Positions 1 through 64,000 of a DNA stretch of 64,000 bases are shown here, in pieces. The translations under genes and the position numbers were made by a program. The DNA comes from Phaeospirillum sp. (GTDB taxonomy: Bacteria > Pseudomonadota > Alphaproteobacteria > Rhodospirillales > Magnetospirillaceae). Where the stretch lies: positions 62,001 to 126,000 of the forward strand of contig JAUSFB010000073.1 of the NCBI GenBank assembly GCA_030651575.1. The letters run 5' to 3'. Numbering within the stretch: the first letter of the stretch is position 1; each line of letters opens with the position of its first letter. The notes beneath the pieces were generated by a model. That model saw only the letters and a program-made list of their open reading frames with translations. It searched no databases and was not told the origin of the DNA.

Positions 1-90
1 CTTAATGCATTTACGCACCTACAGTGCCACGAGGTATTTTGATATTCAAGGAATTTTGTTTATGTGATGCATCGGCGTTACTGAACGTAT

Positions 91-100
91 ACTAGTACAT
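91..100. repeat. Inverted-repeat arm left of the serine recombinase
   Basis: The 10-bp sequence ACTAGTACAT occurs here and its exact reverse complement at 1199-1208, so the two arms bracket the recombinase gene. Similarity extends weakly outward (GAA-GT before each arm when oriented alike). The rest of 1-310 is AT-rich and no gene was found in it. A recombination or operator site for the recombinase is an inference. Confidence 0.4.
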
Positions 101-310
101 ATCTCAAACAAACTTGTTGCTAGATGCATTTACAGGCCAAACATCTTGTGTAACTCGTGGTTCGGCCTCGCTGACGGGCCAAACCGAGGTCGTCGGTGTC
201 CCCGCCCCTGCCGTTGGTGTCTGACGTTGCCCTCGGACAGTCCCCGTCTTCTCCGAGCCCGTCGGATAGGCCACGGGTGGCCCCTCGGTGGTGAGGTGGT
301 GCGGGTGGCA

Positions 311-1000
311 TCAGGTGACGGCAGTGGCCTCCAGCCGGACCAGCAGACGCCGTACGGCTCCGAATGACCACTCTGCCTTGCCGGTGGCGGTCGGGACATT
401 CGCGGTTGTCAGCCAGTCGCCAATGGCCCGGATCGAGGTCTCTCCGCACGCGCAGGAATCGACGACGATCTGGCACAGGTCGGCATCCATCGACGCCCTG
501 GCCGACGCCTTGGCCGCTCGTGCGGCCAATGTATCGACGTTCCGGCACTCGGCCAGCCTGGGGTTGCCCAGCACCACGCCACGGGCGCGGGCGGCGGCAA
601 GGGCGGCTTTGGTGCGGGCCGATATCATCCGCCGTTCCTCGTCGGCGACCATCGCCATGATACCGATGGTCAACCGGTTCGCGTTCGGCATGTCGGCACA
701 GACGAACTCGACGCCTGCCTTTTCAAGTCCGAGGAGGAAGTGAGCGTCACGGCTCAGTCGGTCGAGCTTGGCGATCAGCAGTACTGCGCGATGGCGGCGG
801 GCGGCAGCAAGGGCGAGTTGGAGTTGGGGGCGATCTGATCGCTTTCCACTTTCGATCTCCGTGAACTCGGACACCAGTTCCCAGCTTCCTCCATTGAGGA
901 ACTCGGTAACGGCATGGCGCTGGCCTTCCAGCCCCAGACCGGAACGCCCCTGCTGTTGGGTCGAGACTCGGTAGTAACTCACGAACTTGCCCGATGCCAT
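311..1000 (-). CDS. Serine recombinase (resolvase/invertase family)
   Basis: Site-specific DNA recombinase of 229 aa. The N-terminal catalytic domain shows the YYRVS motif with the nucleophile Ser13, the AKLDRLSRD segment carrying conserved arginines, and the long E-helix region beginning MVADEERRM. The C-terminal part (about residues 150-229) carries an SIRAIGDWL...W-S-F-G-AVRRLL segment resembling the end of the PF07508-type recombinase domain. ATG at 1000 is chosen because GGAG lies about 8 bases upstream; an in-frame GTG at 1009 is the alternative. It lies at the far end of the island from the integrase and is flanked by inverted repeats. It could resolve replication products or invert a segment outside the window; the substrate is unknown. 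Confidence 0.9.
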   Translation of the reverse strand: MASGKFVSYYRVSTQQQGRSGLGLEGQRHAVTEFLNGGSWELVSEFTEIESGKRSDRPQLQLALAAARRHRAVLLIAKLDRLSRDAHFLLGLEKAGVEFVCADMPNANRLTIGIMAMVADEERRMISARTKAALAAARARGVVLGNPRLAECRNVDTLAARAAKASARASMDADLCQIVVDSCACGETSIRAIGDWLTTANVPTATGKAEWSFGAVRRLLVRLEATAVT

Positions 1001-1145
1001 GCTGGCCACTCCAGTTGATCGCCTTCGCCCTGGTATGATCCCGCCTGCTATACGGTCGTTTTGCAGGAAGGATCAGAGGTAGGACGACGAAAACAGAGCG
1101 AGCGTGACTGGCAGGAGTGTGTCCGGCAAGCTGACCGTATTCACA

Positions 1146-1218
1146 GTACATATGGAGAATGTTGGCGCTTATATGTGTCAAGCGCAAAGATTAGGATGAT
1201 GTACTAGTTGACATTCTC
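1146..1218. repeat. Palindromic region upstream of the recombinase gene (candidate recombination site or operator)
   Basis: The stretch holds AGTACATAT (1146-1154, also present at 95-103), GAGAATGT (1155-1162) with its complement ACATTCTC (1211-1218), and ATGTACTAGT (1199-1208), the mate of 91-100. It is AT-rich and lies 150-220 bases upstream of the recombinase start. The rest of 1001-1364 holds no gene. Nested half-sites of this kind are typical of res sites of serine recombinases; the assignment is inference. Confidence 0.4.
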
Positions 1219-1364
1219 GAAGGAGTACACCTTTTTTGTGGCGTAGGAATTAGTTTCTACAGCCACAACTCGCCTCTAACTCCGGTGAATTTTTGCAAAT
1301 TTTGAATGCTATTACAATACTTTCTTTATTCACCATGGGTTTGCTTGGTGGCGCTCTCGCGGGA

Positions 1365-1496
1365 GGGGGATAAGGGGGTTACGGGGGTCACTCCCAGCCT
1401 AACTCCCCAAACTGTCATTTCACTATTGATCTACCTGAGTAAATGACAGTTTCGGGCGTAGTAGTAAAAGTGACCCCTTTATCCCCCTTATCCCCC
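1365..1496. repeat. Nested inverted repeats next to the primase gene (origin-like)
   Basis: Outer arms at 1365-1391 and 1470-1496 are near-identical reverse complements (about 22 of 27 positions), G-rich on the left and C-rich on the right. Inner arms AAACTGTCATTT (1409-1420) and AAATGACAGTTT (1441-1452) are perfect, with a 20-bp AT-rich centre. The right outer arm overlaps the last codons of the primase gene. Satellite and plasmid replicases often act on an origin beside their own gene. A bidirectional terminator is the alternative, but no T-run follows the stems. Confidence 0.45.
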
Positions 1497-4307
1497 TAAA
1501 TTGACGAGCCGCCAGAGCGCGACCCCCCCGCGCACACCGGCATGCTCAATTTTCATGCTCTCGATGATGCGACCTTTAATACCGCTGAGCCATTCACCAA
1601 GAGCGCGGCCATGAACGCTACCACCCCGGCCCGCGACAGATAGAAGCGCTTCCCGGAATTCAGGCTTAACAAAGTTCCTGGTCCCAGGTGTGATGGCAAG
1701 GTGTTGATCCGTGACTACCGTAATGACCCGATTCACGGTAACGGGCTCCTCTCCAAGGACCTCATTCCACTGAGAAAGAACCTCAATGGCACTTTTCCTT
1801 TCGGGGTCATCTTCCCTGAGTTGGACCTGAGTACCAACGGCATCGGGCTCATCCAGCCACACCAGCGCATCCCGAACCCGCCGAGACCAGTTTGCGAAGC
1901 TGTTCAACGGCTGAACCTTCAGCGAGGAACCAGACACGGCATAGGCCCTAAGGATGGTCAGGGCTGCAATGACGTATTTCCCCCGCTCGCCCTCCACGGC
2001 TTCAATTGGATCAAAATCGAAGGCCAGAAGCTCGGGCCGCTCTACACCTGGATCAAGTCGGCAGACCAACGTCCGCCGCCCCATATCCCCCTTGATCCTG
2101 AAGCTGTTCCCCGTCGCCGCCATCGTCGCGTTGGTCAGCACCTGGGGCGCTCGTGACTCCCCGAGAACCCTCAACTTAACCTCAGTCTGGGTCAGTGCCG
2201 CGCAAAGCTGATCTCCACCAAGGGGGCGGGTGCAGTTGTCGATTGCAATGAAGGGGCTGCCGTCCAGCAATTCCGTGACCAGCCTCTTTTCCAGTTCCGT
2301 ATCGCCGTCAGCCTGCGTAATAACACCCGCCCGGCCACCTGTGGCAATGATGGCGGCAAGGTCCACCAGCTTGGACTTTCCAGAACCTGCCACCGGTGCC
2401 GAGAAGGCATGAAGCGGCGCGGTGTCGAGGCTACGGCGCACCACGCTGGTCAGAACCAGCGACAACCACACGGCCCTGTCGGTCGAGGACACGAACTTGA
2501 ACGTCCCCACCAAGTCGGTTAACAGAGTCAGCGCCGCCAGGGCATCCTCATGCGTCGGCATGTCCAGCAGTTCCGGGAATTCCGCGTTCGGCTGGTAGAG
2601 AATACCGGTCGTCGGATCGTAACCGGGGGTATTGAGGATAGAGCCATCTGCCCGAAGCGTTGGCGTGGTAACGAATCCGGTCAACGTTGGTAATAACCAG
2701 TCACCAACACGGCTAAGGTAAGTAGATGCAACGTCGTTCGGGCACTTGGTTTGAACCTTGTCATTCTTGCGAGCGTCAAATTTCTCGAATTTGGCAACTC
2801 TCATCGCCCGTTCACAGAGATTATTCGCATCAACCGGGTACAGCCGGGTCGTCTTGAGCTTCTCGCCCTTGAATGTAGGGACTTCCTGCTCTCCAAGTCG
2901 GACAACCCGGTCACCACGCTGAAAAATGCCAGGATCACCGGCAATCAGGGCCTGCTCCATTGCATCAACACTGGCAGGTAGCTCGCTCGGAATGAGTTCG
3001 ATCAAAGGCCGGTCCTGATGATCGAATGAAGCATTATCCTTCAGGTCCTTGAGTTCCTTCTGCAACTTCCTTAAAGGGATATCCAGGCGGCTTTTCTTTC
3101 GAACATGTTGAAGGATACTCTCCACAAGGATAGGGGACAGAGACGGGGACCTGTGGACCCGCTTCAAGCAGGCATTGACCCCGGCCAGCCTCTGTTCTCC
3201 TCCAAGTGCATCTTCCATGTCGATATTGAATATCTCGATGATCTCGCTGTAACTGCGCTCTTGTTCGTCACCATCGAAATCTAGGCCCAAGTCGAACTTG
3301 TCCCTCTCGGAGAGACCTGCGTCCCAGCCCTTGGGCAGGAGCCTCCCCCTCTCTCGAACATCACGAACAAAAAGCCGGATCAGCTTTCGGATACCCTCTT
3401 TAGGGTCCAAATTGTCACCGGAAACCTGTTCGGTGAACGACGCGCACCACTCCTCGATCATTCCAAGAGCTTCGCGTAACGTCCGCTCTCCCCTGAGAAC
3501 GGCATAGGCAAAAAGCCCCGCCTTCCTCGTACATTCATCATCCCTCGATGACCTTGGAACCATCTCGGTCAACCCGGCGGAACCGCCTGCGGAGAGCCGA
3601 ACCCCTTGGCCACCAAGCACCACCCGCAACGACTTCTCGAAATCCACGGGCAGGCTGGGAACGTCCTTAAACACGTCCACCAGATCCACGCCACCTTCGA
3701 CGATATAGGGTGCCCGCGTCTTGGGGTGGATCGACGGAGGCAGGACGACCTGGGTGCCCTTGGAGAGCAATTCACAGATCGTGTTGCCCTCCATATCCTT
3801 GATGCGGAAGGTCTTCTCACCGCTGTAGCGGTAGACGACCACATACCCCTTCGCGCCGACCCGCCGCCAGGGCGACTTGATGGTCATAAAGCCTTCGAGG
3901 ATCTCCAGGATTTTGCCATCCACGGTGTCCACGTCGAAGGCGACCAGCCCACTCGTCGGCCCCAGAGGGAGACCCATATTGCAGTCGCCCATGCTCGCGA
4001 GCCAGCTCGCCTGCTCTTGAGCATCAGGCATCCGTTCCCCGTAGGCATGCCAGCCACGGATGGCAGGCTGCTTGCCAGGAGACTTGACCCACCCACTGAT
4101 AGGGGCATCGAAGGCGATCAGGGGGATGACCGGTAAACCAGCGTCCCAATGACGTTGAGCATGGGTCCTGAAGATGTTCCGGGTTCCAGAATCCGAGTGG
4201 CTAGCGGCTTGAGAATTATCGGTATTTCCGCTAATCTCTACCTCGTCCTCCCCATTTTCATATTCTCCGTCCCCGCCGGGGCGGGCGTGTCCGTCAGGCG
4301 GCGACAT
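1488..4307 (-). CDS. Primase-polymerase / helicase replication protein
   Basis: A 939-aa replication protein. The N-terminal part matches bifunctional primase-polymerase (Prim-Pol) domains: a GLPVIPL-type start near residue 57, a KQPA...W segment, and the acidic DVD motif (Asp125 and Asp127) in LVAFDVDTVDG. A central linker with many charged residues follows. The C-terminal half has a P-loop (APVAGSGKSK, about residue 640) and a FIAIDN Walker B-like segment, consistent with a helicase ATPase as in phage and satellite replicases. ATG 4307 is chosen over the upstream in-frame ATG 4352, because it overlaps the stop of the preceding excisionase gene by 14 bases, suggesting coupled translation. 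Directly downstream lies the origin-like inverted repeat. It is likely the initiator or primase of the island. Confidence 0.85.
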   Translation of the reverse strand: MSPPDGHARPGGDGEYENGEDEVEISGNTDNSQAASHSDSGTRNIFRTHAQRHWDAGLPVIPLIAFDAPISGWVKSPGKQPAIRGWHAYGERMPDAQEQASWLASMGDCNMGLPLGPTSGLVAFDVDTVDGKILEILEGFMTIKSPWRRVGAKGYVVVYRYSGEKTFRIKDMEGNTICELLSKGTQVVLPPSIHPKTRAPYIVEGGVDLVDVFKDVPSLPVDFEKSLRVVLGGQGVRLSAGGSAGLTEMVPRSSRDDECTRKAGLFAYAVLRGERTLREALGMIEEWCASFTEQVSGDNLDPKEGIRKLIRLFVRDVRERGRLLPKGWDAGLSERDKFDLGLDFDGDEQERSYSEIIEIFNIDMEDALGGEQRLAGVNACLKRVHRSPSLSPILVESILQHVRKKSRLDIPLRKLQKELKDLKDNASFDHQDRPLIELIPSELPASVDAMEQALIAGDPGIFQRGDRVVRLGEQEVPTFKGEKLKTTRLYPVDANNLCERAMRVAKFEKFDARKNDKVQTKCPNDVASTYLSRVGDWLLPTLTGFVTTPTLRADGSILNTPGYDPTTGILYQPNAEFPELLDMPTHEDALAALTLLTDLVGTFKFVSSTDRAVWLSLVLTSVVRRSLDTAPLHAFSAPVAGSGKSKLVDLAAIIATGGRAGVITQADGDTELEKRLVTELLDGSPFIAIDNCTRPLGGDQLCAALTQTEVKLRVLGESRAPQVLTNATMAATGNSFRIKGDMGRRTLVCRLDPGVERPELLAFDFDPIEAVEGERGKYVIAALTILRAYAVSGSSLKVQPLNSFANWSRRVRDALVWLDEPDAVGTQVQLREDDPERKSAIEVLSQWNEVLGEEPVTVNRVITVVTDQHLAITPGTRNFVKPEFREALLSVAGRGGSVHGRALGEWLSGIKGRIIESMKIEHAGVRGGVALWRLVNLGG

Positions 4308-4488
4308 GACGGCTCTCCCGCGCCGGGAGTGCGGACAGCCAAGCGTCAACATCGGTGCGGCGGATCACGACCTTCCGGCCAACTTTGAGGGCGGGGATTT
4401 CCCCGCCCTCGATCCGGCGCTTGATGGTGCTGATGGATAGGCCGGTGTAGGCGCAGGTGGCATTGAGTGAAAGGAGTTCGGGCGTCAT
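4294..4488 (-). CDS. AlpA/excisionase-type helix-turn-helix protein
   Basis: A 64-aa MerR/AlpA-like DNA-binding protein. The sequence LNATCAYTGLSISTIKRRIEGGEIPALKVGRKVVIRRTDVDAWL (written here only as pattern: helix-turn-helix, then a beta wing, then a DVDAWL end) is typical of the helix_turn_helix_17 family used as excisionases and as activators of integrase in P4-like elements. Confidence 0.8.
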   Translation of the reverse strand: MTPELLSLNATCAYTGLSISTIKRRIEGGEIPALKVGRKVVIRRTDVDAWLSALPARESRHVAA

Positions 4489-4864
4489 GACAGGTCCCCA
4501 GGTCTGAACCATGAGGCCACGCAGGCCACACTTGGTTCGATAAACCCTAGAAGACCAACTCGGGTGAGGTTTGACGCGCCCCCTGGTCCGGGGTTCCCTC
4601 AAGTATGAGGCTAGCTTTCGGCATCAGAAGTTAGCGCGGGCTCTGCATAACGCCCCTCTCTGACGGTCTCACCCAGCATCGCCGACTTGTCGAACGTGCG
4701 AGGTCTCCCATTCCAACGGCTTTCGCCATTGCTGCCAAGCTACCGTACTTGGTCCGCCCCTGCCTCACCTTGTCATCGGCGCACATAGGACATTGCATAA
4801 GAGGGAGTCTAGGAGACCCAACTAGAAAGTTCAAGCCTTTCGAAGTGATACGACGTTTGGGCTC
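4489..4864. other. Intergenic region between excisionase and integrase genes
   Basis: There is no convincing gene. A 67-codon minus-strand frame with a CPMC motif exists at 4631-4834 but lacks a ribosome site and further support. The excisionase promoter should lie near 4490-4600. Confidence 0.4.
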
Positions 4865-6067
4865 TCACCCCCCCACCACCGACAGGACGTACCGTGCCCA
4901 TGCCGACATTGCGGCCCTCTTTTCTTCGAGGTAATCGTGGCGGTCATAGACCTTGTTGCCAATGCCCTTGATCACGTGGTTCAGGGCGCGCTCTCGATGC
5001 TCCTCGCGGATTTGCAGCGCCGACATGCCGGTGGTGGTGGTCCTTCTGAAATCGTGGAACGTCCACCCGGTCACCTTGCTCACCTTATCGAGGATTTCCT
5101 TCAGGCCACGCTGCCCGGCATAGGGCTTCGCCCCCTCGACGGTGAAGACGAACTTGCATGGATCGCCCAGCCTCGGCAGCGCTTCCAAGATCGCCTTGAC
5201 CTCAGGGGCCAGCGGCATGACGTGGTCACGCTTCACCTTCTGATTGCGGGCCTTGGGCAGCGTCCAGATTTCAGCATCAAGGTCCAGTTCGGACCATTCC
5301 ATGCACCTGATTTCGTCGCGGCGATGGCCGGTGAGGATCATCAACTTGACGAACCCCCGGCTCGGATCGGTCAGGCTGTCCGCAGCCGCCCAGATGGCCT
5401 TTAGCTCATCAGCGGACAGCACCCGGTCCTTCGGGGCTTCCTTGACCCTCTTCTTCACCACCATGGCGACGTTGACCTCGATCCACTCCTTCTCGACGGC
5501 CCAGGTCAGCATGTGCTTGATCACCGTCAGCACCCGGTTCACCTGGGCCTTCATGCCCTTTTTGATTTGCAGATCGTCCAGCAGTTCGACCACATCGGCG
5601 CGGCGCAATTCCACCAGCAGCTTGTTGCCGAGCTTCGGAACGACATGGTTGTTCAGCATGGCCTCGGTGTTTTTCCATTTGGCCTGATTGGGTTTGCAGT
5701 AGGTCTCGACGTAATCAGCAGCGACCTGCTTCACCGCCCTGGCCCTGGCAACGTCCTCGGCAGCCTGAGCGACGGCAGCAGTAGCGGCGGCATCCTCCTC
5801 GGCCACGAGGTCACGCCCGACCGAGGCGGCAGCCGTCAGCGCCTTCGCCCTAGCCCTGGCATCGGTCAGGGTGATGGTGGGATAGGTGCCGTGGGTGACG
5901 CGCCGCTGGGGATGCCCCTTGACGCGATACTGGATGCTCCAAGATTTCGTTCCTGAGGTGGTCACCCTGAGGCTCAAGCACGGGGTGGTCTCGTCGGTGA
6001 CGACCAATCGACCATCGGCTGGGGGCTGAAGGCTCTTGATATAGAAGTCGGTGAATTTGGCCTTCAT
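4865..6067 (-). CDS. P4-type tyrosine recombinase (integrase)
   Basis: A 400-aa integrase that inserts and excises the element. Residues 1-90 form the DUF4102 arm-binding domain (TDFYIKSLQPP start, LSLRV, and YPTITLTDARARA). A core-binding helical domain spans about 110-205. The catalytic domain holds Arg249 in LTGHRRDE, Lys near 278, the H338-D-F-R341 box, His364 and the nucleophile Tyr374, followed by the DYLEEKR segment usual in P4 integrases. All catalytic residues are present, so the enzyme should be active. It sits at the edge of the island reading inward, as expected beside an attachment site. Confidence 0.93.
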   Translation of the reverse strand: MKAKFTDFYIKSLQPPADGRLVVTDETTPCLSLRVTTSGTKSWSIQYRVKGHPQRRVTHGTYPTITLTDARARAKALTAAASVGRDLVAEEDAAATAAVAQAAEDVARARAVKQVAADYVETYCKPNQAKWKNTEAMLNNHVVPKLGNKLLVELRRADVVELLDDLQIKKGMKAQVNRVLTVIKHMLTWAVEKEWIEVNVAMVVKKRVKEAPKDRVLSADELKAIWAAADSLTDPSRGFVKLMILTGHRRDEIRCMEWSELDLDAEIWTLPKARNQKVKRDHVMPLAPEVKAILEALPRLGDPCKFVFTVEGAKPYAGQRGLKEILDKVSKVTGWTFHDFRRTTTTGMSALQIREEHRERALNHVIKGIGNKVYDRHDYLEEKRAAMSAWARYVLSVVGG

Positions 6068-6415
6068 GGCTACACGTCCAATTCCTGGGGCTTCGCTGGG
6101 GCTTCACTTTTGCTTGGCTGTCAGGGAACCTTCCTGAACGGTCCAGTTGGGTAAGATTACAGAAAAATGGCTGAAATACAAGGATTTCACCCATTGCCCT
6201 GATCCAGCCAGACCCAACCGGAACCCGCCAGAAGCGCCATGATACGCTTCTCCTAGACGTGAAGCCTCCCTGTTTGACTTTACCCCCTTGGGCAACCAAG
6301 GGGGTTCCTTTTTCAAGGGGTTGGCTGATGGCTAATCCTGTCGCTCCGAGGCTCATGGACCGTTTTTAATTATCGGAACTGCCACGCCGCCCAATACCTC
6401 ATCGCAAGGAGCAGA
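6068..6415. other. Island-chromosome boundary region without a gene
   Basis: The 348 bases between the integrase and norF hold no convincing gene and no recognisable tRNA. They contain a strong rightward terminator (6282-6313). The right attachment site of the island is expected here, but its partner at the left end is outside the window. Confidence 0.4.
6282..6313 (+). terminator. Rho-independent terminator reading rightward, without an obvious gene
   Basis: A perfect 10-bp stem ACCCCCTTGG / CCAAGGGGGT encloses the GNRA-type loop GCAA and is followed by TCCTTTTTC. The T-run is on the plus strand only. No plus-strand gene was seen upstream, so it may end a small RNA or the remains of a gene split by the island. 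Confidence 0.7.
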
Positions 6416-6682
6416 TCACTTGACGATTTTACCGACCCAAAAGGCGCCCAACACAATCAACGCAATGGCAATAAGAAACACGCCAAACACCGCTTTCCAG
6501 CCCGAGGGGCTGCGGCGCAGGTTGAGGTAGGCCCACAGGATCAGCACCGCCTTCAGGACTCCGGCGCCCATGGCCGCCAGTGTCGAAGCGATGCTCTGAT
6601 CGGAGATCGCGGCCCAGAGCGACAGTCCGGTCAAGGCCATCATCAGGCCCCAAGCCCGCAGCAAGGTAAAGGCGGACGGCAT
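6416..6682 (-). CDS. norF: NorF-like small membrane protein
   Basis: An 88-aa hydrophobic protein with three predicted membrane segments (about residues 9-27, 38-53 and 63-84). It resembles the cytochrome c oxidase subunit IV-like NorF that assists assembly or activity of cytochrome c-dependent nitric oxide reductase. The start at 6682 lies 5 bases after the norE stop, so it is the last gene of the nor operon. A longer upstream in-frame reading overlaps norE and is rejected. The family is weakly conserved; position is the main support. Confidence 0.75.
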   Translation of the reverse strand: MPSAFTLLRAWGLMMALTGLSLWAAISDQSIASTLAAMGAGVLKAVLILWAYLNLRRSPSGWKAVFGVFLIAIALIVLGAFWVGKIVK

Positions 6683-6687
6683 GGCGC

Positions 6688-7248
6688 TCACCGGATCAGG
6701 TAGACGATGGGATACAACAATACCCAGATCAAATCGACCATGTGCCAGAAGGAGACGCAGGTCTCCACATTCTCCAGCGATGGCTTCCAGACGACAATGG
6801 CCATGATCACCAGCCCCAGCACCACATGGGCGGCATGAAAACCGGTCATCAGATAGAACAGGGTCCAGAAGGTATCGGTCTCGATGCCGAAGCCCTGGGC
6901 AGCCTTGTCGGAGTATTCCGCCAGCTTGACCCCCAGGAATCCCAGCCCCAGCAAGGCCGCCCCACCCAGCCACAGCCGGCAGCGGCGGATATCTCCCATG
7001 CCTCTGGCATTTACCGCTAAGGCGGCTGCCAAGCCGCTGGTCAGCAGCAGCATGGTGTTGACGCCGCCGACCAGCCGGTCAAGCCTGACCTGATCGGCCA
7101 GAAACATGGCGGGATGCAGCACGCGGCTGACGGAGAAGGCGGCGAAGAAGGCCCCGAACACCATCAGTTCGCTGAGGATCAGCACCCACATCAGGGGATT
7201 GCCCGGAAGTTCGGACAGAGCGCCCCAATTCTCGGTATCGTCGCTCAT
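6688..7248 (-). CDS. norE: NorE, cytochrome c oxidase subunit III-like protein
   Basis: A 186-aa membrane protein of the CoxIII family, with about five transmembrane helices, the WVLILSELMVFGAFF first helix and the later FYLMTGFHAAHVVLG helix that is diagnostic of subunit III. NorE supports nitric oxide reductase function but is not a catalytic subunit. Its ATG at 7248 overlaps the norD stop in an ATGA junction, indicating translational coupling. Confidence 0.9.
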   Translation of the reverse strand: MSDDTENWGALSELPGNPLMWVLILSELMVFGAFFAAFSVSRVLHPAMFLADQVRLDRLVGGVNTMLLLTSGLAAALAVNARGMGDIRRCRLWLGGAALLGLGFLGVKLAEYSDKAAQGFGIETDTFWTLFYLMTGFHAAHVVLGLVIMAIVVWKPSLENVETCVSFWHMVDLIWVLLYPIVYLIR

Positions 7249-9137
7249 GCCGCCAACTGCCGATAGATCTTGGGCAAGGCCGCCGACAGATGGGCCAGAT
7301 GGCCGATGATGGCGTAATGGCCGCGCCCGAACAGATGGGGGAAATACCCCTGGGCCTTGCGGTCCACGGTGATGCCGAACACGGCGAGGCCCTTGGCGCG
7401 GGCTTCCAGTACCGCCTTGCGGGTATCCTCAACGCCATAGCGGCCTTCATAGTGATCCACGTCGTTGGGCTTGCCGTCGGTCAGCACCAACAGCAGGCGG
7501 TGGCGCTCCGGCCGATCTTCCAGACGCCCGGCTGCGTGGCGTATGGCGGCGCCGATACGGGTGTAATAGCCGGGGCGGATGGCGCCGATACGGCGCATGA
7601 CCTTGTCACCGAAACTCTCGGCAAAGTCCTTGACCACATCGATCTTGACCCAGTCGCGCTTGCGGGATGTGAAGGTTGCGACGGAAAAGGGATCGCCGCA
7701 GGCGGCAAGGCCGTGGCAAAGCACCGCCAGGGCTTCTTTCTCCACATCCAGCACCCGCCGGTTTTCGATCCAGGCATCGGTGGACAGCGAGGCATCCACC
7801 AGCACCATCACCGCCAAATCGCGCTCCTGCACCCGGTGTTGCAGCCAGACCCGGTCCGAGCCGTTGCCGCTGGCCTTCAAATCGGCACGCGCCCGAACCA
7901 GGGCGTCGGCGTCCAGTTCCTGCCCGTCCTGCTGCGCCCGCAGCAATTGTGGCTTGGTGCGCAATGCCTCGAACTGGCGTTTGACGGCGCGTATCCGGCG
8001 CTTGGCGTCCGGATCGGGCGTCCAGTCCTCGCCCTCCTCCGAAGCCGGTCCCACCAGGACCGAGCAATGGTCCGGGTGGTAGGCGGCGATGCGGAAATCC
8101 CATTCCGGCAGCAGGAAGGTTCCGGTCAGGCGGCTGGCGTCGGTGGCGCCGGGCGGCAGGTCCAGGTCGAATTTCAACTTGGTGGCCGCCTTGCGGGAAT
8201 GGGGCGCCAGGGTCATGGAGTCCATGTCGTCCGCGGCCTTCCGGGCCTCTTCCTCGTCGGTGTCGTCGCTGGCGCGGTTGACATTGACCATATCGGCCAT
8301 GGCCAGGATTTTTTCAAAGCGATTGAGGATCAGCGGGTCGTTGCGGTCGGCATTATCCTTGTCGCGGCGCCCCGCCTTGCGGCGGATTTCGTCTTCGTTC
8401 CCGTTCTCCTCCCTGCCGCCGGATTCCGGTTCTCCATCCTGGGATGCCGCCTTGCCTGGGGCCGTGGGCGAAGCCTCCCCCCACAGCGGCAGCGGCAGAA
8501 AGGGTCGATAACCGCGCGGAGCCTTGGACGGCATCTCGGGGAGGGGGGAATGGGGATCGGTCAGCAAGGCCCGTATGGCGGCCTCCATCCGGGCCTCGTC
8601 CCCCCCCAGGTGACGGACCGGGCGCGCCGCCATCACCGCCTCGCACAAAGCGGTATGGCGGGGCTTCAGACCGGGGAAGCTGCACAACACCGCCATTGTG
8701 GCGCGGCTGGCCTGGGTCAGACGCGCCAGATCGGCCAGCAGAGGATCGTCGGGCAGTGAGTTCGGCTCCAGCACCGCAAAATAGGCGGCCAGCCAGAAAT
8801 AGAGATCGCGGTTCAACTCCGCCGAGGGGAACAGGGCCAGGGTGGCGGGCAGGGACAGACAGGACTTGTCGCGGCTTGCCAGGATCAGCCGCTCGGTCTC
8901 CGTGCCGATGCGCTGGCGGAAACCGAGGCGGTGGCCGGACTCCCGCGCCGCCGCGTTGGCAATCTGGACGCCACGATCACCGCCCAGGCCGCGAAAGAAC
9001 ACCGCCAGCCGGGGCCGCACGGAGTCCAGGGTCACCTCGGCCTCGGAATGACGCGGCCAGCTAGGTTTCTCGCCCACCCAACGATGCCACAGGCTTCCGA
9101 CCCGTTCCTCCAGTTCCAGGAAGGATAGCCAGCTCAT
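7245..9137 (-). CDS. norD: NorD, von Willebrand factor A domain activator of NO reductase
   Basis: A 630-aa cytosolic protein that works with the MoxR-type ATPase NorQ to insert or activate metal cofactors in NorB. The C-terminal VWA domain carries the MIDAS motif D-A-S-L-S in VMVLVDASLSTDAW and the later LTDGKPND threonine/aspartate. The middle region (about residues 250-330) is low-complexity and rich in charged residues. The start at 9137 overlaps the norQ stop (ATGA). The longer frame up to 9263 would run inside norQ and is rejected. Confidence 0.92.
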   Translation of the reverse strand: MSWLSFLELEERVGSLWHRWVGEKPSWPRHSEAEVTLDSVRPRLAVFFRGLGGDRGVQIANAAARESGHRLGFRQRIGTETERLILASRDKSCLSLPATLALFPSAELNRDLYFWLAAYFAVLEPNSLPDDPLLADLARLTQASRATMAVLCSFPGLKPRHTALCEAVMAARPVRHLGGDEARMEAAIRALLTDPHSPLPEMPSKAPRGYRPFLPLPLWGEASPTAPGKAASQDGEPESGGREENGNEDEIRRKAGRRDKDNADRNDPLILNRFEKILAMADMVNVNRASDDTDEEEARKAADDMDSMTLAPHSRKAATKLKFDLDLPPGATDASRLTGTFLLPEWDFRIAAYHPDHCSVLVGPASEEGEDWTPDPDAKRRIRAVKRQFEALRTKPQLLRAQQDGQELDADALVRARADLKASGNGSDRVWLQHRVQERDLAVMVLVDASLSTDAWIENRRVLDVEKEALAVLCHGLAACGDPFSVATFTSRKRDWVKIDVVKDFAESFGDKVMRRIGAIRPGYYTRIGAAIRHAAGRLEDRPERHRLLLVLTDGKPNDVDHYEGRYGVEDTRKAVLEARAKGLAVFGITVDRKAQGYFPHLFGRGHYAIIGHLAHLSAALPKIYRQLAA

Positions 9138-9916
9138 CCGAAAATGGCCTTGGCAACATCTTCCAGGCCGGCCTTGACCTCCGGGTCGTCGGAGAGCGGC
9201 TCGATCATGGCGACCTGGACCGCGTCGCGGATTCCCAGGCCGGCCTCGATCAACGTGGCGCAATAGACCAGCAAACGGGTGGAGACTCCCTCTTCCAGGT
9301 CATGGCCTTTCAAGGCTCGCAACCGCTGGGCCAGCAGGATCAGCGGCTGGACCCGGCTTTCCTCCAGACCGGACTCCTCGGCGACGACGCGACGCTCCAG
9401 TTCGGGGGTGGGAAAGTCGAATTCAATGGCGACAAAGCGTTGGCGGGTCGAGGGCTTCAACTGCTTCAGCACATTCTGGTAGCCGGGATTATAGGACGCC
9501 ACCAGCATGAAGTCGGGTGGTGCCGCCAGCGTCTCGCCGGTGCGCTCCAACGGCAGGATGCGGCGGTCGTCGGTCAGCGGGTGCAGCACCACGGTGACGT
9601 CCTTCCGGGCTTCCACCACTTCGTCCAGATAGCAGATGCCGCCCGCCCGTACCGCACTGGTCAGCGGCCCGTCGGTCCAGACCGTATCGCCGCCCTTCAA
9701 CAGGTAGCGCCCGGTCAGGTCGGCGGCGGTCAGGTCGTCGTGGCACGATACGGTGAACAGCGAGCGTCCCAGCCTAGCCGCCATATGGGCGACGAAACGG
9801 GTCTTGCCACAGCCGGTGGGGCCTTTGAGCAACAGCGGTAGACGATGCCGCCAGGCCAGCTCGAACAGGCCGCATTCATTGCCCTGGGGCAAGTAGAAGG
9901 GCAGTTGGTCTGACAT
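9134..9916 (-). CDS. norQ: NorQ, MoxR-type AAA+ ATPase
   Basis: A 260-aa AAA+ chaperone-like ATPase of the NirQ/NorQ/CbbQ group. Walker A is GPTGCGKT (residues 32-39), Walker B is near ICYLDEVVEA (about 92-101), and sensor 1 is ASYNPGYQ. It pairs with NorD for late activation of nitric oxide reductase. The gene follows norB after a 55-base gap containing a strong hairpin, and a GGAG-like site (TCGGAGAAATTC) precedes its ATG. Confidence 0.94.
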   Translation of the reverse strand: MSDQLPFYLPQGNECGLFELAWRHRLPLLLKGPTGCGKTRFVAHMAARLGRSLFTVSCHDDLTAADLTGRYLLKGGDTVWTDGPLTSAVRAGGICYLDEVVEARKDVTVVLHPLTDDRRILPLERTGETLAAPPDFMLVASYNPGYQNVLKQLKPSTRQRFVAIEFDFPTPELERRVVAEESGLEESRVQPLILLAQRLRALKGHDLEEGVSTRLLVYCATLIEAGLGIRDAVQVAMIEPLSDDPEVKAGLEDVAKAIFG

Positions 9917-9936
9917 GAATTTCTCCGAAAGATAAA

Positions 9937-9963
9937 GGGGCGGCCGTCACGGCCGGCCGCCCC
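9937..9963 (-). terminator. Strong hairpin between norB and norQ (attenuator or mRNA-stabilising stem)
   Basis: A perfect 10-bp GC stem at 9937-9946 and 9954-9963 has a 7-base loop. On the transcribed minus strand it is followed by TTTATCTTT, a weak U-tract. It may partly terminate transcription after norCB, giving more structural subunits than NorQ/NorD, or protect the norCB message. Confidence 0.6.
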
Positions 9964-9971
9964 GCTCCACC

Positions 9972-11315
9972 CTACTCGGCCGGTTGGGCGGCGACGCGCC
10001 CGACCTGCTTGGCCTTGCCGGGAACAACCAGCGACCAGACGATCAGGACCACACCGATGAAGGTGGCCAGACCAGCGCCCAGGCGCATCCAATAGAACAG
10101 ACTCAGCTGTTCCTGGACTTCCATGAAACCCATGCCCAGCACCCGCTGAAGATGGCTTTGGACCACTCCGGCGAAGGTCAGCGCGAAGGTCATGAAGGTC
10201 ACGCCCGAGGACGTGATCCAAAAGCCCCACATATTGAGCAGCTGGTTATAGGGTTCACGCTTCAAGATGTTGGGCATGGCATAGGTCATGATGGCGATAT
10301 TGATCATCACATAGGCGCCGTAAAACGCCAGATGACCATGGGCCGCCGTGATCTGAGTGCCGTGGGTGATATAGTTGACCGGGGCCAGCGTATGCAGGAA
10401 ACCCCACACCCCGGCGCCAAAGAAAGCGAACACCGAGCACCCCAGCGACCACAGCAGGGCCGCCTTGTTGGGGTGAGCGCGGCCGCCCTTCCACACCATC
10501 ATGAAGGTAAAGACCACCATGGCGAAGAACGGCGCGACTTCCAGGGTCGAGAACACCGAACCGATCCACTGCCAGTAACCGGGGGTGCCGATCCAGTAGT
10601 AATGATGGCCAGTGCCCAGGATGCCGGAGAACAGGGCCAGACCGATAATGACGTACAGCCACTTCTCGACCACTTCGCGGTCAACGCCGGTCAGCTTGAT
10701 CATCAGGAAGGCCAGGATCGAGGCCATGACCAGTTCCCATACGCCTTCAACCCACAGATGAACGACCCACCACCAGAAGATCTTGTCCATGATCAGATTG
10801 GCCGGGTTGTACAGCGAGAACAGGAAGAAGACGGCAATGCCCCACAGTCCCAGCAACAAGATGTTGGTGATGGCGGTCTTGCGCCCCTTCAGCACCGTCA
10901 TGGTGATGTTGAAGAGGAACATCAGCGCCACGACGACAATGGCCAGCTTGATCCATAGCGGCTGTTCCAGGAACTCGCGTCCCTCGTGAATATGGAACAG
11001 GTAGCCCACCACGGCGGCGGCGGCTCCGATCAGGAACAGCCAGAACTGAACGATGGCCAGTCTGGTGCTGTACAGCTCGGTCTCGGCCTCCTCGGGGATC
11101 AGGTAATAAGACGCGCCGAAGAATCCCATCAACAACCAGACGATCAGGGCGTTGGTGTGGATCATGCGGGCGATGTTGAAAGGCAACAGTTCGGATAAGG
11201 TGTTGGGCAACACCACGATGGTACCGATCACCAGACCAAATAAAATCTGAGCGACGAATAGGACTAGCGCTCCGGCAAAGTAGTAGAGCGCCACTTTTTG
11301 CGAATCGTATTTCAT
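9972..11315 (-). CDS. norB: Nitric oxide reductase catalytic subunit NorB
   Basis: A 447-aa, roughly 12-helix heme-copper oxidase family protein that reduces NO to N2O with electrons from NorC. Ligand histidines are visible in MIHTNALIVWL, VVHLWVEGVWE (the FeB/heme b3 site region with its glutamate), TGHHYYWIG, and HGTQITAAHGHLAF. Length fits the cytochrome c-dependent (cNor) class, and no quinol-oxidising N-terminal extension is present. It follows norC closely in a norCB arrangement. Confidence 0.97.
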   Translation of the reverse strand: MKYDSQKVALYYFAGALVLFVAQILFGLVIGTIVVLPNTLSELLPFNIARMIHTNALIVWLLMGFFGASYYLIPEEAETELYSTRLAIVQFWLFLIGAAAAVVGYLFHIHEGREFLEQPLWIKLAIVVVALMFLFNITMTVLKGRKTAITNILLLGLWGIAVFFLFSLYNPANLIMDKIFWWWVVHLWVEGVWELVMASILAFLMIKLTGVDREVVEKWLYVIIGLALFSGILGTGHHYYWIGTPGYWQWIGSVFSTLEVAPFFAMVVFTFMMVWKGGRAHPNKAALLWSLGCSVFAFFGAGVWGFLHTLAPVNYITHGTQITAAHGHLAFYGAYVMINIAIMTYAMPNILKREPYNQLLNMWGFWITSSGVTFMTFALTFAGVVQSHLQRVLGMGFMEVQEQLSLFYWMRLGAGLATFIGVVLIVWSLVVPGKAKQVGRVAAQPAE

Positions 11316-11333
11316 ATTTTCTTCCTCACCCCT

Positions 11334-11783
11334 TTAGCCGGAAACCTTGGGCGGCCAGTTCTGAGTGTTGACTTCGCTGGTCCATTTGAAGAAATCGACC
11401 AGATCGTCCAGTTCCTGTTCGGAAATCTCGAAATGCGGCATCTGGCGACGGCCTTCGACTCCGCTGGGCTGGCTCTTGATCCAGTTCTTGAGGCCGTCAC
11501 GGGCGGCGGCGGCGTCCTCGCGGCCGTTGTAGCGCACCCAGACATTGCCCAGTTCGGGGGCGAAATAGGCACCCTCGCCCATGATCGTATGGCAATCGAT
11601 GCAGGCGTGCTTTTCCCAGACCAGCTTGCCGGCGGCAACCGACGGGGTGACAGGATTGGACTTTTCCATGTCATTGACGGTGGATACGCTGTGCGCCACC
11701 AGTCCGACAAAGACGATGAAAAAAAATGCTGTGCCGCCATAAAATATATTTCTGGCGGCGGCTTTAGTGAGTATTTCTGACAT
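11334..11783 (-). CDS. norC: Nitric oxide reductase cytochrome c subunit NorC
   Basis: A 149-aa membrane-anchored monoheme cytochrome c. One N-terminal membrane helix (about residues 13-33) precedes the heme site C-I-D-C-H, and the axial Met lies in RRQMPHF. It passes electrons from soluble cytochromes to NorB. ATG 11783 is preferred because GGAG lies 7 bases upstream; the longer frame overlaps the regulator gene. Only 22 bases separate it from that gene, so it probably shares its transcript. Confidence 0.95.
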   Translation of the reverse strand: MSEILTKAAARNIFYGGTAFFFIVFVGLVAHSVSTVNDMEKSNPVTPSVAAGKLVWEKHACIDCHTIMGEGAYFAPELGNVWVRYNGREDAAAARDGLKNWIKSQPSGVEGRRQMPHFEISEQELDDLVDFFKWTSEVNTQNWPPKVSG

Positions 11784-11805
11784 TGCGCTCCTCCGTTGGA
11801 ATGAA

Positions 11806-12624
11806 CTACGAAACGTTTCGGAAGTTCCTATAGGCAGCCAGCTGCTTATGCTGGGCCGCACTCCCGTCCTGGGTGGCCACCCCGAGTTCCCCATCGAGCA
11901 GGCCGCGCAGAGCGGAAATATCGTTGATTACGATGGTGTTGCGATTGCGCCGCTCCACCCCGGCTTCGGTCAGCCGGGTGAGCGAGCGGGCGAAATGCGC
12001 TGGCGTCATGCCCAACTGCCCGGCGATGGCCTTCTTGGGGATGTCGAGAATGAAGGAATGGTCGGCACCGGCCTGCTCCGCCTGTTCCAGCAAAAAGGCG
12101 GCGAGACGCTGAACGCCGGTCAGGCAACGCTGGGCCATCAGGGCGTTGGCCAGGACTTGGGTATTGGCCGCGACAAGGCCGAGAAAAGCGTTGGCGAGCA
12201 GGCCGTTGCGTTCCAGCGCGGCCAGCATGGCGGATCGCTGGATTTTCACCACCAGCGAGCCGGTCATGGCCTCGGCCGCGAAAATATGGCGGCCGTTGAA
12301 CAGGTCGGCGGCCCCCAGGATGCCGGGTGCGTTCACCCCGTCGACGATGACGCCATCGGGACCATTCAGGACCACATTGCCCTTCATCACCACATGAAGG
12401 TATTCCGCCGCCCCCTGGGCCTCGTACAGGGCCGTGTTTCCGGTGTTGCGCAGCACCGATGCCCCGCGCAGCATCTGATCCAACTGCTCCGGCGACAAAA
12501 GGTCGAACGGCGAAATCTCAGCCAGCCGGTCCAGCGCCACCTTGTCTTGGTGTCGCCGAGGCCAACAGTCGAAGCCGGGGGGCGGAGCGCCCTTGATCGC
12601 CAAAGCGGCGTTTTCCAGTCTCAT
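11806..12624 (-). CDS. Crp/Fnr-family transcriptional regulator (NnrR/DNR-like)
   Basis: A 272-aa regulator with an N-terminal cyclic-nucleotide-type beta-barrel (about residues 30-140), a dimer helix, and a C-terminal winged helix-turn-helix (KKAIAGQLGMTPAHFARSL). Only two cysteines are obvious (in FDCW and QRCLTG), so it lacks the FNR iron-sulfur cluster set, as do NO-sensing DNR/NNR proteins. The recognition helix reads A-H-F-A-R where FNR and DNR have E-x-x-S-R, so only the Arg is kept and its DNA site may differ. The start at 12624 has an ideal GGAGGAG 9 bases upstream. It lies directly upstream of norC, so control of nor by NO is likely but inferred. Confidence 0.88.
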   Translation of the reverse strand: MRLENAALAIKGAPPPGFDCWPRRHQDKVALDRLAEISPFDLLSPEQLDQMLRGASVLRNTGNTALYEAQGAAEYLHVVMKGNVVLNGPDGVIVDGVNAPGILGAADLFNGRHIFAAEAMTGSLVVKIQRSAMLAALERNGLLANAFLGLVAANTQVLANALMAQRCLTGVQRLAAFLLEQAEQAGADHSFILDIPKKAIAGQLGMTPAHFARSLTRLTEAGVERRNRNTIVINDISALRGLLDGELGVATQDGSAAQHKQLAAYRNFRNVS

Positions 12625-12773
12625 GATTCTTTGCTCCTCCAAGGGAGCCCACGCGACGGCCGAATCCACGCACGCCACAAGACGGCGGTCGGAGCACGGT
12701 CAGCGGAGGGAGCCCAGTCACATTCGCAAGCCGAAAGCGCGCAGCCCCCCTGGGAGGGCAAAAGCGCCGAAGG

Positions 12774-13184
12774 TCAGGCGATGGACGGAGGAGCGCGGGA
12801 AGGTCCGTCGCCCGGAAGACGGCGAGACGAGGGAAGGATCTGCGAATCGAACGCCAACCCGATGGGGACGGCCAGCGCCAACGGCAAGGCGGTCTCGGAA
12901 CCGGGAGTCGCAAGAAGTTGAAAAGCGGCCGGAACACAATGCTGACAGTGGACGGCCTTCGCCTGCCCGCTATCGGCCTTGCCCTTGGAGCAGATGGATT
13001 GGGCAAGATCGGCCATAACCCGATCGACCGAATTCCCGATCGAGGATGCGGCGACACCTCTGCCGCCAACCCCACCATCGTCCATACCGACCGCGTTGGT
13101 CATCCACTGCATCGCCAAACCGGCAACCAGCAGACCAACCAACAAACGCGACAGCAGAGCGTGTTTCAAAGTGGGGCGTTCCAT
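12774..13184 (-). CDS. Secreted small Cys-containing protein (DUF2946-like)
   Basis: A 136-aa protein with an N-terminal signal or membrane segment (residues 10-28), a cysteine at 65 and an HCQHC motif (Cys80 and Cys83). This matches the DUF2946 pattern found near copper and cytochrome genes. Function is unknown; metal binding is an inference. It heads the nor transcription unit and lies 34 bases downstream of a canonical FNR/DNR box. A second protein of the same type is encoded at 24361-24792, heading the copper cluster. The predicted transcription start falls close to its ATG, so the message may be nearly leaderless. Confidence 0.65.
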   Translation of the reverse strand: MERPTLKHALLSRLLVGLLVAGLAMQWMTNAVGMDDGGVGGRGVAASSIGNSVDRVMADLAQSICSKGKADSGQAKAVHCQHCVPAAFQLLATPGSETALPLALAVPIGLAFDSQILPSSRRLPGDGPSRAPPSIA

Positions 13185-13191
13185 GTCGGAC

Positions 13192-13232
13192 AGAATAGGT
13201 CATGGCAGCAATACATCTTTGATTTTGGTCAA
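13192..13232 (-). promoter_or_regulatory. FNR/DNR box with -10 element for the DUF2946-regulator-nor unit
   Basis: TTGATTTTGGTCAA at 13219-13232 fits the FNR/DNR consensus TTGAT-N4-ATCAA with one change (GTCAA). On the minus strand, TATTCT (13192-13197) lies 31 bp centre to centre from it. That is the spacing of class II FNR promoters, where the box is centred at -41.5. Predicted transcription starts near 13185, at the gene's ATG. Confidence 0.7.
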
Positions 13233-13271
13233 CCGCAAAGAATCAGTTGAATCCACACGCCGCCGACTTCG

Positions 13272-13285
13272 TTGACTTTGGTAAA
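13272..13285. promoter_or_regulatory. Degenerate second FNR-like site
   Basis: TTGACTTTGGTAAA has one good half-site and one poor half-site. It lies 53 bp, about five helical turns, from the strong box at 13219, so both would be on the same DNA face. Cooperative binding is possible but speculative. Confidence 0.35.
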
Positions 13286-13570
13286 GAATGCGTGCCACGA
13301 CCAGTTACAGTCGTGTATGCGACCAAAACTATGGCGAAAATAAAAATAAAATCACAGGCATTTCCGAGAAAAAATCATGACTTTAACATAGCGGATCGCC
13401 AATATATCATTGCTCTTATTTAGCCACATCTTGCAATTAAGAAATTTCGCACGAAAATACTTCGGAAATAGCCATCGCTCTCCGCTGCAGATAAACCATA
13501 TGACTAAAGCATACGGCTATCAAGACCAGCATCACCGCCTGCATATTTCTGAATCTCCACCCACAGACAT

Positions 13571-13601
13571 TTGACAACGGTCATGCTTACCTGCATGACC
13601 G
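13571..13601. promoter_or_regulatory. Operator-like palindrome
   Basis: CGGTCATGC (13578-13586) and GCATGACCG (13593-13601) form a perfect 9-bp inverted repeat with a 6-base spacer. The left arm overlaps TTGACAACGGTCAT (13571-13584), an FNR-like site with one mismatch in the right half. No gene start lies close by on either strand, so its target is unclear. Confidence 0.4.
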
Positions 13602-13859
13602 CATGATAGTTACACAAGAGGTGTTTAAGAGGGTGAGGGTGGGCGTGCGGAACGAACTCATGGCAGAATATGGAAGGGCGCGGCCGCATCTTGGACTCTG
13701 CCCTTGGCCTTGCGGCCTTGGGCCATTCGCCTCAGTCGCCCCCGGAGGAGGAAGCGCGCCCCGAACCGGAACCACCAAAGCCCCAAGCCGGCGGCGCCGT
13801 TGCGCCCGATGACAGTCTGAGAGTATGGACCCGCATCGCCGCCCATAAACCGCGTGGGA

Positions 13860-15029
13860 TCAGGCGGAAAATACCGGCGCGAAGCCGCCGCCCGGCGTAC
13901 GGAAATTGGTGGTCTGGCCCTCGTAGAGCCGAGCCGCCATCTGCACCACGCGGCCCTGCCAGGCATTGGCCCGCAGGTCCATCTTGAGGCTGGTTCCGAC
14001 ATGCTCCACATCAAGACGCGATGGCGGAATATAACGTTGCGCCACATAGGGGGAGGCCAGGATGGTGGGCCAGGTGGAGCGCGACAGCTTCTCGCCGCGA
14101 TAGACCGCCTTACCGGCATGTCCCTTGGCCGGCTTGAAGAACCAGCGTTTTCGGTCGGCCCACAACTCCTCGGCATTGCCGGCGGTGACCGGGACGGTCG
14201 GAGGAACGATCCGGGCCACGGTCGCGGCGATATCGGCGCGCACTCCGATGGCGCGCAAGGCGGATTCGTCGCCGAGCAGGGCCAATACCCGCTTGTCGGA
14301 AAACAGAAAATGGGCGCGGGGATCGGGAGAGACGACTGTCTCGCCGCTGCGCCATGCCTTGGCCAGCGCCGCATGACCGGGGGAGTCCAGGCTGAAATCC
14401 ACCAGCCGGTTATAGACCATGTCCACCGATCCGGCGTCGAACTGGCTGGGATCGAGGATATCGGCCCGGATGCCGCCTTGCTCGAACAGGCGGAGGTAAA
14501 GCCGGAATTCGGGATCGAGATACTGATTGGGCGGATCGTCATCGATGATCGCCACCCGGCCCAGCTTTCGCCCACCGCGCTGCCGCCGCCATTCGTCGAG
14601 AAAGGCGTCGAGCGCGATCCCCTCGACCACGGGAGCATCCCCCAACTCGGGACGGCAGGCGGCCAGGGCGCGTCCCTGAGCCGCCACCGCCAGCATACCG
14701 CCGGGATTGGTGTTGATCTCGATCAGGCGCGGCCCCTCCGGGGTCAGGTGAAAGTCGAACCCCAGCATCCAGCCGCCCAGGCCATGATCGGGCAGGCCGT
14801 CGCCCCGGGCGATTTCCAGCGCCGCGTCCACCAGCGACGGCGTCGCGAACACGGCGTGGAGCGCCCATACCGCCAGCTCCACCCGCTCGACCTCGTGGCG
14901 GGGGAGGATAACGGCGCAAGGCGACAGCAAGCCCTGACGGCTTCGCAGGGATCGGGTTAGACCGGAATCGGCGATATCGGCGGCCAGCGCCGCCCACATT
15001 TTGTCCTCGGGGACGGAAACAGCCCTCAC
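13860..15029 (-). CDS. Circularly permuted ATP-grasp protein of unknown substrate
   Basis: A 389-aa ATP-grasp-like ligase. The acidic, metal-binding segment LIEINTNPGG lies near residue 105, whereas the nucleotide-loop segment WFFKPAKGHAGKAV and the YVAQRYIPP strand come after residue 290. That is the permuted order of CP-ATP-grasp/glutathionylspermidine synthase-like proteins. These usually join a carboxylate to an amine. Its start overlaps the stop of the NosL gene (ATGA), placing it as the last gene of the copper/NosL cluster. The substrate and the link to copper proteins are unknown. Confidence 0.7.
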   Translation of the reverse strand: MRAVSVPEDKMWAALAADIADSGLTRSLRSRQGLLSPCAVILPRHEVERVELAVWALHAVFATPSLVDAALEIARGDGLPDHGLGGWMLGFDFHLTPEGPRLIEINTNPGGMLAVAAQGRALAACRPELGDAPVVEGIALDAFLDEWRRQRGGRKLGRVAIIDDDPPNQYLDPEFRLYLRLFEQGGIRADILDPSQFDAGSVDMVYNRLVDFSLDSPGHAALAKAWRSGETVVSPDPRAHFLFSDKRVLALLGDESALRAIGVRADIAATVARIVPPTVPVTAGNAEELWADRKRWFFKPAKGHAGKAVYRGEKLSRSTWPTILASPYVAQRYIPPSRLDVEHVGTSLKMDLRANAWQGRVVQMAARLYEGQTTNFRTPGGGFAPVFSA

Positions 15030-15514
15030 TTGACTCCGCCCTTGTCGAGACTTTTCAGCAGCTCCGCCCCCACTTGATCGAAGGTCAGGATACCCTTACC
15101 CTTGTGATCGGCCATGAACTCATCGGCGTCCTGCCGGGTGGCCAACGGCACCAGTTCGTGACCCATGGGGCCAAGGACGTCGGAGCCGGCCACGAAGAAC
15201 GCCCCACGGGCATCCATGGTCTTTACCCCGTAATAGTCGGTGACCGCCACGATGATGATGTCGGCGGTGGAATGGCCGGGATCGAACTTCCCCACCTCGC
15301 GCATGAACTTGAACAGGTCCTTGGCCCCGTCGAAGTAGTGGGCATGGCCATCCTTGAACACCACGGCGGCTACCCATTCCGGGTATTTGGCGACGAACAT
15401 GCCGCAAACCGGGCAGACGCTGTTGGGTCCGGGCGGCGCCACCACCACCTCGCCCGCCTCGGCGCGGGCGACGAGCAGGACCAGCGACAGCAGCAGGGCG
15501 GCAATCAGGCGCAT
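15026..15514 (-). CDS. nosL: NosL-family copper-binding protein
   Basis: A 162-aa periplasmic protein with a Sec signal peptide (residues 1-20) and the NosL motif C-P-V-C-G-M (Cys34, Cys37, Met39). NosL binds Cu(I) and delivers it to nitrous oxide reductase in the known system. Here the usual lipoprotein cysteine is absent, so it should be soluble. No nosZ, nosR, nosD, nosF or nosY is in the window, so the client may be a distant NosZ or another cuproprotein. Its stop is coupled to the ATP-grasp gene, and a hairpin separates it from the second NosL-like gene. Confidence 0.85.
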   Translation of the reverse strand: MRLIAALLLSLVLLVARAEAGEVVVAPPGPNSVCPVCGMFVAKYPEWVAAVVFKDGHAHYFDGAKDLFKFMREVGKFDPGHSTADIIIVAVTDYYGVKTMDARGAFFVAGSDVLGPMGHELVPLATRQDADEFMADHKGKGILTFDQVGAELLKSLDKGGVK

Positions 15515-15533
15515 GACGTTTCCTTGAAAATGC

Positions 15534-15559
15534 GGGGAAGGCCGTTCACGGCCTCCCCC
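15534..15559 (-). terminator. Hairpin between the two NosL-family genes
   Basis: The arms GGGGAAGGCCG and CGGCCTCCCC pair around a TTCA loop with one bulge. There is no clear U-run, so an RNA-processing or attenuating stem is more likely than a full terminator. Confidence 0.45.
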
Positions 15560-15567
15560 GACCGGGT

Positions 15568-16164
15568 TCAGCCCTTGTGCATGTCGCCCATGGCCTTGCG
15601 ACGGCGTTCTTCCCGCTTCATGCGGATCATCATGGTGTCCTCGGCCATGCCCAGATAGGTCGCGGTCAGCGCCTTGTTGAAATCCGCCAGTTCGCCATCG
15701 CCCTTGGCGGCTTCCGCCGCCGTCTTGGATGCGAAGGAGGTCTTGGGCTTCTTGCTCATGACGCCCCGGTGCCCCCCACCGATGACATAGGTGGCGGCTT
15801 CGGCGCTGGTCAGCGGCTTGATCGCCTCGCCCGAACCGTTATCGGGGGCGTAGATCGCCTTGGGCACCCGGTCCAGATTGACCGACAGCGACACGGCGGC
15901 GCAATGGATGGAGCAGGTGCCGTCCACCAGATCGTCGGAGTAGTGAATCAGGTGGCGGCTGAAGTGATACTCGGTACGGTCCATGCCGCAATAGGGGCAC
16001 TTCTGGTACTTGGTCAGCTCATCCACCAGCGGAGTCGGGTCCTTGGGCTTCTTCGGCATGAACTGCATGGGGGTGCCGTCGCCCTCGGCGGCGAAGGCGG
16101 GAACGGCAACGGTCGCGGCCAGACCCAGGGTCGTGCCGGCGGCCAGGAATTGACGACGCTTCAT
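15568..16164 (-). CDS. Tat-exported NosL-like protein
   Basis: A 198-aa protein with a twin-arginine signal (MKRRQFLAAG, cleavage near residue 26) and two Cys pairs: C-P-Y-C-G-M (Cys56, Cys59, Met61) and C-S-I-H-C (Cys84, Cys88). The fold type is that of NosL. Tat export suggests folding or cofactor loading before transport. The C-terminus is Arg/Lys/Met-rich. The start at 16164 has GGGAGA 5 bases upstream; the longer frame into the next gene is rejected. It is probably a metal chaperone working with its neighbours. Confidence 0.75.
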   Translation of the reverse strand: MKRRQFLAAGTTLGLAATVAVPAFAAEGDGTPMQFMPKKPKDPTPLVDELTKYQKCPYCGMDRTEYHFSRHLIHYSDDLVDGTCSIHCAAVSLSVNLDRVPKAIYAPDNGSGEAIKPLTSAEAATYVIGGGHRGVMSKKPKTSFASKTAAEAAKGDGELADFNKALTATYLGMAEDTMMIRMKREERRRKAMGDMHKG

Positions 16165-16184
16165 CTCATTCTCCCTATTCTTGT

Positions 16185-16874
16185 TCACCAGTTGGACAGA
16201 TTTTTCATCACGGCAAAAAAACGCAGGCCTTGCATCAGGGTGGCGATGCCGAGCGCGATGACGACAACAGCAGCCCCCTTCAGCAACCACCCCCGCGCTT
16301 GCGCCCCCAGGCGGCCCAACACCAGACTGACGAACAGCATGGAGGGCAGGGTTCCCAGCCCGAAGGCCAGCATCAAGAGACCGCCCTGCCAGACCTGCTC
16401 GGCGGCGGTGGCCTTGACCGCCACCGCCAGGGTCAGGGCGCAGGGCATCAGCCCATTGAGCAGGCCGGCCATGGCGGCGCCCCGCACCGGCCCCTTGGCC
16501 GAGGCGGCGAAATAGTATTTCCCGAAAGCCGCCATGGGCAGGCCGAGCAGCGGCAGCCGCCGGGGCAACCAGCCCAGGATGTCGAGGCCGAGCAAAATGA
16601 CGATCACTCCGGCGATGATCTGGAGAATGCCCTGAACCTTGCCGACGATGCCGGTGGAGACCAGGGCGAGGCCCAGGGCCGCCGCGATGAAGCCCACCAG
16701 CGCATAGACCGAGACCCGCGCCCCATGATAGGCCACGGCCGGAACCGCCCCCTTGCCCGCATCTCCCATGCGCACGAAACAGGCCGACACCAGCGACCCG
16801 CACATGCCGATACAATGGCCGCTGCCCAGGATGCCGGCCATGAAGGCCAGGGAATAGTCCAACTCCGCGGCCAC
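16185..16874 (-). CDS. SafE/TauE-like membrane protein with HCIGMCG motif
   Basis: A 229-aa protein with about six membrane helices of the COG2836 (UreH/SafE-like) group. The first helix carries GSGHCIGMCG (His20, Cys21, Met24, Cys25), a set of soft-metal ligands seen in relatives linked to copper and cbb3 oxidase assembly. Its start is at the stop of the Cu ATPase gene, so the two are probably translated together. Metal transport is inferred. Confidence 0.75.
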   Translation of the reverse strand: MAAELDYSLAFMAGILGSGHCIGMCGSLVSACFVRMGDAGKGAVPAVAYHGARVSVYALVGFIAAALGLALVSTGIVGKVQGILQIIAGVIVILLGLDILGWLPRRLPLLGLPMAAFGKYYFAASAKGPVRGAAMAGLLNGLMPCALTLAVAVKATAAEQVWQGGLLMLAFGLGTLPSMLFVSLVLGRLGAQARGWLLKGAAVVVIALGIATLMQGLRFFAVMKNLSNW

Positions 16875-19298
16875 CTACTTGTCCTTTTGCAGCCGCAGCG
16901 AATTGGTCACCACCGAGACCGAGGACAGCGCCATGGCCGATGACGCCACCATGGGACTGAGTTCGCCCAAGGCCGCGCCGGGAATGGCGATGGTGTTGTA
17001 ACCCATGGCCCAGACCAGATTCTGGCGGATGATGCGCATGGTCTTGCGCGACAGCTCGATCATCTCGGCCACCTTGGCGATGTCGCCATTGACCAGGGTG
17101 ACCGGGGCGGCCTCGATAGCCACGTCGGTGCCGGTGCCGATGGCGAAGCCCACATCGGCGGCGGCCAGGGCGGGAGCGTCGTTGATGCCGTCGCCGATCA
17201 TGCCCACCGACTCGCCCTTGGCCCGCAATTCGGCCACGATCTCTTGCTTACGGGACGGAGAAGCCTGGGCCACCACTTCGGGGATGCCGATTTCGGCGGC
17301 GATAGCCTGGGCCGCCTCCGCCACGTCGCCGGTGACCATGATGGTGCGAATGCCCAGCTCGTGCAGGCGATCGATGGCGGCGGCGGAGGTGGGGCGAGGC
17401 CGGTCGGAAATGCCGAACACCGCGGCAAACCTGCCGTCGATGGCGGCCAGGACCGGCGTCTGGCCCGCCAGGGACGGGACCTCGACGGCGACGCCTTCTT
17501 CCGCCAGATAGGAGGCGCTGCCCACCAGCACCACATGCCTGCCGATATGGGCGCGGACGCCGCGTCCGATCTCGGCGGCGAAGTCATCGGCCGGTCCGGG
17601 CTCGACCCCGCGCGAGCGGGCGTAATCCACCACCGAACGGCCAAGATGGTGCTCGGACCCGGCCTCGGCGGCGCTGACCAGAGCCAGGACCTCGTCCTGA
17701 TCGAAACCGGGCCGCACCGCGAAATAAGACACCACCGGACGACCCTCGGTGACCGTGCCGGTTTTGTCGAACACCAGCACCGTCAATGTGGCCGCCGTCT
17801 CCAGCGCCTCGCCGTTACGGATATAGATTCCGCGCCACGCCGCCTGTCCGGTGGCGGCCATGATGGCGGTGGGCGTCGCCAGCCCCAGGGCGCAGGGGCA
17901 CGCGATCAGCAAAACCGATACGGCGTTGCCCAACGCGGTGGAAAAGCGGGCTCCCCCCGCCAGCCACGTCGCAAAGGTGATTCCCGCCACCGCCACCACG
18001 CCCGGCACGAAGACAGAGGACACCCGGTCGGCCATGCGCTGCACCGGCAGCTTGGTGGCCTGGGCGTGATCGACCATGCGCACGATGCCGGCCAGTACGG
18101 TGTTCTGGCCCACGGCGGTGGCCCGCATGCGGAAGCTTCCCGCACCGTTGATGCAGCCGCCGATAACCGCGTCGCCCGGTCCCTTGACCACCGGCATGCT
18201 TTCGCCGGTGACCATGGATTCGTCCAAGGTGGTGCGACCGCCGGTGACGCTGCCATCCACCGGCACCCGTTCGCCAGGACGAACCACCAAGATGTCACCG
18301 ACGACCAGATCGTCAACCGGAACCACCACCTCGACCTCGCCCTGGATAAGGGTGGCGGTGGGCGGTTGCAGGTCAAGCAGGCGGCGGATGGCGTCGCCGG
18401 CCTTGCCCTTGGCGCGCTCCTCCAGCCAACGGCCCAGCAGCACGAACGAGACGATGCCCGCCGCCGCCTCGAAATAAAGATGATGCCGCCCGGCCAGCAT
18501 GGAGGTCACCGAGTGGCCATAGGCCGACCCGGCCCCCAGCGCGATCAGGGTATCCATGTTGGCGGTGCGGTTCCGGGCCAGTTTGACGGCGCGGGTAAAG
18601 AACTGACGGCCGGCCCCCAGCACCACCGGCGTGGTCAGGGCGAATTCCACCACATGCCACAGCCTTGACCGGGGCATGGCCATGCCGATCACCATCACCG
18701 GCAGACTGAGCAGGCAGGCGCTGATGGCCCGACGCTTGGCGTCCTTCACATGCTGACGCTCGCGCTCGACGATCATGCGGCGTTGGCTGAGCGTGTCCAT
18801 GGGGCGCGCCTCATAGCCCAACGCTCCGATGCGGGCCTCCAGCGCCGGACGGTCCAGCTTGCCCACCACCGTGGCGGTGGCGGTGGCGTAATTGACCGAG
18901 GCGGACCTGATGGCGGGATCACGGTTCAGACTCATCTGGATCAGCGCGGCGCAGGAGGCGCAGGTCATACCCTCCACCGCCACGCTGACCTCGCCCACGG
19001 GGCCTTCGTCGCAAACGACCGGCGGTGGCGGTTGTTTCGGAGCACGGGCCACATTGCCGGCCACGGTATCGACCAGCCGCAGCACATTCCCGGCGGGAAG
19101 CCGATGGGGGTCGAACCGCACCACCAGCGAGGCAAGGGCGGGGACCACCCGAACCTCGCGGATGGCGGCGTGCTTCCTCAGCAGGATTTCCAGCAGGCAT
19201 AGCCGCTCGGATTCGCCCTTCAGCGCGGGAACCACCACCCTGACGCGGCGGCGTAACGTGTGGGCGACCTCGATATTCGCCAAAGCCGCCGCACTCAT
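16875..19298 (-). CDS. Copper-type P1B ATPase
   Basis: An 807-aa heavy-metal-translocating ATPase. A divergent HMA-like domain without CxxC (residues 8-80) is followed by an HMA domain with MTCASC (Cys113 and Cys116), eight membrane helices, the TGES actuator motif, the metal site CPC in IACPCALGLATP (about 468), phosphorylation site DKTGT (about 510) and hinge GDGINDAPA (about 704). CPC with these neighbours indicates Cu(I) export to the periplasm, where assembly factors act. ATG 19298 overlaps the preceding gene stop (ATGA). Confidence 0.92.
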   Translation of the reverse strand: MSAAALANIEVAHTLRRRVRVVVPALKGESERLCLLEILLRKHAAIREVRVVPALASLVVRFDPHRLPAGNVLRLVDTVAGNVARAPKQPPPPVVCDEGPVGEVSVAVEGMTCASCAALIQMSLNRDPAIRSASVNYATATATVVGKLDRPALEARIGALGYEARPMDTLSQRRMIVERERQHVKDAKRRAISACLLSLPVMVIGMAMPRSRLWHVVEFALTTPVVLGAGRQFFTRAVKLARNRTANMDTLIALGAGSAYGHSVTSMLAGRHHLYFEAAAGIVSFVLLGRWLEERAKGKAGDAIRRLLDLQPPTATLIQGEVEVVVPVDDLVVGDILVVRPGERVPVDGSVTGGRTTLDESMVTGESMPVVKGPGDAVIGGCINGAGSFRMRATAVGQNTVLAGIVRMVDHAQATKLPVQRMADRVSSVFVPGVVAVAGITFATWLAGGARFSTALGNAVSVLLIACPCALGLATPTAIMAATGQAAWRGIYIRNGEALETAATLTVLVFDKTGTVTEGRPVVSYFAVRPGFDQDEVLALVSAAEAGSEHHLGRSVVDYARSRGVEPGPADDFAAEIGRGVRAHIGRHVVLVGSASYLAEEGVAVEVPSLAGQTPVLAAIDGRFAAVFGISDRPRPTSAAAIDRLHELGIRTIMVTGDVAEAAQAIAAEIGIPEVVAQASPSRKQEIVAELRAKGESVGMIGDGINDAPALAAADVGFAIGTGTDVAIEAAPVTLVNGDIAKVAEMIELSRKTMRIIRQNLVWAMGYNTIAIPGAALGELSPMVASSAMALSSVSVVTNSLRLQKDK

Positions 19299-19990
19299 GA
19301 CTTCACCTTCTTCGGCACGGCGCCCTTGCGATAGCGCACCAGCAGGAAGGTCAGATAGACCACCGTCATCCACTGATACCGATAGGCCCAGGGACGCGGC
19401 AGCCACTGCCCGATAATGCGGTCCCAGTGCTGGCGGATCAGATAGAACGCGACCAGATCATTACAGAAATGGATAAGCCATTCCTGCACGTCGACTCCGC
19501 CGGGCGCCGGTTTGCCGGTTTTGATGGCGACGATCTTCGACATCACGTCGACCTTGGCCTTCAGGTCGTCATAGCGTTGACGAACCGCCTGGACGGGAGC
19601 GCTGGCCTTGATCCGGTCCAGCCATCCCGGCCGCGCCGCCTCTCCCCCGATCACCACGGGTACCGCCACCGGCGGCGGCGGCACGTCCATGTCGACGGCC
19701 TCGGCCACCAGAACGGCCAGCGCCTTGGCAATGTCGGCGAGGCCGCAAACATCGTCCAGATAGCGGATGGAAAGCTTCCCCGCGCCCAGGAAGACATGGA
19801 CGCGATAGACGCCCTCCACCCGTCCCAACCCATCTTCCAGCACCGCCGCCGCCGTGCGAGTGCGCAACGGTTCCGGCAAGTCGAAGCGGACATGGCCGGC
19901 CGAACGATGACGCACCGTCATCGCTTGCCACAACTGCCTTGCCCGCGCCTGTCTGGCGGCCTGAGCCGCCTTCGTCCGTCTTGCGATCAT
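19295..19990 (-). CDS. HMA-like domain protein of the copper cluster
   Basis: A 231-aa protein. Residues 25-100 resemble the same CxxC-less HMA-like domain that opens the adjacent ATPase. A linker follows, then a hydrophobic C-terminal segment (about residues 205-222) that could anchor it. No known catalytic motif is present. The shared domain and ATGA overlap suggest that it acts as a partner or accessory domain of the ATPase. Confidence 0.55.
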   Translation of the reverse strand: MIARRTKAAQAARQARARQLWQAMTVRHRSAGHVRFDLPEPLRTRTAAAVLEDGLGRVEGVYRVHVFLGAGKLSIRYLDDVCGLADIAKALAVLVAEAVDMDVPPPPVAVPVVIGGEAARPGWLDRIKASAPVQAVRQRYDDLKAKVDVMSKIVAIKTGKPAPGGVDVQEWLIHFCNDLVAFYLIRQHWDRIIGQWLPRPWAYRYQWMTVVYLTFLLVRYRKGAVPKKVKS

Positions 19991-20015
19991 GACGGACCCC
20001 CCTTCAAGGTCAGAG

Positions 20016-20309
20016 CTATTCCTTACCCTTGGCTTCCTCGGCTTCGCGGGTCTCTTCGACCAGGTCGGCGAGGTTCTCCTTGGCGTTCAGCACCACATCG
20101 CGGCCCATGTCGCTGGCCTTGGCCACGGCGGCGGTGATCTCCTTGCGGTACTTGAATCCGAGATAGCCGATGGCGATTCCCGCCCCCAGCATCACCACCG
20201 GATGGCCCAACAGGCGTCCGAACAGGCTCCGTCCCGCTACATATCCAACAGCCATGACTGCTCCTTTCCCGAGTTCGTGTCCAAGATGGTTGGCATCGTT
20301 GGCCATCAT
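20016..20309 (-). CDS. Small membrane protein, YtxH-like
   Basis: A 97-aa protein with a glycine-rich hydrophobic stretch (about residues 17-52) followed by a charged, probably helical tail with a GluLys-rich end. This resembles YtxH-type membrane proteins. The start at 20309 has GGAG 7 bases upstream and overlaps the preceding stop by 4 bases. Function is unknown. Confidence 0.6.
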   Translation of the reverse strand: MMANDANHLGHELGKGAVMAVGYVAGRSLFGRLLGHPVVMLGAGIAIGYLGFKYRKEITAAVAKASDMGRDVVLNAKENLADLVEETREAEEAKGKE

Positions 20310-20488
20310 GATGATCTCCCCTTGTTGTCGGCGGGAGCCGGGGCGGCTCCCTGATTCAGCATCCGCCAGATTCCCTGGCAGCCCTCGCAGCAGAACACCA
20401 GCTCGCGATCCCCAAGCACCAAGTGTGGTCCCTGGGGCGGCACCGGCAGACTGCAAAGATCACAGGCCAGTTCCTTTGTTTTGCTCAT
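20306..20488 (-). CDS. Stand-alone metal-binding domain of heavy-metal ATPases
   Basis: A 60-aa protein with C-x2-C (Cys9, Cys12) and CCEGC (Cys33, Cys34, Cys37). This is the pattern of the PF12156-type N-terminal metal-binding domain that normally starts FixI/CcoI-like copper ATPases. Here it is a separate mini-protein coupled to the next genes by ATGA overlaps, so it may serve as a detachable copper carrier for the ATPase in this operon. Confidence 0.75.
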   Translation of the reverse strand: MSKTKELACDLCSLPVPPQGPHLVLGDRELVFCCEGCQGIWRMLNQGAAPAPADNKGRSS

Positions 20489-20973
20489 AGCAATTCGTCC
20501 AGCTTGCGCCGAAAGGTGGCCTCGTCGGTTTCGCCCAGGATGCGGCCCTTGACCTTGCCGTCACGGCCGATGAACAGGGTCATGGGCAGGCCGGTGACGC
20601 CGTATTGACGGGTGACCTTGGAACCGGGGTCGAGCAGCACCGGATAGGTGACGCCCAGCTTGGCGATGAAGCCCTCGATATCGCCCTTGTCCTGACCGGC
20701 ATTGACCGCCAGCACCTCGAAACCCTTGTCGCGGGACTGACTCCAGACGGTCTGAATCATCTTCATCTCGTCCTTGCAGAACGGGCACCAGGTCGCCCAG
20801 AACCGGACCACCACCACCTTGCCGGCGGTGGCGCTGGGGTAATCCACGCTGGTTCCGTCCAGAGCCATCAGCTTGAACGGCGCCGGCGCATTGCCCACAT
20901 GGGGGGCCTTGCCGCCCTCCTCGCCACAGGCGACGAGCAACAGCAGGACGGCCAACAGACGGATCGCTTTCAT
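20485..20973 (-). CDS. TlpA-like thioredoxin lipoprotein
   Basis: A 162-aa periplasmic thiol-disulfide protein. A lipobox LVAC (Cys16) follows a short hydrophobic signal, so the mature protein is membrane-tethered. The thioredoxin fold has the active site W-C-P-F-C (Cys63 and Cys66) and a cis-Pro in TGLPMT. TlpA-type proteins reduce metal-binding cysteines of copper sites before loading, which fits the NosL and ATPase neighbours. The start at 20973 overlaps the upstream stop (ATGA). Confidence 0.85.
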   Translation of the reverse strand: MKAIRLLAVLLLLVACGEEGGKAPHVGNAPAPFKLMALDGTSVDYPSATAGKVVVVRFWATWCPFCKDEMKMIQTVWSQSRDKGFEVLAVNAGQDKGDIEGFIAKLGVTYPVLLDPGSKVTRQYGVTGLPMTLFIGRDGKVKGRILGETDEATFRRKLDELL

Positions 20974-22016
20974 GGCTGGCCTCCCGAAAGATTCAACAAG
21001 ATGGCGTTGACCGGCGACTGCTCGATCAAGATCAGGTGCGAGCGCCAGATCAACCAGACGGCCACCGCCCCGAACAGGCCGAACCCGGCCATGGAGGACC
21101 CGATGCAGCGCCGCATGATCCGGGGCGCCGCCCCAGCCAGACTGGCGAACCGCGCCGACGGCTGGGCGATGCCGCCGCCCAGGCCCAGGGCTGCCGCTGC
21201 GAACAGCGGCAGGTAAAGGGCATAGCCCACATGGCCGTATTCGCCCTTCAGAAGGCAAAATGGACAATGGTGATGCGGCATCTCGTAAACATAGACCGAA
21301 ATGGCCGCCACCACCGCTTCCATGGCGACGGCGAAGACGATGATGGAAAGGATGGCGTAGAGCACCCCTCCCCTGCCGGTGACCAAGGCCCGACGCCCGA
21401 CCACCATCGCCAGCCCAAGGACCACGGCCAGCGCCATCAGCGAGACTTCCGGCGGGATGGCCGCCAGCTTGTCCGACGTGATCTGGGTCGCCCCGGAAAA
21501 CAAGGTGGAACAGCAAGATGCGATCACATCGGCGCGCAGACCCAGGAAATAAGCCAGTTGCACCCCCGCCGCGCCCATCATCAGCGGCGCCAGGGCCATT
21601 AGCGCGCCATACTTCACCCGCACCAGGGGATAGTCGTACCCCCGGCTGTCCACATGGTTCAGCACCAGCCAGGCGCTGGCGGCGAAAAAGACGATGATCT
21701 TCAAGTACAAGGTGGGAAAGCCGAAATCGTTGACGTTCAGCGTGCCCACCGCGCACATGGCGCCGACGAACAGGCTGGACATGCGGTCGGCGTTGAACAC
21801 GAACAGAACCAGCGACGCCAGTTCGGACAACAGCACCACCACCAGCAGGGTGGAGACCAGATAGGTCCGCTTTTCCATATCCAACTGGTCCCCGGACCCG
21901 CTGGCGGTGTCCCAGCGGCGCAGCACACGCACCGCGAACGGCACCGAGGCGACCACCATCATGGTGCCGACCAGGGAGGCCAGCAACAGGGCGATAATGG
22001 CCGGCTGGAACAGCAT
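20970..22016 (-). CDS. Polytopic membrane protein of unknown function
   Basis: A 348-aa protein with about eight membrane helices. Cysteines stand out as soft ligands: SCCSTLF near the middle and HHHCPFC in a loop near residue 260. I do not recognise the family. The position between a TlpA protein and an ABC transporter, with overlaps on both sides, suggests a metal or thiol function in the same complex. It could alternatively carry heme. The long upstream frame to 22271 runs inside the ABC gene and is rejected. Confidence 0.6.
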   Translation of the reverse strand: MLFQPAIIALLLASLVGTMMVVASVPFAVRVLRRWDTASGSGDQLDMEKRTYLVSTLLVVVLLSELASLVLFVFNADRMSSLFVGAMCAVGTLNVNDFGFPTLYLKIIVFFAASAWLVLNHVDSRGYDYPLVRVKYGALMALAPLMMGAAGVQLAYFLGLRADVIASCCSTLFSGATQITSDKLAAIPPEVSLMALAVVLGLAMVVGRRALVTGRGGVLYAILSIIVFAVAMEAVVAAISVYVYEMPHHHCPFCLLKGEYGHVGYALYLPLFAAAALGLGGGIAQPSARFASLAGAAPRIMRRCIGSSMAGFGLFGAVAVWLIWRSHLILIEQSPVNAILLNLSGGQP

Positions 22017-22693
22017 CAGCGGGCCTCCACCAACTGGCCGTCGCGCAGGCTCACCACATGGTCCACCACGGCGGTGTCGCAGACCAGCGGATCGTGACTG
22101 GTCATCAGCACCGTCTTGCCCGACGCCTTCAGGGCTTCGACGATGCCGAGGAATTGCCGGGACCGCTCGCTGTCCAGATTGGCGGTGGGCTCGTCGGCGA
22201 TCACCACTTCCGGGTCGTTGATCAGCGCGCGCGCGATGGCCACCCGCTGGGCCTCGCCACCCGACAGCCATTCGGCGTTGGACTGGGCCTTGGCATGGAT
22301 GTCCAGGCTCTCCATCAATTCATGCGCCCGCCGGGCCAGATCCTTGCGGTCCCGGCCCAGGGGATAGGCCGGAATCATGACGTTTTCCAGGGCGCTGATC
22401 CCCTTCAGCAGATTGAACTGCTGGAACACGAAGCCAAAGGTGGAACGGCGGATATCGGTCAGGAACCGCTCCGGCAGGCCGGAAATATCGCGATCCCGCA
22501 GCCTCACCCGGCCCGAGGTCGGCCGCGCCAGACACCCGACCAGAGTGAGGAGCGTGGTCTTGCCCGAACCCGAGGGGCCACGGAACACCGTTACCTTGCC
22601 GGCCTTGACCGAGAGATCGATACCCTTCAACGCCCAGAACTCGTTGGACTTGCCCTGGTTGAAGGCCTTCCTGACGTCGGAAAGATGAATCAT
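22016..22693 (-). CDS. ABC transporter ATP-binding protein (MacB/LolD type)
   Basis: A 225-aa ATPase: Walker A GPSGSGKTT (about residue 39), signature LSGGE, Walker B VVIADEP and switch His in TSHDP. The short, single-domain form and the neighbouring FtsX-like permease place it in the MacB/LolD mechanotransmission class rather than in importers. The energy may drive release or remodelling of periplasmic or lipid-anchored partners. It overlaps both neighbours by 1-4 bases. Confidence 0.9.
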   Translation of the reverse strand: MIHLSDVRKAFNQGKSNEFWALKGIDLSVKAGKVTVFRGPSGSGKTTLLTLVGCLARPTSGRVRLRDRDISGLPERFLTDIRRSTFGFVFQQFNLLKGISALENVMIPAYPLGRDRKDLARRAHELMESLDIHAKAQSNAEWLSGGEAQRVAIARALINDPEVVIADEPTANLDSERSRQFLGIVEALKASGKTVLMTSHDPLVCDTAVVDHVVSLRDGQLVEAR

Positions 22694-23823
22694 CGCATCA
22701 CCGTATCGGGATCAACGATGGCGGCCCGCCAGATGGGAACCACCGTGGCGATGGTGTAGGGAAACACCGTGAAAAAGAACAAGGTCGCCACCTGCAATTC
22801 ATCGACGAAGGGTGTCAGCTTGTATTTGGGGTAAAGCACCGCCCAGCCCTTCAGCACCGGCTCGAACAGCCCGGCCCCGAAGTAAAAGACGTGCAGATAG
22901 GCCAGCAGATAGCCCACCAGAAAGGCCGACAGCGACACCACCATGCCTTCCAGCATTTTCAGGCGGATGACATCGCTGGTTTCCCATCCCACCGCCTTCA
23001 AGATGCCGATTTCGCGCTTTTCCTCGGCCGAAAGGCCGGACGCCTTCTCCCAGGAGAAGATGGCGAAGGCCAGGATGGACCCCGCCAGCAGCACCAGCAA
23101 CATGCCTTCCCGCCAATCGAACACCGATTCGTAGGTCCGCAAGATCTCGTCGCGCAGAATGATGCGGGTGTCGGGCAGGGCGGCGTCGATCTTTTCGGCG
23201 ATCTTGACCACCTCGCGCGGATTGCGGACGCTGATCGCCAGATCGGTGAACAGGCCCGGCGCGATGCCGAACAGGCGGCGGAAATCTTCCTCCGACACCA
23301 AGAACAGATCGGCCGACACCAGGGCCGACTCGCGCGAGATGGTCTTGTCCACCCGGAACTGCACCAAGGCGCCGTCATGGGCGCGAAAGCTCATCAGATC
23401 GCCGGGGTCGGCGCTGCGCGCCCGCACCACCGCGTCGCCGATCACCACCTTGCCCGGCTCGATCCGGGGATTGGTCGGCACCATCAAGGTATAGTTGGCG
23501 ACGGCGGCCGGATCGAACAGATAGCCCCACAGGCGGCCTTCCGCCGACTGCACGCCGCGGATGCCCTTGACGGCTTCCAGGTGACGGGCGGGAATCAGGT
23601 CGTGGCGACCCGCCACCATGCGCTGAACCAGCACTTCAGGGCTTTTGGCCAGGACGACGGCGGCTTCGCGGCGGATGGCGTGGGAAAACAGCATCACCGA
23701 GGCCAGCACGAAAACGATGGCGGTATAGACGACCATCATGCCCAGGGTCTTGCCCTTCCGCCGCGACAGCGACGACAGGGTAAAGTCCAACAAATTGCGC
23801 TGCTTGTGGACCCACGGGCTCAT
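22690..23823 (-). CDS. FtsX/MacB-type ABC permease
   Basis: A 377-aa membrane protein with one N-terminal helix (about residues 28-48), a roughly 200-residue periplasmic domain and three C-terminal helices (about 250-265, 295-315 and 345-370). This is the four-helix topology of the FtsX family. KREIGILKAVGW is the typical coupling segment after the second helix. It forms the ABC complex with the ATPase encoded next to it. The role in copper or NosL-related maturation is inferred from context. Confidence 0.85.
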   Translation of the reverse strand: MSPWVHKQRNLLDFTLSSLSRRKGKTLGMMVVYTAIVFVLASVMLFSHAIRREAAVVLAKSPEVLVQRMVAGRHDLIPARHLEAVKGIRGVQSAEGRLWGYLFDPAAVANYTLMVPTNPRIEPGKVVIGDAVVRARSADPGDLMSFRAHDGALVQFRVDKTISRESALVSADLFLVSEEDFRRLFGIAPGLFTDLAISVRNPREVVKIAEKIDAALPDTRIILRDEILRTYESVFDWREGMLLVLLAGSILAFAIFSWEKASGLSAEEKREIGILKAVGWETSDVIRLKMLEGMVVSLSAFLVGYLLAYLHVFYFGAGLFEPVLKGWAVLYPKYKLTPFVDELQVATLFFFTVFPYTIATVVPIWRAAIVDPDTVMR

Positions 23824-24116
23824 GAGCGCCGTCCGTTCAGCATGGGCGGCGGCAACAGCGATCCGCTGGGAAAGTGCTCCAGGGCAAAGGGGTGGTCCTG
23901 AAAGGCCGAATGAAGATCGGCCTGACTGGGGTGGCGGGTGTAGCGCGCCTCGGTAAACAGCACCAGATCGGTCAATCCCAACTGCTCCACCATCTCCATC
24001 TTGCGGGCCAGACTCTCCCGCGCCGCGCCGACGCCGCGCATGGCATCGGCGAAGCTGAGTCCGAACAGGGCCAGCGTCACCGCCGCCAGAACCAGGAAGG
24101 TATCGGATTTGCGCAT
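23820..24116 (-). CDS. Small membrane-anchored protein
   Basis: A 98-aa protein with one N-terminal hydrophobic segment (residues 6-24), then a hydrophilic, probably periplasmic region ending in PPPMLNGRRS. The family is not recognised. It overlaps the ABC permease gene by 4 bases and may be a subunit or ligand of that transporter. Confidence 0.55.
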   Translation of the reverse strand: MRKSDTFLVLAAVTLALFGLSFADAMRGVGAARESLARKMEMVEQLGLTDLVLFTEARYTRHPSQADLHSAFQDHPFALEHFPSGSLLPPPMLNGRRS

Positions 24117-24304
24117 CAGATTCTGGCCGCCGCCTTCATCAGAACCACGCGCAACGCGCCAGTCAGGCTGGGGCCGACTCCCAGGCTCTGCGACAGGGCC
24201 GGCACCAGGATCAGCGACGCCACGGTCAGCCCTGTGCCCAACACCAAAGAGCCCAAGCCGACTTCATTGGCCTTGGGCACGCTTTTGACTGCGGAAGTGC
24301 TCAT
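24116..24304 (-). CDS. Small hydrophobic protein
   Basis: A 62-aa protein with one membrane segment (about residues 18-36), a short Lys-containing head and an Arg-Ile end. GGAGG precedes the ATG by 7 bases. It touches the next gene by one base. The function is unknown; one-helix operon proteins of this kind often stabilise transporters. Confidence 0.6.
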   Translation of the reverse strand: MSTSAVKSVPKANEVGLGSLVLGTGLTVASLILVPALSQSLGVGPSLTGALRVVLMKAAARI

Positions 24305-24360
24305 GTCTCGTCCTCCATTCTCCATGACGCAAGGGGGCGGCCAAGGCCGGCCCGAGGGAA

Positions 24361-24792
24361 TCAGGAGAACGGGGGAGGACCTCTTTGGGGATGGGGAAGA
24401 TGTCCGGGATTGGCAACGGTTCCACCATCGCTCGGCGGCAGGATGGTGAACAACGTCACCGGCGCGGGAGGCACGGTCCAGGAAAGCGTCGGGACGACCA
24501 GCTTGGCGCTGGCGTGAATCTGGCAGAACTGGCAGTGGTCGTGGACCGTCTTGCCGGACGCGGGAACGGCATCGCCCGTGCTGGAATGGCAGATGGATGC
24601 CGCCAGTTCCTGATCGACGGACAAAGCCGCCTGGGCCGGAGCCAGCGGCAGCAGGATCTGCAACGCCAAGGCAAGCGCGCCCGCCCAAGCGGCAAACCGC
24701 CCGAGGCGGCTTCCTCGCTTCGCGACCACGGATACTTTGCCTTGGGCCAGAACCATCAATCCCCGCATTGCCGCCATGGGCGGTGTAGACAT
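24361..24792 (-). CDS. Secreted DUF2946-like protein heading the copper cluster
   Basis: A protein of up to 143 aa with a hydrophobic signal (ending near LAPAQAALS), then CHSS and a HDHCQFCQIH motif, the DUF2946-type cysteine/histidine set. Its C-terminus is proline-rich. The start is uncertain: 24792, 24777 and 24768 are all possible and none has a clean ribosome site. It is a paralogue in type of 12774-13184, and both stand first in their transcription units, which suggests a common role in metal binding. Confidence 0.6.
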   Translation of the reverse strand: MSTPPMAAMRGLMVLAQGKVSVVAKRGSRLGRFAAWAGALALALQILLPLAPAQAALSVDQELAASICHSSTGDAVPASGKTVHDHCQFCQIHASAKLVVPTLSWTVPPAPVTLFTILPPSDGGTVANPGHLPHPQRGPPPFS

Positions 24793-24937
24793 TCCTAATG
24801 TAGCACGCGCCCGACAGCGAAAGCCACCAGCGTCAATCGACGCGAGGCAGAGAATCACCCAGACCGTCCAGTCCGGACACAGGGCGGCAAGCTTCTTCCA
24901 ACAGAAACGAAGACGTAATAGCGAAATTTGGATTTTC

Positions 24938-25441
24938 CTACCAGTTCGGCGGCGGCGGCGGGGCGTCATCGTCCAGGGGCTGTGCTGGCGCGGGGCGCAT
25001 CTCATCGAATATTTCGCGCAAGGGCGCAGGCAGGCCCGCCGCGAAATCACCGTTGAGCGAATATTGTCGCAAGCTCTGACTTACCAGGAGCCACACTGCC
25101 TCTGCCTGCTGGCGATCACGTCGGGCTTTGCGCGCCTGGATAGCCAGACCTTGAAATACGCGGATCGGGAACGACAATCGGGGCCGGATAGCCGCGCTCG
25201 TCTATCACCGCCGTTTGGACGGAAGGAGCATTGACCAGCCATTGCAACCCCTCGATTGGGGAGGGGGCCAGATCTTCCGGCGCCAGGGCGTCGGCAGCCA
25301 GAGCCTCCAGGCGGTTCCCTGGGGGTGAGCAGTTCCGTGGCCGCATCGAGCCATCGCTGCCTTGGCGATAGCCGCAAACCGCTTGGACGTACCCGCCTGA
25401 TAAAGGCGCTGCGTTTCCTTGTCGCGAAAGCTCGCTATCAT
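24938..25441 (-). pseudogene. Decayed chimera of HigB toxin and GSU2403-type nucleotidyltransferase
   Basis: Three frames read in turn recover familiar sequences. The first, from ATG 25441, gives MIASFRDKETQRLYQ and continues to IAKAAM, as in HigB/RelE toxins. A shifted frame gives LDAATELL, and a third gives PPGNRLEAL, both still HigB. The same frame continues as APSPIEGLQWLVNAP...VVPDPR, which is nucleotidyltransferase-like. Two further shifts give KVWLSRRAK and RRDRQQAEAVWLLV. At least four frame changes occur, so no product is expected. No antitoxin is present. The join at LEAL suggests recombination between two genes. Confidence 0.6.
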
Positions 25442-25806
25442 GCGACAACAATATAACGCGGCGCGTATAGCGCCAATCGGTACATCGACGGGGTATCCTT
25501 ACTGTAACCCGGCACTCAGTCTTAGATAACCAGGATGGTGGGATAAGCCTGGAACCGCCGGGATGTGGTGGGATGGGAACAGCGGAAATCCGCCATTCGC
25601 GACCATCTTGTAAAAATTTTCGGCCCCGGGCTGCTCGATGAGCGATTCTGCATTTGGGTCGAGGGGAAGCGGTGTTTTCGGCGGGTGGTTTTGGATGAGG
25701 CGTAGAAACCTGCCGGGCGTCGACGGTGGTTCCGAGTAGGTAGTTTCTACGCATACCGGAGTGGGCGGAACCGTGAAAGCGTCCGGCGCGGAATAGTATA
25801 CAAGTC
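25442..25806. other. Intergenic region left of the prophage
   Basis: There is no gene. It holds the small palindrome GGCGC-N5-GCGCC (25460-25474) upstream of the decayed higB, and a 10-bp inverted repeat at 25700-25752. Prophage attachment sequences are expected around here, but no duplicated core was identified by eye. Confidence 0.4.
25700..25752. repeat. Perfect 10-bp inverted repeat at the prophage left edge
   Basis: GCGTAGAAAC (25700-25709) and GTTTCTACGC (25743-25752) are exact reverse complements, 33 bp apart, about 55 bp outside the repressor gene's 3-prime end. The repeat could be a transcription stop, an attachment or transposase site, or an operator. Confidence 0.5.
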
Positions 25807-26310
25807 TCAGGCCTTTTGGGTGCTTGCCTCAGCCCCATGAGGGTTGGCGAGGGCCTCGCGCAGGCGGCGGCGGAGCTGGCCGATGGCGCCACGGATGGCG
25901 GCGGGGCGATCTTCCGGCAGCACATCCTCCGACAGGTCGGCGGCGATCTTGGCGGCCTCGGCGGCGATGTCGCGCAGAGCCATGGTATAGCCACACTCCT
26001 TATAAGCCGCCGCAACCGCCTCGGTGACCTGCCCGTAGAGGTCGGCATCGAGGGCGGCGGGCGAAGCGGTCGCTGAGGCACCGACACCACCAGGGCGCAT
26101 CTGGCCCTCACCCGTTATAAGCCAGTGGATATTGAAGCCCATCTGGCCCAGGGCGGCCAACGTCTCAGCCAAGGGAAGGCGCTCACCTGATTCGTATGAG
26201 GCGTAGGTCCGGAGGCCTATGCGCAATCGCGCAGCCATTTCAGACTGGGTAATTCCCAGGCATGCGCGAAGCTGCCGATGTCTTTCAGCGATAGTCTCGG
26301 GGGCAGTCAT
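25807..26310 (-). CDS. Phage repressor, XRE-type helix-turn-helix
   Basis: A 167-aa DNA-binding protein. Residues 8-65 form an XRE/lambda-like domain (QSEMAARLRIGLRTYASYESGERLPLAETL region). The remainder is Ala-rich with a predicted helical oligomerisation part. It is divergent from the Ner-like gene across a 164-bp control region with a perfect palindrome, the classic lysogeny switch layout. It probably represses the rightward promoter. No autocleavage (Ser-Lys protease) motif was found. Confidence 0.85.
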   Translation of the reverse strand: MTAPETIAERHRQLRACLGITQSEMAARLRIGLRTYASYESGERLPLAETLAALGQMGFNIHWLITGEGQMRPGGVGASATASPAALDADLYGQVTEAVAAAYKECGYTMALRDIAAEAAKIAADLSEDVLPEDRPAAIRGAIGQLRRRLREALANPHGAEASTQKA

Positions 26311-26332
26311 TGCATCCGGCCTATTTTCGCCG

Positions 26333-26354
26333 AGTCGGATGATAGCATCCGACT
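26333..26354. promoter_or_regulatory. Operator palindrome in the repressor/ner control region
   Basis: AGTCGGATG and CATCCGACT form a perfect 9-bp inverted repeat with spacer ATAG, 23 bp upstream of the repressor start. A partial copy, GCATCCGG, lies at 26312-26319. It is likely the binding site of the repressor or Ner. Confidence 0.65.
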
Positions 26355-26438
26355 TCGGAATACCAATTTAATATCAATGCATTAACCGACAGCGCACGAA
26401 CGCGCTCACAAAATCGAGACGGATACGCGCGAAGTCGC

Positions 26439-26467
26439 TTGTTGTGCGCAAACGCGCCTGTTATAAA
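26439..26467 (+). promoter_or_regulatory. Rightward phage promoter with almost no leader
   Basis: TTGTTG (26439-26444) and TATAAA (26462-26467) are separated by exactly 17 bp. The start codon of the Ner-like gene is at 26475, just 7 bases after the -10 element, so the message should begin at or next to the ATG. Confidence 0.6.
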
Positions 26468-26474
26468 CCTTGTC

Positions 26475-26798
26475 ATGTCTAACGTACTCACAAGCTCTGA
26501 CGTCCCAAAAAACCCCGCCGATCGGCGGGCATGGGTTTGCTACCAGCTGCGCCTGCGAGGGAACTCGCTGCGCAAGATCGCGAGCCAATTGGGCGTTTCC
26601 CAACAGGCTATGAGCCATTCGCTGATGGCCCCTTCAAGCCGCTGTGAACCGGCTGTCGCCGGGGCACTGGGGCTGACCGTCCAACAGCTGTTTCCAGAGC
26701 GGTTCGACGGCAACGGGTATCGACTAACTCATATACGACGCTACCAGCCTAACACGCGCCCCCATGGGCGCAATGTCGAAGAAGGGAAAGCCGCATGA
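26475..26798 (+). CDS. Ner/Nlp-like DNA-binding protein
   Basis: A 107-aa helix-turn-helix protein. SLRKIASQLGVSQQAMSHSL followed by LGLTVQQLFPERF matches the Ner family of Mu-like phages (also SfsB/Nlp), which shut down early transcription. The start at 26475 is preferred over 26439 because the promoter's -10 element lies between them. No Shine-Dalgarno site precedes it, which fits leaderless translation. Confidence 0.8.
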   Translation: MSNVLTSSDVPKNPADRRAWVCYQLRLRGNSLRKIASQLGVSQQAMSHSLMAPSSRCEPAVAGALGLTVQQLFPERFDGNGYRLTHIRRYQPNTRPHGRNVEEGKAA

Positions 26799-27028
26799 AC
26801 AGTGCCCCCCTTCTCGACCAATTTGTTGCCGCGCTCAGGGAGTCCGGGTCTCTGTTGGCATCCCTGCCCCCGGCGGCGCTCCAACACCTTATGAACGAGG
26901 ATGGAAAATCAGCATTCGTCTGCTGGTTCGAGGGCCGTGCCAACTATCAGTCGGATGACTGGATTACGGTGCTGATGCTTCTGGCTGAGTTTCAGCCCGA
27001 AGTTTTCGGGCGGCAAGGAGCGCGGTGA
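26795..27028 (+). CDS. Small phage protein
   Basis: A 77-aa protein with no recognised domain. Its ATG overlaps the stop of the Ner-like gene (ATGA), so it is coupled to it and probably an early phage function. The composition is ordinary and soluble, with several aromatic residues (WFEGRANYQSDDW). Confidence 0.55.
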   Translation: MNSAPLLDQFVAALRESGSLLASLPPAALQHLMNEDGKSAFVCWFEGRANYQSDDWITVLMLLAEFQPEVFGRQGAR

Positions 27029-27257
27029 TGCACTCCTCGGCCTGCATGGATAAAAGGTCTCGGCCTGAATATTCCGCGCGTCCGTCGATCACAGCCTGGA
27101 AGGTTGAGATCATGGCCGAAAAAGAGATCGTCTCCTGCGTGGCTAGCAATTCCAACACCTTCTCGCCAATGGCCGCATTTACAGTAGCTGCCGCCAACAT
27201 CCGAGCCGAAGTAGCCATTTTCTCGGCCAGCTTCGCCGCCATAACTTCTGCATCCAT
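26964..27257 (-). CDS. Hypothetical protein, convergent to the early phage genes
   Basis: A 97-aa, Ala- and Glu-rich, probably helical protein on the opposite strand. It overlaps the end of the preceding gene by 65 bases. A regular composition and the Met-rich start favour a real protein, but no family or motif was recognised. It could be a chromosomal or phage moron. Confidence 0.4.
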   Translation of the reverse strand: MDAEVMAAKLAEKMATSARMLAAATVNAAIGEKVLELLATQETISFSAMISTFQAVIDGRAEYSGRDLLSMQAEECITALLAARKLRAETQPEASAP

Positions 27258-27278
27258 TTCCGTTTCCCCTCATGGCCT

Positions 27279-27527
27279 GTGTGTCTTGACAGCCACAACC
27301 ATAAGGGAAAACCGGCCGGGAGTCATCGCCACCACGGCGGGGGCTTCCGGCCACACTATCCCTGGCGCCGAGGGCATCGGCGCTTCGTCGGCGTTGTCGC
27401 CCAGTGGGTGGCCGATAACGGCATCACCTACCAGTCACGCAACATGTGCACCACCGATTGCCTCGAGATCCAGGGCGGCGAAGCCTTCACCCTGAAACTG
27501 GGCGGCGACCCGGCCGAGAGGATCTGA
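27279..27527 (+). pseudogene. Possible 3-prime remnant of a phage structural gene
   Basis: Only the last 45 residues (from about VGVVAQWVADNGITYQ to the end) look like a protein; the N-terminal part is His/Arg-rich and implausible. It directly precedes the tail chaperone, where Mu-like phages carry the tail tube gene. A deletion probably removed the 5-prime part together with the capsid genes. Confidence 0.35.
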
Positions 27528-27540
27528 GGAGGGACGAGCC

Positions 27541-27882
27541 ATGAATGACGATCTGCGCAAATCTGAGATCACGTTCCCCCGTCCGGTGAAGATCGGCGGC
27601 AGCAGCTATACCGCGATCACCATGCGCGAACCCTTGGTCGAGGACGAGATCGCCGCGTTGTCCGAGAGCCTGACCAACACCAACTCGGAAAACGAGGCCC
27701 GGCTGGTGGCCCGGCTCTGCAACCTGCCGGCCGAGGCGGTGATGAAGATGCGGTCGGCCCAGTACCGGACGCTGCAGCGCCCTTTGTTGGTTTTTCTGTC
27801 TACCCCCTGGACCGAGTCCGACGAGCCGTCCTCGTCTGCTGCCGGTTCAGCGGATGGGGGCGGGCCGAAGTCGGGCGAATGA
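27541..27882 (+). CDS. Mu gp41-like tail assembly protein
   Basis: A 113-aa protein starting with a DLRKSEITFPRPVKIGG segment and a middle EPLVEDEIAAL region, as in the E/41/14 family of tail assembly chaperones. These hold the tape measure protein during tail growth. GGAGGGACGAGCC precedes the ATG. It sits immediately before the tape measure gene, as expected, with a 23-codon overlapping frame after it. Confidence 0.75.
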   Translation: MNDDLRKSEITFPRPVKIGGSSYTAITMREPLVEDEIAALSESLTNTNSENEARLVARLCNLPAEAVMKMRSAQYRTLQRPLLVFLSTPWTESDEPSSSAAGSADGGGPKSGE

Positions 27883-27950
27883 CGGTGCCCGAGTTTGTCG
27901 GCTGGCTGGAAGCCTGCGACGAACTGGCGAAAGAGTTGACTGGAGATTAG
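27879..27950 (+). CDS. 23-codon second tail-chaperone frame
   Basis: This short frame starts in an ATGA overlap with the chaperone stop and encodes PEFVGWLEACDELAKEL, an amphipathic helix. Many tailed phages have a second chaperone part (GT or E-prime) made by frameshifting at this place. Here separate initiation is also possible. The downstream tape measure start follows directly. Confidence 0.5.
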   Translation: MTVPEFVGWLEACDELAKELTGD

Positions 27951-27953
27951 GTG

Positions 27954-29640
27954 ATGCGGACCCTCGGCGTTTCAGTCCTGATCGGCGCGGCCCTGGCGGG
28001 GGGCTATCGCTCCACCATCGGCCGCGCCATGCAGGGCATCGGCGAGTTGGACAAGGGCATGTCCGGCCTGCAGCGCCGGGTGATGGATGTCGGCCAAGCC
28101 TGGGCCGGCCTCTACGGCATCAGCAAGATCACCGCCGCCGCCGGGGATCTGCAGCATCAGTTGATGGAGATCGGCATCACCGCCGATATGACCGATAGCG
28201 AGATTGAAAAGCTGCGCCAGCATCTGCATCACCTGTCAGTGGCGGGCGAGACCAATCAGTCGGTCAATGATCTGGCCAAGGCCTACAAAGCCCTGGTCTC
28301 CGCCGGCCTGAACAATGGCCAAGCCACCGAAGCGCTCCGGTCCATCGGCCGCGCCGCCACCGCCTCCGGCGCCGATATCGAAGACCTTGCCAAGATGTCC
28401 TACACCCTGATCGATACCTTGGGCATCTCCCCCGATGGGCTGAGCAAGGAGATCGACCGCCTGACCTTCGCCGGTAAGAAGGGCAGTTTCGAGTTGAAGG
28501 ATATGGCTCGCTATCTGCCGACCCTGGGCGCGGCGGCCAAGGAGGCCGGGCTGACCGGCTCCGAGGGCGTCGCCACCTTGGGTGCCTCGCTGCAGATCGC
28601 CCGCAAGGGGGCCGGCGAATCCTCCGAAGCCGCCAATAACATGAAGAACTTCTTCCAAAAGATGATGTCGCCCGAGACCATCAAGAACATGGCCAAGCAC
28701 GGGGTGAACGTTACCAAGATGATGGCCGACGCCATGAAGAAGGGGGAGAATCCGGTCGAGGTTTATCTGGCCAAGCTCGATTCCATGCTCGGCTCCGATC
28801 AGGTCAAGCGCAAGGCCCGGCTGGGCGAGCTGTTCGGCGATATGCAGGTGCAGGATTTCATCCGCCCCATGCTGTCGCGCATGGATCAGTACAAAGAGGA
28901 CAAGGCCGAGATCCTGAAAGCCACCGGCACCATTGATGCCGATTACGGCCGGATCATGACCACCTTCAACGAGCGGTCAAAAGCCGCCGCCAATGCCGTC
29001 GACAAGCTGGGCGAATCGGTCGGGCGCTCGCTGCTGCCGCCACTGGGCGCCGCCATGGTCCTGGCCGCCCCGGTGATTGAGTGGATGGCGAACTTGTCCG
29101 GTAGCGCCCCCGGCACCACCATGGCCATCACCGGCATCGGTGCTGCCTTGATGGTGTTGCCACCGGCGCTCCGCCTCGTCGCCTTCGGCTTTCGCGGCCT
29201 CGGCATCGCCATGGCCGCCAACCCCATTGGCCTCGCCGTCTCGGGCATCGCCTTGGCTGCTGGCGTCATTTACGACAACTGGGTGCCGATCAAATTCCTC
29301 TTCGACAACTTCTGGACCTTGGCGCAGTTTCGTTTCGAGGAGTTCACCGCTTTCCTTGGGTCGATGTGGGACCCCATCAAGCCGAAATGGGACGCTTTTT
29401 TTTCCTTTATCGGCGACGCCTGGGCCATGTGGTCGACGCCGCTCCGCATCATGATGGCGGCCGGCGAAATCGTCGGGAATGCCGTCAGCGGCAAGGAAGT
29501 CAGCATCGCCCCCATCGGGGCCGCCCTGAATAAGAGCGCCGAGGCCGGCACCCGCATGTTGGGCCGGGTTGGCCTTGATGGCGGCAATTCAGCCGCCCAG
29601 GCTGCCGCCGGTGGCGGACGCCTGCTCGGCGAGCGCGTCC
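27954..29640 (+). pseudogene. Tail tape measure protein, truncated
   Basis: The first about 560 residues are a TP901/Mu-type tape measure protein. A helical N-terminus carries AMQGIGELDKGMSGLQRRV, a TP901 core has DIEDLAKMSYTL and KDMARYLPTLGAAAKEAGL, and membrane-like segments lie near residues 365-435. After AAAGGGRLLGE the frame runs into the reverse strand of the nuclease fragment and ends nonsensically at 29732. Start GTG 27951 is an alternative. Tape measure proteins are usually longer, so the C-terminus is lost. Confidence 0.8.
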
Positions 29641-30165
29641 CTATTCAGCGGCGTGTTCATAGGGCAAATCCTTCTTGGTGGTGGTGGGGGCGTCGAACAT
29701 GCCGAGGGCGTCCATGCCCTCGTATTCCTTGATGGCGTAGCCGGGCAGGCCGATGGTCGAGACCCCGCCGTCGTAGCCGGGCCAATAGCCCCGCTCCAGG
29801 CAGCGCTCGAAGATGCGGATGGCACGGCGGGCAAGCCGCTGGCCCCACATCAGCGCCTCTTCGTCCAGGGTGCAGAGGCTGACCAGATAGGGGGCGTCCT
29901 TCTCCTGGGCGATGAAGAAGAAGGCGTCGGGCCGATGGCCGGTGACGCGCTCGATGCCCTCCAGGTAATGGGCCGCCTGGATGTGGTAGCCGAACTGGTA
30001 GGCCGAGCGGGTGAAGTCGTTGGGGTGGCAGCTCGCCGCGGTCTTGTAGTCGGGAATGAAGCGCAGCGCCGTGGGCAACCAGTCGGGCCGGCAGCGCAGC
30101 CAGACGCCGGTTTCCTCGTCCTGCCAGAACAGCGACTGCTCGGGCTTGCCGCCGGAGAAGGACAT
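29641..30165 (-). pseudogene. PD-(D/E)XK exonuclease fragment (RecE/DUF3799-like), inverted
   Basis: About 174 residues on the strand opposite to the rest of the prophage. It has FWQDEETGVWLRCRPDW, then PDYKTAA (the D-x-K catalytic strand) and FGYHIQAAHYLEG (the Q-x3-Y motif), characteristic of phage RecE/Cas4-like nucleases of the PDDEXK_CreA type. The N-terminal third is missing and the reading frame ends at the join with a tail gene. It is probably a piece of a recombination module moved by rearrangement. Confidence 0.7.
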
Positions 30166-30169
30166 CCGC

Positions 30170-30922
30170 AACGACGGCCTTCTGGTGGCGCTGACCTATC
30201 TGCGCGAGGAACAGGTGATCGCCTGGAGCCGCCACCCCCTGGGCGGGTCGTTCAACGGCGGACAGGCGGTGGTCGAAAGCATCGCCTCCATCCCCGGCGA
30301 CGGCCAGGACGAGTTGTGGATGACGGTCAAGCGCACCATCAACGGCCAGACCGTCCGCCATGTTGAAAGCCTGGAATACGAGTTCTGGCCGGAAACCAAC
30401 GCCGACCTGATCGAGGCGGTGTTCATGGACGCGGCGACTACCTATCGCGGTGCCCCCGCCACCACCATCAGCGGCCTCGACTACCTGGAAGGCCAGCCGG
30501 TGAAATACCTCGCCGACGGCTCCCAGGGAGGGGCCACCGTCACCGGCGGTTCCATCACCATCTTCGGGGGACCGGCCTCGGTGGTCCATGTCGGCCTCTA
30601 CGCCCAGGCCGAATACGAGACCATGAACCTGGAATTCGCCACCAACAACGGAACCTCGGTGGGCCGGGTGAAGCGCGTCACCGAGGCGGTGGTGCGGTTC
30701 TGGGCCACCCTCGGCGCCTTGGCCGGCCCGACCGAAGGCGACCTGGAAGACGTGGGCGTGCAGGACTATCCCATCAACTTCGACAAGCTGCCCGGCATGT
30801 TCACCGGGGAAAAGGTGATCCCGTTCCCCGCCAACTGGGACCGCCAAGCCCGCGTCCTCGTCGTCCAGGACAAGCCGTTGCCCATGACCGTGGTCGGCAT
30901 CGCCCCCACCCTGACCCAGTAG
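30170..30922 (+). pseudogene. Podovirus-like tail protein, 5-prime truncated
   Basis: From RNDGLLVALTYLREEQ to TLTQ, about 250 residues resemble the C-terminal part of large podoviral tail proteins that share the VESIASIP...DELWMTVKR repeat-like blocks. The codons before 30170 belong to the reverse strand of the nuclease fragment, so the N-terminus is missing. The protein could be produced only as a fusion without its own start. Confidence 0.6.
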
Positions 30923-30931
30923 GAAACCGCC

Positions 30932-31510
30932 ATGTGCGAACTGTTCACCATCGCAGGCACCACGGTTACCGTGATGCAGGCCGCCATGGCCGCCGCCGCC
31001 GTCGTCGGTGCCGTGGGTGCCGTCCAGTCCGGTCAGGCCCAGGCAAAGGCGGCGGAATACAACGCCCAGGTGGCCGAGAACAACGCCCAGGCCCAGCAAC
31101 AGGCCGCCGCCTATGAGGAAGGCCGTCTGCGCGACCGCCAGCGCCGGGAACTCGGCTATGCCCGCGCGGCGGCCGGCGGCACCGGCGTCAGCATGGAAGG
31201 TTCTCCCCTCGACCTGATGGCCCAGAACGCCCAGAACGCCGAAATGGACGCCCTGGCGGTGCGCTATCAGGGTCTGCTGGGGGCCAACGCCTCCCGCTCC
31301 CAGGCGGCTGGCGACCGGATGCAGGGCGAGATTGCCCAGCAGTCCGGCTATTTCAAGGCCGGAACCTCGCTGCTGACCGCCGCCACCTCCATCGGCGGTT
31401 CGATGTTCCCCGCCAAGACGCTGACCCCCTCGGCCACGTCGGGGATGATCAACACCGACATGGGCTATGGCCCCATGCGGATCGCCCCCCGCACCGCCTT
31501 CGGAGGCTGA
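30932..31510 (+). CDS. Internal virion protein, T7 gp14-like
   Basis: A 192-aa protein. A hydrophobic Ala-rich segment (residues 12-34) is followed by a long helical, Gln/Ala-rich region and the RELGYARAAAGGTGVSMEGSP-type block (cited in part) that marks small internal core proteins of podoviruses. These are ejected into the host with the DNA. It lies between a tail protein and the large internal protein, the usual order. Confidence 0.7.
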   Translation: MCELFTIAGTTVTVMQAAMAAAAVVGAVGAVQSGQAQAKAAEYNAQVAENNAQAQQQAAAYEEGRLRDRQRRELGYARAAAGGTGVSMEGSPLDLMAQNAQNAEMDALAVRYQGLLGANASRSQAAGDRMQGEIAQQSGYFKAGTSLLTAATSIGGSMFPAKTLTPSATSGMINTDMGYGPMRIAPRTAFGG

Positions 31511-31513
31511 ACC

Positions 31514-33378
31514 ATGCCCCGCATCCCTGTTATGGAACGTCAGGTCGGCATCGGCGCCCAGCAGACCGCCGCCCGCATCGACCCGTCCATGTTCGCCACC
31601 GCCGGAACGCAGCTCGGCGGCGCTGCCGACGCCGTGGTGCAGTTCGTCGCCGCCCGCGACAAGGCCCGCAACGAGGCCGACCTGATCCGGGCCAAGGCCG
31701 CCGCGTCCCGCGAGATGACCAATCTCCAGCTTGAGATGGAGCAAGACACCGACTGGCGGACCATGGATCAGCGGTTCACCGAGAAGGCCCGCGACCTCCA
31801 TGACCGCGTGTCCGGGAACATTTCCGACCCGTCCACCAAGGCGTCATTCTCCCTGGCCTTCGACGAACTGACCCAGGCCAAGACGGTGGCGGTGCGCCGC
31901 CGCTCCTGGGATCTGGAAAGCAACCAGTCCCGCGCCGATCTGGACACGGTGCTGACCGAGAACGCCAAGAGCGCCGCCAACGCCACCACGCCGGTTGATT
32001 CGGCCCGCTACATCAAGGACGGCCTCGACGCCATCAAGAGCATGCAGCCCGCCGCCAGAGCCGCCGTCGACAGCGCCGCCATGGGAACCTCGACCGCCAC
32101 CCTGGCCAACGGCAAGGATGCCTCCCTCACCGACCGCGCCGTATCCGTCGCCAAGGACGTGGGAATGGGTCTGGTCGAAGCCCCGGTCCAGGCGGTGGGC
32201 GGCATCTCCGACGCCGTGCACGAAACCTTCACCGCCCTGGATCATGCCGGCTGGGCACTGAACGACTGGATCAAGAAGCACACCGGCTTCGACGGCTCCC
32301 TTGGCAACCACCCCGGCGACCCCAACCTGTTCACCACCCTTGCCGGCAAGAAGGGTGAGGTGCCCGAGGCCACCACCACCACCGGCGGCATCATCCGCGA
32401 CGTGGCGCAGTTCCTGACCGGCTTCATCCCCGCCATGCGCGGCGCTCGGGTGGTCGGGGCGGGAGAGAAGGTGGCGGCCGGAGGCAAGGCCATCGGCATC
32501 GGCGAGGCCGCCGCATCCCGGATCGGTCATTTCGCCGAAAGCACCGCCGCCGGCGCCGCGTCCACCTTCGTCACCCAAGACCCCTACGAGGCGGGCCTGT
32601 CCAACTTGATCCAGCAGCACCCGGCCCTTGCCAACCCGGTCAACGACTTCCTCGCCGCCAATCCAGGCGACAACGAGGCGCTGGCCCGGTTCAAGAAGTC
32701 GCTGGAAGGGGCGGGCTTCGGCGCCGTCACCGAGGTGCTGGGAATCGGCCTGTCGGCGCTGCGCAACATCCGGCGCGGCGGCGGTCCCGGTGCCCCTGGC
32801 GCTCCCGGCGCCGTGGTTCCCGATGGCGCACCCCCGGCGGCTCCGGCGGCCCAGGCGTTGGAACGCGACCTTGCCGCCATGGGCGATCCCAACGCGCCCC
32901 TGGTGTCGGTGGTGCGCACCGGCAAGGATGTGGCGAAGGCCGAGGTCGATCGCCGATCACCAGCAAGGCGGCGAAGGACAGCCCCATCGATCAGGAGATG
33001 CTGCGCCTGGGGGCCGACATGCGCAGCCCGCCCAAGCGGGTCGGCGTGGACGGGGTGACGCTCAACCTGAAGGACAACCCGGAAGCCTATTACCGCTATC
33101 TCGAACTGGCCGGCAACGGCGTCAAGCTGCCGCAATACGACGGCCTGGGCGCCAAGGACTTCCTCGACAAGGTGGTGACGGGCAAATCCCCCTGGTCCGA
33201 AGTCTACCGCATCCGCTCCGATGGCCCCGACGGCCGCAAATCCGAGTTCATCCGCAAGGTGATTCAGGACTATCGGGCAGCGGCTCGAACGCAATTGCTG
33301 GACGAGTTTCCCAAGCTTCGGGCAGAATACGAAGACGGTCGCGCCCATCGCACCGAATTGAAGCTGCCCATCCAGTGA
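31514..33378 (+). pseudogene. Large internal virion protein, frameshifted
   Basis: The first frame (31514 to about 32945) gives about 478 residues: a helical N-terminal part, then hydrophobic and Gly-rich segments typical of phage core proteins. From about 32950 the sense continues in another frame (SPITSKAAKDSPIDQEML, then LGADMRSPPKRVG and a DEFPKLRAEYEDGRAH end). A one-base change near 32945-32955 separates them. Family members are commonly over 1000 aa, so an internal deletion is also likely. Confidence 0.65.
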
Positions 33379-33385
33379 GGGCCAA

Positions 33386-33664
33386 GTGGACACCGTAGCC
33401 GCTCTCGTCTCGATCTTCGGCCCGACCATCGCCGGGGGATATCTCCTGCGGCTGGCCGGCTGTCGCTGGCGGCGCGTGGCGTTCGGGTCGGCCATGTGCT
33501 TCGCCATCGCCATGCTGGTGCTGTTCTTCCTGTGGCGGGCCGCCGAGCGATACGGCTGGGACATGGAAACGGCGGTGCTGTTCCTGCCCTTCATCGAGGC
33601 GGCGGCCTTCGCCTTCCTGATCTGGCAGCCGCCGGGCTGGCGGAATCCCGTTTCTCACCATTGA
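33386..33664 (+). CDS. Small phage membrane protein
   Basis: A 92-aa protein with three hydrophobic segments (about residues 5-24, 33-50 and 63-81). It overlaps no other gene and precedes the hairpin-rich leader. It could be a holin-like or superinfection-related protein; no family was recognised. Confidence 0.5.
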   Translation: MDTVAALVSIFGPTIAGGYLLRLAGCRWRRVAFGSAMCFAIAMLVLFFLWRAAERYGWDMETAVLFLPFIEAAAFAFLIWQPPGWRNPVSHH

Positions 33665-33667
33665 CCG

Positions 33668-33817
33668 GGGCGGCCATGTGCCGCCCTTGACCATTCCCTG
33701 TCGGTGAAAGTCGGCGGGGGACGGGCTGCGTCCACAGCCCGAACCGCGAGGATTGCCCTCGCACGACCCCACCCCGGCCGAGGCCGGGCCGTCCCGCCAC
33801 CCGTGCACACGGGCGGG
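33668..33817 (+). other. Array of five hairpins upstream of com
   Basis: Perfect stems follow one another: 33668-33674/33680-33686 (7 bp), 33723-33728/33735-33740 (6 bp), 33746-33751/33757-33762 (6 bp), 33773-33779/33782-33788 (7 bp) and 33793-33798/33812-33817 (6 bp). No gene fits this stretch. It would form the 5-prime leader of the com-dam message or a separate structured RNA. Confidence 0.65.
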
Positions 33818-33837
33818 TCCAGTCGTAAACGAAGAAG

Positions 33838-34035
33838 ATGATGGAGTCCATTCGCTGCGGAAAATGCAGCCGCCTTCTGGCCAGACGGTCGGGGGACGGC
33901 ACCCTTGAAATCAAGTGCCCCCGCTGTGGGACACTGAACCATGTGAGGGCCGCGAGCCCCCAATCGGAGCGCCCCCGAGCGTCGATCACGGAGACCGACG
34001 CCCATGGGAGCGCCACAGAACCACCACCCCGTTGA
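33838..34035 (+). CDS. com: Com-like zinc-finger translational activator
   Basis: A 65-aa protein with two zinc-binding knuckles, C-G-K-C (Cys7, Cys10) and C-P-R-C (Cys27, Cys30), as in Mu Com. Mu Com binds the com-mom message and opens the mom ribosome site. Here the end of the gene overlaps the start of a DNA adenine methylase gene by 32 bases, the same arrangement with a different modification enzyme. The C-terminal tail is Ser/Thr/Pro-rich and probably unstructured. Confidence 0.8.
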   Translation: MMESIRCGKCSRLLARRSGDGTLEIKCPRCGTLNHVRAASPQSERPRASITETDAHGSATEPPPR

Positions 34036-34822
34036 CCCGCTTCCCGGCCTGTTGCCCTGGCTGGGAGGCAAACGCAATCTGGCCGCCCGGCTGATCCGGC
34101 GCATCGAGGCCATTCCCCACACCTGCTACGCCGAACCCTTCCTGGGCATGGGAGGGGTGTTCTTCCGCCGCCGCCGCCGGCCGCCGGTCGAGGCCCTGAA
34201 CGACCTCAACCGCGATGTGTCCAACCTGTTCCGGGTGGTGCGGCGCCACCCCGACGCCCTGCTGGCCGAGCTGTCCTACAGCCTGAACAGCCGGGCCGAC
34301 TTCGAGCGGCTGCGGGCGACCCCGCCCGAATCGCTGACCGACGTGGAACGGGCGGCCCGCTTCTATACCCTCCAGCAACTCAGCTTCGCCGGGAAGGTGC
34401 GGACCCCGACCTTCGGCTATTCGGCCATGTCGGCCGGGCGCCTTGCCCCCTCCCGGTTCCAGGACTCGGTGAAGGCCGCCCATGCCCGGCTGGAGCGGGT
34501 CTATATCGACGGCTTGCCCTTCGGCGACTTCATCGCCCGCTGGGATCGGCCTGCGACCCTGTTCTATCTGGACCCGCCGTATTTCGGCTGCGAGACCGAT
34601 TACGGCAAGGAACTGTTCTCCCGCGATGACTTCGCCCGGCTGGCCGACCAGCTTGCCGGAATCCGGGGCCGCTTCCTCCTCTCGCTCAACGACCGCCCGG
34701 AGGTGCGGGACATCTTCGGCCGGTTCCAGGTCGAGGCGGTCCAGACCACCTACACCGCCGGCGGCGGCCAGCACGCCAAGTCCGTCGGCGAGGTGATCAT
34801 CAGCGGCGGGAGGGGCGAATGA
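34004..34822 (+). CDS. DNA adenine methylase (D12 class, Dam-like)
   Basis: A 272-aa N6-adenine methyltransferase. The S-adenosylmethionine motif region is LPWLGGKR (residues 17-24) with AEPFLGMGGVFF, and the catalytic motif is DPPY in LFYLDPPYFG (about 190). It presumably modifies phage DNA against host restriction. Its start lies inside com, so its translation is likely controlled by Com. Both the motifs and the length are intact. Confidence 0.9.
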   Translation: MGAPQNHHPVDPLPGLLPWLGGKRNLAARLIRRIEAIPHTCYAEPFLGMGGVFFRRRRRPPVEALNDLNRDVSNLFRVVRRHPDALLAELSYSLNSRADFERLRATPPESLTDVERAARFYTLQQLSFAGKVRTPTFGYSAMSAGRLAPSRFQDSVKAAHARLERVYIDGLPFGDFIARWDRPATLFYLDPPYFGCETDYGKELFSRDDFARLADQLAGIRGRFLLSLNDRPEVRDIFGRFQVEAVQTTYTAGGGQHAKSVGEVIISGGRGE

Positions 34823-35538
34823 GCGAGACCGATATCAGCTATTGCGGCGATGGCCGCACCACCGCCTTCCCCGTCACCTACGCCATCTTCGACGAAACCG
34901 ATATCCAGGTCTGGGTGGACGACTCCCACCTGACCTCCGGGTTCCGGGTGGTGGTGGACCGCAGCATGGTGATCTTCGCCAAGGCCCCGGCCTCCGGTAC
35001 CATCGTCTTGCTGCGGCGGGTGCTGGAGGTGGCCAAGGCTCCGAACTTCCCCGCCGGGGCGCCGGTCAGCGCCAGGGCGTTGGACCAGGAGTTCCACCGC
35101 CTGACCGCCGCAATCGGACAGGTGGCCGACGATCTGGGGCGGGCGGTGACGCGCTCCCCCCTGTCGTCCAGCACCGCAGACCTGACCCTTCCCGAGCCGG
35201 TTCCACGTCGCTCCCTGATGTGGAACGCCGACGGCAGCGGATTGACCAACAGCGGCGCCGACCTCGAAGCCCTCGGCCGACAGGTTGCCGCCCAGGTGGA
35301 CGAGGCCCGGAACTGGGCCTCCCAATCCGCGGCCTCGGCCGCAACCGCCTCCCGCGCCGAAGACACGGCCAGGACGGCGGCGGCGGATATCCGAACGACA
35401 GCCGACGACGCGGCCCGGACCATCGTCGACGCCGCCGACATCAGCATGGTTGAGGCCCGCAAGGCCGCCTCGCTGGTGGACGGCATCGCCGATCCGGTGG
35501 CCGCCTATCGGAAACAGAAACTGCTCGGTCTTTGGTAG
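34819..35538 (+). CDS. T7-type tail fibre N-terminal protein
   Basis: A 239-aa protein. Residues 1-120 resemble the T7 gp17-type fibre attachment domain (AFPVTYAIFDETDIQVW, then FPAGAPVSARALDQEFHRL). The rest is an Ala-rich coiled coil (ASQSAASAATASRAEDTA). It joins the virion and carries the distal fibre. The start overlaps the methylase stop (ATGA). Confidence 0.8.
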   Translation: MSETDISYCGDGRTTAFPVTYAIFDETDIQVWVDDSHLTSGFRVVVDRSMVIFAKAPASGTIVLLRRVLEVAKAPNFPAGAPVSARALDQEFHRLTAAIGQVADDLGRAVTRSPLSSSTADLTLPEPVPRRSLMWNADGSGLTNSGADLEALGRQVAAQVDEARNWASQSAASAATASRAEDTARTAAADIRTTADDAARTIVDAADISMVEARKAASLVDGIADPVAAYRKQKLLGLW

Positions 35539-35549
35539 GGGAGGGAACC

Positions 35550-36452
35550 ATGTCCACTTTGCGCAGCGCCACCGACGCCATCGTCAATCGCGTCGAGGCA
35601 TCCGCCGCCACCGCCACCGGGGAAGACTTGGTCCTGCTGGCCAAGGCCCTGGAGGCGGTCGGCCCGTCTTCCGCCGTCAACTTCATCAACGCCACCAGCG
35701 AACACCAGAATGGCCGGGTGCTGGCGACTGGCGACGAACAGAACGCCCGCGTCGTGGCCCAGGGCGACACCCAGGCCCAGCGGGTGCAACAGGTCATGGG
35801 CAACGCCGTCGGCGCCCTGACCACCAAGGGCGACATGCTCGTGCACAACGGTAGCGGTGCCGCCCGCCTGGCGTTGGGATCGCCGGGCCAGTCCCTGCGG
35901 GTGGGGGCGAACGGTCAACCGCAATGGGGTGCCTCGCGGCTCCTCAACACGGCGCACCACTTCTTCGCCGACATCACCCGGACGACCTGGGGCAGCAAGG
36001 GCAACCTGCTGACCGGATCGAATTTCACCTATACCCCGGTGGGTGCCGGGTCGTGGTTCTGGGTCGACCACCGCATCTACCTGTCGACCAATTGCAGCTA
36101 CACCGCCACCGAAATCATGGTCAACGTCGCGGGCGGCGGCTGGCAGGTTTCGACCTCCATGCCGCTCAAGCGCACCGACACCGCTTGGACCAGCTTCGGC
36201 GGCAGCACCTACTACACCGGCTCGGGCAACGGCTATTTCTACTCGGACGGCAACGGCGGCTACAAGATGGTGGGGTCGGTGCTGATCGCCCCGGCCTACA
36301 CCCCCGGCCAGACCATCCAGTTCGGCGCCACCGCCTGGAGCCATGGCAGCAACTGGTTCTCGGTCAACGAGATGTACAGCCAGAACAACTACGTCTGCCG
36401 CTATGGCTGGTCGGAGATCCACGTCTTCGAGTTCCAGCCCCCGGCCGCTTGA
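35550..36452 (+). CDS. Distal tail fibre / receptor-binding protein
   Basis: A 300-aa protein. Residues 1-100 are helical and contain GRVLATGDEQNARVVAQGD. From residue 135 onward the sequence is rich in Gly, Ser, Tyr and Trp (YYTGSGNGYFYSDGNGGYK), as in beta-structured receptor-binding tips. GGAGGG stands upstream of the ATG. It follows the fibre attachment gene. Confidence 0.65.
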   Translation: MSTLRSATDAIVNRVEASAATATGEDLVLLAKALEAVGPSSAVNFINATSEHQNGRVLATGDEQNARVVAQGDTQAQRVQQVMGNAVGALTTKGDMLVHNGSGAARLALGSPGQSLRVGANGQPQWGASRLLNTAHHFFADITRTTWGSKGNLLTGSNFTYTPVGAGSWFWVDHRIYLSTNCSYTATEIMVNVAGGGWQVSTSMPLKRTDTAWTSFGGSTYYTGSGNGYFYSDGNGGYKMVGSVLIAPAYTPGQTIQFGATAWSHGSNWFSVNEMYSQNNYVCRYGWSEIHVFEFQPPAA

Positions 36453-36463
36453 GGAATCCCGCC

Positions 36464-36844
36464 ATGACCGAGACCGACATCAACGCCCTCGCGGCGGCCA
36501 TACCCGCATGGAAGCTATTCCAGCGGTTCTTCCCCGGCGTCGAAATCACCAGCGCCCAGGCTGATGCCGACGCCCCCGAGGTGATCACCTATCCCGATGG
36601 GTTCGAGGTGCCGAGCGAAGAACACCTGCTCGCCCTTCGACTGGATCTGGCCCGCGAAATCATCGGCACCCAGTACCAGCGCGACCGGATCGCCGCCTAT
36701 CTGCCGGCCGGGGACACCCTCGACGGCATCCTGAAGGGCCTCGCGGCCTTGCGCGAGCAGGGCACGACCCTCCCCGAGGACACCTTGCGCGTCCTCGATC
36801 ATTGGCAGGCGGTCAAGGCCAGCCACCCGAAACCAAAGGAGTAG
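36464..36844 (+). CDS. Hypothetical phage protein next to the fibre genes
   Basis: A 126-aa acidic protein without a recognised domain. Position directly after the fibre gene is where fibre assembly chaperones are found. The helical C-terminal half (LDGILKGLAALREQG) fits such a role, but this is inferred from context. Confidence 0.5.
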   Translation: MTETDINALAAAIPAWKLFQRFFPGVEITSAQADADAPEVITYPDGFEVPSEEHLLALRLDLAREIIGTQYQRDRIAAYLPAGDTLDGILKGLAALREQGTTLPEDTLRVLDHWQAVKASHPKPKE

Positions 36845-36846
36845 CC

Positions 36847-37056
36847 ATGGAAAACCATATCGCTGGCCAGTACGGCGGCGGGGAAAACGGCCCGATCCGG
36901 GCCGAACTCGCCCTGATCGACAAGCGCAAGGCCAGACCGCTCGGCGCCATCGTCACCGCCCAGGCCGCCGGGCTTGAACCCGATCCGGCCGACGTTCAGG
37001 CGTTGGCCGACCTGGAAGCCACGGCGGCAGACCTCCGTTCCCGGCTGGTGCCGTGA
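36847..37056 (+). CDS. Small hypothetical phage protein
   Basis: A 69-aa hydrophilic protein, helical in its second half. No family recognised. It starts 2 bases after the previous stop and its stop overlaps the next ATG (TGATG), so it is part of the lysis-region operon. Confidence 0.5.
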   Translation: MENHIAGQYGGGENGPIRAELALIDKRKARPLGAIVTAQAAGLEPDPADVQALADLEATAADLRSRLVP

Positions 37057-37391
37057 TGCCGGGGGATACTCCCCACGACTGGACGCCGGTTGCGCGTGAC
37101 GCCGTGGGCATCCTCGGTCAGGCATCCGACAACGTGCAGATCACCGTCACGGTTGCCCTGGCGCTGATCGCGCTGGCCGGCATCGCGGCGTGGTTCTTCT
37201 CGCGCCGCCGGCCCGAGGACGACAGCACCGTTCCCGCAACGCTGATGGTCAACGTCACCGAGGAGTTCTCGCGCCAAGTCGCCCACATGACCACGGCGGT
37301 CGAGGGCATGGCCGAAATCGTCGAGGAACTGCGCGACACCATCAAGGGATGCTCCACCTGCCCCTTCCACCCGAATGCCAAAAGGAATTGA
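37056..37391 (+). CDS. Single-helix membrane protein of the lysis region (possible spanin or holin partner)
   Basis: A 111-aa protein with one strong membrane segment (about residues 29-47), a charged helical region after it and a C-terminal CSTCPFHP motif. Topology and position just before the endolysin suggest a lysis accessory, but no lipobox or second membrane segment proves a class. A GTG at 37053 is the alternative start. Confidence 0.5.
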   Translation: MPGDTPHDWTPVARDAVGILGQASDNVQITVTVALALIALAGIAAWFFSRRRPEDDSTVPATLMVNVTEEFSRQVAHMTTAVEGMAEIVEELRDTIKGCSTCPFHPNAKRN

Positions 37392-37393
37392 CC

Positions 37394-37813
37394 ATGACCC
37401 CCATCGACTATGACGCCCTGGCCCGCGAAATCGTGGCGGTCGAGGGCCTGAAAACGAAGCCCTATCACTGCACCGCCGGCAAGCTGTCCATCGGCATCGG
37501 CCGCAACCTGGAAGACCGGGGTATCAGCGAGGACGAGGCCCGCTATCTGTTCAAGAACGACGAGGCCATCATCGAGCGCGAGCTTGATAGGAACGTCCCC
37601 TGGTGGCGCTCGCTCTCCGACGGCCGGCGCCGGGCGCTGATCAACATGGCCTTCATGGGCGTTCCCCGCCTGATGGGCTTCAAGAAGATGCTGGCCGCGC
37701 TCCAGGCCGGTGACGGGCAGACCGCCGCCGCCGAGGCCCGCGACAGCAAGTGGTCGCACGACGTGCAGCCGGAGCGCGTCGAGATGGTCTGCAACCTGTT
37801 CCAGGAGGTTTGA
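37394..37813 (+). CDS. Endolysin, T4-type lysozyme fold
   Basis: A 139-aa muramidase-like enzyme for host lysis. The motif E-G-L-K-T-K-P-Y (Glu17) then Y-H-C-T-A-G-K-L-S-I-G corresponds to the catalytic block Glu-8-Asp/Cys-5-Thr; here it reads Glu17, Cys26, Ser32. The Asp-to-Cys change is known in this family, but Ser at the Thr position is unusual. GRRRALINMAFMGVPRLMGFKKML matches the later part of the fold. There is no signal or SAR segment, so it depends on a holin. Confidence 0.85.
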   Translation: MTPIDYDALAREIVAVEGLKTKPYHCTAGKLSIGIGRNLEDRGISEDEARYLFKNDEAIIERELDRNVPWWRSLSDGRRRALINMAFMGVPRLMGFKKMLAALQAGDGQTAAAEARDSKWSHDVQPERVEMVCNLFQEV

Positions 37814-37815
37814 CA

Positions 37816-38364
37816 ATGAGCATCATGGACGACGCCCTCGGCGTCCTGGGCAAGGTCGCCCCGACCATCGCCACCATGCTGGGCGGCCCGCTGGCCGGAA
37901 CCGCCGTCATGGCCATCGAACAGGCCCTCGGCATCGATCCGACCGGCGATAAGGATGCCGCCCTCGCAGCGGTGGCCAGCGCCACCCCGGAGCAATTGCT
38001 GGCCCTCAAGGCCGAGGACAACCGGCACGCCGAGGCAATGGAGAAGCTGACCCAGGATCGGCTGAAACTGGGAAATGATGACCGGGGGAGCGCCCGTTCC
38101 CGCGACGTTGAATTCATCAAGGCCGGACGCAGCAACACCCGCGCCAACGTCCTGCTGATCACCGCCGGCCTCGGCATCGTCGGCGGGATCGGCTTCATGG
38201 TGTTCGGCAATGTGGACGGCAACACCGCCGTCGGCGGCTGCATCATCTCGGTGGTGACGCTGCTGGCGGGCAAGTTCGCCACCGCGTTCGATTTCGAGTT
38301 CGGCGGGTCCGCCGATTCGGAGCAGACCCGCACGCTGCTGGCCCACGCCCCGGCCATCAAGTAG
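37816..38364 (+). CDS. Holin of the 3-TM type
   Basis: A 182-aa protein with a Gly/Ala-rich N-terminal helix, a charged middle (EDNRHAEAMEKLTQDRL) and two hydrophobic helices near residues 110-128 and 135-150. This is the layout of GTA/phage three-helix holins (PF11351-like). It follows the endolysin by 2 bases and is the last phage gene. Confidence 0.75.
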   Translation: MSIMDDALGVLGKVAPTIATMLGGPLAGTAVMAIEQALGIDPTGDKDAALAAVASATPEQLLALKAEDNRHAEAMEKLTQDRLKLGNDDRGSARSRDVEFIKAGRSNTRANVLLITAGLGIVGGIGFMVFGNVDGNTAVGGCIISVVTLLAGKFATAFDFEFGGSADSEQTRTLLAHAPAIK

Positions 38365-38459
38365 CACGAAACAGGTGCGGAACAGCCGAAAAAGCGCGTG
38401 TCAGAAACGTGCCAATCGGCTGACACGTTCTTACGCTGTTCTTCGTCCAAATGCGAAAA

Positions 38460-38480
38460 GGCCCGCCTTCTGGGCGGGCC
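38460..38480 (-). terminator. Terminator of the tRNA-Thr gene
   Basis: An 8-bp GC stem, GGCCCGCC/GGCGGGCC, is followed on the minus strand by TTTTC. It ends transcription coming from the tRNA and separates it from the prophage. A second dyad, CGTGTCAG/CTGACACG, lies at 38397-38427. Confidence 0.75.
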
Positions 38481-38507
38481 TAATGCGCTGATATTCCAGC
38501 GGGAAAA

Positions 38508-38583
38508 TGGTGCTGCCGAATGGAATCGAACCATCGACCTTACCCTTACCAAGGGTATGCTCTACCAACTGAGCTACGGCAGC
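38508..38583 (-). tRNA. tRNA-Thr (GGT anticodon)
   Basis: The minus strand folds into a full cloverleaf of 76 bases: acceptor GCTGCCG pairing with CGGCAGC, D-arm with AGTTGGTAGAGC, anticodon stem-loop ACCCTTGGTAAGGGT with GGT, T-arm with GGTTCGATTCC, and an encoded CCA (38508-38510). It lies at the right edge of the prophage, a usual attachment location, but no duplicated 3-prime end was found on the left. Confidence 0.97.
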
Positions 38584-38707
38584 GACGCCACGCTCCGGAC
38601 CGACCGGCCTGCGAGGAGGGCGCTTTATGCCACAGTCGTTTTCGCGACGCAAGCGTCTTTAATGGCAAACTTGACGACACCCATGTCGGACGGGAATAGT
38701 GGCGCCC

Positions 38708-38896
38708 ATGAGCAAGGACGATCTCCCGATTCTATCGAAAAGAGGCCTGATCGAGGCCGATAAACGCGCCCGGCGGCAAGCCGAGGCCCTGCGGGCCAAT
38801 CTCGCCCGGCGCAAGACCCAGGGCAGCGCCCGCGCCGAAACCGAGAGCGGCTCTTGTCCGGACGAGGACCATACGTTACAAGACCCCGAGACCTGA
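38708..38896 (+). CDS. Small charged hypothetical protein
   Basis: A 62-aa protein, very rich in Arg, Lys, Glu and Asp with no hydrophobic segment. It is 15 bases upstream of dcd and probably cotranscribed. The function is not recognised. Confidence 0.5.
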   Translation: MSKDDLPILSKRGLIEADKRARRQAEALRANLARRKTQGSARAETESGSCPDEDHTLQDPET

Positions 38897-38911
38897 GGGA
38901 GCCTTCATTCA

Positions 38912-39466
38912 ATGTCCGTCATGCCCGACACCTGGATTCGCGAAATGGCCACCAAGAACGGCATGATCGAGCCGTTCACCGATACGCCGCAGCGCGATGG
39001 CGTCATCTCCTACGGCCTGTCTTCCTACGGCTACGACGCCCGCGTCAGCCGCGAGTTCAAGATCTTCACCAATGTGGACTCGGCGGTGGTGGACCCCAAG
39101 GCGTTCTCGCAGCAGAGCTTCGTCGACCGCGAGACAGATGTCTGCGTCATCCCCCCCAACAGTTTCGCCCTGGCGCGCACGGTGGAACGGTTCCGCATCC
39201 CGCGCGACGTGCTGGTGATCTGCCTGGGCAAGTCCACCTATGCCCGCTGCGGCATCATCGTCAATGTCACACCGCTGGAACCCGAATGGGAAGGCCATGT
39301 GACCCTGGAATTCTCCAACACCACCCCCCTGCCGGCCAAGATCTACGCCAACGAGGGCGCCTGCCAGTTCATCTTCCTCAAAGGCGACACGGTGTGCGAG
39401 ACCTCTTATCGTGACCGGGCCGGCAAGTATCAGGGCCAGCAGGGCGTCACCCTGCCCCGGCTGTAG
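38912..39466 (+). CDS. dcd: dCTP deaminase
   Basis: A 184-aa enzyme that deaminates dCTP to dUTP for thymidylate synthesis. Conserved blocks are visible: SSYGYDAR, the GKSTYAR nucleotide-binding loop, [15 protein letters not shown] with the catalytic glutamate, and the [15 protein letters not shown]-terminus that closes the active site. Length equals that of the bacterial family. It is followed 8 bases later by the APH/AAA gene. Confidence 0.97.
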
Positions 39467-39474
39467 CGGCCGCC

Positions 39475-40995
39475 ATGGCCAGCCAGGCCGCCGTCACCGA
39501 CTTTCTGGCCGATCCGGCCAGTCATGGCGGTGCGGCGGTCGAGCGCATCGATACCCATATTTCCGCCATCTTCCTGGCCGGCGACCGCGTCTTCAAGCTG
39601 AAGAAGGCGGTGTGGCTGCCCTTCCTCAACTTCACCAGCCTGGAGGCGCGCCAAGCCGCCTGCGAGGCCGAGTTCACCATCAATCGCCGCGCCACTCCCG
39701 GCCTGTACCTCGGCGTGCGCCCGGTGACCCGCCAGGCCGATGGGCGCCTGACGCTGGGTGGCGACGGCGTGGTGGAGGATTGGGTGGTTGAGATGCGCCG
39801 CTTTGATCAGGCCACCCTGTTCGACCGGCTGGTGCGCACCGGCGCCCTAGACCGCCCCCGCATCACCGAACTGACCGAGGCGATCTTCACCTTTCATCAG
39901 GCGGCGCCGCCGCGTCCTGACCGGGGAGGAATCGCCGGGCTGACCTGGACCGTCGACACCAACCGCGCCTCCATGCTGACCCATGTCCCCACCATCTTGA
40001 ACCCGGACAAGGTCGGGCGGCTGGCCGAGGCCTCGCACGCCGCCCTCGCCCGTCACGCCCCGCTGCTGGAGGCCCGCCGCGCCGCCGGGCTGGTGCGCTG
40101 GTGCCACGGCGACCTGCATCTGGGGAATATCTGCCTGTTCGAGGGCAAGACGGCGCTATTCGACGCCATCGAATTCTCGGAAGACATCGCCTGTATCGAC
40201 GTCTTCTACGACCTCGCCTTCCTGCTGATGGACCTGGATCACCGCAGTCAACGGCGCATGGCCAATTGGGTGATGAATCACTATCTGGACCTGTCGGGCG
40301 ACTATGCCGGCATCGCGCCGCTGCCGCTGTTCCTGTCGGCCCGAGCCGCCATCCGCTCCCACGTCTCGGCCACCATGGCGGCGGGGGCGGCAGGCGAGCG
40401 CCGCGACCACCTGATCGCCGAGGCCCGGTCCTATCTCGACGCCGCCCTGGACTACCTGTCGCCGCCGCCGCCGCGCCTGCTGGCGGTGGGCGGGCTGTCG
40501 GGCAGCGGCAAGTCGCGCATGGGCCGCGAGCTGGCGCCGTTCCTGGCGGTTCCCGGTGCAGCGGTGGTGCGCTCGGACAGCCTGCGCAAGCACCTGATGG
40601 GAGTCTCGATCCACGACCGGCTCGGCCCCGAGGGCTATACGGCAGAGGTCACGCGGCGCACCTACCAGACCCTGTACGACACCTGCGCCACCCTGCTGGC
40701 TGCCGGTCATTCGGTGGTGGCCGACGCGGTCTTTGCCCGGCCGGAGGAGCGCGCCGCCATCGAGGCGGTGGCGGCCGGGGCCGGAATCCCCTTCGACGGA
40801 TTGTGGCTGGAAGCGCCGCCGGACCTGGCCGCCGCCCGCATCCTGGCGCGTCGGGCCAATGTTTCCGACGCCACGCCGGACGTGCTGGAACACCAGTTGA
40901 CCTACGACCTGGGAATCATCGGCTGGATCCGCATCGACAGCTCGCCGCCAAAGGACGTGTCGCTGGCGGCAGGCAAGGCCGCGCTGGGAATCTGA
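39475..40995 (+). CDS. Fused aminoglycoside phosphotransferase-like and P-loop kinase protein
   Basis: A 506-aa protein. Residues 1-320 are APH/choline-kinase-like with the catalytic loop CHGDLHLGN. Residues 335-500 are an AAA_33-type kinase with Walker A GLSGSGKSR (about 340). This fusion is common in Alphaproteobacteria (COG0645/COG2187), but the substrate is unknown. Start at 39475 directly follows dcd. Confidence 0.85.
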   Translation: MASQAAVTDFLADPASHGGAAVERIDTHISAIFLAGDRVFKLKKAVWLPFLNFTSLEARQAACEAEFTINRRATPGLYLGVRPVTRQADGRLTLGGDGVVEDWVVEMRRFDQATLFDRLVRTGALDRPRITELTEAIFTFHQAAPPRPDRGGIAGLTWTVDTNRASMLTHVPTILNPDKVGRLAEASHAALARHAPLLEARRAAGLVRWCHGDLHLGNICLFEGKTALFDAIEFSEDIACIDVFYDLAFLLMDLDHRSQRRMANWVMNHYLDLSGDYAGIAPLPLFLSARAAIRSHVSATMAAGAAGERRDHLIAEARSYLDAALDYLSPPPPRLLAVGGLSGSGKSRMGRELAPFLAVPGAAVVRSDSLRKHLMGVSIHDRLGPEGYTAEVTRRTYQTLYDTCATLLAAGHSVVADAVFARPEERAAIEAVAAGAGIPFDGLWLEAPPDLAAARILARRANVSDATPDVLEHQLTYDLGIIGWIRIDSSPPKDVSLAAGKAALGI

Positions 40996-41108
40996 AAAGC
41001 GGCCCAGGGACTCATCCACACCTTTGACAGTTACCAAATCGCGGTGGATTTCCAACCCGCCGGTTCAGGCGCATAATACCCGCCTTGAATTCCCGAGGGG
41101 AGGCCGCC

Positions 41109-41981
41109 ATGTCCGCCTTTAAGTCCATCCTGGTTCCCGTACCCGACGCCGGGGCCGGCGCTGTTCCGCTTGAGATCGCGTTGCGGCTGGCCGGCGGATT
41201 TTCCAGCCATGTCACCGCGCTCCATGTCCGGATCGATCCCACCACGGCGGTTCCGCTGGTGGGAGAAGGAATGTCGGGTGCCATGGTCGAGGAAATGATC
41301 TCCGTGGCCGAAACCCAGGGCGGCCTGCGCGCCAAGGCGGCCCGCGCCGCGTTCGACGCCGCCTGCGCCCGGCACGGAGCCCCCCTCCTGACGACGCCGC
41401 CCGCCGACGGCCTGTCCGCCGAGTGGGTCGACATGGTCGGGCGCGAGGACGATGTGGTGGCCTGGCGGGGTCGTCTCGCCGACCTGCTGGTGTTCGGCCA
41501 TCCCGGCGGCGAGGCCGAGATGCCGGCAATGATGACCCTGAACACCGCCCTGATGGCCAGCGGCAAGCCGCTGCTGCTGTGCCCGACCGAGCCGCCGGCC
41601 ACCTTCGCCCGCTCCATCGCCATCGCCTGGAACGGCAGCGCCGAGGCCGCCCGTGCCGTCGGCTGGGCGATGCCCCTGCTGCGCGAGGCCGCCACCGTCA
41701 CCATCTTGTCGGTGGCCGAGCATGCCGAACGCCCGGTCGAGACTCCCGCCGACGAGTTGGCGGCCTATCTGGCCTGGAACGGCGTCACCGCCGCCACCAG
41801 CGTGGTGCAGGCCCGCGCCTCCCATGCCGGCGAGGAACTGCTGAGTCAGACCGCCCGGTGCGGCGCCGACCTGCTGGTGATGGGAGCCTACACCCATTCC
41901 CGGCTCCGGCAGCTGATCCTGGGCGGCGTCACCCGCCACGTGATATCCCACGCGCCACTCTACGTCTTGATGTGTCACTGA
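41109..41981 (+). CDS. Tandem universal stress protein
   Basis: A 290-aa protein with two UspA domains (about 1-145 and 155-290). The C-terminal domain has MGAYTHSRLRQLILGGVTRHV, the ATP-binding-type G-x2-G/x9-G-S/T loop in modified form. The N-terminal domain is more diverged. A TTGACA element lies at 41024-41029 upstream, without a good -10 partner. The next gene starts right after its stop. Confidence 0.9.
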   Translation: MSAFKSILVPVPDAGAGAVPLEIALRLAGGFSSHVTALHVRIDPTTAVPLVGEGMSGAMVEEMISVAETQGGLRAKAARAAFDAACARHGAPLLTTPPADGLSAEWVDMVGREDDVVAWRGRLADLLVFGHPGGEAEMPAMMTLNTALMASGKPLLLCPTEPPATFARSIAIAWNGSAEAARAVGWAMPLLREAATVTILSVAEHAERPVETPADELAAYLAWNGVTAATSVVQARASHAGEELLSQTARCGADLLVMGAYTHSRLRQLILGGVTRHVISHAPLYVLMCH

Positions 41982-42680
41982 ATGCCCGCATCGACCCGCA
42001 GGGCCGATTTCCGCCGCTATGCCGAGTTGGTGGCGGAACGTCCGGACCTGTTCACATCCGAGCCGAACGGCATTCATATCCTGTTGGACGAGGCCGAAAT
42101 CGCGGCTGCCCAGCGTCATATCGCCAGACGCAACCGCGCCAGGGGCTTGCCGCCGGCCTCGGCCAGCGTCGGCGTCCTGGCCGAGGACGCCTATATCCTG
42201 GCGCTCCGCGACGCCATCCGGTTTCCCGACGGCTCGCTGGGCACCCACAACCGCATCGTCTATGCCCAGAGACAAGGGGTGGGCGTGCTACCGGTCTTCC
42301 AGGGAACCATCGTCCTGATCCGCATCTATCGCCATTCCATGCGGCGCTGGATGCTGGAGATTCCGCGCGGCTCGGTCGAGTTCGGCCGATCGCTGGAACA
42401 AACCGTCCGAAGTGAAATCGCCGAGGAGATCGGCGGCATCGTCACCGCCATGACCCATATCGGCCATTCGGTCAACGACTCGTCGCTATGCGACGGCCGC
42501 CTCGACCTGTTCCACGCCGAAGTGTCGGAGATTGGCACGCCGCAGCTTGCCGAGGGCATCGCCGACATCATCCGGGTTACCCCCGCCGAGTTCGACAAAC
42601 TTTTACTGCGTGGTGAGATGGAAGACGGCCACGGCATCGCTGCCTATACCCAGGCCAGACTGAGGGGACTGCTCCCATGA
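41982..42680 (+). CDS. NUDIX hydrolase
   Basis: A 232-aa hydrolase for a nucleoside-diphosphate-linked compound. The Nudix box reads G-S-V-E-F-G then E-Q-T-V-R-S-E-I-A-E-E-I-G, with Ser where the first Arg of the REUXEE core usually stands. N-terminal residues 1-90 are an extension of unknown role. The start is immediately after the stress-protein stop. The stop overlaps a phosphatase remnant. Confidence 0.85.
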   Translation: MPASTRRADFRRYAELVAERPDLFTSEPNGIHILLDEAEIAAAQRHIARRNRARGLPPASASVGVLAEDAYILALRDAIRFPDGSLGTHNRIVYAQRQGVGVLPVFQGTIVLIRIYRHSMRRWMLEIPRGSVEFGRSLEQTVRSEIAEEIGGIVTAMTHIGHSVNDSSLCDGRLDLFHAEVSEIGTPQLAEGIADIIRVTPAEFDKLLLRGEMEDGHGIAAYTQARLRGLLP

Positions 42681-42739
42681 CGGTCATTCTGGTCCGCCAC
42701 GGCCAGTCCGAAGGCACTGCCGCGGGGTGCCGACTTTAA
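42677..42739 (+). pseudogene. Twenty-codon remnant of a histidine phosphatase gene
   Basis: The frame starts in an ATGA overlap with the NUDIX stop and reads MTVILVRHGQSEGT, the RHG catalytic motif of the phosphoglycerate mutase-like family, then AAGCRL and a stop. A normal member has about 180-230 aa. The stop lies within the 3-prime end of the convergent coq7 gene, so a deletion has probably fused the two regions. Confidence 0.75.
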
Positions 42740-43272
42740 ACCCGCTCGCTCAGCCAGATCGCCAGCCGACAACCGCTCTTGATGCCGGCGGACAGCACCG
42801 GAAAAGCGGGGGCCTGCTCGGCCCCACGATCCAACCCGATCTGACGGTGCTCGATTTCCTCGTCGCGGAATTTGAGAATGGCCGCCTTCAATTCGGGCTC
42901 GTCATCGCCCAACTGTTCGGCCTGACGGGCGTAATGCTCGTCGATAACCTCTTCCACCGCCACGGTGCAGGCCATGGCCGCCCTTTCGCCCAGCAGCGCC
43001 GTCCCCGCCCCCAGGGCAAAACCGGCCAGTCGCCACAGCGGCGACAGAATGGTGGGGCGGACCCGGCGCTCGCCGATCATGCGATTGAATGTGTCGAGAT
43101 GGGCCTGTTCCTGCTCGGCCATGCGCCGGATCACCGGCCCGGCCTTGCCCTTGCCCAGCACCGCCATCTGCCCTCGGTAGATACGCACCGCCCCCAGTTC
43201 GCCGGCCTGATCGACCCGCAGGATCCGCTCGATCCGCTGCCGGGCGCTGAGATCACCGGGAATGGGAGTCAT
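42736..43272 (-). CDS. coq7: Demethoxyubiquinone hydroxylase Coq7
   Basis: A 178-aa diiron enzyme that hydroxylates the ubiquinone ring late in its synthesis. Iron-ligand motifs are visible: RVDQAGE, E-Q-E-Q-A-H and D-E-E-I-E-H, plus EEVIDEH. The start at 43272 overlaps the dsbB stop (ATGA). Upstream in-frame residues lie within dsbB. Confidence 0.93.
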   Translation of the reverse strand: MTPIPGDLSARQRIERILRVDQAGELGAVRIYRGQMAVLGKGKAGPVIRRMAEQEQAHLDTFNRMIGERRVRPTILSPLWRLAGFALGAGTALLGERAAMACTVAVEEVIDEHYARQAEQLGDDEPELKAAILKFRDEEIEHRQIGLDRGAEQAPAFPVLSAGIKSGCRLAIWLSERV

Positions 43273-43742
43273 GACGTCCTCCGGGCGAGAACCAGGGTAA
43301 TAAGGCCGAACAGCGCCGAAAACGGCACATTGAGCGCCGCCATGGTGATGCCGAGGAACGACCACACCGGCTGATCGCAGCGGACTTCCACCGGCTTGCT
43401 CATCTCGGCCATCAGGTCGGCCACCGAAATCGAGCCGCCCAGATCGCCGGCCGGACACACCGCCGAGACCCACCAATGCTGCTCGACCCCCACATGATAG
43501 ACGGCGATGCCGCCATTGATCAGCAGGGCCAGACCGGCCAGTTGCAGCAAGGACCGGGCAAGGGAAGGACGACGCCGCGCCAGGGCCGCCAGTACGGCCG
43601 CCAAGGCGAACGGCACCCGCTGCACCAGACACAAGACGCAGGGCCGGAGATCAAAGACGTACTGCGCGACCAGGGCCAGGGCCAGGGACAGCAGGCAAAC
43701 GCTCAGCACCAGGGCCGAGATAATGGGAGTCGTAATCTTCAT
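43269..43742 (-). CDS. dsbB: Disulfide bond formation protein DsbB
   Basis: A 157-aa membrane protein with four helices that reoxidises DsbA using quinone. The first periplasmic loop has C-V-L-C, and the second has a pair of cysteines in SAVCPAGD and EVRCDQP. Coupling to coq7 links it to quinone metabolism. Confidence 0.92.
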   Translation of the reverse strand: MKITTPIISALVLSVCLLSLALALVAQYVFDLRPCVLCLVQRVPFALAAVLAALARRRPSLARSLLQLAGLALLINGGIAVYHVGVEQHWWVSAVCPAGDLGGSISVADLMAEMSKPVEVRCDQPVWSFLGITMAALNVPFSALFGLITLVLARRTS

Positions 43743-43803
43743 TGCACCGCACTATATCCTGGAGCATCCGGCTTGACCACCGCCGCCTCGGAAAATCCCG
43801 CCC

Positions 43804-44454
43804 ATGCCGCTCCACCGCCTGTTACCGTTCGTCGCCGCCCTGATGTTGCTGATATCGCCAGTTGCGGCGACTCCCATATTAACGGATGGGGGGACACATT
43901 CCGTGACCTTCGACATCATCCGCCATGGCGAGACCATCGGCGGCCATTCCCTGGTCTTTGCCCGACGCGGCGGCCTCACCGAGGTCCGCATCGACATCAG
44001 CGTCAAGGTGACGGTCTTCAACCTGACCGCCTACCGCTTCGAACAGCACGGTACCGAGATCTGGGACGGCAACCGGCTGAAGACGCTGAACATCTTCTCC
44101 GACGACGACGGCAACAAGACCACCGTGACGGCCGAACTGGCCCAAGGCAAGCTGCGGACCACCGTCAACGGCAAGACCAGCATTCACCCAGAAATGCCGC
44201 TGGCGACCCTGTGGCGGATGGTGCCGCCGACGACCAGGGTGGTGCTCGACCCCACCGATGGCAACCCGACCAGCATCTCCGCCACCGACGCTGGCTGGGA
44301 AACCATCACCATCCGGGGCAAGCCGATTCGCGCCCGGCACTGGGTCTGGGACGGCGAGTTGAAGCGCGACCTGTGGTACGATGCCGCCGACGCCCTGGTT
44401 CAGGTCCGCGTTATCGGGGATGATGGGTCGGAGATTAACTACGTTCTGAAATAG
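43804..44454 (+). CDS. Secreted protein, DUF6134-like
   Basis: A 216-aa periplasmic protein with a Sec signal (residues 1-22), then a beta-rich part with FDIIRHGETIGGHSL and a DGNKTTV segment. It fits the alphaproteobacterial DUF6134 type. The role is unknown. It is transcribed divergently from dsbB, 61 bases away. Confidence 0.65.
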   Translation: MPLHRLLPFVAALMLLISPVAATPILTDGGTHSVTFDIIRHGETIGGHSLVFARRGGLTEVRIDISVKVTVFNLTAYRFEQHGTEIWDGNRLKTLNIFSDDDGNKTTVTAELAQGKLRTTVNGKTSIHPEMPLATLWRMVPPTTRVVLDPTDGNPTSISATDAGWETITIRGKPIRARHWVWDGELKRDLWYDAADALVQVRVIGDDGSEINYVLK

Positions 44455-44525
44455 GGCCGTCGGCGATGCCGGAAAGGGTGGAGCCATGGTCGCCCCTGCC
44501 TTCCCGGTCACAGCCTTATCGCCCC

Positions 44526-44888
44526 TCAATCGCGGTTACGACCCCGCCCCGGATTGTCGTCACGGCCCCGACCATCCCGACGATGCTCGTAGGAATTACC
44601 GGGAGCGTCCCGGCGGTCCCGGTCGCGATAGTCTCGGTCCTTGTCGCGACGATCCCGATCCTTGTCGCGACGATCCCGATCCTTATCGCGATAATCCCGG
44701 TCTTTATCACGGGAATCGCGATCCGTCGGCGTCTTGACGGTCTTGTCGATCGTATCCTTGGCGGCCTGACCAACCGCCTGGGTGGCGGCGTCCTTCAACA
44801 CCGTCCCCAAACCGGCGTCATCGGCGGCAAACGCCGCCCCACTCAGCAATGCCAGCGCGGACACCGCGGCCAATAACAGCTTTTTCAT
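44526..44888 (-). CDS. Secreted Asp/Arg-rich repeat protein
   Basis: A 120-aa protein: Sec signal peptide (residues 1-21), a helical AADDAGLGTVLKDAATQAV part, then about seven imperfect repeats of R-D-K-D-R-D type built from a 21-bp DNA repeat, ending in an Arg/Asp/Gly-rich tail. The zwitterionic tail suggests polyampholyte or metal binding. The function is not recognised. Confidence 0.65.
   Translation of the reverse strand: MKKLLLAAVSALALLSGAAFAADDAGLGTVLKDAATQAVGQAAKDTIDKTVKTPTDRDSRDKDRDYRDKDRDRRDKDRDRRDKDRDYRDRDRRDAPGNSYEHRRDGRGRDDNPGRGRNRD
44639..44722. repeat. 21-bp tandem repeat
   Basis: Four consecutive 21-bp units start at 44639, 44660, 44681 and 44702. The first two are identical, the others diverged. 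They encode seven-residue Asp/Arg/Lys blocks in frame, so length change would keep the frame. Confidence 0.8.
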
Positions 44889-44963
44889 GACAGCATCCTT
44901 TCCTACCGAACCCCAGCTCGTATCAAGGCTACGTCGGAAAGGGCGTTTTGAAAAGCCGCCGGT

Positions 44964-47606
44964 TCACACAGCCAGCGCCGCCTCGATCTTCTCGATGGCG
45001 GACGCCGCGGCGGTTGCGTCGGGGCCGCCGGCCTGGGCCATGTCGGGACGACCGCCACCGCCCTTGCCGCCCAAGGCTTCCGAACCGATACGGACCAGAT
45101 CGACGGCGTTGTATTTGGCGGTCAGGTCGTCAGTGACGCAGACCACCAGACTGGCCTTGCCATCGGCGGCGCCCACCAGGGCGATGACGCCGGAACCGAT
45201 CTGCTTCTTGATCTCGTCGGCCATGCCCTTCAAATCCTTGGCCGGCACCCCGTCCAGAACCTTGCCGGCAAAGGTGATGCCGGCGATGGTCTTGGTGGTG
45301 GCGCCCTGGCCGCCGCCGGTGGCCAGCTGCTTGCGGGTCTCCGCCAGTTCGCGCTCCAGCCGGCGGCGATCGTCGATCAGCCCGGCGATGCGGGCCGGCA
45401 GATCGGCGGGAGCGGCCTTCAGCACCTCGGCGGTCCGGCTCAACAGTTCTTCCTGCTCCTGCGCCCAGGCAAGGAAGGCCGGGCCGGTCACCGCCTCGAT
45501 GCGGCGGACGCCCGCCGCGACGGCGCTTTCCGCCACGATCTTGAAGCCGCCGATATCGCCGGTGCGGCGGGCATGGGTGCCGCCGCACAGCTCGGTGGAG
45601 AAATGCTGGCCCTTGGCCTCGGACCCCATGGACACGACGCGGACCTCGTCGCCGTACTTCTCGCCGAACAGCGCCATGGCGCCGGCCTTGATGGCGTCCT
45701 CGGGGGTCATGACCTTGGTGGCGACCTCGGCATTGCCCCGAATCTGAGCATTGACCTCGGCCTCGACCTTGCGGGTCTCGTCCAGGGTCAGCGCCTTGTT
45801 ATGGGCGAAGTCGAAGCGCAGCCGGTCGGGGCCGACCTGACTGCCCTTTTGAGTGACGTGATCGCCCAGGGCGTTGCGCAAGGCCGAATGCAGCAGGTGG
45901 GTCGCCGAGTGATGGCCGCGGGTGGCGTCGCGACGGCCCAGGTCGATGGCGAAATGAGCATCCTCGCCCACCGCCACCGGCCCGCCCTCGACGGTGCCGA
46001 AATGGACGATCAGGTCGCCCAGCTTCTTCTGGGTGTCGGTGACCAGGATAATGGCCTTGCCGCCGCCGACGGTGATGATGCCGGTATCGCCCATCTGGCC
46101 GCCCGACTCGCCGTAGAACGGGGTCTGATTGGCGATCACCGCCACGGCGTGGCCGGGGTGAACCGCTTCGACCGACTTGCCGTTCTCGACCAGAGCGACG
46201 ATCTTGCCCTCGGCCTGTTCAGCGTCGTAGCCAAGGAATTCGGACGTGCCCAGCTTGTCGCGCAGTTCGAACCACAGGGTTTCGGTGGCGGCATCGCCCG
46301 AGCCCGACCAGGCCTTGCGAGCCTCGGCGCGTTGGCGTTCCATGGCGGTGGCGAAGCCGTCGGTATCGACGCCGACGCCCTTGGCCTTCAACGCATCCTG
46401 AGTAAGATCGAGCGGAAAGCCATAGGTGTCGTAGAGCTTGAAGGCGACCTCGCCGGCCAGGGCCTGACCGGCGCCCAGCTTGACGGTTTCGTCCTCCAGC
46501 AGCTTCAACCCCTTGTCCAGGGTGACCTTGAAGCGGCTTTCCTCCAGCTTCAGGGTCTCGGTGATCAAGGCCCCGGCGCGGGTCAATTCGGGATAAGCCT
46601 CACCCATCTGGCGGACCAGGGCGGGGAACAGCTTCCACAGCAGCGGCTCGGTCGCGCCCATCAGATGGGCGTGGCGCATGGCGCGGCGCATGATCCGGCG
46701 CAGCACATAACCGCGCCCCTCGTTGGACGGCAGCACGCCATCGGCGATCAGGAACGAGGCCGAGCGCAGATGGTCGGCGATCACCCGGTGCGACACCCGA
46801 TGGGGGCCGTCGGGATCGGTGCCCGATGCCTCCGCCGAAGCAGTGATCAGCGAACGCATCAGATCGATGTCGTAATTGTCATGCTTGCCCTGCAACAGGG
46901 CGGCAAGACGCTCCAGCCCCATGCCGGTGTCGATGCTGGGCTTGGGCAGCGGGACGCGGGTCTGCTTGTCCACCTGCTCGAACTGCATGAACACCAGGTT
47001 CCAGATCTCGATAAAGCGGTCGCCGTCCTGATCGGGGCTGCCGGGCGGGCCGCCGGGAATCTTGTCGCCGTGGTCGTAGAAGATCTCCGAGCACGGACCG
47101 CAGGGGCCGGTATCGCCCATGGCCCAGAAATTATCCGAAGTCGGGATACGGATGATCCGGGACTCCGGCAGGCCGGCGATTTTCTTCCAGGCATCGGCCG
47201 CCTCGTCATCGTCATGATAGACGGTGACCAGCAGGCGGTTCCTATCGATGCCGAATTCCTTGGTGATCAGGGTCCAGGCCAGATCGATGGCCTGATCCTT
47301 GAAGTAGTCGCCGAACGAGAAATTGCCCAGCATCTCGAAGAAGGTGTGGTGCCGCGCGGTATAGCCCACATTATCCAGGTCGTTATGCTTGCCGCCGGCC
47401 CGGACGCATTTCTGCGAGCTGGTGGCGCGGACATAGTCGCGCGTCTCGATGCCGGTGAAGACGTTCTTGAACTGAACCATCCCGGCATTGGTGAACATCA
47501 GCGTCGGATCGTTGCGCGGAACCAGGGGGCTCGACGGCACGATGGCGTGACCGTTCCTCTTGAAGAAGTCGAGGAAGGTGGAGCGGATGGTGTTGGCTGT
47601 CTGCAT
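44964..47606 (-). CDS. alaS: Alanyl-tRNA synthetase
   Basis: An 880-aa class II synthetase. The N-terminal catalytic core shows [17 protein letters not shown], the editing domain has [12 protein letters not shown] with its zinc histidines, and CGGTH stands near residue 670. The C-terminal part (about 740-880) is the C-Ala/DHHA1 domain. Length is that of the family. It is essential and single-gene here. Confidence 0.98.
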
Positions 47607-47762
47607 GGGACCCTGACGCGAACGGGGTTTGACCGGATGGAGGCCGCAGTTTTACCCCGCCGGGATACAGGCTGTCCAGCGGCGGGGGCGGGTGAATCCA
47701 TAATACCAGACACCGCGTTATGGTCTCTCGACAAGATCGTGTTAAAACGCGCCGCAGAACGC

Positions 47763-47805
47763 TTGATCATGCTCAAGGTCAGAGCCCGACGCCACAGCTT
47801 ATGTA
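47763..47805 (+). promoter_or_regulatory. FNR/DNR-type promoter of the DUF2249-cytochrome unit
   Basis: TTGATCATGCTCAA at 47763-47776 matches TTGAT-N4-ATCAA with one change. A TTATGT/TATGTA element (47799-47805) has its centre 32-33 bp downstream, close to the 31 bp of a class II FNR promoter. Transcription would start near 47811. Confidence 0.6.
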
Positions 47806-47850
47806 TTCCGCTGTGCCCCGGAGGCGGTCGCCCGTCCCCTCCCCTTCCCT

Positions 47851-47867
47851 CCCCGGCCGCGCCGGGG
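47851..47867 (+). other. GC hairpin in the 5-prime leader
   Basis: CCCCGGC and GCCGGGG pair around the 3-base loop CGC, followed by GC-rich sequence and not by a U-run. It lies in the leader of the DUF2249 gene and may protect the RNA or mask translation. Confidence 0.5.
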
Positions 47868-47892
47868 CGCCCCCAATTGGAGACGAGAAATC

Positions 47893-48123
47893 ATGTCCGA
47901 CATCCAGCTCGACGTCCGCCTCATCCAGCCGCGCGACCGCCACCCGCAAATTTTTTCCACCTTCGAATCCTTGCCGGTGGGCGGCTCGTTCGTCTTGATC
48001 AATGACCATGACCCCAAGCCGCTATATTACCACTTCAACGCCGAGCGCGCCGGCACCTTCGGCTGGGACTACCTTGAAGACGGTCCGGAGACTTGGCAGG
48101 TGCGGATATCCCGCACGGCGTAA
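47893..48123 (+). CDS. DUF2249-domain protein
   Basis: A 76-aa small protein: DVRLIQPRDRHPQIFSTFESL, then GGSFVLINDHDPKPLYYHF. This is the SirA/DUF2249-like fold common near nitrite and NO reduction genes. The His/Asp-containing strand (NDHDP) is the family signature. An FNR-type box upstream links it to low oxygen or NO. The function is unproven. Confidence 0.85.
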   Translation: MSDIQLDVRLIQPRDRHPQIFSTFESLPVGGSFVLINDHDPKPLYYHFNAERAGTFGWDYLEDGPETWQVRISRTA

Positions 48124-48166
48124 CGCCAGACGATCGATATCCTCGGGCAACGAAAGGGGTGAGGTA

Positions 48167-48628
48167 TTGAAACAACGGCTCGGACTGATCGCCGTGGCGC
48201 TGTGGCTGGTGACGGCCGTCGCCATGGCGGTCGTCTTCGTTCGCGGTAACACCGCGCCGGGGTCGGATGGCCGGACCGCCCTGTTGCTGCAAGAGTCCGA
48301 ACGCAACTTCGTGCTGGCCGAGATGCGGTCCCTGCTGGTGGCGAACCGGACGATCACGGCGGCCCTGGCGGCAGGCGACGCTGCCCAGGTCGCCAAGGCG
48401 GCGCGCGCCGTCGGCATGGCCGAGGCCCATGACCGCGCCCCCTCCCTGCTGGCCAAGCTGCCGCTGGACTTCAAGCGGCTGGCCATGGCCATGCACGGCG
48501 GCTTTGACGGACTGGCCGCCGAGGCCGAGGCCGGAGCCCCCATGCCGGCTCTGACCGCCCGACTGCTCGAACAGCTGGACCGCTGCATCGCCTGTCACGA
48601 AGGCTTCCGCATCGATACTCCCCGGTAA
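48167..48628 (+). CDS. Membrane-anchored monoheme cytochrome c-like protein
   Basis: A 153-aa protein with an N-terminal helix (residues 6-26), a helical middle and a heme-binding C-I-A-C-H near the C-terminus. The heme site at the end of a four-helix region recalls cytochrome c-prime, although overall similarity is not certain. TTG 48167 is chosen as start because it gives the signal helix and has GAGG just upstream; no in-frame ATG or GTG precedes it closely. It shares the FNR-type promoter of the DUF2249 gene. Confidence 0.7.
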   Translation: MKQRLGLIAVALWLVTAVAMAVVFVRGNTAPGSDGRTALLLQESERNFVLAEMRSLLVANRTITAALAAGDAAQVAKAARAVGMAEAHDRAPSLLAKLPLDFKRLAMAMHGGFDGLAAEAEAGAPMPALTARLLEQLDRCIACHEGFRIDTPR

Positions 48629-48662
48629 GCCCCCACCCGGAGGGGCCGGCCGACGACGTCAG

Positions 48663-49148
48663 CTAGTTCACCGGCCTGACCTTGCCGCCTGTCGCCTTTT
48701 TGGGGCAGGCGTGGACCTCCATGGGGTCGCCGATGGTCTCGGTGGCGAAGGCCGCCAGCTGCGACGGGGTCAGCGTCACCATCTTGTCGAGAATCGGGGC
48801 CTGAATCTCGCAATAACCGGGGGTGTCGTGCACCAGCACCGATTCCCGATTGGTCACCGCCGTATTATGCCGGTCGAAGGCGGCGGCGCCCTTGAAATAG
48901 GCCCGCAGGACCTTGGCATTCTCGCCGAGGGTGGCGCCGTGGCGCTGGACATAGCTCTGCCACTTCGCCGGCATCTCGGGGATATCGCCGCGGCAGTTGA
49001 GGGCCGCGACCTGAAGCTGGTAGTGCAACTGGCGAAGCTGGGCGGCCTTTACCTGCTCGGAATCGGCGCAAGGCGGCCGGGCCGCCGCCGGAGCGGCGCA
49101 GGCGGCGGACAACAGACAGACGCAGGCGATGACACAAAACGGGTGCAA
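48663..49148 (-). CDS. Secreted hypothetical protein
   Basis: A 161-aa protein with a signal peptide (residues 1-23, possibly lipoprotein-like at CAAP) and cysteines in PPCADS, LNCRGD, YCEIQ and VHACP, probably two disulfides. It has no recognised domain. It converges with the cytochrome gene and may be a periplasmic structural or binding protein. Confidence 0.6.
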   Translation of the reverse strand: MHPFCVIACVCLLSAACAAPAAARPPCADSEQVKAAQLRQLHYQLQVAALNCRGDIPEMPAKWQSYVQRHGATLGENAKVLRAYFKGAAAFDRHNTAVTNRESVLVHDTPGYCEIQAPILDKMVTLTPSQLAAFATETIGDPMEVHACPKKATGGKVRPVN

Positions 49149-49202
49149 GACAGGCCCCTCTGGATTGGCGGGGCGTCAGTGTCGGTCATGCCCCGGCAAA
49201 GA

Positions 49203-50204
49203 TCAACGGGAGATCGGCCGGATATGGCCCAGGAACTCCTCGGCCACCGTCCGCCAGGAAAAACGGGCGGCATGCGCCCGACACTCCTCCGGCGACAGAT
49301 GCAACGCCCGCAACGCCGCATCCTTGAGGTCATGGGACAGCACCCCGACCGGGGCATCGCCGATCACATCCAGCGGGCCGGTCACCGGGAACGCCGCCAC
49401 CGGCACCCCGGAGGCCAGCGCCTCCAGCATCACCAATCCGAACGTGTCGGTCAGACTGGGAAAAACAAAGACGTCACCGGCGGAAAAGGCCTGCGACAGC
49501 TCGTCATCGCCATTGACGATCCGGAAATGGCAGTCGGCGAACCGCTTCATCAGATCGGCGCGGGCGGGACCGTCGCCCACCACCACCCTGGAGCCGGGCA
49601 GGTCCAGCGACAGGAAGGCCGGAAGGTTCTTCTCCACCGCCACCCGGCCCACATACATAAAGATCGGACGCGGCAGGTCGAGGAACGCCTTGCCTCGAGG
49701 CCGGAAGGTGGCGGTATCGACCCCATGCGACCACTCGACCGCGCCGGGGAAACCGCGCGCCTGCAATTCCCGATAGACCGAGGGCGACGGACACAGAGTC
49801 GCCGCCGCCTTTCCATGAAAGCGGCGCATCAGCGCATAGGGCCAAGCCAGCGGCACGCCGGTGCGGGCCTGGACATATTCGGGAAACTTGGTGTGATAGG
49901 CGGTGGTGAAGGGCAATCCGCGCCGCAGGCACCATGCCCGCCCGGCCCACCCCAGCGGCCCCTCGGTGGCGAGATGCACGGCGTCGGGGCGGAACGCGTC
50001 CAGCATGCCGGCCAGTTTCCTGCCGGGAAACAGCACCAGGGGAATCTCGGGATAGCTGGGACAGGGGATGGAAGAAAAGGCCGACGGCTCCATCACGCCG
50101 ATGGTGTGGCCCATGGCCTCCAGCCCGGCGGCCAGAGCCGACAGCACCCGAACCACGCCGTTGCGCTGCGGCGTCCAGGCGTCGGTAACCATGGCGATTC
50201 GCAT
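49203..50204 (-). CDS. Glycosyltransferase family 4 (MgtA/SqdX-like)
   Basis: A 333-aa GT-B fold glycosyltransferase. The N-terminal half begins MRIAMVTDAWTPQRNGVV, with AYHTKFPEYV typical of lipid-modifying enzymes. The C-terminal half has YVGRVAVEKN and the donor-site DTFGLVMLEALASG. The donor is a nucleotide sugar; the acceptor is probably a lipid, by family. ATG 50204 is the start shared by homologues of this style. Confidence 0.88.
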   Translation of the reverse strand: MRIAMVTDAWTPQRNGVVRVLSALAAGLEAMGHTIGVMEPSAFSSIPCPSYPEIPLVLFPGRKLAGMLDAFRPDAVHLATEGPLGWAGRAWCLRRGLPFTTAYHTKFPEYVQARTGVPLAWPYALMRRFHGKAAATLCPSPSVYRELQARGFPGAVEWSHGVDTATFRPRGKAFLDLPRPIFMYVGRVAVEKNLPAFLSLDLPGSRVVVGDGPARADLMKRFADCHFRIVNGDDELSQAFSAGDVFVFPSLTDTFGLVMLEALASGVPVAAFPVTGPLDVIGDAPVGVLSHDLKDAALRALHLSPEECRAHAARFSWRTVAEEFLGHIRPISR

Positions 50205-50280
50205 AAGCCCTCTCCCCCTAAGCATTGGGGTAATGACCTAGGCCGGCGCGCAACCACACTCAAGTGACAGGACGGTGACA

Positions 50281-51171
50281 TTACAGATCGGCCAACTCCA
50301 CCGCCAAATCGCGGCCCAAGGCGGGGAACAGGCGCCCGGCGATGCGGGCGAAACGCTCGGGAGCGTCGGTGGAGATCAGGGTCAGGCCGCCCTGGCTGTC
50401 GGGGAGGGCCTCGCGGCCACTCAACGTCTCGGCCAGCAGGATGGCGGTCGCCTCGGCGCAATCGACCAGCCGCACCCCCGGCCCGGCCAATCGGCCGAGA
50501 GCCGGCGCCAGCAAGGGAAAATGGGTGCAACCCAGCACCAGACAATCGCCCTCGTTGGCGCGGCTGAACAGCGGGTCGAGATAATGCCGTGCCACGCTTT
50601 CGACGATGGCCCCATCGGTCAGCCCCTCCTCGGCCAGGGTGACGAACAGCGGACAGGCGACGCAGGTCACGCTGGCATCGCCGCGACGGCGCATGATGGC
50701 GCGCTCATAGGCCTGCGAGCGGCAGGTTCCCTCGGTGGCGGCCACGATGATCCGCCCCGAGACCGAGGCCAGCGCGGCGGCGGCGGCCCCCGCCTCGACC
50801 ACGCCCAGCACCGGCAGATGGGGAAAACGGGCGGTAATGGCCTCCAGCGCCACCGCCGAGGCGGTATTGCACGCCACCACCAGCGCCTTGATGCCGCGCG
50901 CCACCAGAAACTCGGCGGCCTGAACCGCATAGCGGGTCACCGTGCGCGGCGACTTGGTGCCATAGGGCTGGCGCGCGACATCGGCGAGATACAGCAGCTT
51001 CTCGCGCGGCATGGCGCGGCGGATCGCAGCGACGACCGTCAGGCCGCCCACTCCAGAATCGAATATACCGACCGGATATGACGACTGGATAGCATCGGTT
51101 ACGGCAAACACTGTATGGGATGCTCCCAGCAACATGGGATTTTCGGCGTTGATCATATGCAAGATTGACAT
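50281..51171 (-). CDS. murI: Glutamate racemase
   Basis: A 296-aa racemase providing D-glutamate for peptidoglycan. Catalytic cysteines lie in CNTASA and GCTHFPLL, with the substrate loop FDSGVGGLTV near residue 38. The start is uncertain: 51171, 51159 and 51135 lie before the first conserved strand and none has a good ribosome site. Confidence 0.95.
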   Translation of the reverse strand: MSILHMINAENPMLLGASHTVFAVTDAIQSSYPVGIFDSGVGGLTVVAAIRRAMPREKLLYLADVARQPYGTKSPRTVTRYAVQAAEFLVARGIKALVVACNTASAVALEAITARFPHLPVLGVVEAGAAAAALASVSGRIIVAATEGTCRSQAYERAIMRRRGDASVTCVACPLFVTLAEEGLTDGAIVESVARHYLDPLFSRANEGDCLVLGCTHFPLLAPALGRLAGPGVRLVDCAEATAILLAETLSGREALPDSQGGLTLISTDAPERFARIAGRLFPALGRDLAVELADL

Positions 51172-51219
51172 TCCGGGGAAGCAATCGCCCAGAACATGCC
51201 ATTTTGTCGCGCTCGAGTC

Positions 51220-51248
51220 TTGGACATCATCAATAAATATCCTATAAG
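51220..51248 (+). promoter_or_regulatory. Sigma-70 promoter of the signalling operon
   Basis: TTGGAC (51220-51225) and TATAAG (51243-51248) are 17 bp apart, close to the housekeeping consensus, 48 bases before the first gene. The AT-rich spacer stands out in this GC-rich region. Confidence 0.7.
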
Positions 51249-51295
51249 CTGCTGGTCGTCACTTCGGTGGTCGCGGCCCTGAAGCCGCCGAGCCG

Positions 51296-52156
51296 ATGGA
51301 AGGGACAAGGGCTTTGGAACAGATCGGACAGACCAGCCTCGCCAGCACCCCGAGCGGCCTGCCGCCATCCCGGCCGGTCCGCTGGTCGCTTGCCCGCAAG
51401 GTCTCGCTGGCGCTGGTCTCCATCTTGCTGTCCACCCTGCTGCTGGCGGGGTTCTTCGCCTACTACAAGTTCGAAAGCGTTTACTCCTCCCTGGTGCAAT
51501 CGCGCTACAGCTTCGTGGTGTTCACCATCAAGAAGCAGGTGGAGGACAGCCTGAATCTGGGGCTGGCCCTGCGTCAGATCCGGCAGGTTCAAGACATCCT
51601 CGAACGCGAAAAGATGCGCGACCCCCAGGTCATGTCGGTCGAGGTCTATGATTTCCGGGGCGAGGTTCTGTTCGACACCGACCGGGGCGCCATCGGCAGC
51701 AAGGCCCCCCCGCCCCTGATTGAGGCGCTGAGCGGCAGCGCAACCCAGGCGTTCGGCATCACCGACGAGGATGCCCTGATCGTCGGCCTGCCGCTGATCA
51801 ACAATCTGGGAAAGGTCGAGGGCGGCGTCGTGCTGCGCTATCCGTCCGCCTATATCGAACACGGCATCAGCGGCCTACTGCTCCAACTGGGCAAGGGCAT
51901 CGCCTTCCAGCTGGCGGTTTTTTCCGTGTTGGCCGTGGCGGGACTTTACCTTCTGTTCGGCCGGGTCGGACGCAAGCTTGACGCCATGCAGGCGACCTTG
52001 GACGCGGTGATCACGGTCGGCGGACGGGCGGAACCCGGCCCCGGCGCCGATCCGTTCGAAGAACGCTTCGCCGAATTCGTCGCCAAGTCCCACGAGGCGG
52101 TGGAGCATATCCGAGACGCCACCGCCGAGGTTGGCCGGCTGGATCGACTGCAATGA
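51296..52156 (+). CDS. Two-helix membrane sensor without output domain
   Basis: A 286-aa protein. Helix one is at about residues 36-58, a periplasmic sensor of about 135 residues follows (single-Cache-like, containing VEVYDFRGEVLFDTDRGAIG), then helix two at about 195-215 and a cytoplasmic HAMP-like and coiled segment up to the end (AEVGRLDRLQ). No kinase, cyclase or methyl-accepting part is present. It ends in an ATGA overlap with the MFS-sensor gene and may pair with it through their HAMP regions. Confidence 0.7.
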   Translation: MEGTRALEQIGQTSLASTPSGLPPSRPVRWSLARKVSLALVSILLSTLLLAGFFAYYKFESVYSSLVQSRYSFVVFTIKKQVEDSLNLGLALRQIRQVQDILEREKMRDPQVMSVEVYDFRGEVLFDTDRGAIGSKAPPPLIEALSGSATQAFGITDEDALIVGLPLINNLGKVEGGVVLRYPSAYIEHGISGLLLQLGKGIAFQLAVFSVLAVAGLYLLFGRVGRKLDAMQATLDAVITVGGRAEPGPGADPFEERFAEFVAKSHEAVEHIRDATAEVGRLDRLQ

Positions 52157-54243
52157 CCCTCGACAGCACCCGCCCCCTCTTCATCCGCCTGCTGCTGCTG
52201 GCCTTCATGGTGCTGGTGCCGCCGGTCGGGCTGCTGGCCCATGGCGCGCTGGAGGAATTCGCCCAGGGTCTGGTTCCGGAAATGGACAAGAAGGGCGAGA
52301 CGGTCGGCCGCGATCTGACCGCCAGCATCGAACGGGCCATCGGCCACGGCATCCCGCTGACCGGTCTTTACGGAATGGATGACTTCTTCTCACCGGTCCT
52401 GTCCGCCAATCCCGAGATCCGCTACCTGTCGGTGACCGATCACGAGGGCCGCGTCCTGTTCCTGAACGGCGCCGCCCGGGAAATGCTGGAGCCCTTTTAT
52501 ACCGTCACCGATTTCGAGGTCGAAAGCAGACGGTCCCACAAGTCGATCATCGGCGACTTCATCGACCTGACCCAACCCCTGCGCGGCAAGGTCGGCGTGG
52601 TCGGGCATCTCCATGTGGGCATCGACCAGAACTATGTCCGTGGCCGGCTGCTGGAAATCGCGGTGGATATCGCGGTGGTGACCCTGGTCTCGCTGCTGGT
52701 GGCGGTCGAAATCCTGCTGTTCGTGGTCACCTTCAACGTCACCGGCCCCATGCGGGTGGTGGGCATGGTCATCGACAAGACGCGGCGCGGCGACTTCAGT
52801 TCCGCCTGCGGCGCCGGGGCCGATGATGAGGTCGGTCGCTTCGTGCACCGGTTCAACGCCGCGATCCGCTACGCCGACGACCTGTTCCGCCGGCTGGAAG
52901 CCTATATGGACGAGGTCAAGTCGGCCCATTTCGACAAATCCGTGGTCGAGCAGGTGGGAAACATTGAATCTCGCGTCCGCTTCCTGTTCCGCTTCTCGCG
53001 CTCCGGCAAGCCGGAAGTGATCAACGAACATCAGGCGACGGATATCCGGCTGCCGTTATTCCTGTTCGTGTTCGCCGAAGAGATTTCCCGGTCGTTCATG
53101 CCGCTTTACGTCCGTGATCTCTACGCCCCCATTCCGGGGCTGTCGACCGAGATGGTGATCGCCCTGCCCATCGCGGTGTTCATGATGTTCATCGCCGCCG
53201 TGTCGCCCTCCGCCGCCCTGGCGGCCTCGCGCAAGGGCAGCCGCCAAGTCTTCCTGATGGGGTTGTTTCCGGCCACCATCGGCTTTTTCATGTCGGCGGT
53301 GGCCTACAATGTCTACGACTTCATCGTCTGGCGCGCGGTAACGGCGATCGGCTACGCCCTTGTCACCATGGCGTGCCAAAGTTATATCGCCCAGGTCTCG
53401 CACCAGCAAAAGCGAGCCCAAAGCCTCGGCGTCTATGTGGGAGCGGTCCTGACCGCCAGCATCTGCGGCACCGGCATCGGCGGCGTTCTGGCCGAGCGGA
53501 TGGGCTATCGCGCCACCTTCATCATCGCGGCGCTCCTGGCGGTCGTCGCCGGCCTGCTGATCTATCGCCTGATGGGCTCGGCCCAGCCCCGGACCGAGTT
53601 CCAGACCCCGCGCAAGCGTCAACTGCTGGCCCTGCTGCGCAACTGGCGCTTCTCGGCCCTGGTTCTGTTCGCCGCCATCCCCAGCAAGATCGCCCTGACC
53701 GGCTTCTTCTTCTTCCTGGTGCCGCTGACCCTGCTCCAAGATGTCAGCACCGATCTGGGCGACGTGGCCCGCATCATGATGCTCTATCCGATTGCGGTGG
53801 TGCTGCTGTCGCCGCTGGCGGCGCGGCTGGCCGATCAGACCGGGTGGAAGGCGGGCCTGGTCGCCATCGGTGGACTGATCGGCGGCGCCGGGCTGCTGCT
53901 GCCGCTTTATTCCAGCGATCTCGACACGCTCACCCTGGCCATCGTCATGCTGGGCGTGTCCCACGGCCTGTCGGCGTCGCCGCAATTGGCCATGATCCCG
54001 GACCTGTGCTGGACCGAATGCCGCAACATGGGCCAGACCAATGTGCTGGCCTTCCTGCGGCTGGCCGAACGGGTCGGCAGCGTGATCGGCCCGCTTCTTG
54101 CCGCCGCCTTCATCCCCCTTTACGGCTATGGCGGCGCCATCATCGCGCTGGGCGTGGTGGTGATGTCCATGAGCGCCGTTTTCGCGCTGCTGTCCTTCGC
54201 CTATGGCTCCGGCCCTCATATCGAAGCGGAGCTGTCGGAATGA
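52153..54243 (+). CDS. Sensor-HAMP domain fused to an MFS transporter
   Basis: A 696-aa fusion. Residues 1-190 form a receptor: helix near 12-28, periplasmic Cache-like part with YLSVTDHEGRVLFLNG, helix near 175-200. A HAMP domain (about 198-250: TGPMRVVGMVIDKTRRGDF, DDEVGRFVHRFN) follows. After a linker, residues 295-690 hold twelve hydrophobic segments of a major facilitator transporter (QSYIAQVSHQQKRAQSLG and LAERMGYR between helices). The periplasmic ligand could thus gate transport, or transport could be sensed. The fusion is intact, without frameshift. Confidence 0.8.
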   Translation: MTLDSTRPLFIRLLLLAFMVLVPPVGLLAHGALEEFAQGLVPEMDKKGETVGRDLTASIERAIGHGIPLTGLYGMDDFFSPVLSANPEIRYLSVTDHEGRVLFLNGAAREMLEPFYTVTDFEVESRRSHKSIIGDFIDLTQPLRGKVGVVGHLHVGIDQNYVRGRLLEIAVDIAVVTLVSLLVAVEILLFVVTFNVTGPMRVVGMVIDKTRRGDFSSACGAGADDEVGRFVHRFNAAIRYADDLFRRLEAYMDEVKSAHFDKSVVEQVGNIESRVRFLFRFSRSGKPEVINEHQATDIRLPLFLFVFAEEISRSFMPLYVRDLYAPIPGLSTEMVIALPIAVFMMFIAAVSPSAALAASRKGSRQVFLMGLFPATIGFFMSAVAYNVYDFIVWRAVTAIGYALVTMACQSYIAQVSHQQKRAQSLGVYVGAVLTASICGTGIGGVLAERMGYRATFIIAALLAVVAGLLIYRLMGSAQPRTEFQTPRKRQLLALLRNWRFSALVLFAAIPSKIALTGFFFFLVPLTLLQDVSTDLGDVARIMMLYPIAVVLLSPLAARLADQTGWKAGLVAIGGLIGGAGLLLPLYSSDLDTLTLAIVMLGVSHGLSASPQLAMIPDLCWTECRNMGQTNVLAFLRLAERVGSVIGPLLAAAFIPLYGYGGAIIALGVVVMSMSAVFALLSFAYGSGPHIEAELSE

Positions 54244-55283
54244 GGACAAGATTGCGGCGTCTCCTCGCCATACTCTGCCTGCTTGCCGCCTCGGTCGCGC
54301 CCGCCGGGGCCGCCGACGCTCCGGCAAGGCCGTTCCGGATCTACATGGCCCTGTGGCGGGGCTGGGAAGAGGCGGCCCAGGGCTTCAAGGACTATTTCAC
54401 CAATCAGAACATCCCGGTGGAGCTGATCATCCGCGACGCCGGTCAGGACAAGGGCAAGCTGCCGGAGTTCGTGGCCGAGGCCAAGCGGCTGAATGTCGAT
54501 CTGGTCTTCACCTGGGGAACCACGGTCACCGAGGAGATGCTGGGACGCTTTGACGATCCCGACACCGACGCTCACATCACCTCGATTCCGGCGGTGTTCG
54601 CCATCGTGTCGCAGCCGCTGGGCGGCGTGGTCCCCAGCCTGACCTCGTCGGGGCGCAACATCACCGGCACCACCTATCTGGTGCCGACCGAAACCCAGGT
54701 GAACCTGATCCAGTCCTATCGACCGATCAAGCGGCTGGGCGTCGTCTACAACCCGCTGGAGCGCAACTCGCGGGTTGCCATCGATGAGTTGACCGCCATC
54801 GGGGAGAAATCCGGGACCAATGGAAAATCCGGCTTCCAGGTGACGTCCATCGCGGTGGAGGTGGAGGACGGCAAGCCCAAACCGGCCAGCATCCCCGGCA
54901 AGGTCGCCGAATTGAAGAAAGCCGGAGTGGATTTCCTTTACATCCCGCCGGACACCTTCCTTAACGTCAATCGGGACATCCTGACCGGCGCAGCGCTGGA
55001 GATGCTCCTTCCCACCTTCGCCGCCGGCGAGAATCCGGTCCTGACCTCCAAGGCCCTGTTCGGCGGCGTCTACCGCTATTACACCGTCGGCCAGCTGACC
55101 GCCTACAAGGCCGAGCAGATCCTGATCCACAAGATCAACCCCAAAGACATCCCCATCGATGCCCCAAAGCGCCTGTCCATCATCCTCAACATGCCGGTCG
55201 CCCGCCAATTGGGGCTGTACCCGCCCATGAAGCTGCTGGGCTTGGCCGAGATCGTCGATCCGGCGGAGGGCAAGCGCAAATGA
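54240..55283 (+). CDS. ABC-type substrate-binding protein (PF04392-like), orphan
   Basis: A 347-aa periplasmic protein with a Sec signal (residues 1-25) and a type I binding fold: YMALWRGWEEAAQGFKDYF, DLVFTWGTTVTEEMLG, SGRNITGTTY and LGVVYNPLERNSR are typical of the ABC_sub_bind family. No ABC permease or ATPase is encoded nearby. Coupled (ATGA) to the MFS-sensor gene, it may present a ligand to the sensors. Confidence 0.8.
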   Translation: MRTRLRRLLAILCLLAASVAPAGAADAPARPFRIYMALWRGWEEAAQGFKDYFTNQNIPVELIIRDAGQDKGKLPEFVAEAKRLNVDLVFTWGTTVTEEMLGRFDDPDTDAHITSIPAVFAIVSQPLGGVVPSLTSSGRNITGTTYLVPTETQVNLIQSYRPIKRLGVVYNPLERNSRVAIDELTAIGEKSGTNGKSGFQVTSIAVEVEDGKPKPASIPGKVAELKKAGVDFLYIPPDTFLNVNRDILTGAALEMLLPTFAAGENPVLTSKALFGGVYRYYTVGQLTAYKAEQILIHKINPKDIPIDAPKRLSIILNMPVARQLGLYPPMKLLGLAEIVDPAEGKRK

Positions 55284-55383
55284 TGGCGATGCGTCCCCGC
55301 GCACCGGATACGGCCGACGAACCGATGATGGAATTCACGGGCTTTGGAGTCGCGGGCAAGACCCATGGAAAAGGGAGGGGACG

Positions 55384-58134
55384 ATGCTGCTTCGCACGCG
55401 CGTAACCCTCATCGTTACCGTTACCTATTCGCTGCTGGTCGCCGGCCTGACCTTCGCCGGGCTGAGAAGCGAGGAACTGGCGGACGAACGCTATGCCACC
55501 GCCACCCTCAACGGCCAGCAGGTCTTCTGGGACAAGCTGGTCGAGAACATGGTGCAGCGCCTGGATGCCGCCTCGCCCCTGGTTCTCGCCAATCACCAGA
55601 TGATCGAGGCCGTGGCCCGCAAAAGCCCATCCCAGGTCCGCGAGGCCATGGTCCCGACGGCAGAGGCCCTGTCGCGGCGCAGCGCCATAAATCGTTACGA
55701 AATCGTCGGGCTCGACGGCGAGCTGCTGTACTCCTCGCGCGGGTCGCTGCTGGAAAGCCCGCTGGTGGATTCAGGGACCGTCCGGGCGATCGCCGATAGC
55801 GGCAAGCCCCGCTCCGGCATCATGCAAAACAGCGATAAACGCTTCATCGCCGTCATCAGCCTGCCGCTGACCGCCGCCGACGGCGCGGTGGCGGGCGTCG
55901 CCACCATCGTCTCCGACCTTCGCCCGCCCATCGAGGAATTCAAGGTGTCCACCGGCTCGGACGTGTTCCTGGTGGACCGCAGCGGTCACATGACCGACGG
56001 CACCGACGACCACCTGTGGCAGGTGTTCGACTCCAAGATCTCGGTACGCAAAAGCCGCCTCGACACATGGCGCGACGGCGATCGCTTTTATTCCGTGGTG
56101 GTGTTCCCGCTGGGCGACGGGCAGGGCCGCGTCATCGGCGCCCTGGTCAGCGCCCGCGACTCCACCGAGACCCAGACGCTCCAGCACCAGATCCGGCTGA
56201 TTTCCATCGGGGCGGTCGGCGGCTTCCTGGTTCTGGTGCTTGGGATATTCTCGGTCTATCTGCGCCGCTCGTTCGACCCGCTCGATCAGGCCATCACCGT
56301 CCTCAACGCCCTGTCGCGGGGCGATACCTCGGTCACGCTGGATGTGCGCAACGAGAACGACGAAATCGGCCGCATCGCCAGCACGGTCGGCGTGTTCCGC
56401 GAAAACGCCATCAAACTCGACCTGCTGGAAGAGCGCCGCGAGCGGCAGCGCCGCCGTCAGGAACTGTTCATCCGCCTGCAAATGCTCAAGCTGTCTGAAA
56501 TGCTGGAGCAAGACGCGCGCGAAGCGTTGATGGAAGACCTCAGGCAGATCGAGGCCCTGTCCAACCGGGGGGCCGCCGATGGCAGCGACGGCGACGTCTC
56601 CAAGGGCGAGCTGGAAGTGCTGGCAGTGGCCTTCCAGACCATGTCGTCGCGCATCCGCGAACAGCACGAGCGTCTGGAGACCCTGATCTCCGAACGCACC
56701 CGCGACGTGGAAATCCTGCGCGAAGCCCTGCGCACCCGCGATCAGCTGGCGGTTCTGCGACAAGAGCTGGACTTTGCCCGCGAACTCCAGCTGAGTTCCC
56801 TGCCGCAGGTTTTCCCCCCCTTCCCCGACCGTGGCGAGTTCCAGGTCCACGCCTCCATGGTTCCGGCCAAGGAGGTGGGAGGCGACTTCTATGACTTCTT
56901 CCTGATCGATCACCATCACCTGGGCATCGTCATCGGCGACGCCTCGGGCAAGGGCGTGCCGGCGGCCATGTTCATCGCCATCACCCGCAGCCTGGTCAAG
57001 GCCGTGGCTCCCCTGGCTGCCTCGCCGGGCGAGTGCCTGGCCTTCGTCAACACCATGCTGTCACGCGACAATCCGCAGACCCTGTTCGCCACCTGCTTCT
57101 ACGGCGTGCTGGACACCCGCACCGGCGAGGTCGCCTTCTGCAACGCCGGCCACCCGCCGCCGCTGATTTTGCGCGCGGGCGGGGTGGTCGAAGCGATTCG
57201 CGATGTGTCCGGCGTGGCGTTGGGCGTGATGGAAGACCTGGAATACGAGACCGGCGGCTTTGTGCTGCACCCCGGCGACGTCGTTCATCTCTATACCGAT
57301 GGGGTTACCGAGGCCCAGGATTCCGACGACCGGCTGTATGACGAACCCCGCCTGATCGCCGAACTCGGCGCGATCCAGGACACCCAGCCCGAAGCGGTGA
57401 TCGCCGGAATCCTGCGCTCGGTCGAGGCCTTTGTCGGCTTGGCGCCCCAGTTCGACGACATCACGATGTTGACCTTACGCTTCGATAAGGCTTCCATGGA
57501 GGGAGACGGACTGATCGAGCCTCAGCGCCGCCTGATGCTGACCGGCTTTCACGGAGCGCCAGACATGGAGTCCAGCACGCCACCTGACGTAAAAGAGCAG
57601 GGAGAGACGCCGCCCCCCGTCATGCCGGTGCTCAAAGGCGTGATCCGCCCGTCGCTGACCAGACAAAAACCGCCGCAGAAGCCAAAACCAAAGCCGCCGA
57701 TCGCCCCCGATCTGGTAAGCGTCACCATCACCAGCGACGTGGCGGAACTGGATCGTCTGGCCAATATCGTCGATGATTTCGTGGAAAAGCACCTCCTTCC
57801 AGAAAAGCTCGCCTTTAACCTTAATGTCTGCTTGGACGAATTGATCACCAACATCATATCTTATGGATATGATGACAATGCCCCCCATGACATCGAGGTC
57901 AATTTCCGTTACGACGGTCATGAATTGGTCACGTCGATCATTGACGACGCCAAGGAATACGACCCATTTATTCAGGCCCCCGAGCCCGACCTGGATCTTG
58001 ACGTGGATGATCGCCCCATCGGCGGGTTGGGGGTCTTCCTGGTCAAGGAGTTCATGGACGGCACCGAATACCGGCACGACGCCGGACACAACACGACGAC
58101 CCTCCGAAAGACTATCGGGGAAGAGGAGACCTAG
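55384..58134 (+). CDS. Cache-HAMP-PP2C phosphatase with C-terminal anti-sigma-type kinase domain
   Basis: A 916-aa signalling protein. It has helix one (6-26), a double-Cache-like periplasmic part (to about 275), helix two, HAMP (about 300-350) and a coiled linker. A SpoIIE-type PP2C phosphatase spans about 480-700 (GGDFYD, GDASGKG, CNAGHPPP, LYTDGVTEA, DDITMLTL). A Pro-rich linker leads to an RsbW-like HATPase domain at about 775-910 (DELITNIISYGYD N-box, GGLGVFLVKEFMD). It combines phosphatase and kinase of a partner-switch pathway in one chain. Confidence 0.9.
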   Translation: MLLRTRVTLIVTVTYSLLVAGLTFAGLRSEELADERYATATLNGQQVFWDKLVENMVQRLDAASPLVLANHQMIEAVARKSPSQVREAMVPTAEALSRRSAINRYEIVGLDGELLYSSRGSLLESPLVDSGTVRAIADSGKPRSGIMQNSDKRFIAVISLPLTAADGAVAGVATIVSDLRPPIEEFKVSTGSDVFLVDRSGHMTDGTDDHLWQVFDSKISVRKSRLDTWRDGDRFYSVVVFPLGDGQGRVIGALVSARDSTETQTLQHQIRLISIGAVGGFLVLVLGIFSVYLRRSFDPLDQAITVLNALSRGDTSVTLDVRNENDEIGRIASTVGVFRENAIKLDLLEERRERQRRRQELFIRLQMLKLSEMLEQDAREALMEDLRQIEALSNRGAADGSDGDVSKGELEVLAVAFQTMSSRIREQHERLETLISERTRDVEILREALRTRDQLAVLRQELDFARELQLSSLPQVFPPFPDRGEFQVHASMVPAKEVGGDFYDFFLIDHHHLGIVIGDASGKGVPAAMFIAITRSLVKAVAPLAASPGECLAFVNTMLSRDNPQTLFATCFYGVLDTRTGEVAFCNAGHPPPLILRAGGVVEAIRDVSGVALGVMEDLEYETGGFVLHPGDVVHLYTDGVTEAQDSDDRLYDEPRLIAELGAIQDTQPEAVIAGILRSVEAFVGLAPQFDDITMLTLRFDKASMEGDGLIEPQRRLMLTGFHGAPDMESSTPPDVKEQGETPPPVMPVLKGVIRPSLTRQKPPQKPKPKPPIAPDLVSVTITSDVAELDRLANIVDDFVEKHLLPEKLAFNLNVCLDELITNIISYGYDDNAPHDIEVNFRYDGHELVTSIIDDAKEYDPFIQAPEPDLDLDVDDRPIGGLGVFLVKEFMDGTEYRHDAGHNTTTLRKTIGEEET

Positions 58135-58139
58135 AGCCT

Positions 58140-58469
58140 ATGGAAATCCGTCAAGAAACCATCGGAGAGGCCACCGTCCTGGTGCCCTTGGCCCGCGTGG
58201 ACAGCTCCACGGCAAAGGCATTCGAGGCCAGGGTTCTCGCCGTCATCAATACCGCCACCCCCAAAATTCTCATCGACTTCTCGGAGTTGAACTACATTTC
58301 CAGCGCCGGTCTGCGCGTGGTGCTGGTCGGCGCCAAGATGACGCGCGGCACCCGCAAATTTGCCCTGTGCGGCATGAAACCGCATATCCGGGAAGTCTTC
58401 GACGTATCCGGGTTCGCCAAGATTCTATCGATCTACCCCGATCGAGAAACGGCCCTGGCGGCCTTGTGA
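58140..58469 (+). CDS. STAS-domain anti-anti-sigma protein
   Basis: A 109-aa SpoIIAA/RsbV-type protein with the phosphorylation site in NYISSAGLRVV (Ser54/Ser55). Encoded 5 bases after the PP2C-HATPase gene, it is the expected substrate of both domains. No sigma factor is in the window, so the output is unknown. It may act on a distant sigma factor or on another STAS-binding protein. Confidence 0.92.
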   Translation: MEIRQETIGEATVLVPLARVDSSTAKAFEARVLAVINTATPKILIDFSELNYISSAGLRVVLVGAKMTRGTRKFALCGMKPHIREVFDVSGFAKILSIYPDRETALAAL

Positions 58470-58531
58470 ACAAGGCGGCCCTGCGCAGACTTGCGATGGT
58501 GCGAATCCCGCAGCCAAGCTACCATGACGTC

Positions 58532-58567
58532 TTTCCCCCCCTCTTCCCGCCGGGAAGGGGGGGGAAA
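58532..58567. terminator. Long hairpin after the signalling operon
   Basis: A C/T-rich arm and a G/A-rich arm pair over about 15 bp around GCC with one bulge (58532-58567). There is no clear U-run, but it is well placed to end or protect the operon message. Confidence 0.5.
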
Positions 58568-58596
58568 TGAGAACCGCCTTTTCAGGAGCAGAACAG

Positions 58597-58830
58597 ATGA
58601 ATGATCCGCTCAAGAGCATGATCGAAATGCAGCAATCCATGCTGGAGGGGTGGATGAACACCTCGAACCAGATGATGAAATACTGGCAGCACATGCTGGA
58701 ATTGCAGGAACACCTGATAAACCACGCCACGACCATCACCCGATCCCATATCGAAATCGATGACGGCCCGTCCTTCACCGGTAAATACGGCAAGCGCCGC
58801 TTCGATATCGACCCCGAGCACGACGTCTGA
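58597..58830 (+). CDS. Small Met-rich helical protein
   Basis: A 77-aa protein: a Met/Gln-rich amphipathic helix (MIEMQQSMLEGWMNTSNQ) followed by a charged C-terminal tail ending in FDIDPEHDV. AGGAG lies 9 bases upstream of this ATG, which is preferred over 58567. The helix is reminiscent of phasin-like proteins, but this is weak. Confidence 0.55.
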   Translation: MNDPLKSMIEMQQSMLEGWMNTSNQMMKYWQHMLELQEHLINHATTITRSHIEIDDGPSFTGKYGKRRFDIDPEHDV

Positions 58831-58867
58831 TCATTCACCATCTTCGTTGGGGCAAGGGGGCGGGACG

Positions 58868-59578
58868 GTGAACGAATTGCTGAATCATCTTGGCCAACCG
58901 GTAGGCGTTCCCCTACCGGAATGGACCCCCAGGTCCAGGCCGTCGAAAGCAGTCATGGAAGGGCGGTTCTGCCGGGTCGAGCCCCTGGACCTCGACCGTC
59001 ATGCCGCCCAGCTCTATGCCGGCATCATCGACGACAGGGACGGGCGGACCTGGACCTATCTGTATTACGGCCCGTTCGAGCGGGAGGAAGACTTCCACGC
59101 ATGGTTGGCCGCCGCCGCCGCCAGCACCGATCCCCAGTTCTTCACCGTGGTCGATCAAGCGACCGGGGCGGCTCTGGGCCTTGTCAGCTACCTCCGCATC
59201 GAGGCGGAAGTCGGGGCCATCGCGGTGGGACACATCATCTTCGCGCCGTCACTGCGCCGGACCCCCGCCGCGACCGAAGGCATGTACCTCATGCTGCGCC
59301 AAGTCTTCGACGGTCTGGGCTATCGCCGTTGCGAGTGGCGCTGCGACAGCCTCAACACCAAATCACGGGTGGCGGCCGAACGGTTTGGCTTTCGTCTGGA
59401 AGGCGTTTTCCGTCAGGCCTGCGTCAATAAAGGCCGCAACCGCGATACCGCCTGCTTCTCGATCATCGACGGCGAGTGGCCGGCGATCCAAGACTGTTTC
59501 GAACGCTGGCTGCGTCCTGAAAATTTCGACGCCGCCGGGCAACAGCGTGAACGGCTCTCCATACTGATCCAGGGCTGA
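58868..59578 (+). CDS. GNAT acetyltransferase (RimJ/RimL type)
   Basis: A 236-aa N-acetyltransferase of the large alphaproteobacterial RimL-like group. Key parts are GLVSYLRIEAEVGAIAVGHI, then the acetyl-CoA site near RRTPAATEGMYLM, and ERFGFRLEGVFRQ. GTG 58868 is chosen as start because it follows a purine-rich site and gives the usual N-terminal length. The substrate is unknown. Confidence 0.85.
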   Translation: MNELLNHLGQPVGVPLPEWTPRSRPSKAVMEGRFCRVEPLDLDRHAAQLYAGIIDDRDGRTWTYLYYGPFEREEDFHAWLAAAAASTDPQFFTVVDQATGAALGLVSYLRIEAEVGAIAVGHIIFAPSLRRTPAATEGMYLMLRQVFDGLGYRRCEWRCDSLNTKSRVAAERFGFRLEGVFRQACVNKGRNRDTACFSIIDGEWPAIQDCFERWLRPENFDAAGQQRERLSILIQG

Positions 59579-59620
59579 ACGGTCCGGCTTGTCCTCGGGC
59601 CGGGTCATCGCCCCTCCCGA

Positions 59621-60784
59621 TCAATCGTCGCTCATGCCCCGGCGCGAGATCGGGACATCGCGATGGATATAGGCGCTCATCACCAGCCCCCAGCCGAACA
59701 GCAGGGACAGCATGGCGGTGCCGCCGTATGAAATCAGCGGCAACGGCACGCCGACCACCGGCACCAGCCCCATCACCATGGCGGTGTTGATGAAAAAATA
59801 CAGGAAGAAAATGGTGGTGATGCCATGGGCCACCAGCCGGCCAAACTGGCTGCGGCACCGGATGGCGATGGCATAGCCGAAAGCCAGCAGCAGGGAATAA
59901 AGCCCCAGCAGGACCAGCCCCCCCATCATTCCCCATTCCTCGGCGAACATGGTAAAAATGAAGTCCGTCTGCTTTTCCGGCAAAAAGTTCAGCCGGCTTT
60001 GCGTCCCCATCATATAGCCCTTGCCGAACATCCCGCCCGAGCCCAGGGCGATCTTCGACTGGGTGATGTGATAGCCGGCCCCCAGGGGATCATCCTCGGG
60101 ACTAAGGAAGATCAGCACCCGTTTCTTCTGGTATTCCCGCAGAAATTGCCAAGCGACCGGGATCGAGCCTAGGCTGGCGGCGATCACCAGGGCGAATTTC
60201 CACATGCGGACGCCGGCCATGAAGAACAGCGCCCCGGCCGACATCACCAGCATCATGGCGGTGCCGAGATCGGGCTGCTTCATCACCAGCCCGGCGGGGA
60301 TGAACACCATGAGCAGCGGCGGAATCAGAAATATCGGTCGGCCGATCTCCTGAAAGCTGGCGCCGTGGAAATAGCGGGCCAGCGACAGGATCAGCGCGAT
60401 TTTCATGATCTCGGACGGCTGCAACTGGATAAAGCCGATATCGATCCAGCGTTGGGCGCCCATGCCGATGGTGCCCTTCACCTCGACCGCCACCAGCAGA
60501 ATCAGGGCGAAGGCGTAGATAAAATAGGCGTTGCGCATCCAAAACCGCAGATCGACCATGGCCACGGCGATCATGATGCCGATGCCCAAGGCAAAACGGA
60601 TCATCTGCTTCAGCGCCCAAGGCTCCAGCGACCCCTGCGCCGCCGAATAAAGGGTGGCAAAGCCGATCCCGGCGATGGAGGCCAGGACGGCGATCAGCGA
60701 CCAGTTGATCTGCCAGACCTTGTCGCGCATGGACATTTCGGTGCGGTTGAGCCGCGACGGCATGCGGGGCATGGGGCGCAGCAT
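59621..60784 (-). CDS. rodA: Rod-shape SEDS glycosyltransferase RodA
   Basis: A 387-aa ten-helix peptidoglycan polymerase. Conserved SEDS segments are visible: GAQRWIDIGFIQLQPSE, KQPDLGTAMM and PLISYGGTAML. ATG 60784 overlaps the PBP2 stop by one base (TGATG), so the two partners are coupled in translation and form the elongasome polymerase-transpeptidase pair. Confidence 0.97.
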   Translation of the reverse strand: MLRPMPRMPSRLNRTEMSMRDKVWQINWSLIAVLASIAGIGFATLYSAAQGSLEPWALKQMIRFALGIGIMIAVAMVDLRFWMRNAYFIYAFALILLVAVEVKGTIGMGAQRWIDIGFIQLQPSEIMKIALILSLARYFHGASFQEIGRPIFLIPPLLMVFIPAGLVMKQPDLGTAMMLVMSAGALFFMAGVRMWKFALVIAASLGSIPVAWQFLREYQKKRVLIFLSPEDDPLGAGYHITQSKIALGSGGMFGKGYMMGTQSRLNFLPEKQTDFIFTMFAEEWGMMGGLVLLGLYSLLLAFGYAIAIRCRSQFGRLVAHGITTIFFLYFFINTAMVMGLVPVVGVPLPLISYGGTAMLSLLFGWGLVMSAYIHRDVPISRRGMSDD

Positions 60785-62661
60785 CAAAATCTCCGCGGGT
60801 CAGGGTCGGAAACAGTACCGCCCTCGGCGACCCGCGCCAGATCGCGTTTTTGTACCTCGATCATGATATCGCGGGCGATCGGGGCCGCCACGGCCGAACC
60901 GCCGCCGCCGTGTTCGACCACCACCGCGATGGAATAGCGCGGATTCTCATCGGGTGCATAGGCGACGAACAGGGCGTGATCGCGTTCCTTCCACGGCAAC
61001 TGGTCATTCTTTTTCACCCCGCCCTCGCGCTCGCGCATGGTGATGCGGCGCACCTGGGCGCTGCCGGTTTTACCCGACAGCCACATCCCTTCCTGGGTAA
61101 TGCGGGCCTTGTAGGCGGTTCCACCCGGCTCGTTGGACACCGAGAACATTCCCTTGCGAATCAGGGCCAGCGACTGACGCGACACATCCAGACTGGCCCA
61201 AATGGGATTGATTCGCGACCGCACCGACTTCTCGGCGATCTGGTCGCGCGCCACATGGGGAATCACGGCAAAGCCGCCATTGGCGATTCGCGCCGTCATG
61301 GTCGCCAATTGAATGGGGGTGGCGGTGACATAGCCCTGGCCGATGGCGTTGACCAGGGTCTCGCCGGGATACCAGCCTTGCTTCAGCGCCTTTTTCTTCC
61401 AGGCCTTGTCGGGGATCAGCCCCGGCCGCTCATTGGGCAGATCGACGCCGGTCGGAGCGCCCAACCCGAACCGCCGGGCCATCTCGGCGATCTTCTCATA
61501 GCCGGTGCGGCGTGCGATTTCGTAGAAATAGACGTCGCAGGAGTTCTTGATGCCGCTGACCAGATCCTGGGCGCCGTGGCCTTCCTTCTTCCAGCAGTGG
61601 AACTTGATGCTGCCCATTTGCATGTGGCCAGGGCAGAACACCCGCATTTCCGGGGTGATGTCCCGCGCCTCCAACGCCGCCAGCGCGGTCATCATCTTGA
61701 AGGTCGAGCCGGGCGCGAACTGCCCGGCGATCGCCTTATTGGACAAGGGCGACCGCGGATTGGTGCTGAGATCCTTCCACTCCTCGGTGGTCAGGCCACG
61801 ATTGAACGAGTTGGGATCGAAGGACGGGGTCGAGGCCATGACGATGACGTCGCCGGTATGGATATCCATCACCACCACCGCGGCGCTTTCATCGCCGAGA
61901 CGCTGGGCGGCGTATTCCTGCAACTTGACGTCCAGGGTCAGGCTGAGATCGACGCCGGGTTCCCCCTCCTTGCGCTCCAGCTCGCGGATGACGCGGCCCA
62001 CCGCGTTGACCTCCACCGAGCTGGTGCCGTGGCGGCCGCGCAGCGCCATGTCGTAGATCCGCTCGACGCCCCCCTTGCCGATGCGGAACCCCGGCAATTC
62101 CTCCAGCGGATCTTCGGTCAGTTCACTCTCGGACACCGCCGAGACGTAGCCCAGGATATGAGCCCCCAGGGATTCCAGCGGATAATGACGGCTTTGGCCC
62201 ACATCGATGATGATGCCGGGCAGGTCGGCGGCGTTGACCTCGACCCGGGCCACCTCCTCCCAGGTCAGGTTCTCGCGCACGCTGATCGGGACAAAGCTGC
62301 GGCGGCGGCGCACTTCCTTGTGGATGCGCGCCCGGTCGCCGTCCCCGATGGTGACGATGCGGGCCAGGGCGTCGAGGGTATAGTCCAGCGACGGCGTCCG
62401 TTCGGCCACCACCATGACCCGATAGTTATGCTGATTGACCGCCATGGCGATGCCGTTGCGATCCACGATCAGGCCACGCGGCGGCGCCAACAATCGGGTG
62501 CTGATCCGGTTATCCTCGGCCAGAACGGCGTATTTATCGGCCTCCATCACCTGGAGGTAATACATGCGCGCCGCCAGGGCGCCGATCAGCGTCACCTTGC
62601 CACCGCCCAGGATCAAGGCCCGGCGGCTGAACATCTTGGAGCGATCGTTATCGTGATACAT
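60784..62661 (-). CDS. mrdA: Penicillin-binding protein 2
   Basis: A 625-aa class B transpeptidase. One N-terminal helix (about 14-31), the non-catalytic pedestal, then the active-site S-T-F-K in APGSTFKMM (about residue 319), S-C-D in KNSCDVYFYE and K-T-G in SGKTGSAQ. It works with RodA in side-wall synthesis. The gene follows mreD by 13 bases. Confidence 0.97.
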   Translation of the reverse strand: MYHDNDRSKMFSRRALILGGGKVTLIGALAARMYYLQVMEADKYAVLAEDNRISTRLLAPPRGLIVDRNGIAMAVNQHNYRVMVVAERTPSLDYTLDALARIVTIGDGDRARIHKEVRRRRSFVPISVRENLTWEEVARVEVNAADLPGIIIDVGQSRHYPLESLGAHILGYVSAVSESELTEDPLEELPGFRIGKGGVERIYDMALRGRHGTSSVEVNAVGRVIRELERKEGEPGVDLSLTLDVKLQEYAAQRLGDESAAVVVMDIHTGDVIVMASTPSFDPNSFNRGLTTEEWKDLSTNPRSPLSNKAIAGQFAPGSTFKMMTALAALEARDITPEMRVFCPGHMQMGSIKFHCWKKEGHGAQDLVSGIKNSCDVYFYEIARRTGYEKIAEMARRFGLGAPTGVDLPNERPGLIPDKAWKKKALKQGWYPGETLVNAIGQGYVTATPIQLATMTARIANGGFAVIPHVARDQIAEKSVRSRINPIWASLDVSRQSLALIRKGMFSVSNEPGGTAYKARITQEGMWLSGKTGSAQVRRITMREREGGVKKNDQLPWKERDHALFVAYAPDENPRYSIAVVVEHGGGGSAVAAPIARDIMIEVQKRDLARVAEGGTVSDPDPRRF

Positions 62662-62674
62662 GCCGACCGCCCTC

Positions 62675-63190
62675 CTACACGTCCTTGAGGAATGCCATCT
62701 GAGTCCGCGCCAGCATCCAGGTCAGGATCGGAAAGAAGCAGAGCGTCATCAAATATTCAAAGATCACCGGCCCCGGCTCGATGGCGCGGCCAAGCAGGAA
62801 CGATACCAGCATCCAGGCCATTCCGATGGCTCCGGCGGTCAGCAGCCCGAAGGCCCACCAGGCGACGGCGAAGGACTTGCCCAGAAAGAACTTGCGTTGG
62901 CTGGCCGCCGTGCCTTGCACCAGCAGCATCACCAGGGCGTTCACTCCCAACGGCGTTCCGCCGACGATGTCGTAAAGCAAGCCGATGATGAAGGCCAACC
63001 ATGCCGGCAGCAGATCCGGGCGATAGATCGCCCAGTAATACACCCCCATCAGCGGCAGCATGGGCGCGATGCCGGCAAAGCCCGGCAGATGGGTCGGAAC
63101 GGCGGTCAGCAGCAAAAGAAACATCGTGATGCTGAACGGAATCAGGTGGCGGACCCAGGTATCCATCCGGACCCAGATGGAGGTTTTCAC
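62675..63190 (-). CDS. mreD: Rod-shape protein MreD
   Basis: A 171-aa membrane protein with about five hydrophobic helices, weakly conserved as usual for MreD. FIIGLLYDIVGGTPLGVNAL is the typical family block. The ATGA overlap with mreC and the following mrdA-rodA genes confirm the assignment. Confidence 0.9.
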   Translation of the reverse strand: MKTSIWVRMDTWVRHLIPFSITMFLLLLTAVPTHLPGFAGIAPMLPLMGVYYWAIYRPDLLPAWLAFIIGLLYDIVGGTPLGVNALVMLLVQGTAASQRKFFLGKSFAVAWWAFGLLTAGAIGMAWMLVSFLLGRAIEPGPVIFEYLMTLCFFPILTWMLARTQMAFLKDV

Positions 63191-64000
63191 TCTTCCTTCC
63201 CCCGGCGGCGGCGCTCTGGCGGCGGCGGCCGTTCAAAGGGAAGAATCCCGCCCAACCCGAAATCGACGACGGAGACGAATTCCAGGTGGTGGCGCTGAAC
63301 GAAGGGCTCGACCCGGACGACGCCGTCATTGACCGACGATACCGCGCCGATGGGAATCCCGGGCGGAAACGCGCCCCCGGATGCGGCGGTCACGACCCGA
63401 TCGCCCACCGAAATGGTGGGACTGCCGGCCACATAACTCAGCCGTGGCCGCACCGTGTTGTCACCGGTCAGAATGGCCTTGGTGCGGGTGGATTCCACCA
63501 GGATCGGGGTTCGGGAATTGATGTCGGTGATCAGCAGCAACCGCGACGACCGCTGGCCGACCTCGGCGATATGACCGATCAGCGCCTCGCCCGACAAGAC
63601 CGCCTGTCCCTTGCGCACGCCATCCTTGGAACCCGCCCCCAACAGCATGGAGTGGCCGAAGGCCGAGCCCATGTCGCCGATCACCCGGGCGGTGACGAAG
63701 GCGGGGTCGGGGTCGGGAATGACGTTGAGATTCTCGTGCAGGACCACATTCTCGGATTCAAGCCGCCGCGCCACCGTCTGCCAATGCATCAGGCGGGCGT
63801 TTTCCTCCCGCAGGCGGGCGTTCTCGGTCCGGATATTAGCCAACTCGTGAAAATTCTCGGTAACCTGGGCGACCGTGGCGGCCGGCCGCGCCATGGCGTC
63901 AAGGGCCGGAGCCAGGGCGTCGGCCACCAAGGCGCGGGTATGCTCGATCAGCACGATGTCAGCCTTGCCCAGCAGCATCAGGGCCACGGAGCCGACGACC
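63187..64000 (-). CDS. mreC: Rod-shape protein MreC (5-prime end outside the window)
   Basis: About 270 residues of the periplasmic scaffold protein. A coiled coil (ENFHELANIRTENARLREEN) is followed by the two beta-domains (ARVIGDMGS, GEALIGHIAEVG, SPTISVGDRVVTA). The N-terminal membrane helix begins upstream of 63987, and the frame stays open to the window edge, so the true start is not visible. Confidence 0.93.
   Translation of the reverse strand, partial: VVGSVALMLLGKADIVLIEHTRALVADALAPALDAMARPAATVAQVTENFHELANIRTENARLREENARLMHWQTVARRLESENVVLHENLNVIPDPDPAFVTARVIGDMGSAFGHSMLLGAGSKDGVRKGQAVLSGEALIGHIAEVGQRSSRLLLITDINSRTPILVESTRTKAILTGDNTVRPRLSYVAGSPTISVGDRVVTAASGGAFPPGIPIGAVSSVNDGVVRVEPFVQRHHLEFVSVVDFGLGGILPFERPPPPERRRRGKEE

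Follow-up and report, generated by a model that had tools for sequence, protein, structure and literature searches.

Conserved linkage of a Cache-HAMP-MFS fusion protein with an output-less sensor paralogue, a binding protein and an exchangeable transferase in Proteobacteria

Gene Content of the Locus

The window, a 64,000-nucleotide stretch of contig JAUSFB010000073.1 from Phaeospirillum sp., a magnetotactic-type bacterium, contains a group of co-oriented genes that encode sensor, transport and partner-switch proteins. The features considered here, in window coordinates, are as follows:

51296..52156, + strand: A, output-less sensor of 286 aa with the order TM - Cache - TM - HAMP-like end (ORF, AlphaFold model, fold search, paralogy with the B N-terminus)
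52153..54243, + strand: B, 696-aa fusion of an sCache-HAMP receptor with an MFS transporter (MFS_1 2.5e-36, HAMP and sCache_3_2 in relatives, AlphaFold model)
54240..55283, + strand: C, periplasmic binding protein of family PF04392, 347 aa (PF04392 2.3e-18)
55280..55405, + strand: 41-codon ORF in the slot of a formyltransferase gene (ATGA on the C stop; ends just inside D)
55384..58134, + strand: D, Cache - HAMP - PP2C (SpoIIE) - HATPase (RsbW-like) protein, 916 aa (Pfam)
58140..58469, + strand: E, STAS anti-anti-sigma-type protein with SSAGL serines, 109 aa (STAS 1.5e-13, TIGR00377)
58868..59578, + strand: GNAT acetyltransferase (Acetyltransf_3 1.2e-13)

The five ORFs A to E are present where a first-pass annotation had placed them, and the overlaps it described were found: the stop of A and the start of B share an ATGA (52153–52156), as do the stop of B and the start of C (54240–54243). 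Its description of five coupled genes holds for the A/B and B/C overlaps and for D and E, which are 5 bp apart, but not for C and D, which are separated by a 100-bp gap. The good sigma-70 promoter also claimed for the group was not recovered by a promoter scan, and a strong promoter was rejected; the sequence probably meant, TTGGAC-17-TATAAG (51220–51248), agrees with the consensus in 8 of its 12 positions. A 77-aa ORF at 58597–58830 was excluded from the module, as it also occurs in genomes of the genus that lack the module. Overall, the earlier observation was partly confirmed and its interpretation partly supported, and the five genes turned out to be only part of the unit, a transferase having been missed.

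Conservation of the Module

Related loci were collected by a pattern scan for B and by searching at order level with the N-terminus of B, and were thus chosen by B, not by their neighbors. Removal of identical B segments reduced 136 loci to 106 distinct loci, of which the 84 flanked on each side by 3 kb or more were counted and the 22 with shorter flanks were left out. In 82 of the 84 loci A stands as its own ORF no more than 300 bp from B, and in one it is fused to B; C lies within 4 kb of B in 82; for all 106 loci, the corresponding numbers are 100 for separate A and 101 for C. Records that carry the module bear the names of alpha-, beta-, gamma-, and deltaproteobacteria, and the gene order among them is rearranged, the enzyme gene preceding A, following C, or lying on the opposite strand. 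A divergent murI adjoins the module in 29 of the 84 loci. Full-text search of open-licence PubMed Central papers gave, among the matches listed, no paper on the gene set or architecture.

The genes stay together in related genomes, so the condition that the first-pass annotation named as refuting its proposal, a lack of such linkage, does not hold, and a chance neighborhood is rejected. It is highly improbable, and we disfavor the idea, that the genes are neighbors by history alone, without shared function: the persistence of murI shows that plain neighborhood also endures within the family, but the module occurs in records named for four proteobacterial groups with rearranged order, its enzymes are exchanged, and A–B fusions exist.

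Sensor A and Receptor-Transporter B

The AlphaFold model of A (pLDDT 89) ends after a TM helix, a Cache core, a second TM helix and a HAMP-like hairpin. This bears out its earlier description as a sensor without output: no output domain was present in any of 82 A sequences, all of which have at most 54 residues beyond the profile match. By structure search the nearest folds are the sensor domains of WalK, KinD, DctB, DcuS, and CitA, and a PDB sequence search with A gave weak or spurious matches only. A putative HAMP in A is indicated by the modeled hairpin and the alignment to the HAMP of B; the best 25 of 28 Pfam families matched by 80 A proteins do not include HAMP. Homology between A and the N-terminus of B extends over 207–246 columns (probability 99.1), so that A is a paralogue of the TM-Cache-TM-HAMP half of B.

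The HAMP-MFS fusion in B is real, with a single ORF covering both parts in 103 of the 106 distinct loci. Pfam lists MFS_1 (125.8 bits, cut-off 33.4), Sugar_tr, and sCache_3_2 for the window protein, with Cache and HAMP below cut-offs and no PF00672 match in window B itself; among 35 relatives, PF00672 HAMP was matched in 20 and sCache_3_2 in 10 (E ≤ 0.01). The AlphaFold model of B (mean pLDDT 88) proceeds from a TM helix through a Cache core, a second TM helix and a HAMP-like hairpin into the MFS helices. By Pfam, B contains neither a kinase nor an SLC5 domain, and no cytosolic output besides the transporter. Relatives of B were absent from viral contigs in our scan.

In two distant lineages A and B form one polypeptide (L131, 960 aa; L159, 787 aa), and these natural fusions lend support to the A/B pairing suspected in the first-pass annotation; A and B most likely also pair physically where they are separate proteins. 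HAMP may not be required everywhere, because the B profile skips the HAMP stretch in the L159 fusion. Neither chain has a Cache domain at locus L095, yet by eye TM-TM-HAMP is kept in both, and B there runs on into a binding protein of the LIV type.

The MFS half of B is nearest in fold to VMAT, NorA, and MdfA. The first 39 PDB matches were VMAT, VAChT, NorA, MdfA, entries titled "protein A," and a VMAT2 chimera (target TM-scores 0.71–0.85), and SPNS2, sialin, and TETRAN appeared lower in the same list. The closest NCBIfam models are multidrug exporters, with B below the cut-off of every family among the best 25 of 33 matches. Position 309 is acidic in 98 of 103 sequences (E in 93, D in 5), and K512, R636, and E639 are conserved. 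Export is suggested because the MFS half folds like drug/H+ antiporters. From this fold together with the weak family matches we infer the direction of transport by B, which most likely acts as an exporter driven by protons.

Binding Protein C

C matches PF04392, with 6hni, 3lkv, and 3lft as solved relatives, and no ABC permease or ATPase gene adjoins it, in agreement with its earlier reading as a binding protein without an ABC transporter. By a motif test, an ABC-ATPase-like ORF lies within 5 kb of B in just 5 of the 84 loci. Identity with the tryptophan-binding protein TrpX was rejected, C scoring 71.5 bits against an NCBIfam equivalog cut-off of 390.

PF04392 relatives serve ABC importers, and a periplasmic binding protein adjoins B in 82 of the 84 loci. 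These two facts favor an uptake module in which C would hand a nutrient to B as importer, the enzyme would assimilate it, and the sensors would gate uptake. We consider this quite unlikely, as the MFS half resembles exporters, acyl transfer would be a poor first step of assimilation, and recurrent catabolic genes were not seen among the annotated part of the neighbors.

An Exchangeable Transferase

At 76 of the 84 loci the module includes a transferase, which is a formyltransferase, a member of one of three GNAT families, or, at two loci, a hydroxymethyltransferase-like protein. Two enzyme types never occur at one locus among the 84, and at eight loci no recognized enzyme was found within 6.5 kb. 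A quickly built 82-row tree of enzyme types, in which long branches are numerous, gave at least seven changes of enzyme type and at least eight of PP2C presence.

In most relatives of the window's family, the slot between C and D holds a formyltransferase gene, whose product keeps the N/H/D-type motifs; this gene is missing from the window. Its 3′ end lies inside D at L099, L103, and L119, as does that of the window's 41-codon ORF, which is perhaps a remnant left after loss of the formyltransferase gene. The similarity between the two is too weak to prove descent, for which reason the stretch between C and D was not accepted as a demonstrated deletion scar.

Within the genus of the window, eight genomes carry the dedicated formyltransferase, six carry a GNAT instead, and three genomes without the module have neither. 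The GNAT family of the window, where the gene lies downstream of E, was found in six of six genus genomes having the module without the formyltransferase, in none of the eight having the formyltransferase, and in none of the three lacking the module. In genome G164 the GNAT and the module are on different contigs. The window GNAT has probably replaced the lost formyltransferase. As the B tree lacks resolution within the genus, the mutual exclusion seen there may reflect few events. Linkage was also recovered in reverse: across 385 genomes of the class, searched with profiles built from B neighbors, both formyltransferase matches of at least 200 bits and all six GNAT matches of at least 140 bits shared a contig with a B match and lay 0.9–7.1 kb from the matched B stretch. 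These data suggest that A, B, and C, with an interchangeable acetyl- or formyl-transferring enzyme, form one unit that modifies, moves, and senses a small molecule.

A rival reading is detoxification, in which the enzyme would N-acylate a toxic amine or amino-acid analogue and the MFS half expel it, with the toxin sensed outside the cell by C and the Cache sensors and a stress response set off by D and E. The drug/H+ antiporter fold agrees with this, the swap between formyl and acetyl transfer fits amine modification, and the small GNAT of L126 scores best with the models for arsinothricin, aminoalkylphosphonate, and ribosomal-protein N-acetyltransferases; those for aminoglycosides follow lower, and all are far below cut-off. 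We nevertheless regard detoxification as rather unlikely, given that a dedicated binding protein would not be needed, that the enzyme match reaches no known resistance family, and that the hydroxymethyltransferase-like enzymes do not fit a purely amine-modifying theme.

The Partner Switch and Its Relation to the Module

Pfam identifies HAMP (1.5e-8), SpoIIE (PF07228; 1.1e-50, 172.7 bits, cut-off 25), and HATPase_c_2 (PF13581; 8.7e-24, 84.4 bits, cut-off 27.4) in D. The Cache part of the architecture assigned to D earlier falls under the cut-off (dCache_3, 0.0071, 16.4 bits, cut-off 25.7). E matches STAS (1.5e-13, 50.9 bits) and exceeds the TIGR00377 cut-off (59.7 bits, cut-off 53.45). An N-box-like motif is present in 43 of 43 HATPase hits and both SSAGL serines are kept in 45 of 45 E sequences. 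By these intact motifs D and E are predicted to be a partner switch, as the first-pass annotation had it, with a PP2C phosphatase, an RsbW/SpoIIAB-like HATPase with N-box, and a STAS protein with a phosphorylatable serine. Identity of D with SiaA was rejected (65.6 bits, NCBIfam equivalog cut-off 700), and a defense function was set aside, with no PADLOC matches at E ≤ 0.001 for seven proteins.

A PP2C gene is near B in 55 of the 84 loci and absent in 29, and 26 of those 29 still have a transferase. At L181 and L183, a B-type sensor and Cache-HAMP-PP2C are joined in one protein, and an A gene lies immediately upstream. The tie of the front module to a PP2C protein is supported, including by the L181/L183 lineage. 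The idea that the front three genes feed the partner switch did not hold in its simple form; because of the 29 loci without PP2C, and the transferase at 26 of them, A, B, and C are not simply a partner-switch feeder. D and E are likely an attached output in some lineages.

The sensor-PP2C fusions also speak for a transceptor, in which the MFS half would be a non-transporting sensor and the A/B pair would signal to D. Such an arrangement seems very doubtful to us: SLC5/STAC histidine kinases offer a precedent (PMC9100948; PMC13022988), but B has by Pfam only the transporter as a cytosolic output, the charged residues of its MFS half are conserved, and 29 of the 84 loci have no PP2C protein nearby.

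Proposed Function

As the best explanation, and a tentative one that we place just short of probable, A, B, C, and the transferase would form a module in which an A/B receptor controls an exporter of a small molecule modified by the enzyme. The two paralogous TM-Cache-TM-HAMP chains would pair, and therefore just one receptor chain would bear a transporter. Ligand bound outside, directly or via C, might alter the HAMP bundle and, through it, MFS activity, the MFS half being putatively a proton-driven exporter. The formyl-, acetyl-, or hydroxymethyl-transferase would act in the cytosol, presumably on the transported molecule. The Cache domain of D would read the same or a related signal, and D, which may receive signal from A, B, and C, would set the phosphorylation of E, with PP2C acting as phosphatase and HATPase as kinase; E would then engage a target. 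The lack of PP2C at 29 and of a recognized enzyme within 6.5 kb at 8 of the 84 loci, the position of the window's GNAT downstream of E and its placement on a separate contig in G164, and the two loci with hydroxymethyltransferase-like enzymes, which fit an amine-modifying theme poorly, count against this explanation.

A more ambitious reading, which we think unlikely, is a self-contained chemical signaling circuit. Here the transferase would make or finish a small diffusible molecule, B would export it, and it would be sensed outside by C together with the Cache domains in A, B, and D; the HAMP bundle of the A/B hetero-receptor would throttle the exporter directly, and D and E would convert the level of the molecule into a partner-switch response. 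If so, the transporter would be the output of HAMP, and every lineage would have its own signal as formyl-, acetyl-, and hydroxymethyl-transferases replace one another.

Should the preferred explanation of an A/B receptor controlling an exporter be true, it would define a class of receptors whose Cache-HAMP sensor directly controls a membrane transporter and is partnered by a sensor-only paralogue. Direct HAMP drive of a transporter would become testable, the tightly linked, exchangeable modifying enzyme would hint at the chemistry of the ligand, and Gram-negative partner switches would gain a defined input for study.

Comparison with Known Systems

The transporter half of B has the same fold as DHA1-type MFS exporters (VMAT, NorA, MdfA), from which B differs by some 290 additional N-terminal residues carrying the sensor and HAMP. 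C belongs to the same family as the TrpX-type PF04392 binding proteins but, unlike them, has no adjoining ABC permease or ATPase. The RsbU-RsbW-RsbV and SpoIIE/SpoIIAB/SpoIIAA systems combine a PP2C phosphatase, an RsbW-like kinase, and a STAS protein with a phosphorylatable serine. D and E share the PP2C, the RsbW-like kinase domain, and the STAS serine with these systems, but here a single membrane protein with Cache and HAMP holds both phosphatase and kinase, and the switch is attached to a putative sensor-exporter module. SiaABCD of Pseudomonas aeruginosa likewise has a membrane HAMP-PP2C protein with a STAS partner; in contrast to it, the HATPase is fused within D and there is no diguanylate cyclase among the five genes.

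The SLC5/STAC histidine kinases (CbrA, CrbS, RpuS) resemble B in joining transporter and signaling parts in one membrane protein. In these proteins a histidine kinase is joined to an SLC5 symporter via STAC (PMC9100948; PMC13022988), whereas in B a Cache-HAMP receptor precedes an MFS transporter, Pfam finds no SLC5 or kinase domain, and an output-less paralogue, A, accompanies the fusion.

Gene content of the window

The window belongs to a 4.2-Mb genome in 87 contigs. Records of Magnetospirillum and Paramagnetospirillum hold the closest named relatives of its gene B. The genes considered here are:

50281-51171, divergent, upstream of the module: Asp/Glu racemase family gene (murI-like)
51296-52156: A, sensor lacking an output domain
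52153-54243: B, Cache-HAMP receptor fused to an MFS transporter
54240-55283: C, binding protein
55384-58134: D, Cache-HAMP-PP2C-HATPase protein
58140-58469: E, STAS protein
58597-58830: conserved 77-aa ORF between E and the GNAT gene
58868-59578: GNAT acetyltransferase ("window-type GNAT")

The five ORFs A to E of the first-pass annotation were all present at the coordinates given, and for four of them Pfam bore out domain calls: B has MFS_1, C has PF04392, D has HAMP-SpoIIE-HATPase_c_2 and E has STAS. The proposed coupling of the five genes held for A-B and B-C, which overlap by ATGA, and for D-E, which are 5 bp apart, but not for C-D, which are separated by 100 bp; the good sigma-70 promoter that the annotation had described was not recovered, as a promoter scan passed no sigma-70-like site. 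Between C and D lies a 41-codon ORF with its 3' end inside D, as for the formyltransferase gene in relatives, and its similarity to that gene is too low to prove descent. The 77-aa ORF had no Pfam match at E ≤ 0.01; it is probably unrelated to the module (A, B and C with a transferase), because among the 22 of 24 searched genomes that carry it are all three genomes of the genus without the module.

Architecture of A and B

When their profiles were compared, A proved to be a paralogue of the B sensor half (alignment over 207 to 246 columns at probability 99.1 and E about 1e-18). The AlphaFold models, whose mean pLDDT is 89 (A) and 88 (B), show A as a long TM helix followed by a Cache core, another TM helix and a HAMP-like hairpin, where the chain ends; B follows the same plan and continues into MFS transporter helices. 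The nearest folds to A were the sensor domains of WalK, KinD, DctB, DcuS and CitA, and those to B were VMAT, NorA and MdfA, exporters of the drug/H+ antiporter type.

Spread and conservation

At the order level, a search with the N-terminal half of B at E ≤ 1e-5 hit 78 of 297 genomes, including 14 of the 17 from the genus; the weakest of these hits may reflect no more than a HAMP domain in general. Among 385 genomes sampled from the class, 95 matched the B sensor profile at E ≤ 1e-10, 17 of them at about 200 bits or more, and a B profile run on retrieved stretches showed that four genomes with weaker matches (G302, G369, G399, G541) also carry B. A pattern scan of genome contigs gave 76 named B loci, mostly alphaproteobacterial, with some named as beta-, gamma- or deltaproteobacteria. 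Of 136 loci in all, 106 had distinct B proteins, and 84 of these were flanked by 3 kb or more on either side.

Sensor and MFS transporter form a single ORF in 103 of the 106 distinct loci; the exceptions are L095 (Cache domain lost), L072 (cut by a contig end) and L156 (only the MFS part matched), the last a record also cut at its end and named as a Nocardia MAG, a label that may be a binning error. A was a separate ORF within 300 bp of B in 82 of 84 loci, the other two being L159 and L095, and the lack of an output was conserved, with all 82 A proteins ending no more than 54 residues past the profile match. C was found no more than 4 kb from B in 82 loci (no more than 300 bp in 75). By a motif test, ABC-ATPase-like ORFs occurred within 5 kb of B in just 5 of 84 loci, which leaves C without an evident ABC partner at the remaining 79. 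The racemase family gene keeps its position in 29 of 84 loci, and L067 has an extra LIV-type binding protein gene (10148-11398) directly 3' of C.

Natural fusions

A and B occur as one polypeptide in L131, named as a deltaproteobacterial MAG (960 aa; the A profile covers residues 1-254 with 139.5 bits and the B profile residues 271-951 with 733 bits), and in L159, named as Casimicrobiaceae (787 aa; the A profile covers residues 2-186 with 65 bits and the B profile residues 201-364 and 373-783). Both show a weak second A-profile match inside the B sensor, as paralogy of A and B would predict. These natural fusions are the best evidence in this analysis that A and B would act as a pair.

Further fusions link A with B-type chains, B with a binding protein, and the pair of sensors with PP2C. 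L181 and L183, which belong to a single genus, encode a 971-aa protein that joins a B-type sensor and Cache-HAMP-PP2C, and an A gene lies directly upstream. In L095, B (4850-8689) is without a Cache domain and continues into a LIV-type binding protein, the only part of the continuation found by Pfam, and then into a C-terminal membrane part that by eye looks like a Cys-loop channel; the product of the gene upstream, again by eye, looks like TM-TM-HAMP and lacks Cache. L127 (13840-15297), L135 (12983-14428) and L185 (11070-12575) each have a second pair of A/B type, in which the C-terminal half of the B-like partner is hydrophobic and of another kind; Pfam gave no match in the two that were scanned, L127 and L185.

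The enzyme slot

An enzyme was found within 6.5 kb in 76 of 84 loci when all enzyme profiles were counted, and no locus had two types.

Table. Enzyme types at the 84 loci
Enzyme; loci
Formyltransferase; 44 of 84, one broken (L102)
Large GNAT; 21 of 84
Window-type GNAT; 5 of 84
Small GNAT; 4 of 84
Hydroxymethyltransferase-like protein; 2 of 84

The formyltransferase gene sits between C and D in most relatives within the family, and elsewhere upstream of A or on the opposite strand after C (betaproteobacterial records); the large and small GNATs and the hydroxymethyltransferase-like protein lie near C at other loci. Most formyltransferases keep the N, H and D residues, presumably catalytic, of the N.HPG.LP and D.GIDTG motifs. 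Among the eight loci without an enzyme, L101 comes from a genome (G164) with a window-type GNAT on another contig, and L090 lacks C and carries, on the upstream side, a methyltransferase gene that overlaps A. Enzyme type changed at least seven times on a quickly built tree of 82 B proteins.

Within the genus, a dedicated formyltransferase (225-414 bits; broken in G275) was present in 8 of 17 genomes and a window-type GNAT in 6, including the window's own, leaving aside the generic formyltransferase match of all 17 (best about 72-92 bits). The two never occurred together, and both were absent from the three genomes without the module, a pattern which supports the view that one enzyme has replaced the other, although the exclusion may reflect few events, since the B tree does not resolve these genomes. 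In the reverse direction, a search of the 385 class genomes with the formyltransferase profile yielded two matches at or above 200 bits; each shares a contig with a B match, at distances of 0.9 and 7.1 kb from the stretch matched. The large-GNAT profile yielded six at or above 140 bits, every one of them 2.0-2.4 kb away from a B match. These hits may include close relatives of the seeds, as the profiles were built from B neighbours. Three partial formyltransferase matches of 111-117 bits (G573, G576, G650) fell in genomes without a strong B match, and four large-GNAT matches of at most 113 bits (G378, G492, G395) in genomes with no B match at all.

Partner switch and other possible outputs

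PP2C was present in 55 of 84 loci. D joins phosphatase and kinase domains in one protein; in several families, D, HATPase and STAS are separate genes close to the module. All 43 HATPase hits had an N-box-like motif and all 45 STAS proteins both SSAGL serines. In L127, a guanylate/adenylate cyclase-domain protein (17416-19410) is encoded between the PP2C gene and a separate HATPase gene. Where PP2C is lacking, some loci have ParA-like and/or DUF697 genes after the GNAT gene, a possible alternative output (L154 12619-13897, L150 12678-13963, L081 10018-10512, L171 12662-13126).

Proposed mechanism and comparison with known systems

The best-supported reading is an A/B hetero-receptor-exporter with C and a modifying enzyme, to which D/E is joined as output in some lineages. 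We infer pairing of the separate A and B proteins, export, modification and signal flow as follows: A and B would form a hetero-receptor whose B chain carries the exporter, the binding protein C would be part of this module, the enzyme would modify the molecule moved by B, and the signal would pass to D/E where these are attached. Possible rival readings are detoxification, uptake, and a transporter part of B that acts as a sensor.

The nearest published kind that we found is the SLC5/STAC histidine kinase family (PMC9100948), which has another transporter type, possesses a kinase and lacks the Cache-HAMP front of B. Searches of open-licence PubMed Central papers yielded none evidently on the present architecture or gene set. 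We therefore regard the finding as a variant form among HAMP receptors and sensor-transporter fusions, with an ordinary partner switch attached.
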